A stretch of DNA of 64,000 nt from the NCBI GenBank assembly GCA_026398875.1, contig JAPLSB010000017.1, forward strand, positions 1 through 64,000. Direction: 5' to 3'. Below, piece after piece: positions 1 to 64,000 of the stretch (the first letter of the stretch is position 1; every line of letters begins with the position of its first letter). The notes under the pieces were generated by a model. The model worked only from the letters and a program-made list of their open reading frames with translations, was not told the DNA's origin and did not search any database. The DNA is from Gammaproteobacteria bacterium (GTDB taxonomy: Bacteria; Pseudomonadota; Gammaproteobacteria; Nevskiales; Nevskiaceae). Position numbers and translations under genes: made by a program.

Positions 1-600
1 CGCGCCGCCATTGATGCTGTAGCTGCCGCCGGCCACCGAAATCGGGCTCGCCGCGTTGATCCCGCTCACCGTGATCGCGTCGCTCGTCTGCACGCTGCCC
101 AGGGCCGCGTTGGTCACCGGCGCGAAGCTGAATGCGTCTGGCGTCGTGTCCGATGCACCGTCGTCGTTGATGATCGTGCCGGTCGCCTGCGCGCGTGCGA
201 GGCTGGCTCCGCCGGTCGGACTGCTCAGCGTCACGAGGAACGTCTCGTCCGGCTCCGTGACGACGTCGCCCCGGATGCCGACATTGCCAACCTTCAGGGT
301 CTCGCCGGGGGCGAACGTGACGGTCAGCGAGCCGCCGGTGTAATCGGAACCGCTGATGGCGGTGCCATTCGATGTCGTGACTCGCACGCTGACCGTCGTC
401 GCTGCGGCAGCACTCAGGCTCACGGCAAACTGAAGCGCTTTCGTTCCGCTGTTCCCTTCGAGCGTCGAGGCGTCGGCGATGCTCAATGCAGGCGCAGCCT
501 GTGCCTGGACCGTGCGCGGCGAAACGATCCCGGCCAGTGCGACAGCCGCAATGGCAAGTTGAAGGAATCCGCGAACGGCGACGAACTGGCAACGCTTCAT
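1..600 (-). CDS. Secreted Calx-beta / SINGG-repeat protein, N-terminal part (gene continues past the left edge)
   Basis: Only the first 200 codons are in the window; the frame is open to base 1. The start at 600 (MKRCQFVAVRGF) gives a Sec signal peptide with a likely cleavage after TVQAQA (about residue 34). Residues about 38-140 look like a Calx-beta domain: a GSDYTGG segment, FAPGET and the EPDETF calcium-loop-like motif, ending in TIINDD. From about residue 145 a repeat of the type PDAFSFAPVTNAALGSVQTS...GGSYSINGG begins. The same modules build the three giant esterases at 14957-32138, so this is probably a fourth family member. Whether it also ends in an esterase cannot be seen. No good Shine-Dalgarno precedes the ATG. 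Confidence 0.8.
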   Translation of the reverse strand, partial: MKRCQFVAVRGFLQLAIAAVALAGIVSPRTVQAQAAPALSIADASTLEGNSGTKALQFAVSLSAAAATTVSVRVTTSNGTAISGSDYTGGSLTVTFAPGETLKVGNVGIRGDVVTEPDETFLVTLSSPTGGASLARAQATGTIINDDGASDTTPDAFSFAPVTNAALGSVQTSDAITVSGINAASPISVAGGSYSINGGA

Positions 601-946
601 TGAGACACTCGTTGGCGATAGATGGGCTGACGGGCCGTCGCCCGGCTGCGATGTATCTGACACTTGTGTCAATGTTGGACCGTTAATGTCAACAGAAGGT
701 CAATGTGGTCTGTTTTTCCGACAATCGATTGGTGTAGGAATTGAAGGAACCCCATGCTTCATGTGACGCAAGTCCGTGTCGCTCCAATCTGACGCACGTC
801 ATCCGCTCGACCACCCCCTTGGCAGCCCAAACGCCGCGCGCGCACGACCTTCTCGCGCTGAATAGACGCGAAAGCCGCGGTCATCGGAGATTTACGGCAG
901 AAACCGGAATTGCTTTAGCAATTCCAGCAAGTTTCGTGTCGTGTCG
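601..946. promoter_or_regulatory. Intergenic region upstream of the truncated repeat-protein gene
   Basis: This 346-base stretch has no convincing gene. It must hold the promoter of the leftward gene starting at 600. A 14-base palindrome (TGACAC-TT-GTGTCA) lies at 658-671. The octamer GTCAATGT occurs twice in direct orientation, at 668-675 and 699-706, 31 bases apart. Near the right end, 906-925 is a perfect 8-bp stem (GGAATTGC/GCAATTCC, loop TTTA). It lies 22 bases past the mtnP-like stop and could be its terminator, although no strong U tract follows on the minus strand. Confidence 0.4.
906..925 (-). terminator. Hairpin downstream of the MTIP gene (weak terminator candidate)
   Basis: A perfect inverted repeat of 8 bp with a TTTA loop lies shortly after the stop codon at 947 in the leftward direction. 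It is AT-rich for this genome and lacks a run of U, so intrinsic termination is only possible, not established. Confidence 0.3.
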
Positions 947-1717
947 TCAGTCGGCTGCCAGGACCGGCAAGACGCGTTCCAGGATGTCCCGGACCTTGGC
1001 CATGCTCAGTGCCAGCCAGTGCTCGATCTGTCCATGGATATCACCGCTGCCGATCCCGGGCGCCCAGTTGACGCTGACGGCGAGGCAGGCATAAGGAAGA
1101 TCCAGCTCGGCAGCCAGGGCGGCCTCCGGCATGCTGGTCATGCCGACCATGTCGCAGCCATCCTGCTTGAGACGACGGATCTCGCCGGGCGATTCCAGCC
1201 GCGGCCCCTGGGTGACCGCCATCACGCCACCGTCGCGGGCCTCGACATTGGCTGCCTTCGCCGCCTCGACCAGCGCCTTGCGTACCGCCGCCGCGTAGGG
1301 GTGATTGAACTCGATGTGCTTCAGGGTGCTGCCGGGCTTGCCGTCGAAATAGGTGTGCTCGCGGCCCCAGGTGTAGTCGATCAGATCGTGGGGAATCGCC
1401 AGCGCACCCGGCGGAAACCAGCCGGCAATGGCACCGACGGCGCCGATCGCGATCACCTGCTCGACACCGGCCTGCTTCAACGCCCACAGATTGGCCCGGT
1501 AGTTGATCGCGTGCGGCGGCAACTTGTGGCCTTCGCCATGGCGCGCCAGGAAGATGGCCTCCACCCCGGCCACGCGCCCGCGAACCAGCGGTGCCGACGG
1601 CGACCCGTAGGGCGTGTTGACGATCGAAGAGCCGGTGATCTCCAGCCCTGGCCAGTGGTTCATGCCGGTGCCGCCGATGACGGCGACCTTCGGGGGCTTG
1701 GTGGCAGCAGCAGTCAT
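947..1717 (-). CDS. S-methyl-5'-thioinosine phosphorylase (MTAP/PNP family)
   Basis: This 256-residue protein is a purine nucleoside phosphorylase of the MTAP/MTIP branch. It begins with the phosphate-loop-like segment VAVIGGTGM, has FLARHGEGHKLPPHAINYRAN (phosphate/ribose site) around residues 56-76, and the substrate-binding VGMTSMPEAALAAEL segment near residue 200. In Pseudomonas aeruginosa the equivalent gene (PA3004) beside nagZ encodes an enzyme acting on methylthioinosine, and here hpt and nagZ also follow. I therefore prefer MTIP over MTAP, but specificity cannot be proven from sequence alone. The reaction releases hypoxanthine, the substrate of the adjacent Hpt. The gene is probably last in a leftward nagZ-hpt-MTIP operon; the gap to hpt is 34 bases. 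Confidence 0.85.
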   Translation of the reverse strand: MTAAATKPPKVAVIGGTGMNHWPGLEITGSSIVNTPYGSPSAPLVRGRVAGVEAIFLARHGEGHKLPPHAINYRANLWALKQAGVEQVIAIGAVGAIAGWFPPGALAIPHDLIDYTWGREHTYFDGKPGSTLKHIEFNHPYAAAVRKALVEAAKAANVEARDGGVMAVTQGPRLESPGEIRRLKQDGCDMVGMTSMPEAALAAELDLPYACLAVSVNWAPGIGSGDIHGQIEHWLALSMAKVRDILERVLPVLAAD

Positions 1718-1751
1718 GGCTTGGAGGTCCTTCGGGGTTCGGCAGGAATGA

Positions 1752-2306
1752 TCAGGCGCCGCGCATCGCGTAAATGGCCGGTAACTGACGCCAGCATTCC
1801 TTGTAGTCCATGCCGCAGCCGAACACGTAACGGTCGACCACGCTCAGGCCGACGAACTCGGCATGCGCGCCGTCGGCGCGGCGGTCATGCAGCTTGTCGG
1901 CGAGCACGGCGACTTTCAGGCTCAGTGGCGCGAATTCTTCGAGCGCCTTGCGGATCGCCACCAGCGTGTGGCCTTCATCGAGGATGTCGTCGATCACCAG
2001 CACATGGCGCCCATCAAGAATGGCCGGCGGCTGCCGTTTCCAGATCAGGCCACCGCCGGTCGTGGCGCCGCGATAGCGGGTGGCGTGCAGGTAATCCATC
2101 TGGAACGGAAAGTTCAGCCGCCGGGTGATCTCGGCCGTGGTCACCAAGCCACCGTTCATCACGCAGAGAATCAGCGGTGCGCGGTCGGCGTACTCGGCCG
2201 TGATTGCCGCGGCCAGCTTGTCGTAGGCGGCAGCCACCTCTGCTTCGCCATGCAGGCAGTCGGCTTCGTTCAGGACTTTGATTGCGTCGGCAACGTCGAT
2301 GCTCAT
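1752..2306 (-). CDS. hpt: Hypoxanthine-guanine phosphoribosyltransferase
   Basis: A 184-residue type I phosphoribosyltransferase. The PRPP-binding motif VLVIDDILDEGHTL (about residues 101-114) matches the VxxxDDxxDxGxT signature. The C-terminal part has VVDRYVFGCGMDYKE, the purine-contacting region of hypoxanthine/guanine enzymes. It salvages hypoxanthine (and guanine) to IMP/GMP using PRPP in the cytoplasm. It lies between nagZ (4 bases upstream) and the thioinosine phosphorylase, which would supply hypoxanthine. Co-transcription is likely from the spacing. Confidence 0.9.
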   Translation of the reverse strand: MSIDVADAIKVLNEADCLHGEAEVAAAYDKLAAAITAEYADRAPLILCVMNGGLVTTAEITRRLNFPFQMDYLHATRYRGATTGGGLIWKRQPPAILDGRHVLVIDDILDEGHTLVAIRKALEEFAPLSLKVAVLADKLHDRRADGAHAEFVGLSVVDRYVFGCGMDYKECWRQLPAIYAMRGA

Positions 2307-2310
2307 GGCT

Positions 2311-3258
2311 TCAGGCTGTGCGGTAGAGGGCTTTCAGACGCGCGCTGGACAGGCGGCGCTGCTTGACCGGCAGCGCGTCCAGCAATTTGACGACTTCCGG
2401 GCGTTCGTTGCAGACCGGCAGCATGTCGCAGCCGGAGGCCAGCGCGACGCGGGCACGCTCGACGATGTCGCCGATCACCACCGCGCCTTTCATGCACAGG
2501 TCGTCGCAGAACACCGCGCCGTTGTACTTGTACTGGCTGCGCAGCAGGCCGCGGATCCACTTGCGCGAGAACGACGCCGGAACATCGTCGAACGCGCTGT
2601 AGCGCACATGCGCCAGCATCAGGCTTTCGATGCCGTCGTCGATCAGCGCCTTGAACGGCACCAGATCCTTCTGCTCGATATCGGCGAACGGCCGTCGATC
2701 GATCGGCAGTTCCAGATGCGAATCGGCGGCGACCGCGCCATGTCCCGGAAAGTGCTTGCCGGTAGCCTTCAGGCCAGCGGCATTGAGACCGGCGCGGAAC
2801 GCGCGCGCCAGCTTGATGATGATCTGCGGATCGGCCGAGAACGCACGATCGCCGATCACCGTCGAGACGCCACAGTCGCGGTCGAGTACGGGTGCGAAGC
2901 ACAGATCGATGCCGAAGCTGGCCAGTTCGCGGCCGATGGTTTCGCCATGCAGCCGCGCGTCCTCGACCGCCCGCAGCGCCGATTCCTCGTGCAGGCGGCT
3001 CAGGGTGCCCATCGCCGGAATCCGCGTGAACCCCACGCGGAAGCGCTGTACTCGCCCACCCTCGTGATCGACCGCGATCAGCAGCCTTGGCGACTTGATC
3101 GCCAGCAGGTCCGCGCAAAGCGCGCGCAACTGCTCGGGATCGGCATAGTTGCGGGCAAACAGGATCACGCCGCCGACCAGCGGATGAGCGAGGACTTCGC
3201 GGTCTTCGGCGGTCAGAGCCAGGCCGGCGACGTCGGCCATGATCGGTCCCAGAGTCAT
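2311..3258 (-). CDS. nagZ: Beta-N-acetylhexosaminidase NagZ
   Basis: A 315-residue family 3 glycoside hydrolase of the short cytoplasmic NagZ type, with no signal peptide. The start MTLGPIMADVAG and the segment HPLVGGVILFARNY are typical NagZ N-terminal sequence. The mobile catalytic loop KHFPGHG is at about residues 168-174, supplying the acid/base His, and the nucleophile Asp is in FCDDLCMKGA near residue 252. NagZ removes GlcNAc from GlcNAc-anhydroMurNAc-peptides during cell-wall recycling. It is first in a leftward run with hpt and the MTIP gene. Confidence 0.95.
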   Translation of the reverse strand: MTLGPIMADVAGLALTAEDREVLAHPLVGGVILFARNYADPEQLRALCADLLAIKSPRLLIAVDHEGGRVQRFRVGFTRIPAMGTLSRLHEESALRAVEDARLHGETIGRELASFGIDLCFAPVLDRDCGVSTVIGDRAFSADPQIIIKLARAFRAGLNAAGLKATGKHFPGHGAVAADSHLELPIDRRPFADIEQKDLVPFKALIDDGIESLMLAHVRYSAFDDVPASFSRKWIRGLLRSQYKYNGAVFCDDLCMKGAVVIGDIVERARVALASGCDMLPVCNERPEVVKLLDALPVKQRRLSSARLKALYRTA

Positions 3259-3292
3259 GCGGGCGCGTGGGGGTGCAGTGGGGAGAACGGCT

Positions 3293-3793
3293 TCAAGTCG
3301 GCTGGTTTTCCGGCCAGTCGCGCCACGGATGCAGCGCGAGGCTGTGATTGTAATAGCGCCGGTCCTCGGTCACTTCGGCCGCCAGCCAGGCGGGCGTATC
3401 GATGGCCTGATCGACGCTCTTCAGCTCGATCTCGGCGACCACCAGGCCGGCATTGGCGCCGGCGAACTCGTCGATCTCCCAGGTCAACGGCTGGCCGTCC
3501 GGGCCGGTGACGTCGATGTAGTGGCGCACCTTGTCGATCAGGCCGACGCACAGCGTGTCGAGGATTTCGTGGGCGTCCTTGACCGGCACCTCGTAGTCGT
3601 ACTCGGCGCGCGCGCGGCCGACCACGGCTGCCTTGATGTTCATCCGCGCCTCGACACCCTGCAGACGCACGCGAATCGAGCTCTTGCCGTTGTCCTCGGT
3701 CAGATAGCCCTGCCGCATCGGCACGCGGCGCGTGGCCTGCGCCCGCCAGTCGTCGCCGACGACCAGAAACTTGCGCTCGATTTCAATTGCCAT
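3293..3793 (-). CDS. CYTH-domain protein (triphosphate tunnel metalloenzyme family)
   Basis: A 166-residue single-domain CYTH protein. The hallmark ExExK motif is present at the N terminus as EIERKFLV (residues 4-11). Further strands carry paired charged residues, as in SSIRVRLQG, YEVPVKDAHE and WEIDEFAG, which fit the acidic/basic tunnel. Family members act on triphosphorylated substrates such as inorganic tripolyphosphate or ThTP; which one applies here is not visible. The gene sits 34 bases upstream of nagZ and could head that operon. Confidence 0.85.
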   Translation of the reverse strand: MAIEIERKFLVVGDDWRAQATRRVPMRQGYLTEDNGKSSIRVRLQGVEARMNIKAAVVGRARAEYDYEVPVKDAHEILDTLCVGLIDKVRHYIDVTGPDGQPLTWEIDEFAGANAGLVVAEIELKSVDQAIDTPAWLAAEVTEDRRYYNHSLALHPWRDWPENQPT

Positions 3794-3861
3794 GGTTCAT
3801 GTCTTCATTGTCATAGGGAAAGCGTCTGCGGCTCGCAGCAGCGATGGCCGGTGCTGCGTGG

Positions 3862-3879
3862 GGCGGGTCACGACCCGCC
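3862..3879. other. GC-rich hairpin between rlmD and the CYTH gene
   Basis: GGCGGGTC-AC-GACCCGCC is a perfect 8-bp inverted repeat in the 130-base gap after the rlmD stop. Neither strand shows a T run after it, so it may be a weak or Rho-assisted terminator for rlmD. Confidence 0.3.
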
Positions 3880-3923
3880 GCATTTGATGGTTGCGCAACG
3901 ATCAAGGCCAGCGGCGGCCGGAT

Positions 3924-5240
3924 CTACGGCCGCTCGAACAGTGCCATCGACTCGACATGCGTGGTGTGCGGGAACATATCCAGCACGCCGACTCGCGTCA
4001 GGCGGTAGCCATGGGTGTTGACCAGTTCGCCGGCGTCGCGCGCCAGCGTACCCGGGTGGCAGGACACATAGACGATGCGGCGCGCTTTCGTCGCCGCCAG
4101 CATCGGCAGGATTTCCTTGGCGCCGCTGCGCGGTGGATCGATCAGCGCCAGGTCGTAGCGGGTCTTCAGCCACTCCGCCTTCGGATCCGGCTTGAACAGG
4201 TCGGCCTTGAGGAAACGGCCATCAAAACCGTTGCGCTGCAAGTTGGCGAGGCCGCGTGCGACCAGGCCAGCCTCGCCTTCCACGGCGGTGACCTGTGCGC
4301 CGCGGGCGGCGATCGGCAAGGTGAAATTGCCCAAGCCCGCGAACAGTTCCAGTACCGAGTCACCGGCTGCGGGATTCAGCCAGTCGAGCGCCTGATTGAC
4401 CATCCGCTGGCTGACATCCGCGTTGATCTGGATGAAGTCGGCCGGCAGGAAATTCAGCCGCAGCGCGCTGCCGTCCGGCGAGTAGTCCAACGGCCGAATA
4501 TCGGCCAGCGGCTGCAGCGAATCCGGCCCGCCCGGCTGCAGATAGAAGTCGAAATCGTTTTCGGCCGCGAACGCCAGCAGCTTCGCGCGATCGTCATCGC
4601 TGGGCAGCGTCAGCACGCGGATGGTCACTGCAACGTGCTCGGACGCCGACACCTCGATCTGCGGAATCTGGTCGGCAATGCTCAAGGTGTCGAACAGCGC
4701 GCCGATCTTGCGCAGCCGGTCTCCGAGCCGCGGATCAACGACCTCGCAGCGGTCCAGCACCGCCAGCGCATTGGCATCGCGCTCGCGAAAGCCGACCAGC
4801 ACCCCGCCCTTCTTGTGCACCAGCTTCACGCCCATGCGGGCGCGGCGGCGGTAGCCCCAGACCGGGCCAAGCACCGGTTCGGCCACGGTTTCGGGCGTCA
4901 CGCCACCGATGCGGCGCAGTGCTTCCAGCATCGCCTGCTGCTTGAACGCGACCTGTGCCGCCGGCGCCAGATGCTGCAGCGAGCAGCCGCCGCAGGTGCC
5001 GAAGTGAGCACAGCCGGGCGTGACGCGATCCGGCGACGGCACATCGATCGCCGTGGCCACTGCCTCGTCGAGCGCGCGGGTAACGCGCTGCAGCTTGTAG
5101 CGGACCGTTTCGCCGGGCAGCGCGCCGAAGATGAAGGTGACCTTGCCATCGACGCGGGCAACGCCGCGTCCGTCATGGTCGAGATCGGTGACGGTGGCGC
5201 TGAACTCGGTTTCCGGCAGCGGCTTGCGTTTACGGGTCAC
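3924..5240 (-). CDS. rlmD: 23S rRNA (uracil-5)-methyltransferase RlmD
   Basis: A 438-residue RumA/RlmD-type enzyme. It has an N-terminal TRAM-like OB fold (EFSATVTDLDHDGRGVAR), the iron-sulfur cysteine cluster CAHFGTCGGC with a further Cys in LDRCEVVDP, the SAM-binding region LELFAGLGNFTLP, and the nucleophile in VYVSCHPGTLARD near the C terminus. The methyl acceptor in the family is U1939 of 23S rRNA. The start codon is GTG, and its GTGA overlaps the TGA stop of cysM, indicating translational coupling. Confidence 0.93.
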   Translation of the reverse strand: MTRKRKPLPETEFSATVTDLDHDGRGVARVDGKVTFIFGALPGETVRYKLQRVTRALDEAVATAIDVPSPDRVTPGCAHFGTCGGCSLQHLAPAAQVAFKQQAMLEALRRIGGVTPETVAEPVLGPVWGYRRRARMGVKLVHKKGGVLVGFRERDANALAVLDRCEVVDPRLGDRLRKIGALFDTLSIADQIPQIEVSASEHVAVTIRVLTLPSDDDRAKLLAFAAENDFDFYLQPGGPDSLQPLADIRPLDYSPDGSALRLNFLPADFIQINADVSQRMVNQALDWLNPAAGDSVLELFAGLGNFTLPIAARGAQVTAVEGEAGLVARGLANLQRNGFDGRFLKADLFKPDPKAEWLKTRYDLALIDPPRSGAKEILPMLAATKARRIVYVSCHPGTLARDAGELVNTHGYRLTRVGVLDMFPHTTHVESMALFERP

Positions 5241-6127
5241 TCAGGGAAGACGCCTGTTGAAATGTAGCGGTCGCCACGGTCGCAGATGATCGCGGCGATG
5301 GTGGCTCCCGAAAGCTCCTTGCAGAGCTGCAGCGCCGTCCATACCGACCCGCCGGATGACGGGCCGCAGAACACGCCTTCGATCTTCGCCAGATCGCGCA
5401 TCGTGTCTTCCGCCTGCTTCGTCGACACCTCGACGACGCGATCGACGCGCGAACGATCGAAGATCGTCGGCAGATAGGCTTCCGGCCACTTGCGGATGCC
5501 GGGAATCGACGACTCGCCGTCCGGCTGCACGCCGGTGATCTGGATCGCCTGATTCACTTCCTTGAAGTAACGGGAGCAGCCCATGATCGTGCCGGTGGTC
5601 CCCATCGTCGCGACGAAATGGGTCAGTTCGCCATTCAGCGCCGTCCAGATTTCCGGCGCGGTGCCCTCGTAATGGGCGCGCGGGTTGTCCGGGTTGCCGA
5701 ACTGGTTCAGCACCTTGCCCTTGCCGTCGCGCTCCATCTGTTCGGCCAGATCGCGGGCGCCTTCCATGCCCTGCTCCTTCGACACCAGGATCAGCTCGGC
5801 ACCGAAGGCCTTCATCGCCGCGCGGCGCTCGACCGACAGATGCGCCGGCATGATCAGCACCATGCGAAAACCCCGCATCGCCGCCGCCATCGCCAGCGCA
5901 ATGCCGGTGTTGCCGGAGGTCGCTTCGATCAGCGTGTCGCCACGCTTGATCTCGCCCCGCTCCTCGGCTCGACGGATCATCGAATACGCCGGACGGTCCT
6001 TGACCGAGCCGGCCGGGTTGTTGCCTTCCAGCTTCAGGAACAGGCGGTTGTTGCCGATGCCCGGCAAGCGGGTGACTTGCACCAGCGGCGTATTGCCGAT
6101 GGTGTCGGGAAGGGTGATCGCTTTCAT
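5237..6127 (-). CDS. cysM: Cysteine synthase B (O-acetylserine sulfhydrylase B)
   Basis: A 296-residue PLP-dependent fold-type II enzyme. The PLP lysine is in GSVKDRPAYSMI (about residue 43) and the substrate loop is SGNTGIALA. The C terminus has the phosphate/PLP-pyridine region GPSSGGSVW. The short length and the segment ending ICDRGDRYISTGVF fit CysM rather than CysK. It makes cysteine from O-acetylserine, and CysM can also use thiosulfate. The stop overlaps the rlmD start by 4 bases and acpS ends 9 bases upstream, so pdxJ-acpS-cysM-rlmD looks like one transcription unit. Confidence 0.93.
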   Translation of the reverse strand: MKAITLPDTIGNTPLVQVTRLPGIGNNRLFLKLEGNNPAGSVKDRPAYSMIRRAEERGEIKRGDTLIEATSGNTGIALAMAAAMRGFRMVLIMPAHLSVERRAAMKAFGAELILVSKEQGMEGARDLAEQMERDGKGKVLNQFGNPDNPRAHYEGTAPEIWTALNGELTHFVATMGTTGTIMGCSRYFKEVNQAIQITGVQPDGESSIPGIRKWPEAYLPTIFDRSRVDRVVEVSTKQAEDTMRDLAKIEGVFCGPSSGGSVWTALQLCKELSGATIAAIICDRGDRYISTGVFPE

Positions 6128-6136
6128 GCCGGCATT

Positions 6137-6547
6137 TTACGGGGACGGCGCGGTCGGCGCGGTGCGGACGGGCCCGCACTCCAGCACCACGAAGGCAATG
6201 ATCATCCCGGCTTCATCGGTGAATGACAGATGCGTGCTGCCGATACCGAGGGCATCCAGCCGCGCCTGCATCGCCGCGCTGAAGATCAGCCGCGGCCTGG
6301 CCTTGGCTTCGCGCAGCGCACCGACATCCTGATAGCCGACGCCGTGAAAGCCGGTGCCCAGCGCCTTGACGAACGCCTCCTTGGCGGCAAAAGCCCGGGC
6401 CAGCGCATAGCCCGGGCTTTTCGCATGCACAAGCGCCGCGCGTTCTTCGGGCATCAGCAGCTTGTTGACGGCGCGCTCGCCCTGCCGTGCGTACAAGGAC
6501 TCGCAGCGATCGATGCGCAGCAGGTCGGTGCCAATGCCGTAGATCAC
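6137..6547 (-). CDS. acpS: Holo-[acyl-carrier-protein] synthase
   Basis: A 136-residue 4'-phosphopantetheinyl transferase. It begins IYGIGTDLLRIDR (magnesium-binding Asp) and contains the conserved ARAFAAKEAFVKALGTG motif around residues 47-63. It transfers the phosphopantetheine arm of CoA to apo-ACP. The start is GTG, 9 bases after the pdxJ stop, the classical pdxJ-acpS arrangement. A roughly 10-residue Ala/Pro/Thr tail after the usual C terminus is slightly unusual. Confidence 0.93.
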   Translation of the reverse strand: MIYGIGTDLLRIDRCESLYARQGERAVNKLLMPEERAALVHAKSPGYALARAFAAKEAFVKALGTGFHGVGYQDVGALREAKARPRLIFSAAMQARLDALGIGSTHLSFTDEAGMIIAFVVLECGPVRTAPTAPSP

Positions 6548-6556
6548 CGGCAGCGG

Positions 6557-7297
6557 TCAGCCCAGGGCCGCACGCCGGGCGACGGTCATCGCCTGCCGGA
6601 TTTCAGCAATCGCCGCCGGCAGGCCGATGAACAGGCTGCGGGCGATGATCGCGTGGCCGATGTTCAGTTCGACGATCTCCGGAATCGCCGCGATCGGCCC
6701 GACGTTGCAGGCGTTCAGCCCGTGGCCGGCATGCACTTCGAAGCCCATGGCTTCCGCATCGCGAGCGAACGCGGCGATTCGCGCCAGTTCGGTGGCCTGC
6801 TCGGCACCGCTGGTGTCGGCGTAATGACCGGTGTGGATTTCCAGCTGCGGCGCACCGCTGGCCTTGGCAGCCGCCAGCTGCTGCGGATCGGCGGCAATGA
6901 ACAGCGCAACGATGCTGCCGGCAGCGGCCAGACGCTCGCAGGCTTCACGCACCGCCGGCAGGTTGCCGGCGACATCGAGGCCGCCTTCGGTGGTGCGCTC
7001 CTCGCGGCGCTCGGGGACCAAGCAGACATACTTCGGGCGCACCGCCACAGCGATATCGACCATCGCCGGCGTGACCGCCATTTCCAGATTGATCGGCACC
7101 GGGCAGACCGGCGTCAGCCGCGCCAGGTCGTGGTCCTGGATATGCCGACGGTCTTCGCGCAGATGGATAGTGATGCTGTCGGCACCGCTGGCGGCAGCCA
7201 GCAACGCGCCTTCAACCGGATCGGGATAGGCCGTGCCACGAGCCTGACGGACGGTGGCGATGTGGTCGACGTTGACGCCGAGACGCAAGGGACGCAT
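6557..7297 (-). CDS. pdxJ: Pyridoxine 5'-phosphate synthase
   Basis: The chosen ATG at 7297 gives MRPLRLGVNVDHIATVRQARGT, the standard PdxJ N terminus, and 246 residues. The open frame continues upstream but that extension has no family similarity. Typical motifs are HLREDRRHIQD, ALFIAADPQQL and HAGHGLNACNVGPIA. PdxJ condenses 1-deoxyxylulose-5-phosphate with 3-amino-2-oxopropyl phosphate. It is normally directly behind recO; here a secreted-protein gene (7601-9235) separates the two. Confidence 0.95.
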   Translation of the reverse strand: MRPLRLGVNVDHIATVRQARGTAYPDPVEGALLAAASGADSITIHLREDRRHIQDHDLARLTPVCPVPINLEMAVTPAMVDIAVAVRPKYVCLVPERREERTTEGGLDVAGNLPAVREACERLAAAGSIVALFIAADPQQLAAAKASGAPQLEIHTGHYADTSGAEQATELARIAAFARDAEAMGFEVHAGHGLNACNVGPIAAIPEIVELNIGHAIIARSLFIGLPAAIAEIRQAMTVARRAALG

Positions 7298-7525
7298 GGA
7301 AGAAAAGGATTGGAAAGTGGTCGGGCATTGTAGGCCCTGCCCCACTTCACTGACGCCCGCTTGCGCGAGGTCTGGCAGCAGCGGTGCGAATCGTGACTGC
7401 GGCAGGCCCGCCCGACTTGCAACCGATCCATGGGCCGGCTGCATCCAAACGCTGCGTGACCGGCAATGCGCCTTATCGTCGCAGGATGATGGCGTGCGCA
7501 CGCATCGACAGGCTGTGACCCTTTG

Positions 7526-7550
7526 GAGCGCCGCACGGCGCTCTTTCTTT
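7526..7550 (+). terminator. Intrinsic-terminator-like hairpin facing right
   Basis: GAGCGCCG-CA-CGGCGCTC (7526-7543) is a perfect 8-bp stem followed on the plus strand by TTTCTTT. No rightward gene ends here, so it may terminate an unannotated plus-strand RNA or be fortuitous. Confidence 0.4.
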
Positions 7551-7558
7551 GCCTGCGG

Positions 7559-7584
7559 CCCGGCGCGCGTCCCTGCGCGCCGGG
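7559..7584 (-). terminator. GC-rich hairpin after the delta-60 protein gene
   Basis: A perfect 10-bp stem CCCGGCGCGC/GCGCGCCGGG with a 6-base loop lies 17 bases past the stop at 7601. There is no U tract on the minus strand, so it may act as an RNA 3'-end stabiliser or a weak terminator. Confidence 0.4.
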
Positions 7585-7600
7585 CTGACTTCCGACTGAA

Positions 7601-9235
7601 TCAGCGAGCGGCGCGCACGGCGCCGCGGCGACGACGCAGCAGCGCGCCGATCAGCAGGCCGGCAATGCCGAACGTGCCGAACGAACCGCCTCCACCACCT
7701 GCGGCGCTACCCGTGGTCGTGCCACCGGACGTTGCGCCGCCGGTAGTCGTGCCGCCGGTCGTGGTACCGCCCGTGGTGCTACCGGTGGTCGTGCCGCCCG
7801 TGGTGGTACCACCAGTCGTTGTGCCGCCCGTTGTCGTACCACCGGTCGTGGTGCCGCCGGTCGTCGTACCGCCAGACGTCGTGCCACCAGTCGTGCCACC
7901 CGACGTGCCGCTGCCGGTCGTCGAGCCACCAGTGGTGCCGTCCTCGGCGAACACGCTGAAGCCTTCGACGGCCAGCACCGAAATCTCGGTCGCGCTGGAC
8001 TTGAACACCGAGGCAAAGCTGCCGTTGGCGAACAGCACCGTTGGCGGCGCGCGGCCGATCACGTACGGCGTGGTGAAGATGCCGGTGCCCTTGAAGCGGG
8101 TGTCCGGCGCGCCGGCCGGCGTCAGCTGGATGCCGGCCACCGAGGTCGTGCCGCTGACATAGGTCCGGTTCGAAAGCTGAAGAACCCCGTTGATGCCAAT
8201 CAGCTGCGTGACGCCGCTGGGCAGCACGCGGCCGAACAGCAGCTGCGTGAGGTTTGCCTGACCCTCCGACGGCGCGGTGTCCGCTGTGATGTCGACCTGG
8301 CCGAGGCCGTCGGTGCCGAAGGTCGTGTCGGCGGCGCCGGCGACATCGTTGCTGAAGACGGTGCCGACGAAGTTGGACGGCGTCACGCGGCCGCTGCCGA
8401 AGGTCAACACCCGGCTGGTGGTGCTCGATGTCGCCACGCCGAACGCGAGCGTGGAGTCGATGTTGGAGGACAGTGCCGGGGATTCGATGCGCAGGCCGGA
8501 GCCGTTGAACGTGGTGTCGAGTGCACCCTCTGGCGTGACCGCATAGGTCACCGCCTGAAGGTTGCCGAGCGCGTCATCCGGCGCCGTTCCGACAAGGAAG
8601 GCGCCGGCCAGCAGCAGTCGGCCCGTGGTCGGGTTGACGGTGGCAGCAAGGCTGTAGCGGTTGTCGACCAAGCGGCTGTCGGGGGGAGTGATGACCAGGT
8701 CGGCGCCACCATTGAACGCAGTGTCGAGGCCACCTTGGAAGTTGCGCGCGGACACGGTGATCGCGTCCGCCGTTTCGGCAGGTGGCAGCGTCACCAGATA
8801 GAAGCGATCGCGTGCCTGGTCCAGCGCGAGTGCGACGTTGTCATCGAACGAGGCGCTGGCGCCGAAATCGACCGGCCCGTAGCTGCTGTCGAGGGTGCCG
8901 GTGCTGCCAAGACGAACCAGGTACAGGCGGCTCTCGGCGACCAGCGGCGGCGGCGGCACGGCGCGATACAGCACGTAAAGCTGACCTTCGCTGTCGGTGA
9001 CGGCAGCAGCCACGATGCCGCCGGGCTCGTCATCGCGCAGCGTGAAGCCGCCGCCGACCGTGAACACGGCAGTGCCATCGGTGCCATAGGTCGGGATCGG
9101 TGACAGGAAATCCGCCTGGCTGGCGATGGATGCCAGCAATCCCACACCGGCCAGCGCAAGCGTCGCCACATAACGGCGAGCGCTGGAGGACACCGTGGCT
9201 TTTGTTGCAGTGCGGGCAGCTGTGAGCATGTTCAA
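7601..9235 (-). CDS. Secreted delta-60-repeat protein with Gly/Thr linker and GlyGly-CTERM-like sorting tail
   Basis: A 544-residue exported protein. Residues 1-41 form a long signal peptide (hydrophobic YVATLALAGVGLLASIASQA). The body contains several delta-60-type repeats recognisable by LDSSYG, LDTAFNGG, LDTTFNGSG, DTTFGTDG and PDTRFKGTG, a family often predicted to form a beta-propeller-like surface domain. Residues about 435-515 are a low-complexity tract of GGTTT units. The C terminus is a Gly run, a short hydrophobic helix (FGIAGLLIGALL) and an RRRR cluster, resembling the GlyGly-CTERM/rhombosortase class of sorting signals. The function is unknown. It interrupts the usual recO-pdxJ adjacency, which suggests later insertion. 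Confidence 0.75.
   Translation of the reverse strand: MNMLTAARTATKATVSSSARRYVATLALAGVGLLASIASQADFLSPIPTYGTDGTAVFTVGGGFTLRDDEPGGIVAAAVTDSEGQLYVLYRAVPPPPLVAESRLYLVRLGSTGTLDSSYGPVDFGASASFDDNVALALDQARDRFYLVTLPPAETADAITVSARNFQGGLDTAFNGGADLVITPPDSRLVDNRYSLAATVNPTTGRLLLAGAFLVGTAPDDALGNLQAVTYAVTPEGALDTTFNGSGLRIESPALSSNIDSTLAFGVATSSTTSRVLTFGSGRVTPSNFVGTVFSNDVAGAADTTFGTDGLGQVDITADTAPSEGQANLTQLLFGRVLPSGVTQLIGINGVLQLSNRTYVSGTTSVAGIQLTPAGAPDTRFKGTGIFTTPYVIGRAPPTVLFANGSFASVFKSSATEISVLAVEGFSVFAEDGTTGGSTTGSGTSGGTTGGTTSGGTTTGGTTTGGTTTGGTTTGGTTTGGTTTGSTTGGTTTGGTTTGGATSGGTTTGSAAGGGGGSFGTFGIAGLLIGALLRRRRGAVRAAR
7690..7938. repeat. 15-base tandem repeats encoding GGTTT units
   Basis: About 16 imperfect copies of a 15-base unit (consensus on the plus strand GTCGTGCCGCCGGTC with wobble changes) encode the Gly/Thr linker of the delta-60 protein. 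The 15-base period keeps the reading frame, so slippage would change linker length and not the frame. Confidence 0.8.
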
Positions 9236-9330
9236 CCTCGTTGTCTAGGAATTGTGAAGGTACTCGATCAGATCGCGACTCGAACAGGCCCTATGCAGCG
9301 CGAACTACCGACGGCAGCAATGGCGCGACA

Positions 9331-10044
9331 TCAGGTCCTTGCGCCGAGCGCCCGGAGTTCTCTCAGCAGACCCGGCGTCCGCAACGATGCCCGCGGCACG
9401 TGGGGCTCAAGCGCTGCCCGCATCAGCCGGCGCGCATCGTCGCGTTCGGTCTGGGTCGAAAGTTCTTCGCGCTGCAGCGCAAGCAGGCTGCTGCCAGCGA
9501 GTGCGCCGCGGTCGCCCGCTGCGCAGCGAACGAAGCCCTGGCCCGGCCGAAACTGGAAACAGGCCTGTGCATCGATCGACGCATCGAGCGGCAAGCCGTA
9601 ACCGAGCTGGTCCAGCAGGCGCTTCTCGAAGATCCGCAGCGCCGCTTCGGCTGCCGCCGTCGGATCGCTCGACAGGCAGCGCACCGCCACGATGTAGTCG
9701 GCCAGCAAGTCGGGATGGGGATCGTGCCGCTGCAGCAGTTTCAGCAGCAGCTCGTTCAGGTACCAGCCGTGAATCAGCCGCTCACCCGGCAGCAGCATCT
9801 CCGGTCCATCGGCCTCGACGGCGGTCAGCGTGCCGAGCTCGCCCTTTTCCAGCCACGACAGCAGCAACGGCCGGAACAGCCCGACTATCCCCCGCTGGCG
9901 CGCGCGCGGCCCGCGCAGGCCGCGTGCAACCAGCCCGACGCGGCCGTGACGCAAGGTCAGCACTTCCAGCAGTTCGCTGGTCTCGCGGTACGGCTTCTGC
10001 GACAGCAACCAGCCCGGCTCCAGTTCGATGCGCGCGCTCGACAT
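9331..10044 (-). CDS. recO: DNA repair protein RecO
   Basis: A 237-residue RecO. The N-terminal OB fold is recognisable from LLSQKPYRETSELLEVLTLRHGRVGLVARG (residues 14-43), followed by an all-helical C-terminal domain with RIFEKRLLDQLGYG. RecO works with RecR to load RecA on gapped DNA. It lies 32 bases after era in the leftward lepA-lepB-DUF4845-rnc-era-recO run. Confidence 0.92.
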   Translation of the reverse strand: MSSARIELEPGWLLSQKPYRETSELLEVLTLRHGRVGLVARGLRGPRARQRGIVGLFRPLLLSWLEKGELGTLTAVEADGPEMLLPGERLIHGWYLNELLLKLLQRHDPHPDLLADYIVAVRCLSSDPTAAAEAALRIFEKRLLDQLGYGLPLDASIDAQACFQFRPGQGFVRCAAGDRGALAGSSLLALQREELSTQTERDDARRLMRAALEPHVPRASLRTPGLLRELRALGART

Positions 10045-10076
10045 GAACGAAAGCGTTCGGGCCGGATCGGGAGGCG

Positions 10077-10961
10077 TCAGCCGCCTTCGTAGCCGAAACG
10101 GCTCAGCGCCTTGGGATCATCCGTCCAGCCTTCCTTGACCCGGACCCAGAGCTTCAGGAACACCTTGCGACCGGTCAGCGTTTCCAGTTCGCGCCGCGCC
10201 GCAGTGCCGATGCGCTTGAGCATCTCGCCGTTCTCACCGATGACGATCTTCTTCTGGCCATCGCGCTCTACCCAGATCACGGCACTGGCCTTGAGCAGCG
10301 CGCCTTCCTGCTCCAGCGCCTCGGTTTCGACGGTCAGCGCATACGGCAGTTCCTGGGCCAGCGAGCGCATCAGCTTTTCGCGCACCAGCTCGGAAATCGT
10401 GAAGCCGAGATCGTGGCCGACCACCTGCCCTTCCGGATACAGCGGCGGGCCGTCCGGCATGCGGTCCATCAACTGCTTGGCCAGCACGTTGACGTTGGCG
10501 CCCTTCAGCGCCGACAGCGGCATCACGAAGGCCCATTCGCGCAGCGGGCTGAGCTTTTCCATCAGCGGCAGCAGCGCGTTTTTGTCGCTGAACTGGTCAA
10601 CCTTGTTGATCACCAGCGCCACCGGCGCCTTGACCGATTTGAGACGTTCCAGCACCGCGTCGTCCTCGTCGGTCCAGCGGCCGGCCTCGATGACGAACAG
10701 CGCCAGATCGATGTCATGCAGGCTGTTGCTGGCGGCGTCGTTCATCGCCTTGTTCAGCGCCTTCTTCGCTGCGCGGTGCATGCCCGGCGTGTCGACGAAC
10801 ACCACCTGGGCATTGTCGCCATGCAGCACGCCCTGGATGCGGTGCCGGGTGGTCTGCGGCTTCGGCGCCGTGATCGATACCTTACGGCCGACCAGGGCGT
10901 TGAGAAGGCTGGATTTGCCGACATTCGGCCGGCCGACGATGGCCACGATTCCGCTACGCAT
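10077..10961 (-). CDS. era: GTPase Era
   Basis: A 294-residue GTPase. G motifs are clear: GRPNVGKSSLLN (G1), DTPGMHR (G3) and NKVD (G4). The C terminal about 90 residues form the KH domain containing VIGENGEMLKRIG and the LKLWVRVKEGW strand. Era binds the 3' end of 16S rRNA during small-subunit assembly. It overlaps the rnc stop by 8 bases (10954-10961), which suggests translational coupling. Confidence 0.96.
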   Translation of the reverse strand: MRSGIVAIVGRPNVGKSSLLNALVGRKVSITAPKPQTTRHRIQGVLHGDNAQVVFVDTPGMHRAAKKALNKAMNDAASNSLHDIDLALFVIEAGRWTDEDDAVLERLKSVKAPVALVINKVDQFSDKNALLPLMEKLSPLREWAFVMPLSALKGANVNVLAKQLMDRMPDGPPLYPEGQVVGHDLGFTISELVREKLMRSLAQELPYALTVETEALEQEGALLKASAVIWVERDGQKKIVIGENGEMLKRIGTAARRELETLTGRKVFLKLWVRVKEGWTDDPKALSRFGYEGG

Positions 10962-11667
10962 GTTTCTTCTTTCCTCTGGAGGTGATCGCGTCCAGCATCA
11001 TGCTGGCCGCCCGTTGCTCGGCAATGCGCCGAGAGTGTGCTTCCGCTTCGGTTGTCGCCGGCTCGTCGACGAGCTGACAGCGCACCCGAAAATTCCGGCG
11101 GTGCGCCGGCCCGTCTTCGCTGAGCACGCTGTATTCGGGCAGCGGCCGCGATTGCGCCTGCAGCACTTCCTGCAGCCGCGTCTTGAAATCCTTCAGCGAA
11201 CCGACTTCCGGCAGGCTGGCCAGTTCCGGTGCCAGCAGCTTCAGGCACAGCAGCTGCGCCGGCTCGATGCCGCCGTCGAGGTAGACCCCGCCGACCAGTG
11301 CTTCCAGACCATCGGCCAGCGACGAAGCGCGCTTGTGACCGCCGGTGCGCAGCTCGCCGGGGCCGAAACGCATCGCCTCCGACAGCGGGATGCGGCGTGC
11401 CGCGACCGCGAGCGTTTCCTCGCGGACCACGCTGGCGCGCAGGCGCGACAGATCGCCTTCCGGCGCCTTCGGCCGCATGCGAAAGATTTCGGCTGCCACG
11501 GTGAAGTTCAGCAGCGCATCACCGAGAAATTCGAGACGCTCGTTGTTGTCGTGATCGGCCGAGCGGTGGGTCAGCGCGCGCAGCAGGATCGCAGCGTCAC
11601 GGAACCGGTAGCCGATCGCGTGTTGCAGCCGCTCGCGTGCGACCCGTTCGATCTCCTGCGCGCTCAA
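10954..11667 (-). CDS. rnc: Ribonuclease III
   Basis: A 237-residue enzyme with the RNase III signature NERLEFLGDALLNF near residues 40-53 (metal-binding Glu and Asp) and a C-terminal double-stranded-RNA-binding domain (residues about 155-228). It cleaves double-stranded RNA, including the rRNA precursor. The start is TTG, overlapping the TGA stop of the preceding DUF4845 gene as TTGA. An upstream ATG is not available in frame near the expected N terminus. Confidence 0.94.
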   Translation of the reverse strand: MSAQEIERVARERLQHAIGYRFRDAAILLRALTHRSADHDNNERLEFLGDALLNFTVAAEIFRMRPKAPEGDLSRLRASVVREETLAVAARRIPLSEAMRFGPGELRTGGHKRASSLADGLEALVGGVYLDGGIEPAQLLCLKLLAPELASLPEVGSLKDFKTRLQEVLQAQSRPLPEYSVLSEDGPAHRRNFRVRCQLVDEPATTEAEAHSRRIAEQRAASMMLDAITSRGKKKHA

Positions 11668-12053
11668 CCGCCGGTTACCGCGCGCAGGGGAATGTCATCG
11701 GCGAAATGCGCGACGACGATGATGTTGGCGAACAGCGGCACTTCGGCGTCGTAGTCGTAGCTCAGGAACAGTCCGGCCTGCGTCCGCACCACCTTGATGT
11801 CGCGCGGCTCGACCTGATCGATGTAGTCGACGTCCCAGCGCTTCTGCAGCGCTGATCGCAGCGCGGCGACATCGACCTCGCTGCCGACGACCGCCGCTTG
11901 CGCAGCGACATCGCGTACCGCCTTGTTGACGGTGAACTCGTTGAGGAACAGCGGTCCGATCTTGATGCCGCACAGCGCGATGAAGGCAAGGCTGCCGAAC
12001 AGGTACAGCCCGCTCCAGAGGCCGAGGCCCAGCTGCGACGTGCGTGCGTTCAT
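11664..12053 (-). CDS. DUF4845 membrane protein
   Basis: A 129-residue protein with one N-terminal membrane segment (GLYLFGSLAFIALCGIKIGP) and a small soluble domain (YIDQVEPRDIKVVRTQ, LFLSYDYDAEVPLFANI). This family is the usual gene between lepB and rnc in gammaproteobacteria. Its function is not known; position suggests a role linked to protein export or envelope. It is coupled to rnc by a 4-base overlap. Confidence 0.85.
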   Translation of the reverse strand: MNARTSQLGLGLWSGLYLFGSLAFIALCGIKIGPLFLNEFTVNKAVRDVAAQAAVVGSEVDVAALRSALQKRWDVDYIDQVEPRDIKVVRTQAGLFLSYDYDAEVPLFANIIVVAHFADDIPLRAVTGG

Positions 12054-12093
12054 GAGGTGCTCCGTGGACCGCGATGTTCGTGTGATCGAACCC

Positions 12094-12930
12094 TCAGCGA
12101 ATCACCGTGCCGATCCGCGACAGCACCGGCCGCGCCCGGTCGTGGTCCCAGCTCATCCAGACCAGTTCGGCGCGCCCCTTCAGGTTCGCTTCCGGGACGG
12201 TTCCCCAGCAGCGGCTGTCGTTCGAGCCGTCGCGGTTGTCGCCCATCATGAAGTATTGACCTGCCGGCACGGTGAATTCGAAGTTGTCGCCGTTGGGCTG
12301 CACGAACGGGCAGCTGAACGGATCGGAAACCCGGTCCGGCTTGATCAGGATGTCGTGCTTCACGCCGCCGAAGTCCTCGTGCATGCGTACGTCGCCGTAG
12401 CCGACGTCGCTCTGCACCGCCGCCATCGTCGTCGCGGCTTCGACGCCGTTCACCGTCAGCCGCTTGTTCGCGTACTGGATACGGTCACCCGGGGTGCCGA
12501 TGACGCGCTTGATGAAATCGTTGCCACGATTCGGATCGCCGGCGTCCGTGCTGGGGTAGATGAACACCACGACATCGCCGCGCTTCGGCTCGCCGAGATC
12601 GACCAGCTTGAAGCCGCCGACCGGCGCGCGCAGTCCGTACGAAAACTTGTTGACCAGAATGAAATCGCCGATGTGCAGGGTCGGAATCATCGAACCGGAC
12701 GGAATCCGGAACGGCTCGTACAGGAACGAGCGGATCACGAATACCGCAGCGACCACCGGAAACAGACCACCGAAGAACTCGGAGAACGCGCCCTGCTTCT
12801 CGGGAACACCCGTCGCGGCCATCCGTCGAGCGCGCTTGGGCGCCGCACTGTAGCGATCGATCGCCCAGACGATGCCGGTGAACACCGTCGCGACGGTAAG
12901 GATCAGGTTGAACAGGACGGTGAAGCTCAT
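12094..12930 (-). CDS. lepB: Signal peptidase I
   Basis: A 278-residue type I signal peptidase. There are two N-terminal membrane spans (about residues 3-24 and 52-70). The catalytic Ser is in RIPSGSM (Ser80) and the general-base Lys in DFIKRVIGTPGD (Lys141). The C-terminal signature YFMMGDNRDGSNDSR is present. It removes Sec signal peptides at the periplasmic face and would process the exported proteins encoded elsewhere in this window. It lies 68 bases after lepA. Confidence 0.95.
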   Translation of the reverse strand: MSFTVLFNLILTVATVFTGIVWAIDRYSAAPKRARRMAATGVPEKQGAFSEFFGGLFPVVAAVFVIRSFLYEPFRIPSGSMIPTLHIGDFILVNKFSYGLRAPVGGFKLVDLGEPKRGDVVVFIYPSTDAGDPNRGNDFIKRVIGTPGDRIQYANKRLTVNGVEAATTMAAVQSDVGYGDVRMHEDFGGVKHDILIKPDRVSDPFSCPFVQPNGDNFEFTVPAGQYFMMGDNRDGSNDSRCWGTVPEANLKGRAELVWMSWDHDRARPVLSRIGTVIR

Positions 12931-12998
12931 GAATGGAAACCGGACGGTGGACAGGTAAAGCGTTGGACTGGCCGCAAGCGCCCAGGGTTTGTAGGGGA

Positions 12999-14822
12999 TC
13001 AGCTGCGGCGATCGACACCGAGCACGGCGAGGAAAGCTTCCTGCGGAATTTCCACCGAGCCAACCTGCTTCATGCGCTTCTTGCCTTCCTTCTGCTTCTC
13101 AAGAAGCTTCTTCTTGCGGCTGATGTCGCCGCCGTAGCACTTGGCGAGCACGTTCTTGCGGATCGCCTTGACCGTCGAACGGGCAATGATCTTGGCGCCG
13201 ATCGCCGCCTGAATGGCGACATCGAACATCTGCCGGTGGATGACATCCTTCATGCGCTCGCACAGGTCGCGGCCACGCGATTCGGCGTCGTTGCGATGGA
13301 CGATGGTGGCCAACGCATCGACCTTGTCGCCATTGACCAGTACATCGAGCTTGACCAGCGGTGCGGTCTGGAAGCGCAGGAATTCGTACTCGAAGCTGGC
13401 GAAGCCGCGGCTGACCGACTTCAGGCGATCGAAGAAATCGAGCACCACTTCAGCCAGCGGCATCTCCACTTCGAGCTGCACCTGGTTGCCGTGATAGCGC
13501 AGGTTCTTCTGCACGCCACGCTTTTCCATGCACAGCTGCATCACCGAACCGACATAGGTCTGCGGCATCAGCAGGCGGCACAGGATGATCGGCTCGCGCA
13601 CGTCCTTGTAGGCGCCGGCATCCGGCAGATCGGACGGGTTGTCGATCTTCTTGGTTTCGCCGCTCGCGGTCTCGATCTCGTAGACCACACTCGGCGCCGT
13701 GGTGATCAGGTTCAGGTTGTACTCGCGCTCCAGGCGCTCCTGCACGATTTCCATGTGCAGCATGCCGAGGAAGCCGATGCGGAAACCGAAACCCAGCGCC
13801 GACGAGTTCTCCGGCTCGAACTGCAGCGCCGAATCGTTCAGGCGCAGCTTCTGCAGCGATTCGCGGAAGTCCTCGAAGTCATCGGCATCGACCGGAAACA
13901 TGCCGGCGAACACGCGCGGCTGCACCTGACGGAAACCGGGCAGCTGATCGACCGAGGCGCGGCTGGCTTCGGTCAGCGTGTCGCCGACCGGCGCGCCGAA
14001 GATGTCCTTGATGCCGGCGACGATGAAGCCGACTTCGCCGGTTTCCAGCGAATCGCGCAGCACCCGCTTCGGCGAATGGACGCCGAGCATCGTCACTTCG
14101 TAGTCCTTGCCGGTCGAGATCACGCGGATCTTCTGGCCTTTCTGGATGCGGCCGTTGACCACGCGGACCAGCGACACGACGCCCAGATACGGGTCGAACC
14201 AGGAATCGACGATCAGCGCCTGCAGCGGCGCATCGACCGTGCCCGTCGGCGCTGGCAGGCGTTCGACCAGCGCTTCGAGCACATCGATCACGCCGAGCCC
14301 GGTCTTGGCCGAAATGCGCAGGGCATCAGTGGCCTCAATGCCGATGATGTCCTCGATTTCCTGGCTGACGCGCTCCGGCTCGGCGTTCTGCAGATCGATC
14401 TTGTTGAGGATCGGCATCACCTCGAGCTTCTGCTCAAGTGCGGTGTAGCAGTTGGCGACGCTCTGCGCCTCGACACCCTGCGAGGCATCGACAACCAGCA
14501 AGGCACCTTCACAGGCGGCAAGGCTGCGGCTGACTTCGTACGAAAAGTCGACGTGGCCCGGGGTATCGATGAAGTTCAGCTGGTACAGCAGCCCGTCCTT
14601 GGCGCGGTAGTTCAGCGACACCGCCTGCGCCTTGATGGTGATGCCGCGCTCGCGCTCGATCGGGTTGTTGTCGAGCACCTGCGCCTGCATCTCGCGCTCT
14701 TCGAGCCCGCCACAGATCTGGATGATCCGGTCGGCGAGCGTCGATTTGCCGTGGTCGATGTGGGCAATGATCGAAAAGTTGCGGATCTGGGCTTGCGGTA
14801 CGCGGGGGGCGGGCTGCGACAT
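12999..14822 (-). CDS. lepA: Elongation factor 4 (LepA)
   Basis: A translational GTPase of 607 residues from the chosen start at 14822 ([29 protein letters not shown]). An in-frame ATG 90 bases upstream would add a non-conserved tail and was not used. G1 is [10 protein letters not shown]3 is DTPGHVDF and G4 is NKID. The LepA-specific C-terminal domain includes [24 protein letters not shown]. LepA affects ribosome translocation and initiation. It heads the leftward lepA-lepB-DUF4845-rnc-era-recO cluster; upstream lies the accessory block instead of the glutaredoxin-like gene usual in related genomes. Confidence 0.96.
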
Positions 14823-14909
14823 GGTCGGGGCGGTCAAAATTTGCGCGAGTATAGCGGTGCCGGGGCCGCAGCCGCGTAGTTCGCCGCTGTGCTGCATGCG
14901 CGCTGGCAG

Positions 14910-14941
14910 CAAGGCGCCTTGCCAAACGGCAAGGCGCCTTG
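14910..14941 (-). terminator. Long perfect hairpin downstream of the first repeat-esterase gene
   Basis: Two 14-base arms (CAAGGCGCCTTGCC and its complement) flank an AAAC loop, 16 bases past the stop at 14957 and upstream of lepA. No U tract follows. It probably ends the long leftward transcript or protects its 3' end. Confidence 0.5.
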
Positions 14942-14956
14942 TCGACCGTGATCACA

Positions 14957-17900
14957 TCACTCGCGCAATGCAGGCAACAAGCCGAAGCGCTGCAGGAACA
15001 CAGCCGACTCGTCGCGAATCTGATTGTTTCTGAGCGCCAGATCATGGCTCAGCCCGGTCTGGCTGCGGAACTCACAGACCTTGCCCATCACGATCAGCGC
15101 CGAGCAGAAGTCCACGGCGGGTACAGCCCCGACGACGTTGTCCTGATCACCGTGGAAGATGATCGTCGGCGGAAATGCCGCGTCGAGATTGCGCCGTGGC
15201 GACAGCGCGTTCGCCTGCGGCCCAAACCGGAACGACGACAAGTACTGGATGCTCTGCGGATCCGTCGTGGTGTCGACGACACCAGCATTCGAAATCAGCG
15301 CCGCCGGACGCACGCCCGGGTCATCCTCGGCGCGCGCCGTGATCGGCGTTTCGGACAACGAAGCAAATGCCGCGGCTCCGCCACCCGCCGAAATGCCGGA
15401 TACGGCAATCCGTGAAACATCGATTCCCAGCTCTTCGGCATGACTGGCAACCCAGCGCAGCGCGGCGCGAGCATCGTCGATCGTCTGTGTGGCGTAGCCA
15501 CCGAAGCGTTCGTTGACACGGTAATCGGGCGCGATGCCCACCATCCCGTGCGTCTTCGACCAGTAGCGCGCGTCGAAAACCGACTTCTCTGTCGTCCCGC
15601 TAACAAAGCCGCCGCCGAACCAGTGGACGAGGGCTGATCGCCGATCGGTCGGTTTCCAACCGGCCGGCCGACAGACGAACAGCCGCATCGGCACCGGTGA
15701 CAGTTCGCGGTAGACGTGGCTCGTGCAGTCGGTGTGACTCGCGGGCGTGCTGGCCACCGGGTCCTTGGTGGTGGTCACTGTCATCGTCGAGCTGCGGTTT
15801 CCGATCGTCAGCGTGGCGCTGGTGGTCGTGGCGAACGATGCAGACGCCAGCAAGCGCACGACAACCTTGTCGCCACGCACGACCTGCCCTGACTCGGTGG
15901 AAAACGGTCCGTCATTGATGCTGTAGCTGCCACCGCTGATCGAGATCGCCGAAGGCGTCGACAGATCGAGCACGGTAATCGGCTCCGACAGCTGCGTGCT
16001 GCCTGGCACCACGGCGCCGCCGCGGAACATCGACGCATTGCTCAGCGTGAATGCCTGCAGGCGATCCGGTTGCTGCTCGGTGCGAATCGTCCACTCGCTA
16101 CGCTCGCCACCGACCGTCACGACCAGCTTGACCGCGCTGTTGAATGAAGCACTGCTCTGGCCACGCAACACGACCGTATCGCCGCCGCGCACGGTCGTAG
16201 CAGCCGCACTGAAAGCCCCGCCGTTGATGCTGAAGCTGCCCCCGGCAATCGAGATACGAGTGTCTGCATTGATGCCGCGAACGACCATGGGCGCGCTGTC
16301 GACGACGGTGCTGCGCCTCACCGTGACGTCCGGAAATCTCAGGAAATCGGGCACGGTGTCGATCGGCGCGTCGGTGACCACGCGGAACGCAGCCGAAACG
16401 CCACCGACCGACAAGGTGGCGAGCCGGACATCGCCGCGGTTCGGACCGGCTGGCACCAGCACGCGCACGATGTCGCCCTGACTGACTGGGCCGTCGAGAT
16501 CGAGAAATGGACCACCATTGACGCTGTAGCGGCCGCCGCTGACGCTAGCCGTGATCGGGACCTCGATTCCCGACACGGCCACCGGCTCGCTTACCGTCGC
16601 AAGGCCGGGGAACGCCTGGGTCTGCTCTCTGAACGACAGTGGCTCGGGCGTGATGTCGGCGCGCCGCGTGCTGACGGAAAACGAGGCCTCGACCGAACCG
16701 ACGGTCAGGCTTGCTGAGACTGTTGTGGCGAAGCTAGGCGATGCCGCCACCCGGATCTCGACCGAGTCGCCGGCAGTCACTGTTCCGTCGTCGACAGTGA
16801 ATGCACCCCCATTGATGCGATAGCTGCCGCCCGCGACGCTGATCGGCAGCGCGGTCTCGAAACCGCCGACCGCTACTGCAGCGCTGATCACCGAGGCCAA
16901 AGGATCAGCGTCGGTCACCGGTGCGAAGGCAATCGGGTCCGGTACGAGATCCGGACTGCGCGTGGTCACTTCGTATACCGACGACACGGTGCCGATCGTC
17001 AATATCGCCCGAGTCGTGGTTTCGAAGTCGCTGGACGCCAGCACCTCGACGCTGACCATGTCGCCCGGCAGCACTTCGCCCGGCAAATCGGATGCGGCAC
17101 CACCGTTGATCCGATAGCGACCACCGGATACCGAGATCGGCGTCGCCTTGTCGATGCCGGTGACCGCGACCATCGCGCTGCTGCTGACGCTGCCTGGCTC
17201 GGCATTTGAAACAGGCTCGAAGACCAGGGCCGCAGGCTCGGCCTCGGCCATCGTCGGCAACCCCACCGTGGTGACCGCGAATTCCGCCGCCACGTCGTCA
17301 ACCGTCAGGATCGCGCTGCGGCGACCACCCTGCTCGGCAGCCGAGTAGAGCGCCAGCACGACAACATCGCCATTGGTGACCTCGCCGGCCTCGTCCGTGA
17401 AGTCGCCACCGTTGACCTGGTAGCGCCCGCCGACAATGGCGATTGGCACGACGATATTGATGCCCGAGATCGTTACCGAGCTGCTGAGAACCAGCGTTGC
17501 CGGCTCGGCGTCGAGCACGGCATCGAAAATCAGCGGATCGGGCGTCCCGTCATCGGTGACTTCGCGTGTCGTCACGGCAAACACGCCGGCCACGCCACCG
17601 ACTGACAGCGTTGCCGATCGGCTCTCGCCAAACGTGAACGATGACAGCACCTGGACGGTGACCCGCGCATTCGGCGATACGCGACCCGGCAGATCGGTGA
17701 ATGGCCCCCCATTGATGCTGTAGAAACCGCCGACGATATCGATCGCTGTCTCAGCATCGAAGCCGGACAAGCGCACCGCGTTGCTGTGCACGGCCTTGCC
17801 CAGCGGCGCTTTTTCGACAGACTTGAACGCAAACGCATCGGGCGTCGTGTCGGCCGCAGCGGTCGTGACGACGAAATCTGCGGACACGCCGCCAACCGTC

Positions 17901-19519
17901 AGGCGTGCCGTGCTGGGCTGCGCTGGCAGTGCCGACGACCGCACGCGTACCACGACGAGCGAACCTGCTGACACCTGACCGGGGATGTCGCGGAAGTCTC
18001 CGCCGTCGATGCTGTAGGCACCGCCGCTGACCGAAACCGTCGCAGGCGCATCGATGCCCTGAACTCGAATCGGTGTGCTGTCGACCTGGGTATCCGTCGC
18101 GACAGCTTCCTGAGCCGCAAAGCTGAAGACACCAGGCGTCGTGTCCGCCGCGCGTGTGGTCACCGCATAAGCCGCTTCGACCGAATCGATCCGCAATACC
18201 GCGCGGGTGGTCACCTCGAACGATGTTGACGCGGTCTGCCGTACGCGGACGCGCTGCCCGGCCGCGACCTTGCCGGGCGCGGCGGTGTACGCGCCGTCGT
18301 CAAGGCTGTAACTGCCGCCGTCGATGGAGATGTCGGCGAGTGCTGTCATGCCAGTGACGATGACGGCTTCACTGGTCTGCTCGCTGCCCGGCTCGACATT
18401 GCTTGCAGCGACGAAACCGAACTGATCAGGCGTGGTGTCCGGTGGCGCGTCATCGTTGATGATGGTCGCGACACCGCGAGCCTTGCCAAGCAGTGCGTTC
18501 GAAGGCGTGTTGAGGTCGACGAAAAACGTTTCGTCGGGCTCGTGGGTGAGATCGCCATTGACGGTGAACGACTGCGTCTTGCTGACCGATCCCGGTTCGA
18601 AGATCACGGTGCCCGTGCGCCGCACATAGTCGCTGCCGGCGAGCGCCGTGCCGTCTGCCATCGCCAGTTTTACCGATACCTGACGAGACGACGACGATGA
18701 CAGTCGCAGCGTGAACCGCGCGCTGGTCGACCCGCTGGCACCTTCGATGACCTGAATGTCATCGATGCTGACCGTCGGTGTCGGCTCCGCCGATGTGGTC
18801 ACCCGGTACGTTCCGCTGACGCCGCCGATCGTCAAAACCGTATCCGCGCTCGCTCCCGCAGCCGCAGGAGAGGTCTGCCGGACCCGCACTGTCTGACCGG
18901 CCGTCACCGAACCGGCCGCCGTCGTGAACGGGCTGCTTCCAACACTGTAGGCGCCACCGGTCACGGTGACCGGGCTGGGCGCGTTGATGCCCGTCACCGT
19001 CACGCTGTTGCTGGTCTGCTCGGTACTCGGCACGGCAGCACCGACCGCTTGAAACGAAAACGGGTCGGGCCGCGTATCGGTCTCCGCTATCGTCACCGTG
19101 GCACGGGTTCTGGCCAACGCAACACCGGAAGGACTGCTGAGGTTGACGAAGAAGCTTTCCGTTGCTTCGCTCACCGCATCGCTGTTGACCGTGAACGACT
19201 GCGTCTTGCTGGTCTCGCCAGGCGCGAACGTCACCGTGCCGTTGCGCGCGACGTAATCGCTGCCCGCCGTCGCCGTGCTGTTCGCCGTCGCGAAACGAGT
19301 CGTGACCGTGGTCGTCGACGGCGCGGAGAGCGTGAATGACAAGCGCGCCGACACGGTGCCTGTGACCGGCTCGACGACACTGGCATCGTTGACGCTCAAT
19401 GTCGGCAAGCTCTGAGAAACGCCGATCGAAGGCAGGGCCGCGGCCATGACCAGCAAAACGCGCGATGCAACTCGAAAGACGTCAGGCCTGTGATGCGTTG
19501 AAAGCGCTGCAGTGGGCAT
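14957..19519 (-). CDS. Giant secreted SINGG-repeat / Calx-beta protein with C-terminal esterase (paralogue C)
   Basis: I chose the ATG at 19519 (MPTAALSTHH), which places the hydrophobic stretch VLLVMAAALPSIGVSQS as a signal peptide; the frame extends 28 codons further. The product is about 1520 residues. Order: Calx-beta, repeat 1, Calx-beta, then nine more repeats of about 85-100 residues with the core GG-x-Y-S-I-N-G-G, then an alpha/beta hydrolase from about residue 1262. The hydrolase has an HGGG-like oxyanion motif HWFGGGF, the nucleophile elbow SGISAGGG, Asp in FHGDQD and His in TGLSHDL. Four Cys in the domain could form disulfides outside the cytoplasm. The fold resembles secreted carboxyl-ester hydrolases; substrate unknown. 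Confidence 0.8.
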   Translation of the reverse strand: MPTAALSTHHRPDVFRVASRVLLVMAAALPSIGVSQSLPTLSVNDASVVEPVTGTVSARLSFTLSAPSTTTVTTRFATANSTATAGSDYVARNGTVTFAPGETSKTQSFTVNSDAVSEATESFFVNLSSPSGVALARTRATVTIAETDTRPDPFSFQAVGAAVPSTEQTSNSVTVTGINAPSPVTVTGGAYSVGSSPFTTAAGSVTAGQTVRVRQTSPAAAGASADTVLTIGGVSGTYRVTTSAEPTPTVSIDDIQVIEGASGSTSARFTLRLSSSSSRQVSVKLAMADGTALAGSDYVRRTGTVIFEPGSVSKTQSFTVNGDLTHEPDETFFVDLNTPSNALLGKARGVATIINDDAPPDTTPDQFGFVAASNVEPGSEQTSEAVIVTGMTALADISIDGGSYSLDDGAYTAAPGKVAAGQRVRVRQTASTSFEVTTRAVLRIDSVEAAYAVTTRAADTTPGVFSFAAQEAVATDTQVDSTPIRVQGIDAPATVSVSGGAYSIDGGDFRDIPGQVSAGSLVVVRVRSSALPAQPSTARLTVGGVSADFVVTTAAADTTPDAFAFKSVEKAPLGKAVHSNAVRLSGFDAETAIDIVGGFYSINGGPFTDLPGRVSPNARVTVQVLSSFTFGESRSATLSVGGVAGVFAVTTREVTDDGTPDPLIFDAVLDAEPATLVLSSSVTISGINIVVPIAIVGGRYQVNGGDFTDEAGEVTNGDVVVLALYSAAEQGGRRSAILTVDDVAAEFAVTTVGLPTMAEAEPAALVFEPVSNAEPGSVSSSAMVAVTGIDKATPISVSGGRYRINGGAASDLPGEVLPGDMVSVEVLASSDFETTTRAILTIGTVSSVYEVTTRSPDLVPDPIAFAPVTDADPLASVISAAVAVGGFETALPISVAGGSYRINGGAFTVDDGTVTAGDSVEIRVAASPSFATTVSASLTVGSVEASFSVSTRRADITPEPLSFREQTQAFPGLATVSEPVAVSGIEVPITASVSGGRYSVNGGPFLDLDGPVSQGDIVRVLVPAGPNRGDVRLATLSVGGVSAAFRVVTDAPIDTVPDFLRFPDVTVRRSTVVDSAPMVVRGINADTRISIAGGSFSINGGAFSAAATTVRGGDTVVLRGQSSASFNSAVKLVVTVGGERSEWTIRTEQQPDRLQAFTLSNASMFRGGAVVPGSTQLSEPITVLDLSTPSAISISGGSYSINDGPFSTESGQVVRGDKVVVRLLASASFATTTSATLTIGNRSSTMTVTTTKDPVASTPASHTDCTSHVYRELSPVPMRLFVCRPAGWKPTDRRSALVHWFGGGFVSGTTEKSVFDARYWSKTHGMVGIAPDYRVNERFGGYATQTIDDARAALRWVASHAEELGIDVSRIAVSGISAGGGAAAFASLSETPITARAEDDPGVRPAALISNAGVVDTTTDPQSIQYLSSFRFGPQANALSPRRNLDAAFPPTIIFHGDQDNVVGAVPAVDFCSALIVMGKVCEFRSQTGLSHDLALRNNQIRDESAVFLQRFGLLPALRE

Positions 19520-19979
19520 TGCGATGGATGGAAAAGATTTCGGGAATTGGGCGGGGATTGGCAACGAGGCCTGCCCCTTGGCGGCCGATACGTCCGAACG
19601 CATGCACGGATGCGCGAACCCGGCCCCGACTCAATGCCGATTCACCAGAAATTCCAAAAAATCATTTCTTATCAACGACAAAACGCATTTTAAGAAATGT
19701 CAACTACGCCACATTCGGACCCGACAAAACGCAGCCGGGCACGTCCGGCGCTGACCGCCGGACGGCCAGATGCAGCGAACGTGCTGCGCTTGCGACGATC
19801 CCGCCCTCTCGGGGCGCGCCCGAGCGAATCGGCGAGGCCGGAACGTTTTCGAATGTCCGTCATGCGATCTCGCCGGCGCGGCGGAGGCATCGTCATCCGC
19901 CGAACAAAACAACCCATGTCGGGCGCCTCAGGGCACGATGATTGCGTGCCTCGGCTCCAACCTTTTCAGAGCCACCGCC
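19520..19979. promoter_or_regulatory. Divergent promoter region between repeat-esterase C and the TonB receptor
   Basis: This 460-base stretch has no convincing gene. Its centre (about 19640-19710) is markedly AT-rich for this genome, as expected for promoters. It contains a 9-base inverted repeat, CATTTCTTA at 19663-19671 and TAAGAAATG at 19691-19699, separated by 19 bases, a possible operator for the divergent genes. Confidence 0.4.
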
Positions 19980-22415
19980 ATGCCGCTTCCGCTTACCGGT
20001 TACGCCCGTCGCCCGTCGTTGCGCCCGATCCCGCTGGCCATTGCAGTGGGCCTGTTCCTGTCGCCGCAAGCTGCGCTGCGCGCCGACGAGGCCACGCCCG
20101 CCACACCGCCTGCGGCCGAGCCAACCGAGGCGGTCGCGCCGGAGGGTGAGGCGACCAAATTGCAGGAAGTGATCGTCACCGCCACGCGACGCAAGGAAAG
20201 CGTGCAGAAGGTGCCGATCAACATCTTTTCGCTGACCGGCGAGCAGTTGAAGGCACAGGGGCTGACCGACCTGTCCGACTACACCAAGCAGGTGCCGGGC
20301 CTGTTCCTGGTTGATCAGGGCGGCCGCGGCGCGAACCTGATCACCGTGCGCGGCCTGAACGTCACCTCGCTGGCGGCCAGCGAAGCGGTTGGCAACGGCA
20401 CCGGCGGCGTGGTGTCGACCTATATCGGTGACATTCCGCTGTACCTGGATCTCAAGCTGCTCGACATCGATCGCGTCGAAACCCTGCTCGGACCACAGGG
20501 CACGCTGTACGGTGCCGGCACGCTGGGCGGCGCGATCCGCTATCTGCCGAACCGGCCGGACCCGAAGCAGGCGACGCTGTCGGTCAGCCAGAACCTGTAC
20601 GGCATGAGCCACAGCGACGGCATCGGCTCGGAAAGCACGGCGGTGATCAACGTGCCGGTGGCCGACAATGCGGCGATTCGCGGCTCGCTCGGCTTCTTCC
20701 ACGGGCCGGGCTTCATCGACTACCCGTTCGTGCTGCGCCAGCCCGGCGTCAGCGATCCGGAGCCGGATTTCAATGATCCGGCAGCCGTTGACGCGAATCT
20801 GAAGCGCAACAAGGACGCCGATTCCGAGAACACGCTGGCCGGCCGCATCGGCGGCCTTTACGAATTCAGCGACGTGCTGACCGCCAACCTGACCTACTTC
20901 TACCAGCGGCAGGCGGTCGGCGCGCGCACCGTCAACAGCCAGACGGCGTTCGGTACCGGCCGTTACGAATCCGGCCTGCGTTACGACGAGCCGAACAAGC
21001 GCCGCAACCAGTTGCTGAGCCTGGAACTGACCGGCGATCTCGGCTTCGCGACCTTGACCTCCGCGACCGGCCTGTCGCGCTACGACGAGCGCGGCCAGCG
21101 CGACCAGACCGACCTGCTGCTGTCGTTCGAATACGGCTACGAAGACTTCCCGGCGTTCTCGGCGTTCACGCTCGAAGAAGGCAAGCAGGAACGCCTGAGC
21201 CAGGAAATCCGTCTGGTGTCGACCAGTGCGGGGCCGTTCAACTGGATCGGCGGTCTGTTCTACAACACGGCGAAATCGAACTTCACCAGCAGCGAGTTCG
21301 TGCCGGGCTTCCCGGAATTCGCTGGCGTCGACCGCCCGGACAACCTCGAATACTTCTCGACCGACGACACCCGCTTCACCGAGCGCGCGGTGTTCGGCGA
21401 GGTCGGCTACCGGCTGACGCCGGAATGGCAGGTCACGGCCGGCGGCCGGTATTTCCAGTTCCGGCAGCTGACCAACAGCGGTTTCGCACTGCCGTTGATC
21501 GACGGCTCGGCACCGGACGAAGTCGCCGTGACGCTGCAAGCCAATGGCGTCAAGGACGCGGCCTTCATCTACAAGTTCAACACCTCGTACCAGATCAAGC
21601 CGAGCATCCTCAGCTACGTCACGGTCAGCCAGGGCTATCGCAGCGGTGGCGTCAACTCGGTGCCGCCATGTCTCGATCCGCTGCCCGAAGGTCAAAACGT
21701 CTGCGCGCTGCCGGATGAAGTGCTGATCAAACCGGACAAGACGCTGAACTACGAACTGGGGCTGAAGACCGCGTGGTTCGGCGGCCGTCTGACCGTCAAC
21801 GGCGACGTCTATTACATCGACTGGAAGGACGTGCAGGTCGGCGGCCGTACCGAAAACGGCGAAGTGCCGATCACCGTCAACGGCGCCCGCGCAGCCAGCC
21901 AGGGCTTCGAACTTGCCATGCTCGGCAAGCTCGACAAGCACTGGTCGATCGCCGCCAATTACAGCTACAACGACGCCCGCCTGACGCGCGATGCCCCGAA
22001 CATCCTGGTCAACGAAGCGTCGCAGAACGGCGACCGCCTGCCCGGCTCGCCGCCGAATCAGGGCAGCCTGCGCGTGGCCTACGCGGATCGTCTCGCCAAC
22101 GGCTGGCGCATCGAGGCCGGCTACGGCATCAACGCCATCGATGGCGTGCTGACCCGCGTCGGCGGCCGCGACAATGGCGAGCGCCTCGGCGGCTACACGC
22201 TGCATCGCGCCGATCTGGCAATCACCGATGGCCACTGGCGCGTGCGCCTGTACGGCAACAACCTGTTCGACAAGTACGCCGAAACCGGTGTGCGCGCATC
22301 GAAGGTCGATGTCGGCGTGATCGGCCCGAACGATTTCACGCTGCGCCGCTACTACAAGGACGTGCTGCCGCCACGCATGTTCGGCGCCACCTGCAGCTAT
22401 GACTTCGACCTCTGA
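19980..22415 (+). CDS. TonB-dependent outer-membrane receptor
   Basis: About 811 residues from the ATG at 19980; an in-frame ATG at 19938, preceded by AGGG, is an alternative that adds 14 residues. A signal peptide (IPLAIAVGLFLSPQAALRA) is followed by the TonB-box-like region LQEVIVTATRRKESVQ at about residues 61-76. A plug domain follows (VRGLNVTSLAASEAVGNG, VETLLGPQGTLYGAGTLGGAIRY), then a beta-barrel ending in the aromatic C terminus CSYDFDL. It should import a ligand across the outer membrane using TonB energy. The ligand is unknown and no siderophore or cobalamin gene is nearby. A TPR-sulfotransferase gene follows 18 bases downstream, probably in the same operon. Confidence 0.9.
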   Translation: MPLPLTGYARRPSLRPIPLAIAVGLFLSPQAALRADEATPATPPAAEPTEAVAPEGEATKLQEVIVTATRRKESVQKVPINIFSLTGEQLKAQGLTDLSDYTKQVPGLFLVDQGGRGANLITVRGLNVTSLAASEAVGNGTGGVVSTYIGDIPLYLDLKLLDIDRVETLLGPQGTLYGAGTLGGAIRYLPNRPDPKQATLSVSQNLYGMSHSDGIGSESTAVINVPVADNAAIRGSLGFFHGPGFIDYPFVLRQPGVSDPEPDFNDPAAVDANLKRNKDADSENTLAGRIGGLYEFSDVLTANLTYFYQRQAVGARTVNSQTAFGTGRYESGLRYDEPNKRRNQLLSLELTGDLGFATLTSATGLSRYDERGQRDQTDLLLSFEYGYEDFPAFSAFTLEEGKQERLSQEIRLVSTSAGPFNWIGGLFYNTAKSNFTSSEFVPGFPEFAGVDRPDNLEYFSTDDTRFTERAVFGEVGYRLTPEWQVTAGGRYFQFRQLTNSGFALPLIDGSAPDEVAVTLQANGVKDAAFIYKFNTSYQIKPSILSYVTVSQGYRSGGVNSVPPCLDPLPEGQNVCALPDEVLIKPDKTLNYELGLKTAWFGGRLTVNGDVYYIDWKDVQVGGRTENGEVPITVNGARAASQGFELAMLGKLDKHWSIAANYSYNDARLTRDAPNILVNEASQNGDRLPGSPPNQGSLRVAYADRLANGWRIEAGYGINAIDGVLTRVGGRDNGERLGGYTLHRADLAITDGHWRVRLYGNNLFDKYAETGVRASKVDVGVIGPNDFTLRRYYKDVLPPRMFGATCSYDFDL

Positions 22416-22433
22416 CGCGACGGCCACTTGCTG

Positions 22434-24032
22434 ATGGCAACGAACCCGGCGGCGCTGCGCAGCGCCGCCGAACGTGCGCTCGCCGCCGGGCAGTTCGCTG
22501 ACGCGGAGCGCTGCTGCGCCGCGTGGCTCGACCAGCAACCCGGCGACCCCGATGCGCTGCGTCTGGCCGCAATTGCCGCGCTGGCGCAGGGCCGCGCGCG
22601 CGATGCCCTGTCGCGCCTCGATCACGCGCTGCAGTCCGCACCGGACCGCGGAGATCTGCTGTCGCAAAAGGCCCGCGTGATGTCGCTGGCCGGGCGCATT
22701 CCCGAGGCGCTGGCGGCGGTCGATGCCGCGCTGCGGCCTGCCGATGCGCTGACCAGACTTGACGCCGAAAGCCTCGACACACTTGGCGTCGTGCTCAGCC
22801 GTGCCCACGAACATGCGCGTGCCTGCATGCTGTTCGACGCGGCCGCCGCCCGGGCGCGGAACGTTGCCGCGATCCGCTTCAATCAGGCGTCATCGCTGAA
22901 ATTCCTTGGCCGTTTCGACGAGGCCGAAGCGGCTTACGAAGACTGCCTGAGCCGCGACCCGCAGCACTGGAAAGCCCACTCCGGCCTTGCTCATCTGCGC
23001 ACTGCGACCGCGGCCCGCAACCATCTGCCTCGGCTCGAAGCGCTGATGCCGCAGGCCGTTGGCCGCCCGCAGGCGGAGATTCATCTGCATCAGGCGCTGG
23101 CCAAGGAGCACGAGGATCTGGGGCACGCCGAACAGGCACTGCAGCACTGGCAGCAGGCCAAGCAGGCGCGGCGACGGCTGCAGCCGCATGACGCGACTGG
23201 CGAGGCGGCCTGCCGCGATGAACTGCAGCGGCTGTTCGCGTCAGGCCGTGCGGAATCGCGACCCGGCGCGGACAGTCACGAGCCGATCTTCGTCGTCGGC
23301 ATGCCGCGCAGCGGCACCACGCTGATCGACCGCATCCTGTCGAGCCATCCGGACGTGCAGTCGGCCGGCGAGCTGCAGAACATGGGGCATGTGCTGAAAC
23401 GCGCTGCCGGCACGCCGGGCCGCAGCACGCTCGATGTCGACACCTTGCGTGCCGCTTTCGCGGCGGACCCGGCGGCCGTCGGCAAGGCCTACGTCGACTC
23501 GACGCGTCCCGGCACCGGCCAGCGCCGGCACTTCGTCGACAAGATGCCGCTGAACTTCTGGTACGCCGGCCACATTCACCGGGCGCTGCCGGCGGCGCGC
23601 ATCGTCTGCCTGCTGCGCCATCCGCTGGATACCGTGCTGTCGAACTTCCGGCAGCTGTTCTCGATCGACAACCCCTACTACAGCTACGCCGACACCCTCG
23701 CCGACTGCGCTCGCTACGTCGCCGGCTTCCATCGGCTGGTCGCGCTGTGGCAGCAGTCGCTGGGTGACGCGTTCACGGTCGTCCGCTACGAAACGCTGAT
23801 CGCCGAACCGGAAGCGACGATGCGCGCGCTGCTTGCGCACTGCCGCCTGGAATGGGACCCGCGCTGCCTGCACTTCGAACGTAACGAGGCCCCGGTATCC
23901 ACCGCCAGCAGCGTGCAGGTCCGGCAACCGCTGAATGCGGCTTCCATTGGCCGCTGGCAGCGACACGCAGCGGCGCTCGACGAAGCGCGCGGCATCCTCG
24001 CTGCAGCCGGAGTGGATTGCAGCGCCTGCTGA
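22434..24032 (+). CDS. TPR-containing sulfotransferase family protein
   Basis: A 532-residue protein from the ATG at 22434; a TTG two codons upstream is also in frame. Residues about 5-260 are tetratricopeptide-like helical repeats (LAAGQFADAERCCAAWLDQQPGDPDALRL and similar). The C-terminal half is a sulfotransferase: the PAPS 5'-phosphosulfate loop VVGMPRSGTTLIDRI is near residue 288 and the 3'-phosphate motif CLLRHPLDTVLSNF near residue 395. Such TPR-sulfotransferases commonly sit beside TonB receptors, as here. The acceptor is unknown. No signal peptide is seen, so it probably acts in the cytoplasm. Confidence 0.85.
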   Translation: MATNPAALRSAAERALAAGQFADAERCCAAWLDQQPGDPDALRLAAIAALAQGRARDALSRLDHALQSAPDRGDLLSQKARVMSLAGRIPEALAAVDAALRPADALTRLDAESLDTLGVVLSRAHEHARACMLFDAAAARARNVAAIRFNQASSLKFLGRFDEAEAAYEDCLSRDPQHWKAHSGLAHLRTATAARNHLPRLEALMPQAVGRPQAEIHLHQALAKEHEDLGHAEQALQHWQQAKQARRRLQPHDATGEAACRDELQRLFASGRAESRPGADSHEPIFVVGMPRSGTTLIDRILSSHPDVQSAGELQNMGHVLKRAAGTPGRSTLDVDTLRAAFAADPAAVGKAYVDSTRPGTGQRRHFVDKMPLNFWYAGHIHRALPAARIVCLLRHPLDTVLSNFRQLFSIDNPYYSYADTLADCARYVAGFHRLVALWQQSLGDAFTVVRYETLIAEPEATMRALLAHCRLEWDPRCLHFERNEAPVSTASSVQVRQPLNAASIGRWQRHAAALDEARGILAAAGVDCSAC

Positions 24033-24033
24033 C

Positions 24034-24062
24034 CGGCCGCTGATCACCACGATCAGCGGCCG
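24034..24062. terminator. Bidirectional hairpin between convergent genes
   Basis: CGGCCGCTGATC-ACCAC-GATCAGCGGCCG is a perfect 12-bp stem. It begins just after the sulfotransferase stop and ends 15 bases before the stop of the opposing repeat-esterase. No T tract is present on either side. Confidence 0.5.
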
Positions 24063-24077
24063 ACCGAAGCGGCGCGA

Positions 24078-27000
24078 TTAACGCACTGCGGGCAGCAAAC
24101 CGAGGCTGGTCAGGAAGACCCTGGTTTCCTCGCGGATTGCATCGAGCGCCGTCAGGTTTTCCGACACGTCGTGTCCCATGCCTGCCTGGTTGCGGTAGTC
24201 GCAGCGGATGCCCAGCCGGATCAGCGACGAGCAGAAATTCACGCTTGGCGTCGGCGCCACCGTGGTGTCTCGATCGCCATGGAACATCAATACAGGCGGA
24301 TAGCGGGCATCGAGATTGACGCTCGGCGACAGCACAGGCCCGAGACTGTCGAACAGCTCGGCAGCCTCGAAGCGCTGGATGTGCGACTCGGTGGTGATGT
24401 CCGGCACTCCGGCGCGCGTGACGATGGCCGCCGGGCGCTGCAACGGGTTGTCGTCGGCCGAGCCGGTCACCGGCGCGTCGCGAAGCCCGGCAAAGAACGC
24501 CACGCCGCCGCCAGCCGACGAACCCGACAGCGCGATCCGCGCCGGATCGATACCGAGCTCGGCAGCGTTGGCCTGCACCCATCGCAGTGCTGCACGACCG
24601 TCATCCGCCGATGCATAGGCAAAGGTGCCGAAGCGCTCGTTGACGCGGTAATCCGGCGCGACGCCGACCATGCCGTGCGTGTTTGCCCAGTAACGCGCCT
24701 CGCCGACGGCATTGTCGGTAGTGCCGAACACGAAGCCGCCGCCGAACCAGTGGATCAGCGCCGATCGGCGATCCGTCGATCGCCAGCCGGCGGGCCTGCA
24801 GACGAAGACGCGCAGCGGCACTGGCTGCTGCTGCCGGAAAACGTGTGCGGTGCAGTCGGTGGCTGCGGTCGGGGTTGCGGCAACGGCGTCGATCGTCGTG
24901 GTCACCGACAGCGTCGAACTGAACGCGCCGATCGTCAGCGTGACCGCGCTGCTGGTGTCGTGGCTCGCCGATGCGAAGAACTGCACCACCACCGAATCAC
25001 CGTTGATCACCGATCCGGGTGCCGACGTGAAAGGACCGCCGTTGATGCTGTAGCTGCCGCCGCTGACGCTGATCGCACTCGGCGACGGCGAGCCCGCGAC
25101 CACGATCGGATTGGTCGTCAGCGCACGGCCGGGTGGCACGAAGCCGCCTGGATACATTTCGGCGTTGACCAGCGTGAACGGTCGCAATTGCGCGGGGTCG
25201 GCATCGGTGTGCAGCGACCACGCGGTGCTTCGACGGCCAATGTTCAAGGTCACCCGCGTTTCGGTGCCATAGCCGCTGCTGCTGGTGGCCTGAAGGGTCA
25301 CGAGATCGCCGCCCTTCACCGTCGACGCCGAACTGCGGAACGCGCCGCCATTGATGCTGTAGGTGCCGCCGACCACCGAGATCGATGTGGCCACGTTGAT
25401 GCCACGAACCTCGATGGTCTCGCTCCGCACCAGCGTATTGCGCGCCGCAACTACGTCCCGGAACTCGAAGAAGTCGGCGAAATCATCGGCCGGCGCATCG
25501 GCCGTGACGGTGTAGGTCCCGGTGATGCCGCCGAGATTCAGCGTTGCCGTGACGATGTCGCCGCGATTCGGCCCGGCAACTGCCATCACCCGGATCTGGT
25601 CGCCGTTGCTGGCCGCGCCCGGCATCGACAGGAACGGCCCGCCGTTGATGCTGTACTCGCCCGCTGTCACGGACACCGGGATCGGCGCGTTGACACCGCT
25701 GACGGTGACCGATGGGGTTACCGAGGCCAGCAACGGGAACGCAGCGGGATTGCTGATGGAACCGATCCGGGCCGGCGTGACGTCCGCACCGGTGGTGGTG
25801 ACATGGAAGACCGCACTGACGTCGCCGATCGTCACTGTGGCCGACGACGTCGTTGCGGCGGTACTGGCCGCCAGGGTGCGGACGCGCACAACATCGCCGT
25901 TGCGGACTTCTCCGGTCTGGCTGGTGAAGGCCGCTCCGCCGACGCTGTACTGGCCGTTGATGATGACGATCTTCGCCGGCGCGTCGATACCGCTGATCGT
26001 CACGCCGGCGCTGGTGCGGACGCTGCCGTTGGCGGCATCAACAACCGGCGCGAATGCGAAGGCGTTCGGTGACGTGTCGGCCGACCGCGTGGCGACCGTG
26101 AACGTCACGCGTGAAGTGCCAACCGTCAGCACCGCGTCGCGCCGTTCAGCGAACGCATCGCTCGCCACGACCTCGACCACCACGCTGTCATCGTTCGACA
26201 CGATGCCGTCAGCGGACGTGAACGCGCCGCCGTTGACGCTGTACCGTCCGCCGGCGACTGAAATCGGCGTTCCGTCCGTGATACCGCTGATCCGCGCTGG
26301 CCGACTGGTCTTCACGCTGCCGGGCTCGGCATTGAAGACCGGCCCAAGCCAGATCGGCGCAGGGACATGGTCGGCGGCTATCCGCGACGACGTCGTCACC
26401 GTGAAATCCGCCCGCTTGTCGCCAATCGTGACGGTGGCGCTGCGCGTGGCCGACGGCTGCTCGGACGCTTGCACCTCGGCCACCACGACGTCGCCGTCGA
26501 CCGCGTCTCCCGGTGCGTCGGTGAACGCGCCGCCATTGATCTGATAACGCCCGCCGCTGACCGAGATCGGTACCGCGATGTCGATTCCGGTCACGACGAT
26601 CGGCTCGCTGCTCACCACGCTGCCTGCCCAGACATCGACCACAGGCGCGAATGCGAAGGCATCGGGTGATGCGTCGGCGGTCATGCTGTGCGTGGTCACG
26701 CGGTAGGTGCCCGAGACGCCGCCGATGGTCAGCACCGCTTCGCGTGTCTCGAGGTAGCCAAACGCGGACAGCACCTGCACGACCACCGACGCGTTGTTGC
26801 TGACGCTGCCGGGTGCGTCGGTAAATGCTTGGCCATCGATGCTGTAAAAGCCGCCGACGATCGAGATCGGGCTTGCTGCAGTCAGGCCGGTGACCGTGAT
26901 CGGATCGCTGTTCTGAAGGCTGCCGGGCGCCGCTTGGGTCGTTGCAGGGAAGCTGAACGGATTGGGCGTCGTGTCGGCCGTCCTGACGGTCGTGATCCGG

Positions 27001-27659
27001 AAGCTGCTGCTGACGCCGCCGATGCTGATCGCGACATTCGTCGTGGTGCCGGCACTGGTGCTGGCGGTTCCGCGCGCGCTGACCCGCGCGTTATTGCCGA
27101 CGGTGCCAGCGGTCGACGTGAACGGTCCGCCATTGATGCTGTAGCTGCCGCCGCTGCTGACACTGATGGGCGCCGCCGCTTCGAGACCGGTGATCGTCGT
27201 CGGCTCGCTGACCTGCGTGCTCCCGGGCGCTGCTTCGCTGCGCGGCACGAAGCTGAACGCATCGGGCACGGTATCCGCCTTGCGGGTGGTCACCTTGAAT
27301 GTCGATGTCGACGCCGGCACCCCGACCCGCAGCTTGACGCTGACGGACGTCGAAAAGGCCTCGGAAGCAATGACTGCAACGCGGACGGCATCGCCGTTGC
27401 GGACCCGGCCGGATGCAGTGGTGAAACTGCCGTTGTTGATGCTGTAGGCGCCACCGGAGACGCTGATCGGCACGCTGGTATCGATGCCGGAAATCGGGCG
27501 GCTGGCGCTGATAACCGTGCTGGCGCGCTCGGCATTGTTGACCGCGGGAAACACGATCGGGTCCGGCGCGGTATCGGCCGCCCAGGCCGCTGGCAGCGCC
27601 AATCCCAGCGCAAGACAACACAGCGTGCAAAGCCGCCGAAGCGGGGTCGAGTTGGTCAT
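24078..27659 (-). CDS. Giant secreted SINGG-repeat protein with C-terminal esterase (paralogue A)
   Basis: 1193 residues. The start (MTNSTPLRRLC) follows an AGGGA ribosome site with 5-base spacing. Signal peptide: LCCLALGLALPAAWAA. Nine repeats with the core GG-x-Y-S-I-N-G-G follow, linked by VTTRxADTTPD-type spacers; there is no Calx-beta domain. The alpha/beta-hydrolase begins near residue 930: oxyanion HWFGGGF, nucleophile elbow SGSSAGGG, Asp in FHGDRD, His in GMGHDV. Repeat order matches paralogue B except that one repeat and the Calx-beta module are missing. Family knowledge suggests a carboxyl esterase on a surface or secreted stalk; substrate unknown. Confidence 0.8.
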   Translation of the reverse strand: MTNSTPLRRLCTLCCLALGLALPAAWAADTAPDPIVFPAVNNAERASTVISASRPISGIDTSVPISVSGGAYSINNGSFTTASGRVRNGDAVRVAVIASEAFSTSVSVKLRVGVPASTSTFKVTTRKADTVPDAFSFVPRSEAAPGSTQVSEPTTITGLEAAAPISVSSGGSYSINGGPFTSTAGTVGNNARVSARGTASTSAGTTTNVAISIGGVSSSFRITTVRTADTTPNPFSFPATTQAAPGSLQNSDPITVTGLTAASPISIVGGFYSIDGQAFTDAPGSVSNNASVVVQVLSAFGYLETREAVLTIGGVSGTYRVTTHSMTADASPDAFAFAPVVDVWAGSVVSSEPIVVTGIDIAVPISVSGGRYQINGGAFTDAPGDAVDGDVVVAEVQASEQPSATRSATVTIGDKRADFTVTTSSRIAADHVPAPIWLGPVFNAEPGSVKTSRPARISGITDGTPISVAGGRYSVNGGAFTSADGIVSNDDSVVVEVVASDAFAERRDAVLTVGTSRVTFTVATRSADTSPNAFAFAPVVDAANGSVRTSAGVTISGIDAPAKIVIINGQYSVGGAAFTSQTGEVRNGDVVRVRTLAASTAATTSSATVTIGDVSAVFHVTTTGADVTPARIGSISNPAAFPLLASVTPSVTVSGVNAPIPVSVTAGEYSINGGPFLSMPGAASNGDQIRVMAVAGPNRGDIVTATLNLGGITGTYTVTADAPADDFADFFEFRDVVAARNTLVRSETIEVRGINVATSISVVGGTYSINGGAFRSSASTVKGGDLVTLQATSSSGYGTETRVTLNIGRRSTAWSLHTDADPAQLRPFTLVNAEMYPGGFVPPGRALTTNPIVVAGSPSPSAISVSGGSYSINGGPFTSAPGSVINGDSVVVQFFASASHDTSSAVTLTIGAFSSTLSVTTTIDAVAATPTAATDCTAHVFRQQQPVPLRVFVCRPAGWRSTDRRSALIHWFGGGFVFGTTDNAVGEARYWANTHGMVGVAPDYRVNERFGTFAYASADDGRAALRWVQANAAELGIDPARIALSGSSAGGGVAFFAGLRDAPVTGSADDNPLQRPAAIVTRAGVPDITTESHIQRFEAAELFDSLGPVLSPSVNLDARYPPVLMFHGDRDTTVAPTPSVNFCSSLIRLGIRCDYRNQAGMGHDVSENLTALDAIREETRVFLTSLGLLPAVR

Positions 27660-27758
27660 GCGGGTCCCTGAAGTGTCGCCCTCTGATGGGACGACTGGTG
27701 CGCTTCATACCACAGGGACCCTCCAAAAACCTGTGAGGATCTTCAGCCAGACAGGTAA

Positions 27759-27784
27759 CCTGGCTTACGAGCCTGATTCTTCGA
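27759..27784 (-). promoter_or_regulatory. Conserved upstream element of paralogue A
   Basis: A 26-base segment about 100 bases upstream of the start matches the segment at 32239-32264 upstream of paralogue B at 20 of 26 positions (shared TGGCTTA and CCTGAT blocks, plus TTCGA). The distance to the start codon is almost the same (100 and 101 bases). It could be part of the promoter or an activator site. The remaining intergenic sequence to 27920 shows no gene. Confidence 0.4.
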
Positions 27785-27920
27785 CAACTTCGCCATGCGC
27801 CTGTGGCGCTGCAAATGAACGCTTGGTCACGTCCCTGCGGCAGGCCGAGCGGGGTTTGCGCGGCGGCGGCGCCGCGCGAACGCCTTCGGCAGCGCGCTCA
27901 TCTGCGCATACCCCCTGCTT

Positions 27921-30900
27921 TCACGGCAGCGCCGGCAGCAGCCCGAGGCTGCTCAGGAAGGCCCGCGTCTCCTCGCGAATCGCATCCAGGCCGTTGGCGC
28001 CGGCGGACAGGTCGTGACCCAGGCCGGCCTGATTGCGATATTCGCAGCGGATGCCACGACGGAGCAGCGACGAGCAGAAATGCACGCTTGGCGTCGGGGC
28101 GACCGTGGTGTCCCGATCGCCGTGGAACAGCAGCACCGGCGGATAGGCATCGTCGAGATTGACGCTCGGCGAAATCACCGGCCCCAGATCCGCGAAACGA
28201 TCAGCGCTCTTGTAGGCCTGGATGTGAGACTCGGTGGTGATGTCCGGCACGCCTGCGCGCGTGACGATGGCAGCCGGGCGCCGCAAAGGATTGTCGGCAG
28301 GCGAACCGGTGACTGGTGCATCGCGCAGCGCTGCGAAAAAAGCCACGCCTCCGCCTGCAGATGAACCGGAAAGCGCAATCCTCGCCGGATCGATGCCGAG
28401 GTCGGCCGCATGTTCCTGAACCCACCGAAGTGCCGCGCGGCCGTCGTCGGCCGTCAGGTAGGCATAGGTTCCGAAACGGTCGTTGACCCGATAGTCCGGC
28501 GCGATACCGACCATGCCGTGGTTCCTCGCCCAGTACCGCGCCTCACCGACCGAGCTGTCGGTGTTGCCGAAAATGAAGCCACCGCCGAACCAGTGCAGCA
28601 GCGCGGATCGCCGATCGGTCGCTCGCCAGTCGGCTGGCTTGCAGACGAAGAGGCGCAACGGCACCGGTGCCTGTGGCCGGAACACATGCGAACTGCAGTC
28701 GGTGGCCGATGCCGGCGTTGCAGCGACGGGATCAATCGTCGTGGTCACCGACAAGGACGAGCTGAACGTGCCGATCCTGAGCGTCACCGACTTGGCCGTG
28801 TCATGGCTCGTCGCTGCGGTGAATCGCACGACCACCGAATCACCGCTGACCACCGACCCATTCGCGGCAGTGAACGGCCCGCCATTGATGCTGTAGCTGC
28901 CGCCGCTGATGCTGATCGGCGTCGGCGATGACGGGTTGTAGACCGTGATCGGAACGGTGGTCTGCACGCTGCCCGGGACCACCGCACCGCCGGCGAACAT
29001 CGAAGCGTTGACCAGCGTGAAGGCCTGCAGGGTGGTCGGATCGCTCTCGGTACGAAGCGACCACACCGTGCTCCGGCTGCCGACATTCAGCGTGACCCGT
29101 ACCAGCCCGTCATGGCTGCTGGCACTGCTGGCTTGCAAGGTCACCCGGTCGCCGCCGCGCACGGTGGACGCAGCGGTGCCGAATGCGCCGTCGTTGATGC
29201 TGTAGCGGCCTCCGGTGACCGAGATTGGCGTCGGCACGTTGATCCCACGCATCAGGCTGGTTTCGCTGCGAACGACGGTATTGCGCGGGCCGATGCTGTC
29301 GCGGAACTCGAAGATGTCCGGGAAATCGTCGACCGGCGCGTCCGCCGTCACCGTGAAACTGCCGGTAACTCCGCCGAGGTTCAGCGTCGCCGTGCTCACG
29401 TCGCCACGGTTGGCGCCGGGAATCACCAGCAGGCGAACCTTGTCACCGTTGCTGACCGGCCCGGGAACCGACATGAACGGTCCGCCATTGACGCTGTATT
29501 CGCCACCGACCACGGCAGCGGTGATCGGCGCGTTGATGCCGGTGACCGTCACCGGCGCGCTGACCGTGGCCAGCAACGGAAACGCGCTCGGGTTGGCGCT
29601 GAAGCCGAATGCGTCCGGCGTGACGTCGGCACTCGACGTGGTGATGTCGAAGACTGCGCTGATTCCCGAAATGGTCAGCGTGGCAGCCGTCGTCGTTGCC
29701 GGGCGGGACGACGCCGATGCGCGCACGCGAATCGACTCGCCATTGCGAATCTCACCAGCAGCACTGGTGAACGCCGCGCCGCCGATGCTGTACTGACCAT
29801 CGGTGATCGTGACCGGCACCGGAACATCGATGCCGCTGATGATCACGGCGGTACTGACGCCGATGCTGTTCGGCGCCGCGTCGACGATCGGTGCGAACGC
29901 GAAGGCGTCCGGCACCGAATCGGCCGGCCGGGTCGTGACCTGGAATGCAGCACTGGCGTTGCCGATCGTCAGCACCGCCTCGTTGCCGGTTGCAAACTCG
30001 GCGCTGGCAAGCACTTCGACGGCCACGCTGTCGCCGCTTTCCACGGTGCCGCTGCTGGCGGTGAACGCGCCACCATTGATGCTGTAGCGCCCGCCGGTCA
30101 CCGCAATCGGCGCATCGGCGCTGATGCCGGCAATCATCACCGGCTGGCTGATCTGCACGCTCGCGGGCTCGACGTTGACGATCGGCATGAACGCGAACGC
30201 GTCGGGGTCGACGTCGATCGCATCCGGGCCGGTCGTGGCGGTGAAATCGGCACTGACGCCGCCGATGACGATGGTCGCGGTACGGGTCGTGGCATCGGTG
30301 TCCGCCGTCTGTACCTCGGCGCTGACCTGGTCCCCGCTGGAGACCTCGCCCGCTTCGGCAGTAAACGCACCATCGTTGATCTGATAGCGACCACCGCTGA
30401 CGGTGATCGGGACGGCGATATTGATGCCGCTGACGGTGATCGGCTGGCTGCGCTGGATGCTGCCGACAGGGGCATCGACCACCGGCTGGAACTGGAACGC
30501 GTCCGGCGTGCCGTCGGCGGTGAAGGCCTGGGTGGTGACGCTGTAGGTCCCGGAGACGCCGCCGATATCGAGGGTCGCGACACGGGTTTCCGAGTAGCCG
30601 TAAGCCGCCAGCACCTGCACCACCACCATTGCGCCATTGCCGACGCGGCCGGGGCGGTCGGTAAAGGCGCCGCCGTCGACGCTGTAGTAGCCACCAGCGA
30701 TCGCCACCGGGCTGGAGGCGGTCAGGCCGGTCACGGTGATCGGATCGCTGGTTTGCAGACTGCCAAGCGGCGCATCGATCGTCGGCGCGAAGCCGAATGC
30801 GTTCGGCGTGGTGTCGGGTGCAGGATCGTCGTTGACGATCGTCGCCACGCCTTGCGCCTTCTCGATGCTCACACCGACCGGCGTGCTCAGATTGATAACG

Positions 30901-32138
30901 AAGGTTTCATCCGGCTCGAAGTCGGGATCGCCATTGACCGTGAACGGCTGGGTCTTGCTGGTTTCGCCCGGGGCGAACGTCGTCGTGCCGGTCCTGGTCA
31001 CATAGTCGCTGCCGGCGCTGGCCGTGCCCGCTGCGGTTGCAAACCGGACCGACACCGTCTGGCTGGCGGCTGCCGACAGTCGGAAGGTGAAACGCGCGAC
31101 CGAGGTTCCGCTGTCGCCCTCGACCACGCGCACATCGTCGATGCTGACGCGGAGCACCCCGCCCGCCTCGGTGGTAACGGCAAAGTCGCCGCGGACACCG
31201 CCGATGGTCAAAGTTGCTGTTGTCGTCGTGCCCGGCTCGCTGGCGGCCGTCTGCTGCACCCTCACCATCTGCCCGGCCATGACCGTCCCGGCGGTGGTCA
31301 CGAAAGCACTGCCATCGATGCTGTAGCGGCCACCGGCCACCGAAATCGGCGCCCCGGTATTGATGCCGCTGACCGTGATCGGCGCGCTGGTCTGCACGCT
31401 GCCGGGCGCGGCGTTGCTCGTCGGCGTGAAGCTGAACGGATCCGGCGTCGTGTCTGCGGTCCTCACGGTCGTGATCCGGAAGACCCCGTTGCTGCCGCCG
31501 ATCTTGACGGTGACGCTGACCGACTTGTTGGCGCTGGCGCTCGCAGTGCCGCGGGCCCGTACCCGGGCATTGTTGGCAACAGTCGCGGCGGCCGACGTGA
31601 ACGGACCGCCATCGATGCTGTAGCTGCCGCCACTGCTGACGCTGATGGCGGCGGGCGCTTCGAGACCGGTGATGGTCGTCGGCTCGCTGGTCTGGGTGCT
31701 TCCCAGCGCTGCTTCGCTGCGGGGGGTGAAGCTGAACCCGTCTGGCACCGTATCTGCCTTGCGCGTCGTCACCTTGAACGATGACGTCACCGACGGCGAG
31801 CCGACGCGAACCTTGGCACTGACCGCCGTGGAGAACGCTTCGGAGGACACCACGCTGGCACGCACGATGTCGCCGTTGACGACGCGCCCCGATGCGGTCG
31901 TGAACGGGCCGCCATTGATGCTGTAACTGCCGTCGCTGACGCTGATCGGAACGCTGGCATCGATACCGGTGATCGTCTGGCCGGCGCTGATCACCGTGCT
32001 GGCCCGCTCGGCGTTGGTCACGGCGGGAAACACCAGCGGATCGGGGGTGGTGTCCGCAGCTTTCGCGAACGGCGCGACGAGCACCATGACGGTGCAGGAA
32101 ATAGCCCGAAGCGGTCTCACCAACAACGCGTGCGCCAT
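27921..32138 (-). CDS. Giant secreted SINGG-repeat / Calx-beta protein with C-terminal esterase (paralogue B)
   Basis: About 1405 residues from the ATG at 32138 (MAHALLVRPLR), which has an AGGGA ribosome site 5-6 bases upstream; the in-frame ATG 54 bases earlier was rejected. The signal peptide ends near VAPFAKA. Order: three repeats, one Calx-beta domain (GSDYVTRTGTTTFAPGET, EPDETF), seven more repeats, then an alpha/beta hydrolase from about residue 1146. The hydrolase has HWFGGGF, elbow SGSSAGGG, Asp in FHGDRD and His in GLGHDL. Closest relative in the window is paralogue A, which shares the leader sequence. Conserved Cys pairs in the hydrolase fit an extracytoplasmic enzyme. Substrate unknown. 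Confidence 0.8.
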   Translation of the reverse strand: MAHALLVRPLRAISCTVMVLVAPFAKAADTTPDPLVFPAVTNAERASTVISAGQTITGIDASVPISVSDGSYSINGGPFTTASGRVVNGDIVRASVVSSEAFSTAVSAKVRVGSPSVTSSFKVTTRKADTVPDGFSFTPRSEAALGSTQTSEPTTITGLEAPAAISVSSGGSYSIDGGPFTSAAATVANNARVRARGTASASANKSVSVTVKIGGSNGVFRITTVRTADTTPDPFSFTPTSNAAPGSVQTSAPITVSGINTGAPISVAGGRYSIDGSAFVTTAGTVMAGQMVRVQQTAASEPGTTTTATLTIGGVRGDFAVTTEAGGVLRVSIDDVRVVEGDSGTSVARFTFRLSAAASQTVSVRFATAAGTASAGSDYVTRTGTTTFAPGETSKTQPFTVNGDPDFEPDETFVINLSTPVGVSIEKAQGVATIVNDDPAPDTTPNAFGFAPTIDAPLGSLQTSDPITVTGLTASSPVAIAGGYYSVDGGAFTDRPGRVGNGAMVVVQVLAAYGYSETRVATLDIGGVSGTYSVTTQAFTADGTPDAFQFQPVVDAPVGSIQRSQPITVSGINIAVPITVSGGRYQINDGAFTAEAGEVSSGDQVSAEVQTADTDATTRTATIVIGGVSADFTATTGPDAIDVDPDAFAFMPIVNVEPASVQISQPVMIAGISADAPIAVTGGRYSINGGAFTASSGTVESGDSVAVEVLASAEFATGNEAVLTIGNASAAFQVTTRPADSVPDAFAFAPIVDAAPNSIGVSTAVIISGIDVPVPVTITDGQYSIGGAAFTSAAGEIRNGESIRVRASASSRPATTTAATLTISGISAVFDITTSSADVTPDAFGFSANPSAFPLLATVSAPVTVTGINAPITAAVVGGEYSVNGGPFMSVPGPVSNGDKVRLLVIPGANRGDVSTATLNLGGVTGSFTVTADAPVDDFPDIFEFRDSIGPRNTVVRSETSLMRGINVPTPISVTGGRYSINDGAFGTAASTVRGGDRVTLQASSASSHDGLVRVTLNVGSRSTVWSLRTESDPTTLQAFTLVNASMFAGGAVVPGSVQTTVPITVYNPSSPTPISISGGSYSINGGPFTAANGSVVSGDSVVVRFTAATSHDTAKSVTLRIGTFSSSLSVTTTIDPVAATPASATDCSSHVFRPQAPVPLRLFVCKPADWRATDRRSALLHWFGGGFIFGNTDSSVGEARYWARNHGMVGIAPDYRVNDRFGTYAYLTADDGRAALRWVQEHAADLGIDPARIALSGSSAGGGVAFFAALRDAPVTGSPADNPLRRPAAIVTRAGVPDITTESHIQAYKSADRFADLGPVISPSVNLDDAYPPVLLFHGDRDTTVAPTPSVHFCSSLLRRGIRCEYRNQAGLGHDLSAGANGLDAIREETRAFLSSLGLLPALP

Positions 32139-32495
32139 GCCAATCCCTGATGTGTCACCTTCTGTCGAGGTGACTTCGCCGCGGATTAACACAAAAGCGT
32201 CGCCATAAATCCTCGCGGATTTCTAACGAAATGATCGCCTTGGCTTAGGGTCCTGATATTTCGAAAATTATTCCGGTTCGATCAGCGGCCGGAGATGACG
32301 CTTTTGTCACTTTGCCGGCTACCCATCCGGAAATCGGCGCAGCGGAGCGTGACGGCGAAGCGCCGCAGCTCATCGCCGGACCGCGATCGGAACCCTCCAA
32401 GGGACGGCAAGGCGCATCGATCCGACGCGTCCCGCGTTCCATCCTGATGCCTGAATGCGGTCAGGCGGACGGCAGCGGCGCCGCCTCGCTCCGCG
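32139..32495. promoter_or_regulatory. Intergenic region upstream of paralogue B
   Basis: About 357 bases with no supported gene, lying between two leftward genes. It holds the promoter of paralogue B. The AT-rich part at 32185-32275 includes a short inverted repeat AAATCC-TCGC-GGATTT (32207-32222) and the element at 32239-32264. The remainder, toward the bestrophin stop, shows nothing recognisable. Confidence 0.4.
32239..32264 (-). promoter_or_regulatory. Conserved upstream element of paralogue B
   Basis: Counterpart of the segment at 27759-27784 (20 of 26 bases identical), located about 101 bases upstream of the start codon. Confidence 0.4.
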
Positions 32496-33425
32496 TCAGT
32501 GCAACACGTGATCGAGCGGAATCGGCTTCAAAGGTGGCAGTGGCTCGCCGAGCATTTCCAGCAGCGACGCTTCGATGTTGTCGCAGATGGCGCCAAGGGC
32601 CAGATCGTTGTCGTCGAAGCCGAAAGGCGCTTCGAGCTCCTCGGCGATCGCCTCGATCGCCATGAACGTGTAGGCGACGAAGACGGCGAACACCGGCGCG
32701 TACCAGCCAATGGTGCCGACCAGCGCGAACGGCAGCAGCGTGCAATAGAAGTAGATGGTGCGGTGAACCATCACCGAGAACGTCAGTGGAATCGGGGTGC
32801 TGGCGATGCGTTCGCAGCCGCCGACGGCATCGCCCAGCGTGTTGAAGCTCTGCTCCATCGATGCCGACAGGATGTCCGACAAGCGGCCGTCCCGGCGTGC
32901 GGCGTGCAGTTGGTCGCCGAGCAATTGCAGGATCACCACCGGTTTCCAGCGAGCGGCCAGCACCCGTGGCAGATCGTCGGCCGCGAGCAGCCGCCGCAGG
33001 TCATCGCTGGCGTCGGTCGCGCGCAGCTGGTGTCGAAAGGCGTGGGCATGCGCGATCAGGCTGCGCACGAAGCGCTGGGCTTCGACGGAATTCGGCGCCC
33101 ATTCGGTCAGCGTCAGCGCCTGTCGAGCCAGGGCCCGCGAGGCATTCATGATCGAGCCCCAGAGCCGGCGCGCATCCCAGTAGCGTTCGTGGCTGACGTT
33201 GATCCGGAAGCCGAGAAAGATCGCCAGTGCTAGGCCGAGCAGCGTGAACGGCTGCAGGCTCAGTTCGAGCCGGTGCAGCCATTCGGCATCGACCGAGATG
33301 TGCAGGACCTGGGCGAATACTGCCAATCCGCCAATGATTGCCAGACGCGGCACCAGCTTGCGCAGCACCGAGCCGCGCCAGATGAACAGCATCCTGAACC
33401 AGTGCGGACGCGGGCGAACGATCAT
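32496..33425 (-). CDS. Bestrophin-family channel protein
   Basis: A 309-residue member of the bestrophin/UPF0187 family. The N terminus HWFRMLFIWRGSVL and the segment FTLLGLALAIFLGFRINVSHERYWDARRLWG are diagnostic. Hydrophobic spans are at about residues 28-45, 75-93 and 205-250, as expected for a pentameric ion channel. Bacterial homologues conduct cations or anions; selectivity is not visible. Its ATGA start overlaps the stop of the glutaredoxin-like gene, so it is probably the last gene of the rpoE-rseA-rseB-mucD transcript. This gene is not part of the canonical cluster. Confidence 0.88.
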   Translation of the reverse strand: MIVRPRPHWFRMLFIWRGSVLRKLVPRLAIIGGLAVFAQVLHISVDAEWLHRLELSLQPFTLLGLALAIFLGFRINVSHERYWDARRLWGSIMNASRALARQALTLTEWAPNSVEAQRFVRSLIAHAHAFRHQLRATDASDDLRRLLAADDLPRVLAARWKPVVILQLLGDQLHAARRDGRLSDILSASMEQSFNTLGDAVGGCERIASTPIPLTFSVMVHRTIYFYCTLLPFALVGTIGWYAPVFAVFVAYTFMAIEAIAEELEAPFGFDDNDLALGAICDNIEASLLEMLGEPLPPLKPIPLDHVLH

Positions 33426-33673
33426 CGCGTCGCGCCGCTGGCCAGCGCGGCACGCAGCGCATCTTCATCGAAGAAGGTTTCGCACAGCACCGTGCCGTCG
33501 TCGTCGATCAGCACCGGAATGACATGGCCCCAGCGCCCGGCCCAGCCAGCACGGCTGTCGACATCGGCGATGGTCAGCGCCGGCAGCAGATCCGGACAGG
33601 CAGCGGCGAAAGCTTCGAGGAACTCCTCGCAGAGGCCGCAGCCTTCGCGGCTCAGCAAGGTCAGCACCGCCAC
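33422..33673 (-). CDS. Glutaredoxin-like protein (DUF836 type)
   Basis: I chose the GTG at 33673, preceded by GAGGA with 8-base spacing, which gives 83 residues beginning VAVLTLLSREGCGLCEEF. The CxxC motif is CGLC near residue 12, followed by a thioredoxin-fold pattern with the cis-Pro segment VIPVLIDDDG. The family is small thiol-redox proteins commonly placed between mucD and lepA. The start lies 17 bases after the stop of the protease gene and the stop overlaps the bestrophin start, so it is in the same operon. The longer reading frame would overlap the protease gene and is unlikely. Confidence 0.8.
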   Translation of the reverse strand: MAVLTLLSREGCGLCEEFLEAFAAACPDLLPALTIADVDSRAGWAGRWGHVIPVLIDDDGTVLCETFFDEDALRAALASGATR

Positions 33674-33689
33674 GTCGAACGTCCTCAGA

Positions 33690-35288
33690 TCAGGGCTTGG
33701 TAGGCACGCCCAGCGCAAGGAACAGCGGCGCACCCTGACGCTGCACCAGCATCGGCACGGTCTGACCCGGTGTCAGACGTCCGGCAACCTGGGCATAGCG
33801 ATCGGCGCTGTCGATCTCCTGGCTGGCGATCGACAGGATCACGTCACCGGCAATCAGCCCGGCATCACGACCGGGCCCGGGACCGACTTCCACCACGCGC
33901 ACCCCACCGGACACCACTTTCTCTGCACGCCGTTCGACATCGCCGAGCGTCTGCACGACGACGCCGAGCGAACGTCCGGCGGGATCTGCCGGCGCCGCGT
34001 TCGGTGCGCCGGGCGCGCTGCCATTGCTGTTACCGCTGGCATCGGCCACGTCCTGTTCGGCCAGTTCGCCGACCTCGACCTTGACGGTCACCCGGCGGCC
34101 ATCGCGCAGCACTTCGAGCGTCACCGTTTCGCCCGGCGTGACATCGCCGACCAGCGGCTTCAAGGTCCGCGAGGTCGCGATCTCGGTGTCGTTGAACTTG
34201 ACGATGATGTCGCCGGCCTTGAGCCCGGACTGCTGCGCCGGACTGTCCGGCAGCACGCGCGCCAGAAGGGCGCCGCCGGGCTTGTCCATGCCGAACGAGG
34301 CAGCCAGCTTGCGATCGACTTCCTGCATGACGATGCCGAGCCAGCCGCGGCGCACGCTGCCGGTCTCCTTCAACGATTTGGCGACCTTGGCGGCGACGTC
34401 GATCGGAATCGCGAAGGCCACGCCCTGGAAGCCGCCGTTCTGGCTGTAGATCTGCGAATTGACGCCGATCACCTCGCCCTTCAGGTTGAACAGCGGGCCG
34501 CCGGAATTGCCCGGATTGACCGCGGCGTCGGTCTGGATGAACGGCACGTACTGCTCGGTTTCCAGATTGCGGCCCTTCGCCGAAATGATGCCGGCTGTCA
34601 CCGTGTAGTCGAAGCCGAACGGCGAGCCGATCGCCAGCACCCAGTCGCCGACGCGCGACTTCTTCACATCGGCCAGCTTCACCGCCGGCAGATCGGTGGC
34701 GTCGATCTTCAGCAGCGCAAGGTCGCTGCGCTCGTCACTGCCGACCAGCTCGGCGGGGAACTGCCGGCGATCGGACAGGCGAACGACGATTTCCTTCGCG
34801 TTCTTGACCACATGGTGGTTGGTGACGATGTAGCCGTCCGACCACAGGATGAAGCCGGATCCCAGTGACTGCTCGCCGCCCGGACCGGCGCCATCGTCAG
34901 GAAACCCCTCGCCATCGCCTTCGCTCTCGGCATCGCCGTCTGCCGGTGCATCGGCCGGCGTGTCGCCTGACTCTTCGCCATCGCGGCCATTGGCACCGTC
35001 GCCCGGGGCAGCGCCGTTGCGCGCGCTGTCACCGTGCTCCTCGAGAAACTTCTTCAGCCAGTCCGGCACCGGTCGACCGTCGCTGCCGGGGCCAGCCGCC
35101 AGCGGCGACACGGTTTCCGCCGGCACGGCGCTGATGTTGACCACCATCGGGCTGACCCTTTCGACCAGCCCAGCCAGCTCCGGCAGACCCGCTGCGCGCT
35201 CGGATGAACAGGCAGTCAGCAGGCCGGCTGCGATCAGCAGAGACAGCGCCAGCACGGCGGTCTTGCGACCGGCGACGTTGTGCATCAT
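33690..35288 (-). CDS. DegP/MucD-type periplasmic serine protease with a lipoprotein signal
   Basis: A 532-residue Do-family protease. The signal peptide ends in a lipobox-like LLTAC (Cys about 27) followed by SSE, predicting an outer-membrane-anchored lipoprotein, whereas most MucD/DegQ are soluble. Residues about 85-137 are an acidic Gly/Asp/Glu linker. The trypsin-like domain has the triad TNHHV (His about 159), DERSDLALL (Asp about 189) and GNSGGP (Ser about 262). Two PDZ domains follow (about 300-395 and 440-525). It degrades or chaperones misfolded envelope proteins and belongs to the sigma-E response operon. The adjacent Met codons leave the exact start uncertain by one residue. Confidence 0.88.
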   Translation of the reverse strand: MMHNVAGRKTAVLALSLLIAAGLLTACSSERAAGLPELAGLVERVSPMVVNISAVPAETVSPLAAGPGSDGRPVPDWLKKFLEEHGDSARNGAAPGDGANGRDGEESGDTPADAPADGDAESEGDGEGFPDDGAGPGGEQSLGSGFILWSDGYIVTNHHVVKNAKEIVVRLSDRRQFPAELVGSDERSDLALLKIDATDLPAVKLADVKKSRVGDWVLAIGSPFGFDYTVTAGIISAKGRNLETEQYVPFIQTDAAVNPGNSGGPLFNLKGEVIGVNSQIYSQNGGFQGVAFAIPIDVAAKVAKSLKETGSVRRGWLGIVMQEVDRKLAASFGMDKPGGALLARVLPDSPAQQSGLKAGDIIVKFNDTEIATSRTLKPLVGDVTPGETVTLEVLRDGRRVTVKVEVGELAEQDVADASGNSNGSAPGAPNAAPADPAGRSLGVVVQTLGDVERRAEKVVSGGVRVVEVGPGPGRDAGLIAGDVILSIASQEIDSADRYAQVAGRLTPGQTVPMLVQRQGAPLFLALGVPTKP

Positions 35289-35440
35289 TCAACTCCAGGG
35301 TGGCCCGGACCGGGGCCAGCGGATCGGCCGCAGGTCGGCAGCAGATGGGGGATTCAGCGAACGCGGCAGTTGAACATGCGCAATGTCGCGGCGGCAAGAC
35401 AGCCTGGCGGGGTCTGTGGCCGCCAGCGCCAATGCCGCTG

Positions 35441-36532
35441 TCAGTGCGGCTGAGCGGGATTCGCAGGTGCCGTGATGGCCTGGGTGCGGCCGGCTTCGGA
35501 TGACGGATTCCGCGCCGTCGATGTACCGCCCGGACCGGGCAGCGGCACGCGCAGGTTGTCGCCGATCATCTTGATCGCCGCACCCGGCACTTCGCCGACG
35601 ATGGTCACATGGAACGAGCCCACCACCGTGCCATAGGCCTGCACGGCGCCGATATGCGAAGCGCCGCTGACACCCTTGGCTTCCTGCGAGCGCACCGTCG
35701 AGAACACCGAAACCGACGACAGGCCGTCCGACAGCAGCAGATGCTCGACATTGCCCGAGCCGTCCGGCAGCACGCGGTCGTCATGCATCACCACCTTGAA
35801 CCCCGGCGGGAGCTTGCCGAGCGCGACCTGCGGATCGATGTGCTGCTCGATCGCGGCTGCGTCGTCGAGCGTCGGAAGATTGCGCGTCACCAGCGTGAAC
35901 TTGCGGGTGTCGACCTCGGTTTCGAACGCTTCGTCCGGAATCGACTTCGGAAACGCCACTTCGGTGAACATCACCTGCTCAAGCACTTCGCTGCGCGAAC
36001 CAGTCAAGCTGATCTTCAACGGCAGGCGGGTTTCCTGATCGGTCCACACCTCGTAGCCGTAGCGGTACTTGTCGCGCGGCCGGATCACGACGCCATGACA
36101 GGGCCGGCCGGCAATGCGGCCTTCGCCTTCGCTGCGGAATTCGTAATGCGCCTTGAGTTGCTCGACGCGCTCCAGCGTCAGCTGCGCAAGGAAGCCCTTC
36201 AGGCTCGGTCCTTCAGACGAAAATGCACGCCCTTTCGGCGTGATCGAGATCAGGCGATTGTCGATCCGCAGCAGCTGCCGGGGATCACCGGTCAGCGACA
36301 CCATCCGCTCGCGCTCGCTGTCGTCCTTGTAGCGGTGCTGCACGCGCAGCACCTCGAAACGTTCGTCACCGCGGTAGATGACCACGCCCTGGTAGTTGCT
36401 GGTCCGTGACGCTTCGGCTGCCTGTACCAGCAAGGTTCCGGCATCGATGGGCGCATCACTCGGCGCAGGCTGTGCCGCCTGAACGGTCTGCGAGGAGCAG
36501 GCCACGCCTGCAAAAAGCAGCCAGCGACGCAT
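35441..36532 (-). CDS. rseB: Sigma-E regulatory protein RseB/MucB
   Basis: A 363-residue periplasmic protein. The signal peptide region is short and includes Cys (LLFAGVACSSQTVQA). The N-terminal large domain has NYQGVVIYRGDERFEVLRVQHRY and the central ENT-like RYGYEVWTDQETRLPLKISL, both typical of RseB. The C-terminal domain includes VVMHDDRVLPDGSGNVEHLLLSDGLSSVSVF. RseB binds RseA and shields it from proteolysis until envelope stress. A Pro/Ala-rich tail of about 30 residues is extra. The start overlaps the rseA stop by one base. Confidence 0.92.
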   Translation of the reverse strand: MRRWLLFAGVACSSQTVQAAQPAPSDAPIDAGTLLVQAAEASRTSNYQGVVIYRGDERFEVLRVQHRYKDDSERERMVSLTGDPRQLLRIDNRLISITPKGRAFSSEGPSLKGFLAQLTLERVEQLKAHYEFRSEGEGRIAGRPCHGVVIRPRDKYRYGYEVWTDQETRLPLKISLTGSRSEVLEQVMFTEVAFPKSIPDEAFETEVDTRKFTLVTRNLPTLDDAAAIEQHIDPQVALGKLPPGFKVVMHDDRVLPDGSGNVEHLLLSDGLSSVSVFSTVRSQEAKGVSGASHIGAVQAYGTVVGSFHVTIVGEVPGAAIKMIGDNLRVPLPGPGGTSTARNPSSEAGRTQAITAPANPAQPH

Positions 36533-37224
36533 CAGCGCTTACCGTCGGCCGGCCGATAGCTCGTTTGTTGCGCCACCAGTCGCGAGTAGCCCAGCGACAC
36601 GCCCATGCCGGCGTCGGCGCCACCACTGGAGTGGCGGATCAGATATTCGTTGAGCTGGCGGGCACTGTCGGCGTCGAGTTGATCCCAGGCCGGGCTGTCC
36701 TCGCTGGCGACGTCCACCGGCGCCTGCCCGGCGATCTCGCCATTGGCACCGACCTTGACGATGCTCGCGCCCAACGCCGCCTGCTGTTCGGCCAGCGCGC
36801 CACCGTCGACGATCGGCTGATCCAGCAGATTGCGGCCGCCGATGGCGACCACGGCGGTGATCGACGCGGCCACCGCGAGCCCGGCGATACGCTGCCAGCG
36901 AAGGCTGCGGGCGCTGACGGCGACAGCAGCGGCCGGGGCCTGCGTCGGCACCGGCGCCGCAACCCGCGGCCGCAGCGGCACGACATTCGATGACGTGGCG
37001 ACTTCGGGCTGATCATCGAGCGCAGCCATGATGCTGGCGGTCAGGTCGACAGCTGGCTTGACGATGCGGACCCCAGCCATGGCATCGCGGGTCATGCACA
37101 TGCGGGTCCAGCGTGCCTTCAGCGCCGGCGATCGTTCGATCGCCGCAAGCGCGGCCTCAACTTCGGCCGGGGTGCATTCACCGTCCAACAGCGCTGACAG
37201 CAGTTCTTCAGACATTTCGCTCAT
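36532..37224 (-). CDS. rseA: Anti-sigma-E factor RseA/MucA
   Basis: About 230 residues from the ATG at 37224 (MSEMSEELLSALLDGE). The N-terminal sigma-binding domain (residues 1-75) has the typical EELLSALLDGE and RDAMAG motifs. A single membrane segment (IAGLAVAASITAVVAIGG, about residues 122-140) precedes a periplasmic tail of about 90 residues that RseB would bind. Length and order match MucA/RseA. It holds RpoE at the membrane until proteolysis. Confidence 0.9.
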   Translation of the reverse strand: MSEMSEELLSALLDGECTPAEVEAALAAIERSPALKARWTRMCMTRDAMAGVRIVKPAVDLTASIMAALDDQPEVATSSNVVPLRPRVAAPVPTQAPAAAVAVSARSLRWQRIAGLAVAASITAVVAIGGRNLLDQPIVDGGALAEQQAALGASIVKVGANGEIAGQAPVDVASEDSPAWDQLDADSARQLNEYLIRHSSGGADAGMGVSLGYSRLVAQQTSYRPADGKR

Positions 37225-37356
37225 TCCGGACCGAACCTTCAAGCCGCGACATGGGACATTAACCGCGGCTGAACCCAAAAGTTCAAACCGCCTGTTGGCA
37301 AAAACGGATCAGGCTGGCTGACGACGTGCGGGTATCGGCTGCTGATCATCGGACCG

Positions 37357-37929
37357 TCAACTCATCAACGGGTTCACGACGGCGTCGATCGCTTCGCGGG
37401 CGCGGAAGATGCGCGAGCGCACCGTGCCGATCGGGCAGTCCATCGCCTCGGCGATTTCCTCGTAGCTCAGGCCTTCCAGCTCGCGCAGCACGATCGCCTG
37501 GCGCAGGTCCGGCGGCAGCTTGGCGATCACTTCGCCGACCTTCTGCTTGATCTCGTCGGACAGCAGCAGCGATTCGGGCGTGTCGACGTCACTGAGGTGT
37601 TCGGTATGCCCGAACTGCTCGGCATCGGCGATATCGATGTCCTGGTTCGACGGCCGACGGCCGCGCGACACCAGATGATTCTTCGCGGTATTGATGCCGA
37701 TGCGGTACAGCCAAGTATAGAAAGCGCTGTTGCCCTGAAAGCCCTTCAGCGCGCGCCAGGCCTTGATCAGCGTTTCCTGGGCGACATCGGGAGCGTCGCC
37801 GTCACCGACCAGGCGACTGACCAGCTGCACGATCTTGTGCTGGTACTTGCGGACCAGCAGTTCGAAGGCCCGCTTGTCGCCTTTCTGCGCAAGGACAACC
37901 AGTTCTTCGTCGGTGATGTCGGGGGTCAT
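37357..37929 (-). CDS. rpoE: RNA polymerase sigma factor RpoE (AlgU)
   Basis: A 190-residue ECF sigma factor very close to known RpoE/AlgU. Region 2 has KYQHKIVQLVSRLVGD and DVAQETLIKAWRALKGFQGNSAFYTWLYRI; region 4 has LRELEGLSYEEIAEAMDCPIGTVRSRIFRAREAI. It directs transcription of envelope-stress genes. It heads the leftward rpoE-rseA-rseB-mucD operon and is divergent from nadB, as in many gammaproteobacteria. Confidence 0.96.
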   Translation of the reverse strand: MTPDITDEELVVLAQKGDKRAFELLVRKYQHKIVQLVSRLVGDGDAPDVAQETLIKAWRALKGFQGNSAFYTWLYRIGINTAKNHLVSRGRRPSNQDIDIADAEQFGHTEHLSDVDTPESLLLSDEIKQKVGEVIAKLPPDLRQAIVLRELEGLSYEEIAEAMDCPIGTVRSRIFRAREAIDAVVNPLMS

Positions 37930-38042
37930 GCGCTCTGGGAGGACGAGGGTGCCGCACCCGCGTCGCCGGGGATTCTGGCTACACTCCGCGACTGTTCGTG
38001 GTCGTCAACGTCGACAAATACTAGCAAGCCCGATCCTCCCGC

Positions 38043-39632
38043 GTGAACGAATCCGATGTGCTGATCCTCGGCAGTGGCGCCGCCGGCCTCTCTGCGGCAC
38101 TGCGCCTCGCCAAGGCCGGTCACCGTGTCTGCGTGGTGTCGAAGGGAACGCTGGCCGGCGGCTCGACCTTGTGGGCGCAGGGCGGCATCTCGGCCGTGCT
38201 CGACGAAGACGATTCAGTCGAAGCCCATGTTCAGGACACGCTGATTGCCGGCGCCGGCCTCTGCGATGAGGCGGCGGTCCGCTTCACCGTCGAACGCGGC
38301 CCGGAGTGCATCCATTGGCTGGTCGACCAGGGCGTCGTCTTCACGCATGCCGATGGCGAACTCCGCGGCCAGCGCCTGCACCTGACCCGCGAAGGCGGCC
38401 ATAGCCATCGTCGCGTCGTCCATGCGGCCGATGCCACCGGCCATGCCGTGGAAACCACGCTGGCCGCGCTCGCTGAAGCCCACCCGCTGATCGAAGTCCG
38501 CGAACGCACGGTCGCCGTCGACCTGATCGTCGACAAGGCCGCCCGCCGCGTGCAGGGCGCCTATCTGTACGACCGGCGCAGCAAGGGCATCGAAGCAGTC
38601 GCGGCCAAGGCCGTGATCCTGGCCACCGGTGGTGCCAATCAGGTCTATCTGTACTCATCGAACCCGTTCGGCGCGTCCGGTGACGGCATCGCGATGGCCT
38701 GGCGCGCCGGCTGCCGCGTGGCGAACATGGAATTCATGCAGTTCCATCCGACCACGCTGTACCACGGCGATTCGCGCTCCTTCCTGATCTCCGAAGCGCT
38801 GCGCGGCGAAGGCGCAACGCTGCACGTGCCGAATCCGGACGGCAGCGTCGGCGAACGCTTCATGCCGCGCTTCGATGCCCGTGACGAACTGGCCCCGCGC
38901 GACATCGTGGCCCGCGCCATCGACCACGAGATGAAGCGGCTCGGCGTCAAGCATGTCTGGCTCGACATCAGCCACAAGCCGGCCGACTTCATTCGCGAGC
39001 ACTTCCCGTCGATCCACGCGCATTGCCTGAAGCTGGGCCTGGACATCACCACACAGCCGATCCCGGTCGTGCCGTCGGCGCACTTCACCTGCGGCGGCGT
39101 GGTCACCGATCTGAACGCCCGCACCGACATCGCCGGCCTGTACGCGGCCGGTGAATGCGCCAGCACCGGCCTGCATGGTGCCAATCGTCTGGCGTCGAAT
39201 TCGCTGCTGGAATGCCTGGTGTTCGCCGATGCCGCAGCCAACGACCTGATCCGCGAACTGCCGACGATGCCGGCCCCGCCAGCGCTGAAGCCCTGGGACG
39301 AATCGCGGGTCTCGGATTCCGATGAGGACGTCGTGGTCAGCCACAACTGGCTGGAACTGCGCACCTTCATGTGGGACTACGTCGGCATTGTCCGCACCTC
39401 CAAGCGGCTGCTGCGCGCGAAGCACCGCGTGGCGCTGCTGAAGCGCGAGATCATCGAGTTCTACCAGCACTACCGCGTCAGCCATCACCTGATCGAACTG
39501 CGCAATCTGGTCACGGTGGCCGAGCTGATCGTCGATTCGGCGCTGGCGCGTCGCGAAAGCCGCGGCCTGCACTACACGCTGGACTTCCCGGAAACCGAAG
39601 CGGTCGCCGTGCCGACGGTCCTGACACCCTGA
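38043..39632 (+). CDS. nadB: L-aspartate oxidase
   Basis: A 529-residue FAD enzyme starting at GTG. It shows the FAD-binding [17 protein letters not shown], the conserved [13 protein letters not shown], the active-site segment [16 protein letters not shown], and the succinate-dehydrogenase-like [21 protein letters not shown]. It oxidises aspartate to iminoaspartate, the first step of quinolinate and NAD synthesis. The next rightward gene, mobA, starts 10 bases later, so a shared transcript is likely. Confidence 0.95.
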
Positions 39633-39642
39633 GCGCGCCACG

Positions 39643-40248
39643 ATGACCCGGCCCGATACCGTGATCCTGTGCGGCGGCGCCGGGGCACGCCTTGGCGGCA
39701 TCGACAAGCCGCTGCAAGCACTCGCCGGCCGACCGCTGTTTGAACGGGTACTGGAGCGGATCGCCGCCCACGCTGGCGAGATCATCGTCAGCGCCAACCG
39801 GAACGCTGCCGACTACGCCGCGTATGGCCTGCGCGTGATCGACGATGGTCGCCACGCCGGACGTGGCCCGCTGGCCGGCATCGCCGCGGGCCTTGCGGCT
39901 GCCACGACCGACGACGTGCTGTTCGTGCCCGGCGACGCACCGCTGCTGCCGGACGATCTGGCGATCCGGCTTGATGACGCGCGACGGCGCAGCGGCGCCG
40001 GCATCGCCCATGTCGACGATGGCCACGGCCCGCAGCCGCTGTGCTGCCTGCTGCCGCGCGCCTTGCTCGGCGACCTCGAACGCTATCTTGATGGCGGCGG
40101 CAGCACGCCGCGCGAGTGGCAGGCAGGCCACGGCGCGGTCGCTGCCCGCTTCGCCGAATGGCCGCGCTGGTGCTGGAGCATCAACACGCCGGAGGAATGG
40201 CAGAACGCCGAGCTGAGGCTGGCCGACAACCTGACCATCACCGAGTGA
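39643..40248 (+). CDS. mobA: Molybdenum cofactor guanylyltransferase
   Basis: A 201-residue nucleotidyltransferase. The N-terminal signature ILCGGAGARLGGIDKPLQAL matches GGxxxRxGGxDK of MobA. LFVPGDAPLLPDDL supplies the metal-binding Asp region. It links GMP to molybdopterin. It lies directly before moeA (7-base gap). The third Moco gene, moaB, is 15 kb away. Confidence 0.93.
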   Translation: MTRPDTVILCGGAGARLGGIDKPLQALAGRPLFERVLERIAAHAGEIIVSANRNAADYAAYGLRVIDDGRHAGRGPLAGIAAGLAAATTDDVLFVPGDAPLLPDDLAIRLDDARRRSGAGIAHVDDGHGPQPLCCLLPRALLGDLERYLDGGGSTPREWQAGHGAVAARFAEWPRWCWSINTPEEWQNAELRLADNLTITE

Positions 40249-40255
40249 ACGCCCC

Positions 40256-41494
40256 ATGGCCATGATCGCGCTCGAAGATGCCCTTGCCGTCTACGCCCGC
40301 AGCGTGCGGCCGCTGCCGGCGGTCGAGATGCCGGTGCTCGACGGCTTGGGACGAGTGCTGGCCGAAGCAGCGCAGGCGCAGACCGATCTGCCGCGCTTCG
40401 ACCAGAGCGCGCTCGACGGCTACTGCTTCGCCACCGCCGACCTCGCCACCGCCAGTGACGAGCACCCGGTGCGCCTGCCGATCGTGCAGACCATCGCGGC
40501 CAGCGGCCATGCCGCACGGCCGGTGCTGGCACCGGGCACGGCGGCGCGGATCTTCACCGGCGCGATGCTGCCGTCGGGCGCTGATGCGATGCAGGCCCAG
40601 GAGCGCGCTCAGCGCGACGGCGACGCGCTGCTGTTCACGAAGCCGTTTCCAACCGGCCGCAACATTCGCCGGCAAGCCGAGGAGCTGAGCAAAGGCACGG
40701 TGCTCGCCGATGCCGGCGATCGCATCGGCCCTGGCCTGCTCGCTTCGCTGGTCAATGCGGAAGTCGCCACCGTTCGTGTCCATCGCGCGCCACGGGTTCG
40801 GGTGTTCGTCACCGGCGACGAGGTTCGCCCGGCCGGCACGGCACTGAAGCCCGGCGAAATCCACGATTCCAACGGCCCGCTGATCGCCGCCCTGCTGCGC
40901 AGCCAGGGCATCGATGCGCCGCCGCCGATGCACCTCGGCGACGATCCGGCGCAAGTTCGTGCAGCGCTCGAACAGGCACTGGCGGAAGCCGATCTGGTCA
41001 TCACCGCCGGCGGTGCCTCGGTCGGCGACAAGGATTTCCTGCCGGCCACCGCCGAATCGCTTGGCGTGCAGCGGCTGTTCTGGAAGGTTGCGCAGAAGCC
41101 GGCCAAGCCGCTGTTCTTCGGCATCCGCGAAGACGATGGCGGCGCGCAGCGGCTGATGATGGCGCTGCCCGGCAATCCCGGCGCGGTGCTGATCAGCATG
41201 GTGCTGCATGTGCGCCTGGTGCTTGACCACCTGGCAGGCCTCAAGCGGCCGGATCTCGGCTGGATCCATGGCGTGCTCGATCACCCGGTCGAGCGCGACG
41301 ACGAACGCGCCCGTCTGATCCGGATGCGTCTGTGCCACGACGAACACGGCGTTGCCCGGCTGAACCCGCTGCCGCTGCAGGACTCGCACATGCTGTCGAA
41401 CCTTGGCCGCGCCGACGTGCTGGTCTGGGTGGAAGCCGGCAGCGGCGTCGTCCCGGCGGGTGCGGCGCTGCGCTGGATCGCGCTGCCGGAATGA
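40256..41494 (+). CDS. moeA: Molybdopterin molybdenumtransferase MoeA
   Basis: A 412-residue protein with the MoeA order: N-terminal domain containing DLPRFDQSALDGYCFATAD, the domain IV region IFTGAMLPSGADAM, and the MoaB/MogA-like domain with GEIHDSNGPLIAALL, ITAGGASVGDKDFL and MALPGNPGAVLISM. It inserts molybdate into adenylylated molybdopterin. Its stop overlaps the next gene's ATG (ATGA). Confidence 0.94.
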   Translation: MAMIALEDALAVYARSVRPLPAVEMPVLDGLGRVLAEAAQAQTDLPRFDQSALDGYCFATADLATASDEHPVRLPIVQTIAASGHAARPVLAPGTAARIFTGAMLPSGADAMQAQERAQRDGDALLFTKPFPTGRNIRRQAEELSKGTVLADAGDRIGPGLLASLVNAEVATVRVHRAPRVRVFVTGDEVRPAGTALKPGEIHDSNGPLIAALLRSQGIDAPPPMHLGDDPAQVRAALEQALAEADLVITAGGASVGDKDFLPATAESLGVQRLFWKVAQKPAKPLFFGIREDDGGAQRLMMALPGNPGAVLISMVLHVRLVLDHLAGLKRPDLGWIHGVLDHPVERDDERARLIRMRLCHDEHGVARLNPLPLQDSHMLSNLGRADVLVWVEAGSGVVPAGAALRWIALPE

Positions 41495-42681
41495 CGGCGG
41501 CCGCCGCGGACGTCGCCGACGTCCACGCGATCACCGACCGCCTGCTGCTCGAACACGGCGAGTTCGATCCGATCGAGTTCCTGCTGCGGCGCGGCTGGCT
41601 CGACTACGCCGACTTCAGTGCCTGGCAGCAGGGTGCGCCGACCTCGTTGCAGGCCGCGCTTCAGGTACCGGTGGAACAGGTGATCGGAACGCTGGAACAG
41701 GCGCTTCGCTACGTCCGCGCGCAAGGCCTGTTGCGTGAACGCCGTCCGCCCGATGCCGCCGTGATCGGCAGCGATCCGCACTTCGCATTGCTGTGCAGCA
41801 GCCTGCTGAAGCGCCCCCGCGACCGCCCGCAGGGCGACCTGTTTCACGACAGCGCGTCGCTGTTCACGATCGATGCACTGCGTAGCGCCCTCGCCCGCCA
41901 TGACCGCAGCGCAGCCGCCGTGCTGCTGTCGCGGCTGCAGCGCGAAGCACCACGCGACGCACCGGGCTATGCAGCGCTTGATGCCGCCATCACTGCCGAT
42001 CCCTTGCTGACCGCAGCCCAGCGGCTGCAGCAGATCGAAGCGGTTCTGCAGCCGGCAGCACAACGGCTGCTCGGTCCAGCGGCGCGCGGCTACCTCGCGC
42101 CGCTGTGGGTGGCGCTGGCACAACGCCTGGCAGCCGAGAACCCAGATCACGACGACCTGCGCCTGCATCCCAGCCACGCCTGGATGGCGGCCGGCCACTG
42201 GCGTGATGCCGCGCTCAGCATCACCGCGTCGTCGCGCGACTGGACCGCCGAACCGGCGCTGATCGCGCGGCTGGCAATGATTCAGGCGCGCCAGCATCGG
42301 CTGGCAGAGTCACGGCGCCTGCGCATGCGCCTGTGCTGGCTGTTTCCCGATGCAGCCGGAAGGACGCTCGACGAACTTGCGGCGGACGATCCCGACAGCG
42401 CGCTGCAGCGTCGCTGGCCGGAGTTCCAGCTGGCCGAGCCGCCACTGCCGATCAACCGCTTCCCGGCCTGGCTGCTGCTGGCCGATGCCCGACAACGCGA
42501 GTGGCTGCTGCCGGATCAAGTGCCGGTCACGCTGGCATCGGCAGACGATCAGGCCTGCTACCGGGCGCTGCACCGGCTGCTCGATGCGCCATCCGACATC
42601 GACGCGCGCCGGGACTTGAAGGCGCTGCAGCCAGAACTGATGCAGGCCTTCCTGAGCTTGCGCCAACGCGGCGCGCTCTGA
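41491..42681 (+). CDS. Protein of unknown function, coupled to moeA
   Basis: I do not recognise this 396-residue protein. The start at 41491 overlaps the moeA stop (ATGA). It has no signal peptide or membrane span. It is Leu/Ala/Arg-rich and apparently all-helical, with pairs such as LLLEHGEFDPIEFLLRRGWLDYADFSAW near the N terminus, resembling helical-repeat proteins. Charged Arg residues are frequent (RRLRMRLCWLFPDAAG near residue 275). Translational coupling could mean a link with molybdenum cofactor synthesis, or may reflect only operon position. The gene ends facing the EF-hand gene. Confidence 0.7.
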   Translation: MTAAAADVADVHAITDRLLLEHGEFDPIEFLLRRGWLDYADFSAWQQGAPTSLQAALQVPVEQVIGTLEQALRYVRAQGLLRERRPPDAAVIGSDPHFALLCSSLLKRPRDRPQGDLFHDSASLFTIDALRSALARHDRSAAAVLLSRLQREAPRDAPGYAALDAAITADPLLTAAQRLQQIEAVLQPAAQRLLGPAARGYLAPLWVALAQRLAAENPDHDDLRLHPSHAWMAAGHWRDAALSITASSRDWTAEPALIARLAMIQARQHRLAESRRLRMRLCWLFPDAAGRTLDELAADDPDSALQRRWPEFQLAEPPLPINRFPAWLLLADARQREWLLPDQVPVTLASADDQACYRALHRLLDAPSDIDARRDLKALQPELMQAFLSLRQRGAL

Positions 42682-42686
42682 AGACC

Positions 42687-43067
42687 CTACTTGCCGCTCG
42701 CCGCCTTGGCGTGAGCCACGACCAGAAAGGCCTCCATCTCGGCTGGCGAGATCGACTGATCATGGTTGCTGTCGATGCCGGCCCAGTTGCGGACCTCGGT
42801 GCTGCCGCTGGCTGCAGTCGGATTGGCCGGCGCCGTGCTGACGGCTCCCCGGCCAAGATTCTTCTGGGTGGCGTCATCCATCTTGTCGAGCGTCACCGTG
42901 CCCGGTGGCGTGGTCGCTGGCACGGTCTGCGGCACGCGGGTCTTGTCGGTGCGCTTGGTTTCGGATTTGTCCGGAGCGGCATTCGCCGACAGTGCAACAC
43001 CGGCTGACAGCAGGGCCGCCACGACAGCGCGGGCGATCAGTACGCGAACAACAGGTTTCGAAGGCAT
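42687..43067 (-). CDS. Small secreted EF-hand protein
   Basis: 126 residues from the ATG at 43067, preceded by GAGGA with 8-base spacing. The signal peptide (VLIARAVVAALLSAGVALSANAA) is followed by a charged and then a Pro/Thr-rich region. Near the C terminus is one EF-hand loop DSNHDQSISPAE, with Asp, Asn, Asp, Ser, Ser and Glu at the usual calcium-ligand positions. Periplasmic calcium binding is likely; the partner is unknown. The gene converges with the unknown gene at 41491-42681, with 5 bases between stops. Confidence 0.75.
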   Translation of the reverse strand: MPSKPVVRVLIARAVVAALLSAGVALSANAAPDKSETKRTDKTRVPQTVPATTPPGTVTLDKMDDATQKNLGRGAVSTAPANPTAASGSTEVRNWAGIDSNHDQSISPAEMEAFLVVAHAKAASGK

Positions 43068-43264
43068 GGACAGGTTCCTCGGACGGCAGCGAGCCGTCGG
43101 CTGACGGCTCAGCCGATTCACTCGCAGCCGACGCGCCTGCCGGCAATCCCACGCATCCACGAGCCTGCGGGCCGCACGACCGACGGCGGTGCGCGTCAGC
43201 CGTTCCGATCACGACTGCTTTTACCGCTGCCGTCAGCCCCTCATCGGCAGCCGCGCCGGTCGAC

Positions 43265-43987
43265 TCAGGCGAACGGCAGGAAGCGCCCGGTGCGCGCGGC
43301 GTAGTCGCGATACGGCTGGCCGAGTTCCTCGCGCAGCCCGCGTTCCTCGAAGTGCACGCCGATGAACACGTAGAGCGTCATGCCGAGGCTGAACAGCAGA
43401 TGGCTGACCGTCATGTTCGGCGTCGCCCAGAACGCGATGAAGATGCCGGTCATCATCGGGTGCCGGATCCAGCGGTAGAAATAGTGTTCCTTGAACGCCA
43501 CTGGCGTGTAGCTGCGCCGCACCAGATTCAGCCAGACCTGACGCAGGCCGAACAGGTCGAAATGGTTGGTCAGGAACGTCGACACCAGCACGATCAGCCA
43601 GCCCAGGCCGCCAAGCGCGTACAGCGCCATCGACAACATCGGATCGTCGACCTTCCAGACCTGCCCGGCCAGCGGCTGCCAGTGCAGGTAGATCGCGATC
43701 AGCACCAGGTTGGTCGCCATCACGTAGCTGCTGCGCTCGACCGTCTTCGGCAGCCACGCCGTGAACCAGCGCTTGAACCCGGGACGCGCCATGACGCTGT
43801 GCTGGATGCCGAACAGCGCGATCAGCGCGACGTTGACCGCCAGCGCCATCCCGAACGGGCCCGGCTCGCCGCTGCTGACCGACTTGATGTCCGGCACGTC
43901 GTTGATGAAGCCGACCAGATACAGAAACACCGCGAAGAAGATCGCGTAGCAGACCACGCCATAGGCAAAACTCAGGTAACGGCTCAT
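43265..43987 (-). CDS. NnrU/isoprenylcysteine-methyltransferase-like membrane protein (possible methanethiol S-methyltransferase)
   Basis: 240 residues from the ATG at 43987 (MSRYLSFAYGVV); the upstream in-frame Met is less likely. There are about five hydrophobic spans. The C-terminal motif YFYRWIRHPMMTGIFIAFW plus FEERGLREELGQPYRDYAART is the RHPxY-like SAM-binding pattern of ICMT/PEMT-type enzymes. Length and pattern resemble MddA, which methylates methanethiol to dimethyl sulfide, but this needs biochemical proof. NnrU family membership is the safer statement. Confidence 0.7.
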   Translation of the reverse strand: MSRYLSFAYGVVCYAIFFAVFLYLVGFINDVPDIKSVSSGEPGPFGMALAVNVALIALFGIQHSVMARPGFKRWFTAWLPKTVERSSYVMATNLVLIAIYLHWQPLAGQVWKVDDPMLSMALYALGGLGWLIVLVSTFLTNHFDLFGLRQVWLNLVRRSYTPVAFKEHYFYRWIRHPMMTGIFIAFWATPNMTVSHLLFSLGMTLYVFIGVHFEERGLREELGQPYRDYAARTGRFLPFA

Positions 43988-44081
43988 CCGGATCAGGCTC
44001 CAACACGGTACGAAGACCGCGAGCCTGCCTGATTGACCACGCTCTTCGCAAAGCGGGTGGGCCCGCAGCGCCGACATCACG

Positions 44082-44112
44082 AAAAAGCCCCGCAGCGCGA
44101 ACGCTGCGGGGC
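44082..44112 (-). terminator. Intrinsic terminator of the 5'-nucleotidase gene
   Basis: GCCCCGCAGCG-CGAA-CGCTGCGGGGC (44087-44112) is a perfect 11-bp stem followed on the minus strand by TTTTT, starting 26 bases after the stop codon at 44138. Confidence 0.8.
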
Positions 44113-44137
44113 CGCTTCGGCTGGCGTGCCGTGGCGC

Positions 44138-46510
44138 TTACGGCGCCGGGATCACCGTGTCGGTGCGGCGGCCGATGGTCTGGATGCGGGTATCCAGCGC
44201 AATCGGCGTTTCCGCCGTCGTGAACGGCGCAGTGCGCGGGAAGCGCTGCTGCAGGTACGCAGCGAACGCATGCTGTTCCGAGCCCGGCCGGGCAAAGGTC
44301 ACGCCGTAGGTGGCGAGGTCCGCAGCCGTGGTGCACAGCGGGTTCTGGCCGGTTTCCGCGATCAGGTAGACGCAGCGGCCGGCCTGCACGGCCGGGAACG
44401 GATAGCCGTCGCCGCCGCGCTGCAGGAAGCCGAGCGTGACCATGCGGAACGTGCGGCTGGCATCACCGACGATCGCGCCGTTCTGCACCACCACATCGGC
44501 AACCGTGCCGGCGGCCGCACCATTGGCGTCATCGATGCGCAGCGAGCGCACTCGATCGCCGGCGGCCCGCGTCGGGTCGTAGCTGAACGAGAAACCGCCG
44601 ATCTGCGGGAAACGGCCCTGCCGCGATGGCTGATTGGCGACGCCATGCTCGACCAGCGCGCGCAGTTCGGCAGCCGTCAGTTCGACGATGGCCAGACCGT
44701 TGTTGAACGACAGCGCGGTCTGGATATCGAACTGCGACACGTCGCCGGTCTGCTTGCCGGCAGCCGGAATGGCCTGCGGCGGCAGCAGGATGACTTCGTT
44801 CGGATTGGTCGAGCCGGGTGGCTGCTGCACTTCGCCGATCGCGGCGCGGATGCCGCCACCGTTCTTCAGCGAGATCGACACCGCTGGATCAACGGCCTGT
44901 GCCACGAACAGGTTGGCATCGGCACTGAGGTTGCCAAGGTTGGTTTCCTCGCCCCGGACGCCGAAGTTCGCCGAACCCGGTGCGCGGCCTTCGAGGAACA
45001 CCGAGGTGGCGCCGAACAGATTGCCTTCGCGCGCCACCAGCACGTCGCCGACGGCATCGGCGATCGCTGCCACTTCGGCAATCGGCGCCGGGTTGCCGAG
45101 CGCCGCGACACCCGCAGGATCGGTGGCATAGGCGCCATTGATGTCCGGATTCAGCGTCTGCGGAATGACGACACCGTCGTCGTCGAAGCCGACCATCAGA
45201 CGGCCGACATAGCGGTACTGGCCGTCGGTGTTGACCAGCAGCACCGGCTCGCCTTCGGCACTGGTGTAGACCTCCGGATACGTTCCGGCCGCCGTGTCGC
45301 CGGCCCGCAGACGATCGTTGCCGTCGGCAAGGATGGTGTCGGAACCGCCGCCGACAATGATGTCGACGCCCCTGAGCACTGGCGCCAGCTGGCGCTCGAT
45401 GTCGAGCACCTGCATGTGGGCCAGCAGCACGATCTTGTCGACGCCGGCGAGCCTGAGCGCATCGACCGATTCCTGGATCACTGCGGCCAGCGCCAGGATA
45501 TCGGCGGCGGTCGGAGTCGGGGCAAAGCCGGCCGGGCTGATCAGCACGCCGGCACCCGGCGAGCTGATCGTCGCCAGCGTCGGCGTGGTGGCACCGACCA
45601 CGCCGATGGTTTCGCCGTCGACTTCGAGCGTCACCGAGCGGGCGATCGAGTTCGGCGCCGCCGGGGCGCCATCGGCCACGACAGTCGGCGAAAGATTGGC
45701 GTCACCGGCGAAGTCGAGATTGGCCGACAGGTACGGGAACTGCGCACCTTCCCAGCCGGCATCGACCGTCACCAGATCGGCGACGCGAGCCGTGCCGACA
45801 TCGAAATCATGGTTGCCGAACGCCGAGGCCTGGATGCCGAGCGCGTTGAGGATTCGGATGTCGCCGCGGCCATCGCAGGAGCCCGGTGCGCCGCAGGTGC
45901 TGCCGACCAGCGACGCCAGCAGCGGATCGGAGCTGGCCGAGAAGAACGGGCTCGGAATGTAGTTGTCGCCGGATGACAGCGTCAGGCTGGCGTCCGGCAT
46001 GCTGTCCTGCAGCGCGCGCAGCACCGCCGACAGATTCGGGGCGTCCTCGATGGCAGGGCCGGCCGCTTCGAAGTCGGCCATGTGCAGCAGCTGCATCGTG
46101 AACGCGGCCGCGACCGGATTGACCGACACCGTCACCGTCGCCGTTGCGCTGCCGCCACGACCATCGGCCGTGGTGTAGCTGAAGCTGTCGGTGCCGGAAT
46201 AGCCGGGGCGCGGCACGTAGTCGATACGGGTGCCGGCAACGATCGTCGCATTGCCGTTGGCAGGCGCGGTAACGGCGGTGATCAGCAGGTTGTCGCCGTC
46301 CGCATCACTGTCGTTGACCAGCAGATCGAGCAGGTTCTGCGCGCTGCTGGCAGTCACCACGACGGTATCGGCGCTGGCAACCGGTGAAACGTTGGCCGCT
46401 TCGACCGGGACCTCGACCCGGACTTCGCGGACCTCGTCATCACATCCGGCAAGCGCCAGACTGGCGCCAAGGAAAACAGTAGCCAGCAGCGGCTTGCGGC
46501 GAAAGTTCAT
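44138..46510 (-). CDS. Lipoprotein with cadherin-like domain and 5'-nucleotidase/metallophosphatase domains
   Basis: 790 residues from the ATG at 46510, preceded by GGGAGAAG. The signal peptide ends in lipobox LALAGC. Residues about 35-130 form a cadherin-like domain (LLVNDSDADGDNLLITAVT, GYSGTDSFSYTTADGRGG). The metallophosphatase core follows: LLHMADFEAAG, LSSGDNYIP, then SAFGNHDFD near residue 230, and ILLAHMQVLD-like VLLAHMQ later. The C-terminal half is the 5'-nucleotidase substrate domain (SLKNGGGIRAAI, FNNGLAIVELTAAEL). It probably hydrolyses nucleotides or cyclic nucleotides outside the inner membrane. The first metal motif lacks the usual DxH His, as in some relatives. Confidence 0.8.
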   Translation of the reverse strand: MNFRRKPLLATVFLGASLALAGCDDEVREVRVEVPVEAANVSPVASADTVVVTASSAQNLLDLLVNDSDADGDNLLITAVTAPANGNATIVAGTRIDYVPRPGYSGTDSFSYTTADGRGGSATATVTVSVNPVAAAFTMQLLHMADFEAAGPAIEDAPNLSAVLRALQDSMPDASLTLSSGDNYIPSPFFSASSDPLLASLVGSTCGAPGSCDGRGDIRILNALGIQASAFGNHDFDVGTARVADLVTVDAGWEGAQFPYLSANLDFAGDANLSPTVVADGAPAAPNSIARSVTLEVDGETIGVVGATTPTLATISSPGAGVLISPAGFAPTPTAADILALAAVIQESVDALRLAGVDKIVLLAHMQVLDIERQLAPVLRGVDIIVGGGSDTILADGNDRLRAGDTAAGTYPEVYTSAEGEPVLLVNTDGQYRYVGRLMVGFDDDGVVIPQTLNPDINGAYATDPAGVAALGNPAPIAEVAAIADAVGDVLVAREGNLFGATSVFLEGRAPGSANFGVRGEETNLGNLSADANLFVAQAVDPAVSISLKNGGGIRAAIGEVQQPPGSTNPNEVILLPPQAIPAAGKQTGDVSQFDIQTALSFNNGLAIVELTAAELRALVEHGVANQPSRQGRFPQIGGFSFSYDPTRAAGDRVRSLRIDDANGAAAGTVADVVVQNGAIVGDASRTFRMVTLGFLQRGGDGYPFPAVQAGRCVYLIAETGQNPLCTTAADLATYGVTFARPGSEQHAFAAYLQQRFPRTAPFTTAETPIALDTRIQTIGRRTDTVIPAP

Positions 46511-46655
46511 CAAGGTCTTCTCCCGAGACAGGTTCGAAATGGCAATGCGACGGACGGTAGTCAGCGCAGATGACGATCGGGAGAAAAAATGTCGATGCTT
46601 CGTGCATGACAGATGAACAAGATTTGACAGCACCGACCATCACGGAGGGCCAGCG

Positions 46656-47429
46656 ATGAACGCAGCCAGCGCAACAGCGGATTCGGACACCACGACACCG
46701 GTGGCCATCGTCTTCGGCGTGGGCGCCGAACAGGGGATCGGCGCGGCGGTCTGTCGGCGCTTCGCCGCCGGCGGCCATCACGTGCTGGCGGCCGGGCGCA
46801 CCGCCGCGAAGATCGAGCAGGTGGTGGCCACGATCCAGGCGCGAGGCGGTTCGGCCGAAGCGGTGGTCACCGATGTCACCGACGAAGCCTCGGTGATCGC
46901 CGCGTTCGATCGCGCGATGCAGGGCACCGACGGCCGTGCGCCGGCCGATGCCGTGGTGTTCAACGCCGGCAACAACCAGATCATCGACTTCACCAAGCTG
47001 AGCGCTGCGCAGTTCGAGGACTTCTGGCGCGTCGGCTGCTACGCCGGCTTTCTGGTCGGCCGCGAAGCTGCGCGCCGGCTGCTGCCGCTGGGCCGCGGCA
47101 CGGTGATCTTCACCGGCGCCTCCGGCAGCCTGCGTGGCAAGCCGGGCTTTGCGCACTTCGCTGCCGCCAAGGCCGGCCTGCGGATGATCAGCCAGAGCAT
47201 GGCGCGCGAATACGGACCGAAGGGCCTGCATGTCGCGCATGTGCTGATCGACGGCGGCGTCGACGGCGACCGCCTGCGCCGGGCCATTCCGGGGATGGTC
47301 GAGCGGCTTGGCGCCGACGGCCTGCTGGATGTCGATTCGATCGCCGAGAACTACTGGCACCTGCACCGGCAGGGCCGCTCGGCCTGGACCCAGGAACTGG
47401 ATCTGCGGCCGCATCGCGAAGCGTTCTGA
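46656..47429 (+). CDS. SDR-family protein with the catalytic Tyr replaced by Phe
   Basis: A 257-residue short-chain dehydrogenase/reductase fold. The N-terminal cofactor loop is GVGAEQGIG, and VFNAGN is the NAG motif. The catalytic Ser is in TGASGSLRG. The usual YxxxK motif is FAAAK (GFAHFAAAKAG), the codon being TTC, so the catalytic Tyr is missing. The remaining fold is intact, so the product may use another residue or have a non-redox role. The gene is divergent from the nucleotidase gene and ends in an intrinsic terminator. Confidence 0.8.
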   Translation: MNAASATADSDTTTPVAIVFGVGAEQGIGAAVCRRFAAGGHHVLAAGRTAAKIEQVVATIQARGGSAEAVVTDVTDEASVIAAFDRAMQGTDGRAPADAVVFNAGNNQIIDFTKLSAAQFEDFWRVGCYAGFLVGREAARRLLPLGRGTVIFTGASGSLRGKPGFAHFAAAKAGLRMISQSMAREYGPKGLHVAHVLIDGGVDGDRLRRAIPGMVERLGADGLLDVDSIAENYWHLHRQGRSAWTQELDLRPHREAF

Positions 47430-47442
47430 CTTCGGCCGGCAC

Positions 47443-47475
47443 AAAAAAAGCCGCCCGCGCGTGGCGGGCGGCTTT
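47443..47475. terminator. Bidirectional intrinsic terminator
   Basis: A perfect 9-bp stem GCCGCCCGC/GCGGGCGGC (47450-47472) has seven A on its left and TTT on its right. It can end the rightward SDR transcript and, with seven U, the leftward small-protein transcript. Confidence 0.85.
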
Positions 47476-47488
47476 CTCCTGTCAGTCC

Positions 47489-47516
47489 GGCACCGCGCCG
47501 AAGCAGGCGCGGTGCC
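47489..47516 (-). terminator. Second hairpin after the small repeat-protein gene
   Basis: A perfect 11-bp stem GGCACCGCGCC/GGCGCGGTGCC with a 6-base loop lies 7 bases after the stop at 47523. It has no U tract of its own but stands in tandem with the terminator at 47443. Confidence 0.5.
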
Positions 47517-47522
47517 GATGCT

Positions 47523-47843
47523 TCAGCGGGCGCTGCGGGTCTTCTGCAGATGCGGGAACTTGGCCGCCTTCCAGGCTTCGATCGAACCCGCCTTCGGCGC
47601 AGTGCTCGCCGGCGCGGAATCGATCCGCCCGGTACCGGTCACCGACAGCGCCGGGAACTTGGCCTGCTTCCAGGCTTCGATCGACCCGGCTTCAGGCTGA
47701 TCGGCACGGGCCGGCGCTTCCTGCGCTGCAGTGCGCGTCAGTGCGGGGTTCTTGGCCTTGAGCCAGGCGGCGTTGTCGGCGTTGGCGGTCATGGCGAATG
47801 TGGCGGCGGCGATCAGGGCGGCAAAACGGAATGCGTTGGACAT
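47523..47843 (-). CDS. Small secreted protein with three W-x-x-AKxPxL repeats
   Basis: 106 residues from the ATG at 47843, preceded by GAGG with 7-base spacing. The signal peptide is MSNAFRFAALIAAATFAMTANA. The mature part has three copies of a short motif: NAAWLKAKNPAL, GSIEAWKQAKFPAL and GSIEAWKAAKFPHL, separated by Ala/Pro/Thr-rich spacers. The second and third copies are nearly identical at the DNA level (47553-47594 and 47652-47692), 99 bases apart, indicating a recent duplication. I know no named family. It is monocistronic with its own terminators. Confidence 0.7.
   Translation of the reverse strand: MSNAFRFAALIAAATFAMTANADNAAWLKAKNPALTRTAAQEAPARADQPEAGSIEAWKQAKFPALSVTGTGRIDSAPASTAPKAGSIEAWKAAKFPHLQKTRSAR
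47553..47692. repeat. 99-base-period direct repeat in the small secreted-protein gene
   Basis: Two copies of about 42 bases (47553-47594 and 47652-47692) share the core TTCCAGGCTTCGATCGA and the CGGGAACTTGGCC start, with only a few differences. They encode the last two GSIEAWK motifs. Confidence 0.8.
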
Positions 47844-47964
47844 GGGAATACCTCGTCTCGGACGAAAAGGGAATGCACAGCGAGACCCTTCATGAGTGAT
47901 GGCAGGGAAGGCCATCGGGCGAGGACGTCCGGAGGCGGCGGCCCGACGCCGCGTCCGGACCGGC

Positions 47965-48363
47965 TTACAGGCGCAGGCGCGCCGTGCTCAACCAGGTGCG
48001 GCTGCCGGCGCCGACCACCGGTGTGCGGAGCCGCCGTACGCCGGACGTCCCGGTTGCGAGACGCGGCGCATCAATCGACAGCGCCGACGGCGGCAGTGCG
48101 ATGAAGTCCGCGCCGGTCGGGGGCGATGCCAGAAGTACTGCATCGCCATCGCCGCCCAGACGACCGGCACGCACGGCGAGGTCGAGGCTGATGTCACAGC
48201 GCTCATCGCGGTCACTGGGTTGATCCGGGTGATCTGCAGCGATCACCTCATGCGCATCGCAGGGCTCAGCAGGCCACAAGCCGATGGCTTCGCAGGCATA
48301 GGCAACCCGCAACTGCAGCAGCAGCGCAAGAATGACGACCAGTAAGGGGTTGAGCTTTTTCAT
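47965..48363 (-). CDS. Small secreted hypothetical protein
   Basis: 132 residues starting MKKLNPLLVVILALLLQLRVAYA, a clear signal peptide. The mature part has Cys residues in ACEAIGLWPAEPCDAHEV and ERCDISLDL that could form disulfides, and ends TWLSTARLRL. No family recognised. It is divergent from the ECF sigma-factor gene and could be part of that regulon, but nothing in sequence proves it. Confidence 0.6.
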   Translation of the reverse strand: MKKLNPLLVVILALLLQLRVAYACEAIGLWPAEPCDAHEVIAADHPDQPSDRDERCDISLDLAVRAGRLGGDGDAVLLASPPTGADFIALPPSALSIDAPRLATGTSGVRRLRTPVVGAGSRTWLSTARLRL

Positions 48364-48665
48364 GGTGCAGTACGCACATTTTCGGTGCGCTACACGCCCA
48401 TTTCAAGAGCGCCCCTCTGAAAATCCATTCAACGGCTCGCCGATTCTCGAATAAATCGATGATTAAGCTATAAATTAATCGTAAGCCCACGTGCCCGGAC
48501 GCGCCTATCGTGCACTTATTTCGTGCAATCCTTCCGTGACAACGAACACACGGAGCGCCGGTGCGGCAGCAGATGCCGACCTTGCGCGTACGGCCGCGCG
48601 GCGGCGCGATGGACGCCGCCCGGCAAAGGACTGATCATCCCGCATCCCTCGCAAGGACTGTCCTC
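48364..48665. promoter_or_regulatory. Divergent promoter region upstream of the ECF sigma factor
   Basis: About 300 bases without a convincing gene. The section 48448-48482 is AT-rich and includes GATTAA-N8-TTAATC (48461-48480), a possible regulatory palindrome or promoter core. In-frame upstream ATGs for the sigma factor exist here but lack similarity. Confidence 0.35.
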
Positions 48666-49232
48666 ATGCCCCCGGCTGTCACCCGTACGCCGCCCGCTGG
48701 CATCGACACCGATACCCTGAGCCGCGCCGAGCAGGACGCGCTGTGGGGGAACCTGTATCCGGAACTCAAGGCACTGGCACGCAGCCGCCTTCGCCGTTCG
48801 TCCGACTTCACATTGCTCGACACCACGGCGCTGGTGAACCAGTCGTGCCTGCGGATGCTGGAAAGCCGCGTCAACCCGCTCGAAAGCCGGCAGCGCGGGC
48901 CGTTTTTCGCTTATGCAGCGGCGGCGATGCGATCGGTGGTCGTCGATCTCGCCCGGGAGCGGATGACCGACCGCCACGGCCACGGCGGGCTGCTGCGCAT
49001 CGACACGCAGGTGATCGGCAGCGCCGCCGCCATCGACCACGATCCGCTGCTGGTCGACACTGCACTGACGGCCTTGCGTGACCGCGAGCCCCGTCTGGCG
49101 CAAGTCGTCGAAATGCGCTTTTTCGGCGGCTTCACCGAAGCCGAGATCGCCGAGGCGCTGGGCATTTCCGAACGCAGCGTGCGCCGCGACTGGGAAAAGG
49201 CGCGCGTGCTGATGCGCATGCTGCTGGCCTGA
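48666..49232 (+). CDS. ECF-type RNA polymerase sigma factor
   Basis: 188 residues from the ATG at 48666, preceded by AAGGA with 8-base spacing. Region 2 is recognisable from LWGNLYPELKALARSRLRR and DTTALVNQSCLRMLE; region 4 has RFFGGFTEAEIAEALGISERSVRRDWEKARVLM. This matches the ECF subfamily that is usually paired with a Ser/Thr kinase, and the kinase gene starts 4 bases downstream. No anti-sigma factor is present, so activity may be controlled by the kinase. Confidence 0.88.
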   Translation: MPPAVTRTPPAGIDTDTLSRAEQDALWGNLYPELKALARSRLRRSSDFTLLDTTALVNQSCLRMLESRVNPLESRQRGPFFAYAAAAMRSVVVDLARERMTDRHGHGGLLRIDTQVIGSAAAIDHDPLLVDTALTALRDREPRLAQVVEMRFFGGFTEAEIAEALGISERSVRRDWEKARVLMRMLLA

Positions 49233-49236
49233 GTCG

Positions 49237-52074
49237 ATGGTCCCCTCGCTGTCGTCGCTGCCGGCCGAGCGCTGGGCGGAGTTTTCCCGGCTGCTGGATG
49301 CCTTGCTGGAACAGGCGCCCGAAGCACGGGCTGCCTGGCTGGGCGCGCTCGAACCGGCGCATGCCGATCTGGCGGCACTGCTGCGGCAAGCCGCCGAAAT
49401 CGATGGCGCCCCGCAGCCAGCCCTCCCGGTCATGCAGCCACCGCTGACGCCGATCGAGGACGATCCGTGGACCTTCGCAGCCGGCCGACCAGTGGGCCCG
49501 TATCGGCTGATCGCCCCGCTCGGTCAGGGCGGCATGGGCGAGGTCTGGAGCGCGCAGCGCATCGACGGCACGCTGAATCGCGAAGTGGCGCTGAAGCTGC
49601 CGCACACCTGGCTGCTGAATGCCGGAGCGCGGCTGCGGCTCGGCCGCGAGCGTGACTTCCTTGCCGGCCTCAGCCACCCGAACGTCGCCCAGCTGTTCGA
49701 TGCCGGCATTGCCGACGATGGCCAGCCGTGGATGGCGCTGGAGAAGGTCGATGGCCAGCGCATCGACAGCTGGTGCCGTACACGCCGGCTGCCGATTGCC
49801 GACCGCCTGCGGCTGTTCCTGCAGGTCATGGACGCGGTGTCGGCCGCCCACGCCCGGCTGATCGTCCACCGCGACATCAAGCCGTCCAACGTGCTGGTCA
49901 CTGACGAAGGCCGCGTCAAGCTGCTGGATTTCGGCATCGCCAAGCTGATCGATGACGACGGTCGCGGCGACCTCACCGAAATCACCCGGCTGGCCGGGCG
50001 CTCGGCAACACCGGAATACGCGGCCCCCGAACAGCTGTCGGGCGCCACGATCACCGCCGCCACCGATGTCTACGCGCTGGGTGTCCTGCTCTACGAACTG
50101 CTGTGCGGGCGCCGGCCGCGACCGGCGCGCCGCGACCGCGCCCGTGATGCCGACGACGAATCGCCGCTGCTGGCATCGAGCTTCGCCCCGCCCGATTTCC
50201 CGGCGCAGGCCGGCGGCCTCGACGTGGCCGGCTGGCGACGCGCGCTGGAAGGCGACCTCGACGCCATCCTGGCGCAGGCGCTGTCGGCGAAGCCTGAAGC
50301 GCGTTATGCCTCGGTCGAACGAATGGCCGAAGACCTGCGCCGGCATCTGGCCAGCGAACCGATCAGTGCCCGGCACATCACCGGCGTCGAACGGCTGCGC
50401 AAGTTCGCGCGCCGCAACCGCCTGGCGCTCGGCTCGGCAGTCGTGGTCAGCGTGTCGCTGCTCGCCGGCGGCGGCATCAGCCTGTGGCAGTCGCAGCGCG
50501 CCACCGCCGAAGCCCGGCGCGCCTCCGCCGAAGCGATCCGCGCGAATGCGACGCGGGATTTCCTGCTGAAGGTGTTCAATTCCTCAAGCCGGATCCAGGC
50601 CGCGGACCGGGCGCCGGGCTCGATCACCGCACGGGAAATGCTCGATGAGATCGTCGACGGCCTCGACGACAGCCTGGCCCGCCAACCGGAAGTGCAACTG
50701 GAACTGCTGGCGGCCGCGCAGGCGCTGTACCGGCAGTGGTATCTGCCGGAGCGCGCCAGCCTGGCCCACGCACGCTACCGAGCGATCGTCAAACGGCTTG
50801 CCGGCCCCACCGATCCGCGCATCATCGCCAGCCGCATCGAAGAAGCCGCGACGCTCAACGAGTCGGACCGCCGGGACGCAGCGCTCTCGCTGCTCACTGA
50901 AACGCGGCCACTGCTGGTGCGCGGAGGGCATCTGGGCACTCCGCTGGAGGCCGAGTGGACCGTGGAATGGACGCGCTTCAATCGACCGCTGACCAGCGTG
51001 ACCCGCGAGGTGATCGCCGGATTCGAGCGCGCGACACGGCTCTATCGCGACCATGCCGACGACAGCGGTCCGGCTCGCTGGACCGAGTTCTACTGGGCCA
51101 AGGCGTTGCTCGCGGACGGACGACCCGACGAGGCGAAGCCGGTGCTCGAAGCGCTGCGCCTGCGCCAGCAGAAGGACTCGGCCGACAACGACTGGCAGGT
51201 CTCGCTCACGATCGCGGCGATCGGCGAAGCCTTGCTGGCGCTGGGCGACCGGGTGGCCGCGTCTGCGAGCGTGGAGCAAGGCCACCGCCTGATCCTCGCG
51301 ACCTTCGGCCGCGATGTCATGGCCTATTCGAGCAGCTTCGCCATGCGGGTTGACCTGGAGCTGCTCGCCGGCAATACCGACGCAGCGCTCGCGATGATCG
51401 ACGATGAACTGGCCGTGTACGCGGACTTGCGGCGCAAGCTCGGCACGGCTGGGGCAGACGGGATCGACGTGATCAGCATCGACGCCGACACGTCGATGCT
51501 CGTCGCACTGAAGGCCCGGGCGCTGCTGCAGCGCGGTGGCTGCGGGGACACCGAAGCGACGCTGCGGTCACGACTGCCGACCATGGTCGACTACCCCGAC
51601 ATGCCGATCACCATCGCCGATGCCCACGTCATCGCCGGCCAATGCGCCAAGCTGCGCGGCGACCGCAAGACGGCGCTGCAGGAATTCACGGCTGCCCGTG
51701 ACCGCTATCGGGCATTGCCGGGCTTCTACATCCCGGCGATGAATGGCCGAGCGCGATGGGCAGAGGTGCTGATCGACAGCGGCGACTCGGAGGCGCTCGG
51801 AATCGCCCGCACCGAACTGCAGATGCTGCGCACCCTGATCGCCGATCGCGAACTGCCGGTCCGGGTCAGGATCGATCAGGCACTGGCCGAGATAGCGCTG
51901 CGTCAGGGGGACACCACAACGGCTGCCGTCGGCAACCGCGACGTGGCCGCAGGCCTTGCCAGGTTCGAAAAGCGCATCACGCCGACCGAGCGGGCGGCGC
52001 TGCACCAGCGCCATGCGGCGCTGGCCGAGGCGATCAGGCTCGCAACCGCCCGGCCGCCTTCGCCAGCTCGGTGA
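49237..52074 (+). CDS. Transmembrane serine/threonine protein kinase with C-terminal TPR-like sensor
   Basis: 945 residues. The kinase domain spans about residues 88-375: Gly loop GQGGMGEVW, VALKLP Lys, catalytic VHRDIKPSNVLV near 209, DFGIAKL, and activation-loop ATPEYAAPEQL. A single membrane span (LALGSAVVVSVSLLAGGGISLW, about 397-418) follows, so the C-terminal about 520 residues lie outside the cytoplasm. This part is helical and TPR-like (LLAAAQALYRQWYLPERASLAHARY, LLAGNTDAALAMIDDELAVYADL). It is coupled to the ECF factor, which it may phosphorylate. The stop overlaps the converging eda gene by 41 bases. Confidence 0.88.
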   Translation: MVPSLSSLPAERWAEFSRLLDALLEQAPEARAAWLGALEPAHADLAALLRQAAEIDGAPQPALPVMQPPLTPIEDDPWTFAAGRPVGPYRLIAPLGQGGMGEVWSAQRIDGTLNREVALKLPHTWLLNAGARLRLGRERDFLAGLSHPNVAQLFDAGIADDGQPWMALEKVDGQRIDSWCRTRRLPIADRLRLFLQVMDAVSAAHARLIVHRDIKPSNVLVTDEGRVKLLDFGIAKLIDDDGRGDLTEITRLAGRSATPEYAAPEQLSGATITAATDVYALGVLLYELLCGRRPRPARRDRARDADDESPLLASSFAPPDFPAQAGGLDVAGWRRALEGDLDAILAQALSAKPEARYASVERMAEDLRRHLASEPISARHITGVERLRKFARRNRLALGSAVVVSVSLLAGGGISLWQSQRATAEARRASAEAIRANATRDFLLKVFNSSSRIQAADRAPGSITAREMLDEIVDGLDDSLARQPEVQLELLAAAQALYRQWYLPERASLAHARYRAIVKRLAGPTDPRIIASRIEEAATLNESDRRDAALSLLTETRPLLVRGGHLGTPLEAEWTVEWTRFNRPLTSVTREVIAGFERATRLYRDHADDSGPARWTEFYWAKALLADGRPDEAKPVLEALRLRQQKDSADNDWQVSLTIAAIGEALLALGDRVAASASVEQGHRLILATFGRDVMAYSSSFAMRVDLELLAGNTDAALAMIDDELAVYADLRRKLGTAGADGIDVISIDADTSMLVALKARALLQRGGCGDTEATLRSRLPTMVDYPDMPITIADAHVIAGQCAKLRGDRKTALQEFTAARDRYRALPGFYIPAMNGRARWAEVLIDSGDSEALGIARTELQMLRTLIADRELPVRVRIDQALAEIALRQGDTTTAAVGNRDVAAGLARFEKRITPTERAALHQRHAALAEAIRLATARPPSPAR

Positions 52075-52657
52075 TGCCAGCCCAGTCGCCGGCCGCGATC
52101 AGCGGCTGCGGCGCCAGCCATGAGCCGCCGACGCAGGCGACGTTCGGAAGCGCCAGGTAGCCATGGGCGCTGGCGGCATCGATGCCGCCGGTCGGGCAGA
52201 ACAGCACGTCGGAAAACACCGAGGCCAGCGCCTTCAGCAGCGGAATGCCGCCGGCCGGCTGCGCAGGAAACAGCTTCAGCGCGCGGAAACCGGCGTCACG
52301 CGCCGCCATCACTTCGCTTGGCGTCATCGTCCCCGGCAGGAACGGCAGGCCGGACTTGTTGACGGCATCGAGCAGCGCCGGCGTCGCGCCCGGGCTGACC
52401 GCGAACTGGGCGCCTGCCGTGATCGCGGCCAGCACGTCGGAAGGACCGGTCACGGTCCCGACGCCGACGATGGCATCCGGCACCGCCGCGCGAATGGCGC
52501 GCACGCAGTCCAGCGCCACCGGCGTGCGCATCGTCACTTCCAGCACGCGAATACCACCGGCCACCAGCGCCTGCGCCAGCGGCACGGCGTGCTTCAGTTC
52601 ATGGAGGACGATCACCGGCATCACCGGGCCGGCCTTGAGGATGTCGACAATCTGCAT
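52034..52657 (-). CDS. eda: 2-dehydro-3-deoxy-phosphogluconate (KDPG) aldolase
   Basis: 207 residues from the ATG at 52657 (MQIVDILKAGPVMPVIVLH). Catalytic Glu is in LEVTMRT and the Schiff-base Lys in RALKLFPAQ (about residue 132); GTVTGPSDV and PTGGIDAASA are phosphate- and substrate-loop regions. It splits KDPG into pyruvate and glyceraldehyde-3-phosphate. It lies 28 bases after edd in the same orientation. The 3' end overlaps the opposing kinase gene by 41 bases. Confidence 0.93.
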   Translation of the reverse strand: MQIVDILKAGPVMPVIVLHELKHAVPLAQALVAGGIRVLEVTMRTPVALDCVRAIRAAVPDAIVGVGTVTGPSDVLAAITAGAQFAVSPGATPALLDAVNKSGLPFLPGTMTPSEVMAARDAGFRALKLFPAQPAGGIPLLKALASVFSDVLFCPTGGIDAASAHGYLALPNVACVGGSWLAPQPLIAAGDWAGITELAKAAGRLRA

Positions 52658-52685
52658 GTGAGCGGTCTCTCTTATTGTTCTGGGG

Positions 52686-54557
52686 TTATCGCGTTGTGTC
52701 GCACGCGAGCATCGTGACGCAGCGCAATTCCGACGCACTGTTGCCGACGATCATTGCGCCTTCCTCGGCGCTGCTGACGCAGGCGCGCGCCGAGGCAAAC
52801 AGCTCGCGGCCGGTGCCGTGTTCATTGCCGGACAGGTCGGCAGTCGCCGCGCCACGCGCTGCCCATTCCGTGGCATCGACCAGCGCCGTCAGGGTGCCGG
52901 CTTCGGCATCGAGACGAATCAGGTCACCGTCACGAACCTTGGCGAGTTCGCCGCCGGCAAGGCATTCCGGCGAGACATGAATCGCCGCCGGCACCTTGCC
53001 CGATGCGCCGCTCATGCGACCGTCGGTGACCAGAGCCACGTGGAAACCTTCGTCCTGCAGCACAGCCAGCGGCGGCGTCAGCTTGTGCAGCTCCGGCATG
53101 CCGTTGGCGCGCGGCCCCTGGAAGCGGACCACGGCGACGAAATCGCGCTTCAGGTCGCCGCGCTTGAATGCTGCCTGCACCGCTTCCTGCGAATCGAAAA
53201 CGATGGCCGGCGCTTCGACGACGCGATGTTCCGGCTTCACTGCTGACACTTTGATGACAGCGCGGCCAAGGTTGCCGGTCAGCCGGCGCAAGCCACCATC
53301 GGCGCTGAACGGATTCGACGCCGGCCGCAGCACCGATTCATCGAGCGAGGCCAGCGGCGCAGCCCGCCAGGCGAGCTGGCCGGCATCATCGAGATACGGC
53401 TCCTCGGCGTAGGCGTCGAGCCCGCGTCCGGCGACGGTCTTCACGTCGCGGTGCATCAGCCCGGCGTCGAGCAGTTCGCGAATCAAAAAGCCCATGCCGC
53501 CGGCGGCGTGGAAGTGGTTCACGTCGGCGCGGCCGTTCGGGTAGATGCGCGCCAGCAGCGGCACCACCGACGACAGCTCGGAGAAGTCATCCCAGTCGAT
53601 GACGATGCCGGCGGCGCGCGCCATCGCGATCAGGTGGATCGTGTGATTGGTCGAGCCGCCGGTGGCATGCAGGCCGACGATGGCATTGACGATGGCCCGC
53701 TCGTCGACCACTTCGGCCATCGGCAGATAGGCGTCGCCGAGCGTGGTGACTGCCGCGATCCGCTTTGCCGCCGCCGACGTCAGCGCATCGCGCAGCGGCG
53801 TGTTCGGGTTGACGAAGGCGGCACCGGGCAGATGCAGGCCCATGACCTCCATCAGCATCTGGTTGGAATTGGCGGTGCCGTAGAACGTGCAGGTGCCGGG
53901 GCCGTGGTAACTCGCCGCTTCCGATTCCAGCAGCGCATCGCGGCCGACCTTGCCTTGCGCGAACAGCTGCCGGACCTTGGCCTTGTCGTCGTTCGAGACG
54001 CCGGACGTCATCGGCCCGGCCGGCACGAAGATCACCGGCAGATGGCCGAAGCTCAAGCTCCCGATCACCAGGCCCGGCACGATCTTGTCGCAGACGCCCA
54101 GCATCAGCGCAGCGTCGAAGGTGTTGTGGCTCAGCGCGATCGCCGCCGACATGGCGATGACATCGCGCGAGAACAGCGATAGCTCCATGCCCGGCTCGCC
54201 TTGCGTGACGCCATCGCACATCGCCGGCACGCCGCCCGCGAACTGGGCAACGGCAAACGCTTCGCGCGCGGCCTGCTTGATGATGGCCGGGTAGCGTTCC
54301 AGCGGCTGGTGCGCCGACAGCATGTCGTTGTACGCCGACACGATGCCGAGGTTCGGCCAGCGCACGGCACGCAGCGCCGGCTTGTCTTCGCTGCCGGCCG
54401 CTGCGAAGGCATGAGCCAGGTTCGTGCAGCCGAGCCGGCCGCGCGCGGTGCCGGCATCGCGGGCCTGATCGATGCGCTTGAGATAGGCCGCGCGCGTTGC
54501 CGCGCTGCGGTGCTTGATCCGTGCAGTGACGGCGGCAACGACAGGATTCAGCGGCAT
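52686..54557 (-). CDS. edd: 6-phosphogluconate dehydratase
   Basis: 623 residues from the ATG at 54557, preceded by CGGAG; the much longer open frame upstream is antisense to zwf and was rejected. Iron-sulfur and substrate motifs include [24 protein letters not shown], and [32 protein letters not shown] near the C terminus is the IlvD/Edd signature. It produces KDPG from 6-phosphogluconate. The gene is divergent from zwf, and eda follows. Confidence 0.95.
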
Positions 54558-54668
54558 GTTTTCTCCGGTACGCCGCCGATCGAAGCGGCTCTTGAAACGA
54601 CACGGCATCGGGCAGGCAAGATAGCACTGCAAGAACGATGCAAAGCCGCCACTTGAGACCCGCGCGCC

Positions 54669-56129
54669 ATGGCTCAACCTCCCTGCTTCGACCTGATCTT
54701 TTTCGGTGGCACCGGCGACCTGGCACTGCGCAAGCTGCTGCCGGCGCTGTACTACCGCCATCGCGACACGGTGGACTGCAGCGGCTGGCGGATCATCGCC
54801 GTGTCGCGGCAGGCGCTCGACACCGCCGGCTACGTCGCGATGGTTCACGAGGCTTGCAAGCAGTTCATCCCGGCCAAGGATTTCGACGAAGCGGTCTGGA
54901 CCGCGTTCGCGACCCGGCTCGAATACCTCGCGATCGATGCCACGGTGCCGGCCGATTACGACAAGCTGGCCACGGCCCTCGCCGGCTCCGCCGAGCGCAT
55001 CCGGGTGTTCTATCTGTCGACCGCTGCCAGCCTGTTTGCCGACATCTGCGACAACCTGGCTGCGGCCAATCTGGTCACGCCACTGAGCCGCGTGGTGCTG
55101 GAAAAGCCGCTCGGCTTCAGCCTGGCCTCGGCCACTGCGATCAACGAAGCGGTCGCCAGGATCTTCACGGAGAAGCAGATCTTCCGGATCGATCATTACC
55201 TCGGCAAGGAAACGGTGCAGAACCTGATCGCGCTGCGCTTCGGCAACTCGATCTTCGAGCCGCTGTGGCATCGCGCTGCCGTACGCGATGTGCAGATCAC
55301 GCTGGCTGAAACGGTCGGCGTCGGCGAACGCGGCGAGTACTACGACCGCTACGGCGCGCTGCGCGACATGGTTCAGAACCATGCGCTGCAGCTGTTGTGC
55401 ATCCTGGCAATGGAGCCGCCGTCATCGATCGATCCCGACGAGATCCGCGACGAGAAGCTGAAGGTACTGCGAGCGCTGCGCCCGTTCACGCCGGACGACG
55501 TGCGCAACAAGATCGTCCGCGGCCAGTACCGCGCCGGCGCCATCGAAGGCCGCGCCGTGCCCGGCTATCTCGACGAACCGGGCATCCCGGACGGCACCAC
55601 GACCGAAACCTTCGTGGCGATGCGCGTCGATGTCGACAACTGGCGCTGGGCACGCGTGCCGTTCTATCTCCGCACCGGCAAGCGCATGCAGGAGCGGATG
55701 TCGGAGATCGTCATCAACTTCCGCGCCGTGCCGCACGCGATCCTGCCCGGCAACGACGCCGGCAACGTCAATCGGCTGGTGATCCGCCTGCAGCCGGATG
55801 AAGGCATCGAACTGCATGTGCTGGCCAAGGTGCCGGGTGCCGACATGCGCGTGAAGCCGGTCAAGCTCGATCTGGATTTCGCCGAAACCTTCAAGACCCG
55901 GCAGTGGGATGCCTACGAGCGCCTGCTGATGGACGTGATCAGCGGCAACCTGACCTTGTTCATGCGCCGCGACGAGCTTGATGCCGCCTGGCACTGGATC
56001 GACCCGATCCACAGCGCCTGGGCCACGCAAAGCGATCCACCGAAGCCGTACTCGGCCGGGACCTGGGGGCCGACGGCGTCGAGTGCGCTGATCGTCCGCG
56101 ACGGCCTGTGCTGGAAGGAAGAGTCATGA
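54669..56129 (+). CDS. zwf: Glucose-6-phosphate 1-dehydrogenase
   Basis: A 486-residue enzyme. The NADP-binding motif is [16 protein letters not shown] (residues 12-27) and the active-site signature is [13 protein letters not shown] (about residue 175). Dimer-domain sequence [17 protein letters not shown] is typical. It makes 6-phosphogluconolactone, the entry to the Entner-Doudoroff route encoded beside it. The stop overlaps pgl (ATGA). Confidence 0.96.
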
Positions 56130-56830
56130 GTGGCACGCTGACCGAGCACCACTTCACCTCGGCCACGGCTGCGACCGAAGCGCTGGCCGACGCGATCATC
56201 GCCCGCTTGCGCACGGCGATTGCCGAACGCGGTGCCGCGTCGCTGATCGTCTCCGGGGGAAAAAGCCCGGTGCCGCTGTTCGCGCGTCTGCGGGTGGCGG
56301 GTCTCGACTGGTCCAAGGTCTGGATCACGTTGGCCGACGAGCGCTGGGTGGCGCCGACCTCTCCGGATTCCAACGAGCGCCTGCTGCGCGAGCATCTGCT
56401 GGTTGATGCTGCGGCTGCCGCGCGCTTCGTGCCGCTGAAGTCGGCATTCGACGGCGTGGCCGACGGACTGGCTGCATCGGCCCTGGCACTCGCGGCGGTG
56501 CCACGGCCGTTCGATGTCGTGGTGCTCGGCATGGGCGAGGACGGGCATACCGCTTCGCTGTTTCCGGGCGCCGAAGGTCTGGCGGCCGCACTGGCACTCG
56601 ACAACCCCGCCCCGCTCGCCGCGATCACGCCGCTGACCGCACCGCATGCGCGGATCACGCTGACCCTGGCGGCGCTGCTGGATTCACGCTGCGTGATGCT
56701 GCCGCTGTCCGGGGCGACCAAGAACGCGGTCTACCTGCAGCTGCGCGCCATGCCCGATGCGCTGCGCTGGCCAGTGAGCGCGGTGCTGACCCAGCAGCAG
56801 ACGCCGGTCGAGGTCTGGCTGACGCCTTGA
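56126..56830 (+). CDS. pgl: 6-phosphogluconolactonase
   Basis: 234 residues from the ATG at 56126, overlapping the zwf stop. Motifs are [30 protein letters not shown], and [17 protein letters not shown], all typical of the DevB/Pgl family. It hydrolyses the lactone to 6-phosphogluconate for Edd. A palindromic repeat element follows the gene. Confidence 0.94.
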
Positions 56831-56835
56831 GACCC

Positions 56836-56916
56836 GTCATTCCGGCGAACGCCGGAATCCAGAGCCACCCAGTTCCACCCTCATCGACTCTGGATGCCGA
56901 CTTTCGTCGGCATGAC
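56836..56916. repeat. REP-like palindromic doublet between pgl and moaB
   Basis: Two 29-base arms (56836-56864 and 56888-56916) are imperfect inverted copies, both starting GTCAT on their outer edge and carrying CCAGAG inward. Each arm is itself a hairpin (TTCCGGCGAACGCCGGAA and TGCCGACTTTCGTCGGCA). This is the organisation of REP/BIME elements and may also terminate the convergent transcripts. Confidence 0.75.
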
Positions 56917-56945
56917 AGCAAGCGGGCTGTCTTCCCTCCCCCGAT

Positions 56946-57485
56946 TCAGTCGCGATTGGACGGCCGCTTGCCGGCCGGCACGTCCGGCGATTCCTTCATC
57001 CGCGGAATCAGGTCAACGAGATTGCACGGCCGCGTCGCCGTCGACAGCTGCAGGCCGATGATCTTGTCCCAGGCCAGTTCGCAGGCGCCCCGGGAGCCCG
57101 GCAGGCAGAACACCAGCCGGCCATTCGCCGAACCGGCAAAGGCCCTCGACTGGATTGCCGAGGTGCCGATGTCGGCATAGCTGAGCATCCGGAACAGCTC
57201 GCCAAAGCCGTCGGTCACGCGATCCAGCAGCGGCTTGACCGCTTCCGGCACCAGATCGCGGCCAGTCAGGCCGGTGCCGCCGGTGATGATGATCACGTCG
57301 ACCGTTTCGTCGATCAGCCAGTTCGAGACCTGGGCGCGGATGCCATAACGATCATCGCTCTTGATCAGCCGCGCCGCCAGCCGGTGGCCATCGCGAGCGA
57401 TGCGCTCGACCAGCAGGTTGCCGGACTTGTCGTCATCCAGCGTGCGGGTGTCGGAAACGGTCAGGACGGCGATGCCAAGGCTCAT
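56946..57485 (-). CDS. moaB: Molybdenum cofactor biosynthesis protein MoaB
   Basis: A 179-residue MogA/MoaB fold protein: GIAVLTVSDTRTLDDDKSG, IITGGTGLTGRDLVPEAV, LSYADIGTSAIQSRAFAG and VFCLPGSRGACELAWDKII. It adenylylates molybdopterin before MoeA inserts the metal. It is isolated from mobA-moeA and is flanked by two different repeat elements, 29 bases past its stop and 33 bases before its start. Confidence 0.92.
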   Translation of the reverse strand: MSLGIAVLTVSDTRTLDDDKSGNLLVERIARDGHRLAARLIKSDDRYGIRAQVSNWLIDETVDVIIITGGTGLTGRDLVPEAVKPLLDRVTDGFGELFRMLSYADIGTSAIQSRAFAGSANGRLVFCLPGSRGACELAWDKIIGLQLSTATRPCNLVDLIPRMKESPDVPAGKRPSNRD

Positions 57486-57518
57486 CGGGATACTCGTTCA
57501 GTTGTTGTATCGGATGCG

Positions 57519-57610
57519 GGTCTCACGCAAAGGCGCAAAGACGCCAAGGAAAAACAAAAAAATCATGCGTTTAAGCTGTTCTTTGCGTCTTCGCGCCTTT
57601 GCGTGAGACC
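57519..57610. repeat. 92-base inverted-repeat element upstream of moaB
   Basis: Two 26-base arms (57519-57544 and 57585-57610) are inverted copies with one mismatch, containing CTCACGCAAAGGCGC. The 40-base spacer is AT-rich. The sequence resembles CACGCAAAG-type interspersed repeats that I recall from many bacterial genomes, but copy number here cannot be judged. It lies between the starts/ends of moaB and hpnN, both leftward. Confidence 0.8.
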
Positions 57611-57625
57611 GCCGTGTCTTGATGT

Positions 57626-60247
57626 TCAGGCCTTCGCATTCTTCCAGCGCAGCGCCAGCAGGCTCGGCAGCAGCACCAGTGCGCACAGCAGCGTCATGCC
57701 GAGGCCCAGGGTCAGCAGCAGGCCCATGCTGACCATGCCGGGATGCTTGGCGAACGCCAGATTGCCGAAGTTGACCATGGTGATCAGCGCGCCGAACAGC
57801 ACCGCGCGCGCCGTGCCGGTCTTCAGCAGCGAACCATCGGCCGCATCGCGACCGCGCTGGACCAGATAGACCCCGTAGTCGACACCGACGCCGAGAATCA
57901 GCGGCAGCGCGATGACATTGGCGAAGTTGAACGGCACGCCGGCCAGCACCGAGGCGGCAACGGTCAGCAGCCCGGCCATCGCCAGCGGCACCAGCACCAG
58001 CAGCGTGTCGATCACCGAGCGCAGCAGCACCAGCAGCAGCAAGGTGATCACCACGGCCGAATAGGTGAACGCGTCCTGGAACGATTCGACGACCGAACGG
58101 CCGGCTTCAGCCTGCGTCGATGGCCCACCGGTCGCGGTCGGCGCAACGGCCTGCACGGCAGTGATGAACGCCGCTTCGTCGGTGGGGTTGTCGAGGATCC
58201 TGGCCGGCATCGCTTCGACGCGATAAAGACCATCGGCACTCTTCCAGCGGTCGATCAGCGACGGCGGCAGGTCGGCGGCGGTGACCGCACTGGCCTTCAG
58301 TGCGTCCTTCAAGCCGGCCAGCCGCGCCGGCAGGCTGCCGAGCAGGTTGGCGCGCAAGTCCGCCAGCAGTGCCGCCTGACCGGCTGCATCGCGCTTGGCG
58401 TATTCGGCAGCGAAACCATCGAGCGCGGCCTGTAAGGCTGCTGCCGCCTCGCCCTGCTTGCCGGTCTGTGCCGCGACATAGGCCGGCATGGCCAGCCGCA
58501 TCTGCTCGATCAGCGCGTAGTCGTCCTCACGCGCGGCGGGTTCGGTCGGCGCCGGTGCATCGGTGAGCTGCGGGCCGAGCGCGAAGCGCAGGTCCTCGAT
58601 GATCGCCAGCTTCTCTTCCTGATCGGCCGGCACGAAGCTGTCGAGCGTCATCGCCCGCTTGATCTCCGGGCGCTTCGACAGTTCGGTGGCGAGCCGCGTC
58701 GCGGTGTCCTGATCGGGCACCAGCGCCGACAGGGTCAGCGTCGGGATTTCCGGATCCTGCAGCAGGTCGCGGAAAGTCATGATCGCTTCGGTGTCCGGAT
58801 CGCGCAGCTTCAGCGGATCGCTGTCGAAGCGCGCCTGCGGCACGAAGTACAGCGAACCGGCGATCAGCACGGCGGAGACGAGCCAGATCGGCTTGGCATG
58901 CGAGAACGGCCAGGCCAGCACTTTCGAAAGCGTGCTGCCGATCACCGGCGTCCAGGCCAGCTTCTTCGGGTCTGGCGCCAGCAGCGCGATCAGCGCCGGC
59001 AGCAAGGTGACCGTGACGGCGAGGCTGATGATCATGCCGGCGCCGGAAATCAGGCCCAGTTCGGCAATGCCGAGGAAGTCGGTCGGCACGAATGCGAAGA
59101 AGCCCAGCGAGCAGGTCAGCGCGCAGACCGTCATATAGCCGCCGACATCGGCCGCCGCGATACCCAGCGCGCCCTCGTTCGGCAGGCCCTGCCCCAGCCG
59201 TTCGCGGTACTGCATGCACAAGTACAGCGCGTAATCGAGCCCGAGGCCGATGTAGAGCACGCCGAACGCCACCGAGATCAGGTTCAGATGGCCGACCGCC
59301 ACGGCTGCAAACGCGGTAGTCAGCAGCAGGCCGTAAGCCAGCGACAGGATCGCCGCCAGCATCAGCCGCAGCGAATGCAGCGCGAACCACAGCAGCACCG
59401 CTGACACCGCCAGCGCCAGGAACAGCGCCAGCCCGGCGCCGGAGAACGCGGTCTGGATTTCCTCGTGCTCCATCGCCACGGTACCGGTCAGGCGCACCTT
59501 CAGCCCTTGCTGCTCCAGGCCCAGCTCGCGCACGGCATCGCGAACCGCCTGTACCGGCAGTTCGGCCGGCAGCAGGCGCTTGAAGTCGAGAATCGCGCCG
59601 AGTTCGATGAAGCGGCGCGCGCCGGCCAGTTCGCTGGCACCACCACCGCCAACCAGCGCCTGCCAGCTCAGCGGCGCATCCGCGCCTTTCGTGCTGCCGG
59701 CGACACTGGCGGCGATGCCGTTGAAGGCCGGCGCCAGGTCGAAGTCAGTACCTTCCGGCGCGTTCAGCGCCCGGCCGAGCAGCGTGAACAGACCTCTGAG
59801 ACTCGGGTCCTGATCGAGCGCACCAAGGAACGGCTGGGCGGCCGTGACGTCATCGGCGAGCTTCTGCAGCTTGTCGGCTTCCAGGAACATCAGCCCGTTG
59901 CGGCGGAAGTACGGTTCGGTCTCGATCGCGAACACTTCCGAAAACACGTCGGTGCGCGGACGCAGCTTTTCGACCAGTGCGGCCTGTGCGGCATCCATCA
60001 CTTCCGGGATGCCGCCCTCGATCACCACCACCAGCGTGTGGCTGAGCTTCGGAAACTGGCGGTCCATCTCGATTTCGGCCTGCCGCCACGGCAGTTCCGG
60101 CGCCAGCAGGTTCTGCATGTTGGTGTCGATGCTCAGATGCTTCGCGGTATACGCCGCAAGCGCTGCACCGACCACCAGGGCCGCGATCACAACCAGGACT
60201 GCACGGCGCTGGGCAGCATCGACCAACGCAGAAAGCAAACGACTCAT
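57626..60247 (-). CDS. hpnN: MMPL/RND transporter of the HpnN hopanoid type
   Basis: 873 residues. The N-terminal membrane span is followed by the HpnN pattern IDTNMQNLLAPELPWRQAEIEMDRQFP and RRNGLMFLEADKLQ. Two sets of membrane helices (about residues 270-410 and 735-870) flank a large periplasmic domain, the MMPL layout. HpnN of hopanoid producers moves hopanoids to the outer membrane. No squalene-hopene cyclase is in this window, so cargo is inferred from family only. The gene is divergent from an hpnM/mlaC-like gene. Confidence 0.85.
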   Translation of the reverse strand: MSRLLSALVDAAQRRAVLVVIAALVVGAALAAYTAKHLSIDTNMQNLLAPELPWRQAEIEMDRQFPKLSHTLVVVIEGGIPEVMDAAQAALVEKLRPRTDVFSEVFAIETEPYFRRNGLMFLEADKLQKLADDVTAAQPFLGALDQDPSLRGLFTLLGRALNAPEGTDFDLAPAFNGIAASVAGSTKGADAPLSWQALVGGGGASELAGARRFIELGAILDFKRLLPAELPVQAVRDAVRELGLEQQGLKVRLTGTVAMEHEEIQTAFSGAGLALFLALAVSAVLLWFALHSLRLMLAAILSLAYGLLLTTAFAAVAVGHLNLISVAFGVLYIGLGLDYALYLCMQYRERLGQGLPNEGALGIAAADVGGYMTVCALTCSLGFFAFVPTDFLGIAELGLISGAGMIISLAVTVTLLPALIALLAPDPKKLAWTPVIGSTLSKVLAWPFSHAKPIWLVSAVLIAGSLYFVPQARFDSDPLKLRDPDTEAIMTFRDLLQDPEIPTLTLSALVPDQDTATRLATELSKRPEIKRAMTLDSFVPADQEEKLAIIEDLRFALGPQLTDAPAPTEPAAREDDYALIEQMRLAMPAYVAAQTGKQGEAAAALQAALDGFAAEYAKRDAAGQAALLADLRANLLGSLPARLAGLKDALKASAVTAADLPPSLIDRWKSADGLYRVEAMPARILDNPTDEAAFITAVQAVAPTATGGPSTQAEAGRSVVESFQDAFTYSAVVITLLLLVLLRSVIDTLLVLVPLAMAGLLTVAASVLAGVPFNFANVIALPLILGVGVDYGVYLVQRGRDAADGSLLKTGTARAVLFGALITMVNFGNLAFAKHPGMVSMGLLLTLGLGMTLLCALVLLPSLLALRWKNAKA

Positions 60248-60345
60248 CCGCCGGAAACCTCAGGGAAAAGGGAACTTGAAAGGCTGGCACGGGTCGGTGT
60301 GTGCGCCTGAGAATAGGCGCCCCGCACAGCCTCCCATTGTCGCCG

Positions 60346-60957
60346 ATGCCGAAAATCCCTGTGGTCCTGCGTTCCCTGCTCGCCTGCGTGCTGCTTGTTC
60401 CCTGCGCACAGGCTGCCGCTGCACCCGCGCCGGGTGCCGTCGTGACCGGCTTCCACGAGGTGCTGATCGGCAACATGAAACAGGGCGCGTCGCTCGGCTG
60501 CGCCGGCCGCAACGGCAAGATCGCGACGGCCGTCGATGGCAGCTTCGACCTGCCGTATCTGGCCAGCAAGGTGCTGCGCCGGCAGTGGAAGACGCTGACG
60601 CCGGAGCAGCAGACCCGTTTCACGACGACGTTCCGCGATCTGGTGCTGGCGACCTACACCAGCCAGTTCGCGAAGTTCGGTGGCGAGAAGTTCGAGACGC
60701 TGGCGACCAAGGAACTGGCCGACGGCAGTCGTCAGGTCAACGCCAAGCTGACGCCGGGCAGCGGCAAACCGATCAACTTCGATTACGTGCTGCACGAGGT
60801 CAACGGCGAGTGGCGCATCGTCAATGTCGTGGCCGATGGCGTCAGCGATCTGGCGATCCGCGGCAGCCAGTACGACAAGGCGTTCAAGGCAGTCGGCTTC
60901 GATGGCCTGCTGCAGCAGATCGAAAGCCAGACGGCGGCCAATCGGAAGGGCTGCTGA
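60346..60957 (+). CDS. MlaC/HpnM-like periplasmic lipid-carrier protein
   Basis: 203 residues from the ATG at 60346. A signal peptide (VLRSLLACVLLVPCAQAAAA) is followed by the MlaC/Ttg2D fold: FDLPYLASKVLRRQWKTLTPEQQTRFTTTFRDLVLATYTSQF and GEWRIVNVVADGVSDLAI. HpnM belongs to this family and is usually next to hpnN, as here (divergent). It likely passes lipid between membranes with HpnN. Assignment to HpnM rather than general MlaC rests on context. Confidence 0.78.
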   Translation: MPKIPVVLRSLLACVLLVPCAQAAAAPAPGAVVTGFHEVLIGNMKQGASLGCAGRNGKIATAVDGSFDLPYLASKVLRRQWKTLTPEQQTRFTTTFRDLVLATYTSQFAKFGGEKFETLATKELADGSRQVNAKLTPGSGKPINFDYVLHEVNGEWRIVNVVADGVSDLAIRGSQYDKAFKAVGFDGLLQQIESQTAANRKGC

Positions 60958-60987
60958 ACCCTCGCGATGACCGCCGCCGAGTACTGC

Positions 60988-61428
60988 TCACCCCCAGCGG
61001 AAGTGGAACTCGGCATCGGTCGGCTTCGGTGCCGCGCGGTCAGCGTCGCGAACCACGGTGACCGCCGCGAAGCTCAGGACATCGGCCAGCAGTAAGGTTT
61101 TCAGCGCCGGGCCGTACAGGCCATCGCGCGCCGAGGCGAACTGCCAGACGCCGAACCATGCCGAGAGTCCAGCCGCGATCAACAACCCGAGCGCCAGCCA
61201 GCGGGCGGTGGCCGACAGGAACGCGGCCCCGACCGCAATCAGACCTATCGCCAGCAACGCGGCGCCGTGCTGCATGGCCAGCTCGGCAATGGCAGCGGCC
61301 GGCAAATGGCCCTGCCCGATCTGGAACGCGAACACGTCGGGCGCCGACCAGATTCGCGCGCCGATCACCAGCGCCGCCAGGCCCGACAGCAGTAATGCCG
61401 AAAACGACAGCGCATTCACGGTTTTCAT
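60988..61428 (-). CDS. Small four-span membrane protein
   Basis: 146 residues from the ATG at 61428, preceded by GAGGGA. Four hydrophobic segments are visible (LSFSALLLSGLAALVIG, AALLAIGLIAVGAAFLS, ALGLLIAAGLSAWFGVW, TLLLADVLSFAAVTVV). No family recognised with confidence. It is divergent from a TetR regulator across a 187-base region with an operator-like palindrome, so it is the probable target of that regulator. Confidence 0.7.
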   Translation of the reverse strand: MKTVNALSFSALLLSGLAALVIGARIWSAPDVFAFQIGQGHLPAAAIAELAMQHGAALLAIGLIAVGAAFLSATARWLALGLLIAAGLSAWFGVWQFASARDGLYGPALKTLLLADVLSFAAVTVVRDADRAAPKPTDAEFHFRWG

Positions 61429-61523
61429 GACGCTTCCCTCTTGCCTCTGCTTCGATACGGCCGGATCGCCGGCCTCGGTCGCCATCGGTACCGGCTGTGC
61501 GCTTCCACCGCTTGCCGGTACAC

Positions 61524-61547
61524 TATGGTATTCACCATACTATGGTG
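61524..61547. promoter_or_regulatory. Overlapping palindromes, likely TetR operator
   Basis: TATGGT-ATTC-ACCATA (61524-61539) and CACCATA-C-TATGGTG (61533-61547) are both perfect inverted repeats sharing the central ACCATA. They lie between the divergent membrane-protein and TetR genes, the usual place for an autoregulatory operator. Confidence 0.65.
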
Positions 61548-61615
61548 ACTAACCTACATAAATCGAATGGACGGCGCAAGATGCCGTTCGTCAGCTGCAC
61601 TGAGGAGGAACAACG

Positions 61616-62203
61616 ATGGCCAGAACCAGCAATGCCCGTCAGGACGCGATCGAAGCGGCCGTGCGGCTGTTTCGCAGTCAGGGCTATTCAGCGACCGGCC
61701 TGAGCCAGCTGCTGGAGGAAAGCGGCGCCCCCAAAGGCTCGTTCTACTTCCACTTCCCGGGCGGCAAGGAACAGCTGGCGCTGGAAGCCTTGACCGTGTT
61801 CGGCGAGGAAATCCGCAGCCGCATCGCTCGCCGCGCCGAAACGCTCGGCGCTGACACGCCGGCCTTCATCCGCGCGATGTTCGACGCCACGGCCAAGGAA
61901 CTGGAAACCAGCGACTACACCGCTGGCTGCGTGGCCTCGAACCTCGGCAGCGAGATGTCATCGGGCAATCGGCCGATTGCCGAAGCCGTGACGAAGGTGG
62001 TCGAAAGCTGGGTCCATGCGATCGCCGATGGTGTCGCCGCACGCTTCGACAGCCGGGACGCTGCAATCGCCTACGCCGCCACGGTGATGGCCGCGCTCAG
62101 CGGCGTTCGAACCATGGCACGCGCGCAGCGCTCCACCGCGATGTTCGGCGCGATCGCCGAAGTGCTGATTACCGGCCTGCCGGCCCCGCGATCCGCCGAC
62201 TGA
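61616..62203 (+). CDS. TetR/AcrR-family transcriptional regulator
   Basis: 195 residues. The helix-turn-helix spans about residues 12-55 (AAVRLFRSQGYSATGLSQLLEESGAPKGSFYFHFPGGKEQL). The C-terminal ligand domain (TAGCVASNLGSEMSS, AATVMAALSGVRTMARAQ) is of the LmrA/YxaF-like kind. It probably represses itself and the divergent membrane gene. Ligand unknown. Confidence 0.9.
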   Translation: MARTSNARQDAIEAAVRLFRSQGYSATGLSQLLEESGAPKGSFYFHFPGGKEQLALEALTVFGEEIRSRIARRAETLGADTPAFIRAMFDATAKELETSDYTAGCVASNLGSEMSSGNRPIAEAVTKVVESWVHAIADGVAARFDSRDAAIAYAATVMAALSGVRTMARAQRSTAMFGAIAEVLITGLPAPRSAD

Positions 62204-62222
62204 GCGGACCACCATCGGGCCG

Positions 62223-62534
62223 CTAGACGCTGTCTTCGCGCTCGACGACGAGAATCCGCGCCTCGCCGACCGGGTGTGCAACGTGCTCGCAGCCGATGCC
62301 CGCGTGGAAGATGTCGCCGGCGGCCAATCGGATCACACGTTCGATGCCGGCTTCGCGGACATGCATGTCGACCACGCCATCGAGCACCGCGAACACTTCC
62401 TCGCCATCGTTGACGTGCCAGCGATACGGCTGATCGGTCCAGTGCAGGCGCGTGGTGATGCCGCCCATGTTGGCGATGTCGACGGCGCCCCAAGCGCGGT
62501 CGGCTCGAAAGTCGCGGCTGCGGAAAACAGTCAT
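62223..62534 (-). CDS. Cupin-domain protein
   Basis: 103 residues from the ATG at 62534 (MTVFRSRDFRADRAWGAV). Cupin pattern: RWHVNDGEEVFAVLDGVVDMHV and AAGDIFHAGIGCEHVAHP, with His and Glu in metal-ligand positions. It lies 14 bases after the alanine dehydrogenase stop in the same orientation. Function unknown; a small-molecule binder or isomerase is possible. Confidence 0.78.
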   Translation of the reverse strand: MTVFRSRDFRADRAWGAVDIANMGGITTRLHWTDQPYRWHVNDGEEVFAVLDGVVDMHVREAGIERVIRLAAGDIFHAGIGCEHVAHPVGEARILVVEREDSV

Positions 62535-62548
62535 TGCCCGGATGCCGG

Positions 62549-63688
62549 TCAGTGGTCGCTCGGTGCCCACCAGGGCTTCAGCGCTTCCTGCGTCGGCTGG
62601 TGGTCATAGCCGAGCGCCTCGGCCACCGCCTTGTAGGTCACGCGGCCGAGATGCACGTTCAGCCCTTCGCGCAGGTTCGGATCGTCGAGCAGCGCGCGCT
62701 TGTAGCCCTTGTCGGCCAGCGCCACCGTGAACGGCATCGTGGCGTTGGTCAGCGCGAACGTCGACGTGCGCGCCACCCCGCCCGGCATGTTGGCCACACA
62801 GTAGTGGACGATGCCTTCCTCGACATAGGTCGGGTTCTGGTGCGTGGTTGCCCGCGAGGTCTCGAAGCAGCCACCCTGATCGATCGCGACATCGACGATC
62901 ACCGCGCCCGGCTTCATCGTCTTCAGCATCGCCCGGGTCACCAGCTTCGGTGCGGCAGCACCCGGCACCAGCACGGCACCGATCACCAGATCGGCATGGC
63001 GCACGGCGGTTTCCAGCGCATCGACGGTCGAATACAGCGTGGTCAGCCGGCCGTCGAAGGCGGTGTCGAGCCAGGCCAGCCGCGGCAGCGAGCGATCGAG
63101 AATGGTCACGTTCGCACCCATGCCGACGGCGATGCGCGCCGCGTTGTAGCCGACCACGCCGCCGCCGATCACGATCACGTCGGCCGGCGCTACACCCGGC
63201 ACGCCACCAAGCAGCACGCCATTGCCGCCCTGCGCCTTTTCCATGGCATGGGCACCGGCCTGGATCGACATCCGGCCCGCGACCTCGCTCATCGGCGCCA
63301 GCAACGGCAGGCCGCCGCGACCATCAGTGACAGTTTCGTAGGCAATTGCGACACAGCCGGAATCGATCAGCGCCTGGGTCTGAGCAGGATCGGGCGCCAG
63401 ATGCAGGTAGGTGAACAGCACCTGGCCTTCGCGCAGCAGCGCGCATTCGGCAGGCTGCGGTTCCTTGACCTTCACCACCATCTCGGCGCGGGCGAAGATT
63501 TCTTCGGCGCTGTCGACCAGCTCGGCACCGGCGGCTGCGTACTGCGCATCCGGAATGCCGATACCGAGGCCAGCCGCCCGCTGGACGATCACCGCATGGC
63601 CGTGCGCCTTCAGCTCGCGGACACCAGCTGGCGTCAGTCCAACGCGGTACTCATGAACCTTGATTTCTTTCGGTACGCCAATCAGCAT
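62549..63688 (-). CDS. ald: Alanine dehydrogenase
   Basis: 379 residues, start preceded by a strong AGGAG with 7-base spacing. The N terminus [37 protein letters not shown]-binding [15 protein letters not shown] and [14 protein letters not shown] are family hallmarks. It reversibly converts alanine to pyruvate and ammonia with NAD. The cupin gene follows and probably shares its transcript. No Lrp-type regulator is adjacent. Confidence 0.95.
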
Positions 63689-63882
63689 GCGCCTGCTCCT
63701 GTGATGGCCCTGTGGCTTCGAGTCTAGCGCAGGCCTTCCGAGCCGCTACCGCAGGCTGCAAGCAGAGCATGCCGGCCGCGCGGATACCGCTCGACGGTCT
63801 TCGGAGACGCGCCGCAGCACTGGCCCGGCTGGCATGATCGGCAACCTCGCGATCCACCCGCTCACACGCCCTCGCCCGAACC

Positions 63883-64000
63883 ATGCGCCGCAACATCCGC
63901 TATCACGTCGCCATCCTGTTCGCCGTCGTCGGATTGAGCCTGAGCGGTTATGGCACGTACCGCCTGCAGAAGCTGCCGGTATACAGCGAGCAGGATCTGG
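63883..64000 (+). CDS. Unidentified gene, N-terminal 39 codons
   Basis: The frame from the ATG at 63883 begins MRRNIRYHVAILFAVVGLSL and stays open to the end of the window. A hydrophobic stretch at residues 9-21 suggests a membrane anchor or signal sequence. Too little is present to name it, and the start is a guess. Confidence 0.45.
   Translation, partial: MRRNIRYHVAILFAVVGLSLSGYGTYRLQKLPVYSEQDL

Follow-up and report, generated by a model that had tools for sequence, protein, structure and literature searches.

TtEst2 of Thermogutta terrifontis (PDB 5AO9) is an exported esterase that prefers pNP-acetate and owes its open active site to a minimal cap (PMC4655241). The carbohydrate esterase BD-FAE (PF20434; PDB 6TKX), a bifunctional feruloyl/acetyl-xylan esterase, has an open active-site furrow, and Bacteroidetes carry 29 of its homologues within alginate-targeting loci; these form one clade, separate from the xylan clade (PMC8165983). 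O-acetylated alginate is a bacterial product, and its acetylation shields it from most lyases (PMC4444821). The multi-module protein PsmE of Pseudomonas syringae, a chimaeric deacetylase-epimerase, removes acetyl groups from alginate ahead of the action of a second enzyme (PMC4444821).

Here we describe a set of large genes from a freshwater Nevskia-like bacterium in which a hydrolase of the TtEst2/BD-FAE type is joined to long arrays of SINGG repeats. Three of these genes lie complete within the window, by which we mean the whole 64,000-nucleotide stretch of DNA that was analysed. An initial annotation of the window read them as extracellular esterases and knew of no described system with this architecture. 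The latter statement holds within the literature searched and the esterase reading stands; what that annotation missed is that the repeat is widespread, that the genome carries six paralogues, and that these co-occur with PL7 alginate lyases.

Organization of the esterase genes

The three genes, E1 to E3, are all on the minus strand and share one layout from N- to C-terminus: a signal peptide, SINGG repeats with or without Calx-beta domains, and an alpha/beta-hydrolase. E1 (14957..19603) encodes 1548 aa (1520 aa if translation begins at the internal ATG at 19519); E2 (24078..27659) encodes 1193 aa; and E3 (27921..32192) encodes 1423 aa, or 1405 aa from an ATG at 32138. The open reading frames are as initially described, the lengths of about 1520 and 1405 aa given then, and the end at 32138, corresponding to the internal ATG starts.

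A fourth gene with the same modules had also been claimed. Its N-terminal piece (1..672, minus strand) indeed encodes a signal-type N-terminus, one Calx-beta domain (E 2e-17, 63 bits against a Pfam cut-off of 27) and the first part of a SINGG repeat, at which point the gene is truncated by the contig end. The final 141 bases of this piece match the start of another contig (C6) exactly, and C6 encodes a further 1496 aa with the E1 to E3 layout, so that the gene probably continues there to give a protein of about 1670 aa belonging to orthologue group D. Together with two paralogues elsewhere, the genome thus holds six repeat-plus-hydrolase genes. Four orthologue groups have been retained in five species, and the proteins that end in this hydrolase are 530-2500 aa long.

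The E1 to E3 locus is flanked by DegP/bestrophin and LepA and contains no recognised CAZymes. A TonB receptor and TPR-sulfotransferase pair lies within it on the plus strand (19770-24032), and we reject this pair as a core part of the system because relatives keep the DegP-bestrophin-esterase-LepA order without it. A minus-strand open reading frame at 19893-22814 is antisense to the TonB-dependent receptor and was discarded as spurious.

The C-terminal domain is a predicted TtEst2/BD-FAE-type esterase

The hydrolase domains occupy 14960..15763 in E1, 24081..24890 in E2 and 27924..28733 in E3 (all minus strand). Profile searches, which had been suggested as a check, place all three above the curated Pfam cut-offs for both BD-FAE (PF20434; 59-69 bits against 26.8) and Abhydrolase_3 (PF07859; 49-55 bits against 25), BD-FAE being the best match with E values of 6e-19, 4e-18 and 6e-16 for E1, E2 and E3. 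Each domain contains the motifs picked out in the initial annotation, HWFGGGF, G-x-S-A-G-G-G, HGD-x-D and G/S-HD. The predicted catalytic triad comprises Ser1405 (codon 15389-15391), Asp1488 (15140-15142) and His1520 (15044-15046) in E1; Ser1048 (24516-24518), Asp1131 (24267-24269) and His1163 (24171-24173) in E2; and Ser1278 (28359-28361), Asp1361 (28110-28112) and a His at 28014-28016 in E3, the His residues of E2 and E3 having been placed by alignment.

By far the closest solved relative, ahead of BD-FAE, is TtEst2, which matches the hydrolase profile with an E value of 1e-45 (1.7e-32 for E2 alone) and aligns to profile positions 12-266 of 270, that is, over its full length. Across 21 relatives there is no variation at the triad Ser, Asp and His or at the first two Gly of the oxyanion motif. 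This full-length homology and the invariant triad strongly support serine-esterase catalysis by the E1 to E3 hydrolase domains, which are of a known kind. The proteins also share with TtEst2 the order of the triad residues, the GGG-aromatic oxyanion motif and, by prediction, export, and the alignment shows no N-terminal cap and an insertion shorter than that of TtEst2, as far as can be judged from sequence alone. They differ in that TtEst2 is a single 286-aa domain, whereas here the domain ends a long SINGG/Calx-beta protein, and in that the hydrolase here contains two invariant cysteines. From BD-FAE they likewise differ in being multidomain. The hydrolase is under purifying selection: across eight orthologue pairs its dN/dS is 0.03-0.17, and in each pair this is below the value for the repeats.

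The Pfam assignment raises the question of whether these proteins, like BD-FAE, act on plant cell-wall material as feruloyl or acetyl-xylan esterases. We consider this very unlikely: BD-FAE is a weaker sequence match than TtEst2; the alginate and xylan clades of BD-FAE homologues are separate; and GH10, the only xylanase family covered, is found in none of the eight genomes with the esterase, on which ground xylan was rejected as the substrate.

SINGG repeats and Calx-beta domains of the putative arms

In E1, a Calx-beta domain (19076..19321; residues 95-176) is followed by SINGG repeat 1 (18794..19078), a second Calx-beta domain with approximate bounds of 18440..18793, repeats 2-9 in units of 95 aa (16079..18439) and a last, juxta-catalytic repeat (15770..16048). 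The latter belongs to a distinct subtype that all six paralogues conserve along with the hydrolase. E2 has an uninterrupted array of nine repeats (24897..27575), and E3 has repeats 1-3 (31170..32054), a Calx-beta domain (30861..31136; residues 353-444) and repeats 4-10 (28740..30815), every one of these features being on the minus strand. The copy numbers of 10, 9 and 10 obtained with the 95-aa repeat HMM agree with the nine to ten initially counted and are far beyond chance, since the repeats in the window score at least 68.8 bits (median 99), whereas among 600 shuffled versions of these proteins the top score is 6.1. Pfam likewise bears out the count of zero to two Calx-beta domains (PF03160, cut-off 27), with two in E1 (107 bits over two stretches, E 7e-31), none in E2 and one in E3 (52 bits, E 8e-14).

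A search for a known family to which the SINGG repeat might belong, a further check that had been proposed, gave no convincing match in Pfam (at best two of 29 members, E 0.003), NCBIfam, PHROGs or the PDB, where it has no solved relative, and membership of any such family was rejected. The repeat weakly matches the phage tail-fibre family phrog_4924 (21 of 29 members, best E 1.6e-4), and a literature search for the motif YSINGG returned no paper. It is nonetheless a generic module, frequent in unrelated bacterial surface proteins of many phyla, and, lacking a Pfam entry, it merits a family model and a structure. A division of the arms into acidic long and basic short classes was rejected, the pI of short arms varying from 5.4 to 9.1 between orthologues.

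The arrays plausibly form extended arms. We found no evidence for the adhesive character initially ascribed to these arms. They are long, Ser/Thr-rich and Cys-free, and so resemble adhesin stalks in general form, which would suit surface adhesins with the hydrolase fold mainly as a binding head and catalysis secondary. Such a role is, however, highly implausible given the invariant triad, the strong purifying selection on the hydrolase and the absence of a membrane anchor or sorting signal after it.

Predicted export and extracellular location

E1 to E3 begin with signal-type N-termini, judged by eye from the sequence, and the genome contains a type II secretion GspD gene and a rhombosortase. 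The same repeat of about 95 aa occurs in SINGG surface proteins with GlyGly-CTERM-like tails, among them a protease-like protein of the same genome (L024); these have other or no catalytic domains and an anchored tail, whereas the esterases end with the hydrolase. The N-termini, the GspD gene and this shared repeat support the extracellular location initially suggested for E1 to E3, at the level of prediction.

Association with PL7 alginate lyases

The repeat-plus-hydrolase architecture was found only in Nevskiaceae, in seven of 18 genomes of the same genus and one of a sister genus. PL7 genes are present in all seven esterase-positive genomes of the genus (3-6 copies) and in none of the 11 esterase-negative ones (Fisher 3e-5); across the family the figures are 8/8 and 5/50 (Fisher 7e-7), the five being PL7-bearing genomes that lack the esterase. 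These Fisher values overstate the case because the genomes are phylogenetically non-independent, only two independent pairs in a LepA tree separating esterase-positive from esterase-negative genomes. In four genomes a PL7 gene, mostly without arms, is the same-strand neighbour of an esterase, and fusions of SINGG repeats to PL7 (PF08787) occur in the present genome (L030) and two relatives. These fusions, seen in Nevskia MAGs, have the same arm design as the esterases and are found in the same genomes, but carry a polysaccharide lyase as the catalytic head. The 64-kb window itself contains no PL7 gene, we found no oligoalginate-lyase-type Hepar_II_III gene in the genome, and a stand-alone hydrolase elsewhere in the class (G245, L166) has no lyase-like neighbour within its 3.6 kb. 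Titles and abstracts retrieved for Nevskia with esterase or alginate held nothing relevant.

Proposed function

It is on account of the association with PL7 lyases that we propose an alginate-like substrate. The published placing of BD-FAE homologues in alginate-targeting loci and the shielding of alginate by acetylation speak independently for it. Under this proposal E1 to E3, the cut fourth gene and the two paralogues would be exported TtEst2/BD-FAE-type esterases whose most likely task is to remove O-acetyl groups from an acidic polysaccharide, an alginate-like polyuronate. We give the proposal an even chance and regard the acetylated polyuronate as a moderately supported candidate substrate. 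After Sec export and then probably type II secretion, the SINGG and Calx-beta array would act as a long spacer, holding the enzyme within the polymer gel and possibly binding glycan or Ca2+. The capless-looking hydrolase would, from homology and its invariant residues, bind and hydrolyse the acetyl ester through attack by the Ser-Asp-His triad, with GGG as the oxyanion hole, and the deacetylated stretches would be opened to the PL7 lyases of the same genomes, some of them SINGG-armed. Such joint action is suggested by the co-occurrence and gene adjacency.

The nearest analogue found for such a deacetylase-plus-lyase arm system is PsmE, as a matter of function and not of homology: its deacetylase module is predicted to be SGNH-type, its other modules are R, M and RTX, and the enzyme it works with is an epimerase that belongs to the same polypeptide. 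More tentatively, SINGG may represent an unrecognised extracellular domain family that serves as a shared arm kit in Nevskiaceae, with esterase and PL7 heads on interchangeable arms making up a secreted, cell-near system for acetylated freshwater polyuronates; this wider proposal is possible, though we would not favour it. If true, a lineage with several dedicated arm-mounted esterases tied to PL7 lyases would offer a testable explanation of how bacteria in the environment gain access to acetylated slime, and the esterases would supply deacetylases for work on biofilm matrices.

Alternatively, the proteins could be exported scavengers of lipids and small esters, dissolved or in the surface film, with the arm a generic spacer and the PL7 link a coincidence of lineage. 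TtEst2 has been characterised only on small pNP esters, SINGG is found across many unrelated surface proteins, and few independent events underlie the PL7 link, all of which would fit. We nevertheless think scavenging somewhat unlikely, as the esterase-PL7 linkage recurs in four genomes alongside the SINGG-PL7 fusions, and six long-armed paralogues would be an unusual means of capturing small esters.

The esterases and lyases might also be directed at the cell's own exopolysaccharide, for slime remodelling or release, and not at a food polymer. Bacteria do make O-acetylated alginate, and the genome has PF05426-type lyase genes. An rpoE-rseA-rseB-degP operon, of a type that in Pseudomonas serves stress and exopolysaccharide regulation, borders the E1 to E3 locus. 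This reading is nonetheless unlikely. The AlgE-type export porin (PF13372) is absent from this genome though common in its relatives, a distribution that led us to reject it as a marker of the bacterium's own alginate export, and the rpoE-rseAB-degP-lepA gene order is ordinary in Gammaproteobacteria.

A cluster of repeat-armed putative esterases

Three large minus-strand reading frames in the window, E1 (14957-19603, 1548 aa), E2 (24078-27659, 1193 aa) and E3 (27921-32192, 1423 aa), have the signal/repeat/hydrolase design described in the initial annotation, and a Pfam BD-FAE/Abhydrolase_3 domain forms the C-terminus of each, in agreement with the alpha/beta-hydrolase proposed there. A repeat HMM, seeded with one copy and then iterated, finds the 95-aa SINGG unit (core GG-x-Y-S-I-N-G-G) 10, 9 and 10 times in E1, E2 and E3, respectively, within the previously estimated 9-10 per gene. 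The window copies score at least 68.8 bits, against at most 6.1 bits in 600 shuffled proteins. Pfam also places two Calx-beta domains in E1 and one in E3.

A fourth gene (1-672, minus strand) had been credited with the same modules. It does contain one Calx-beta domain but is cut at the contig edge, with the rest likely on contig C6 of the same genome. Its terminal 141 bases are identical to the initial 141 bases of C6, which beyond this overlap encodes 1496 aa with the E1-E3 type of architecture. The sequences thus likely form one reading frame across the contigs, a join that is not proven because repeats could also yield such a graph-type overlap.

The repeat arm

The SINGG repeat has no convincing family match in Pfam or NCBIfam and no solved relative. 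The phage short-tail-fibre family phrog_4924 weakly matches 21 of the 29 window repeats (best E 1.6e-4), hinting at module sharing with phages. Many bacterial surface proteins carry the repeat, frequently together with a GlyGly-CTERM-like or another tail; among the loci examined outside Nevskiaceae it never accompanies the E1-E3 type of hydrolase.

The juxta-catalytic repeat forms a subtype of its own: in 30/30 comparisons with other paralogues it was matched best by their last repeat, from which we conclude that last repeat and hydrolase have travelled as one unit. The remaining arm varies between copies in repeat number and Calx-beta content, from two repeats in total (532 aa, sister-genus genome G032) to fifteen (2506 aa, genome G014). 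The arms of the six paralogues in the window's genome have no cysteine and are 22-28% Ser+Thr.

The subtilase-like product of locus L024 (3816-8000, minus strand), encoded elsewhere in this genome, combines several SINGG repeats with a Calx-beta-like stretch and has a GlyGly-CTERM-like tail. A Delta-60-type repeat protein encoded at window positions 7601-9235 (minus strand) also has such a tail, besides a stretch rich in TTGG; the genome has a rhombosortase gene.

The hydrolase head

The head aligns end to end with TtEst2 (PDB 5AO9; E 1e-45), a match far exceeding that to BD-FAE (6TKX) or to any PDB esterase of the HSL type. The catalytic triad (Ser, Asp, His) and two glycines of the oxyanion motif do not vary across 21 sequences; because of this conservation and the TtEst2 homology, activity as a serine esterase is well supported. 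A pair of cysteines (E2 alignment positions 320 and 330) is likewise invariant and could form a disulphide. TtEst2 is an exported enzyme whose cap is minimal and whose groove is open; it prefers pNP-acetate (PMC4655241), and by analogy the head may prefer acetyl esters. That the proteins are exported serine esterases is highly probable; that they act as carbohydrate O-acetyl-esterases is moderately likely. The rival proposal that they scavenge small esters has to be weighed against the lyase linkage described below.

At L028 (1729-3825, minus strand), two small exported esterases that belong to this broad family and have no repeats are encoded in tandem.

Paralogues, distribution and selection

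Six genes in the window's genome (4.15 Mb, 24 contigs) join the repeat to the hydrolase: E1-E3, C6 (the fourth gene), C11 and C15. In the 58 genomes of the family that were searched, 7/18 members of the window's genus have the full architecture, as does a single sister-genus genome. Named relatives with it are Nevskia and MAGs that are either unplaced gammaproteobacteria or labelled Lysobacteraceae. The sole further match in 369 genomes drawn from the class was a stand-alone hydrolase without repeats. A tree of 33 hydrolase domains resolves four orthologue groups, A (C15), B (window locus), C (C11) and D (C6), each retained in one and the same set of five species, and G014 has expansions separate from these. 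In eight orthologue pairs dN/dS is 0.03-0.17 for the hydrolase and 0.12-0.28 for the repeats, so both are under purifying selection.

The enzyme domain is already known and the SINGG repeat is widespread but unnamed; the pairing of SINGG arm and hydrolase, expanded into several paralogues, is new to the literature searched, where, as initially supposed, we found no described system with this architecture.

Gene order at the window locus is syntenic in relatives (DegP, bestrophin, one to three esterases, LepA). A TonB-dependent receptor and TPR-sulfotransferase pair (19770-24032, plus strand) is inserted between E1 and E2 and is missing from the corresponding place in genomes G002, G005 and G011.

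Linkage to PL7 alginate lyases

Immediately downstream of the C11 paralogue lies a gene for a PL7 alginate lyase (PF08787, E 3e-35). In G005, G011 and G010 a PL7 gene and an esterase are same-strand neighbours, and in G002 the two lie ~5.5 kb apart. PL7 domains are themselves mounted on SINGG arms of 2-10 repeats in G014 and G015, and on a single repeat at L030 in the window's genome. Across the family, PL7 is present in 8/8 esterase-positive versus 5/50 negative genomes (Fisher 7e-7, kinship ignored), and within the genus in 7/7 versus 0/11 (Fisher 3e-5, likewise ignoring kinship). On a LepA tree, the near relatives G008 and G016 lack both esterase and PL7; the tree offers just two independent contrasts, both concordant and too few for significance.

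The proteins are most likely secreted polysaccharide O-acetyl-esterases that would ready an acetylated polyuronate for PL7 lyases. The analysis directly shows the architecture, homology, invariant catalytic residues, selection and gene linkage; how the proteins are secreted, what the arm does and which substrate is cleaved are inferred from these. The head would remove O-acetyl groups, leaving the substrate ready for the lyases, and the arm may retain the enzyme within the gel or close to the cell. Acetylation shields alginate from most lyases (PMC4444821), and an independent study reports 29 BD-FAE homologues, forming one clade, in Bacteroidetes alginate-targeting loci (PMC8165983). For partnership with PL7 on an alginate-like polymer specifically, we put the chances at even or slightly less. 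Among the alternatives, the esterases might remodel the cell's own matrix or act on plant walls, for which a GH10 xylanase was sought and found in 0/8 esterase-positive genomes. The secretion route is presumed; genes for type II GspD and rhombosortase are both present.

L078 (5674-6488), upstream of a 10-repeat SINGG-PL7 gene, has repeat fragments spread over two overlapping frames, which points to a frameshift or an assembly error in the MAG. In G000, weak PL7-like domains (C22:207525-211327 and C16:271795-277325) lie near very long frames (1462 and 1137 aa) with stretches resembling PF05426 alginate lyases; this may be a second polyuronate system. Back in the window, ARAGORN calls a 94-base tRNA-Gly(gcc) at 44995-45088 (minus strand) inside a long ORF (44138-46633) encoding a 5'-nucleotidase-like protein with cadherin/Ig domains; this is probably either a spurious call or an overlap.
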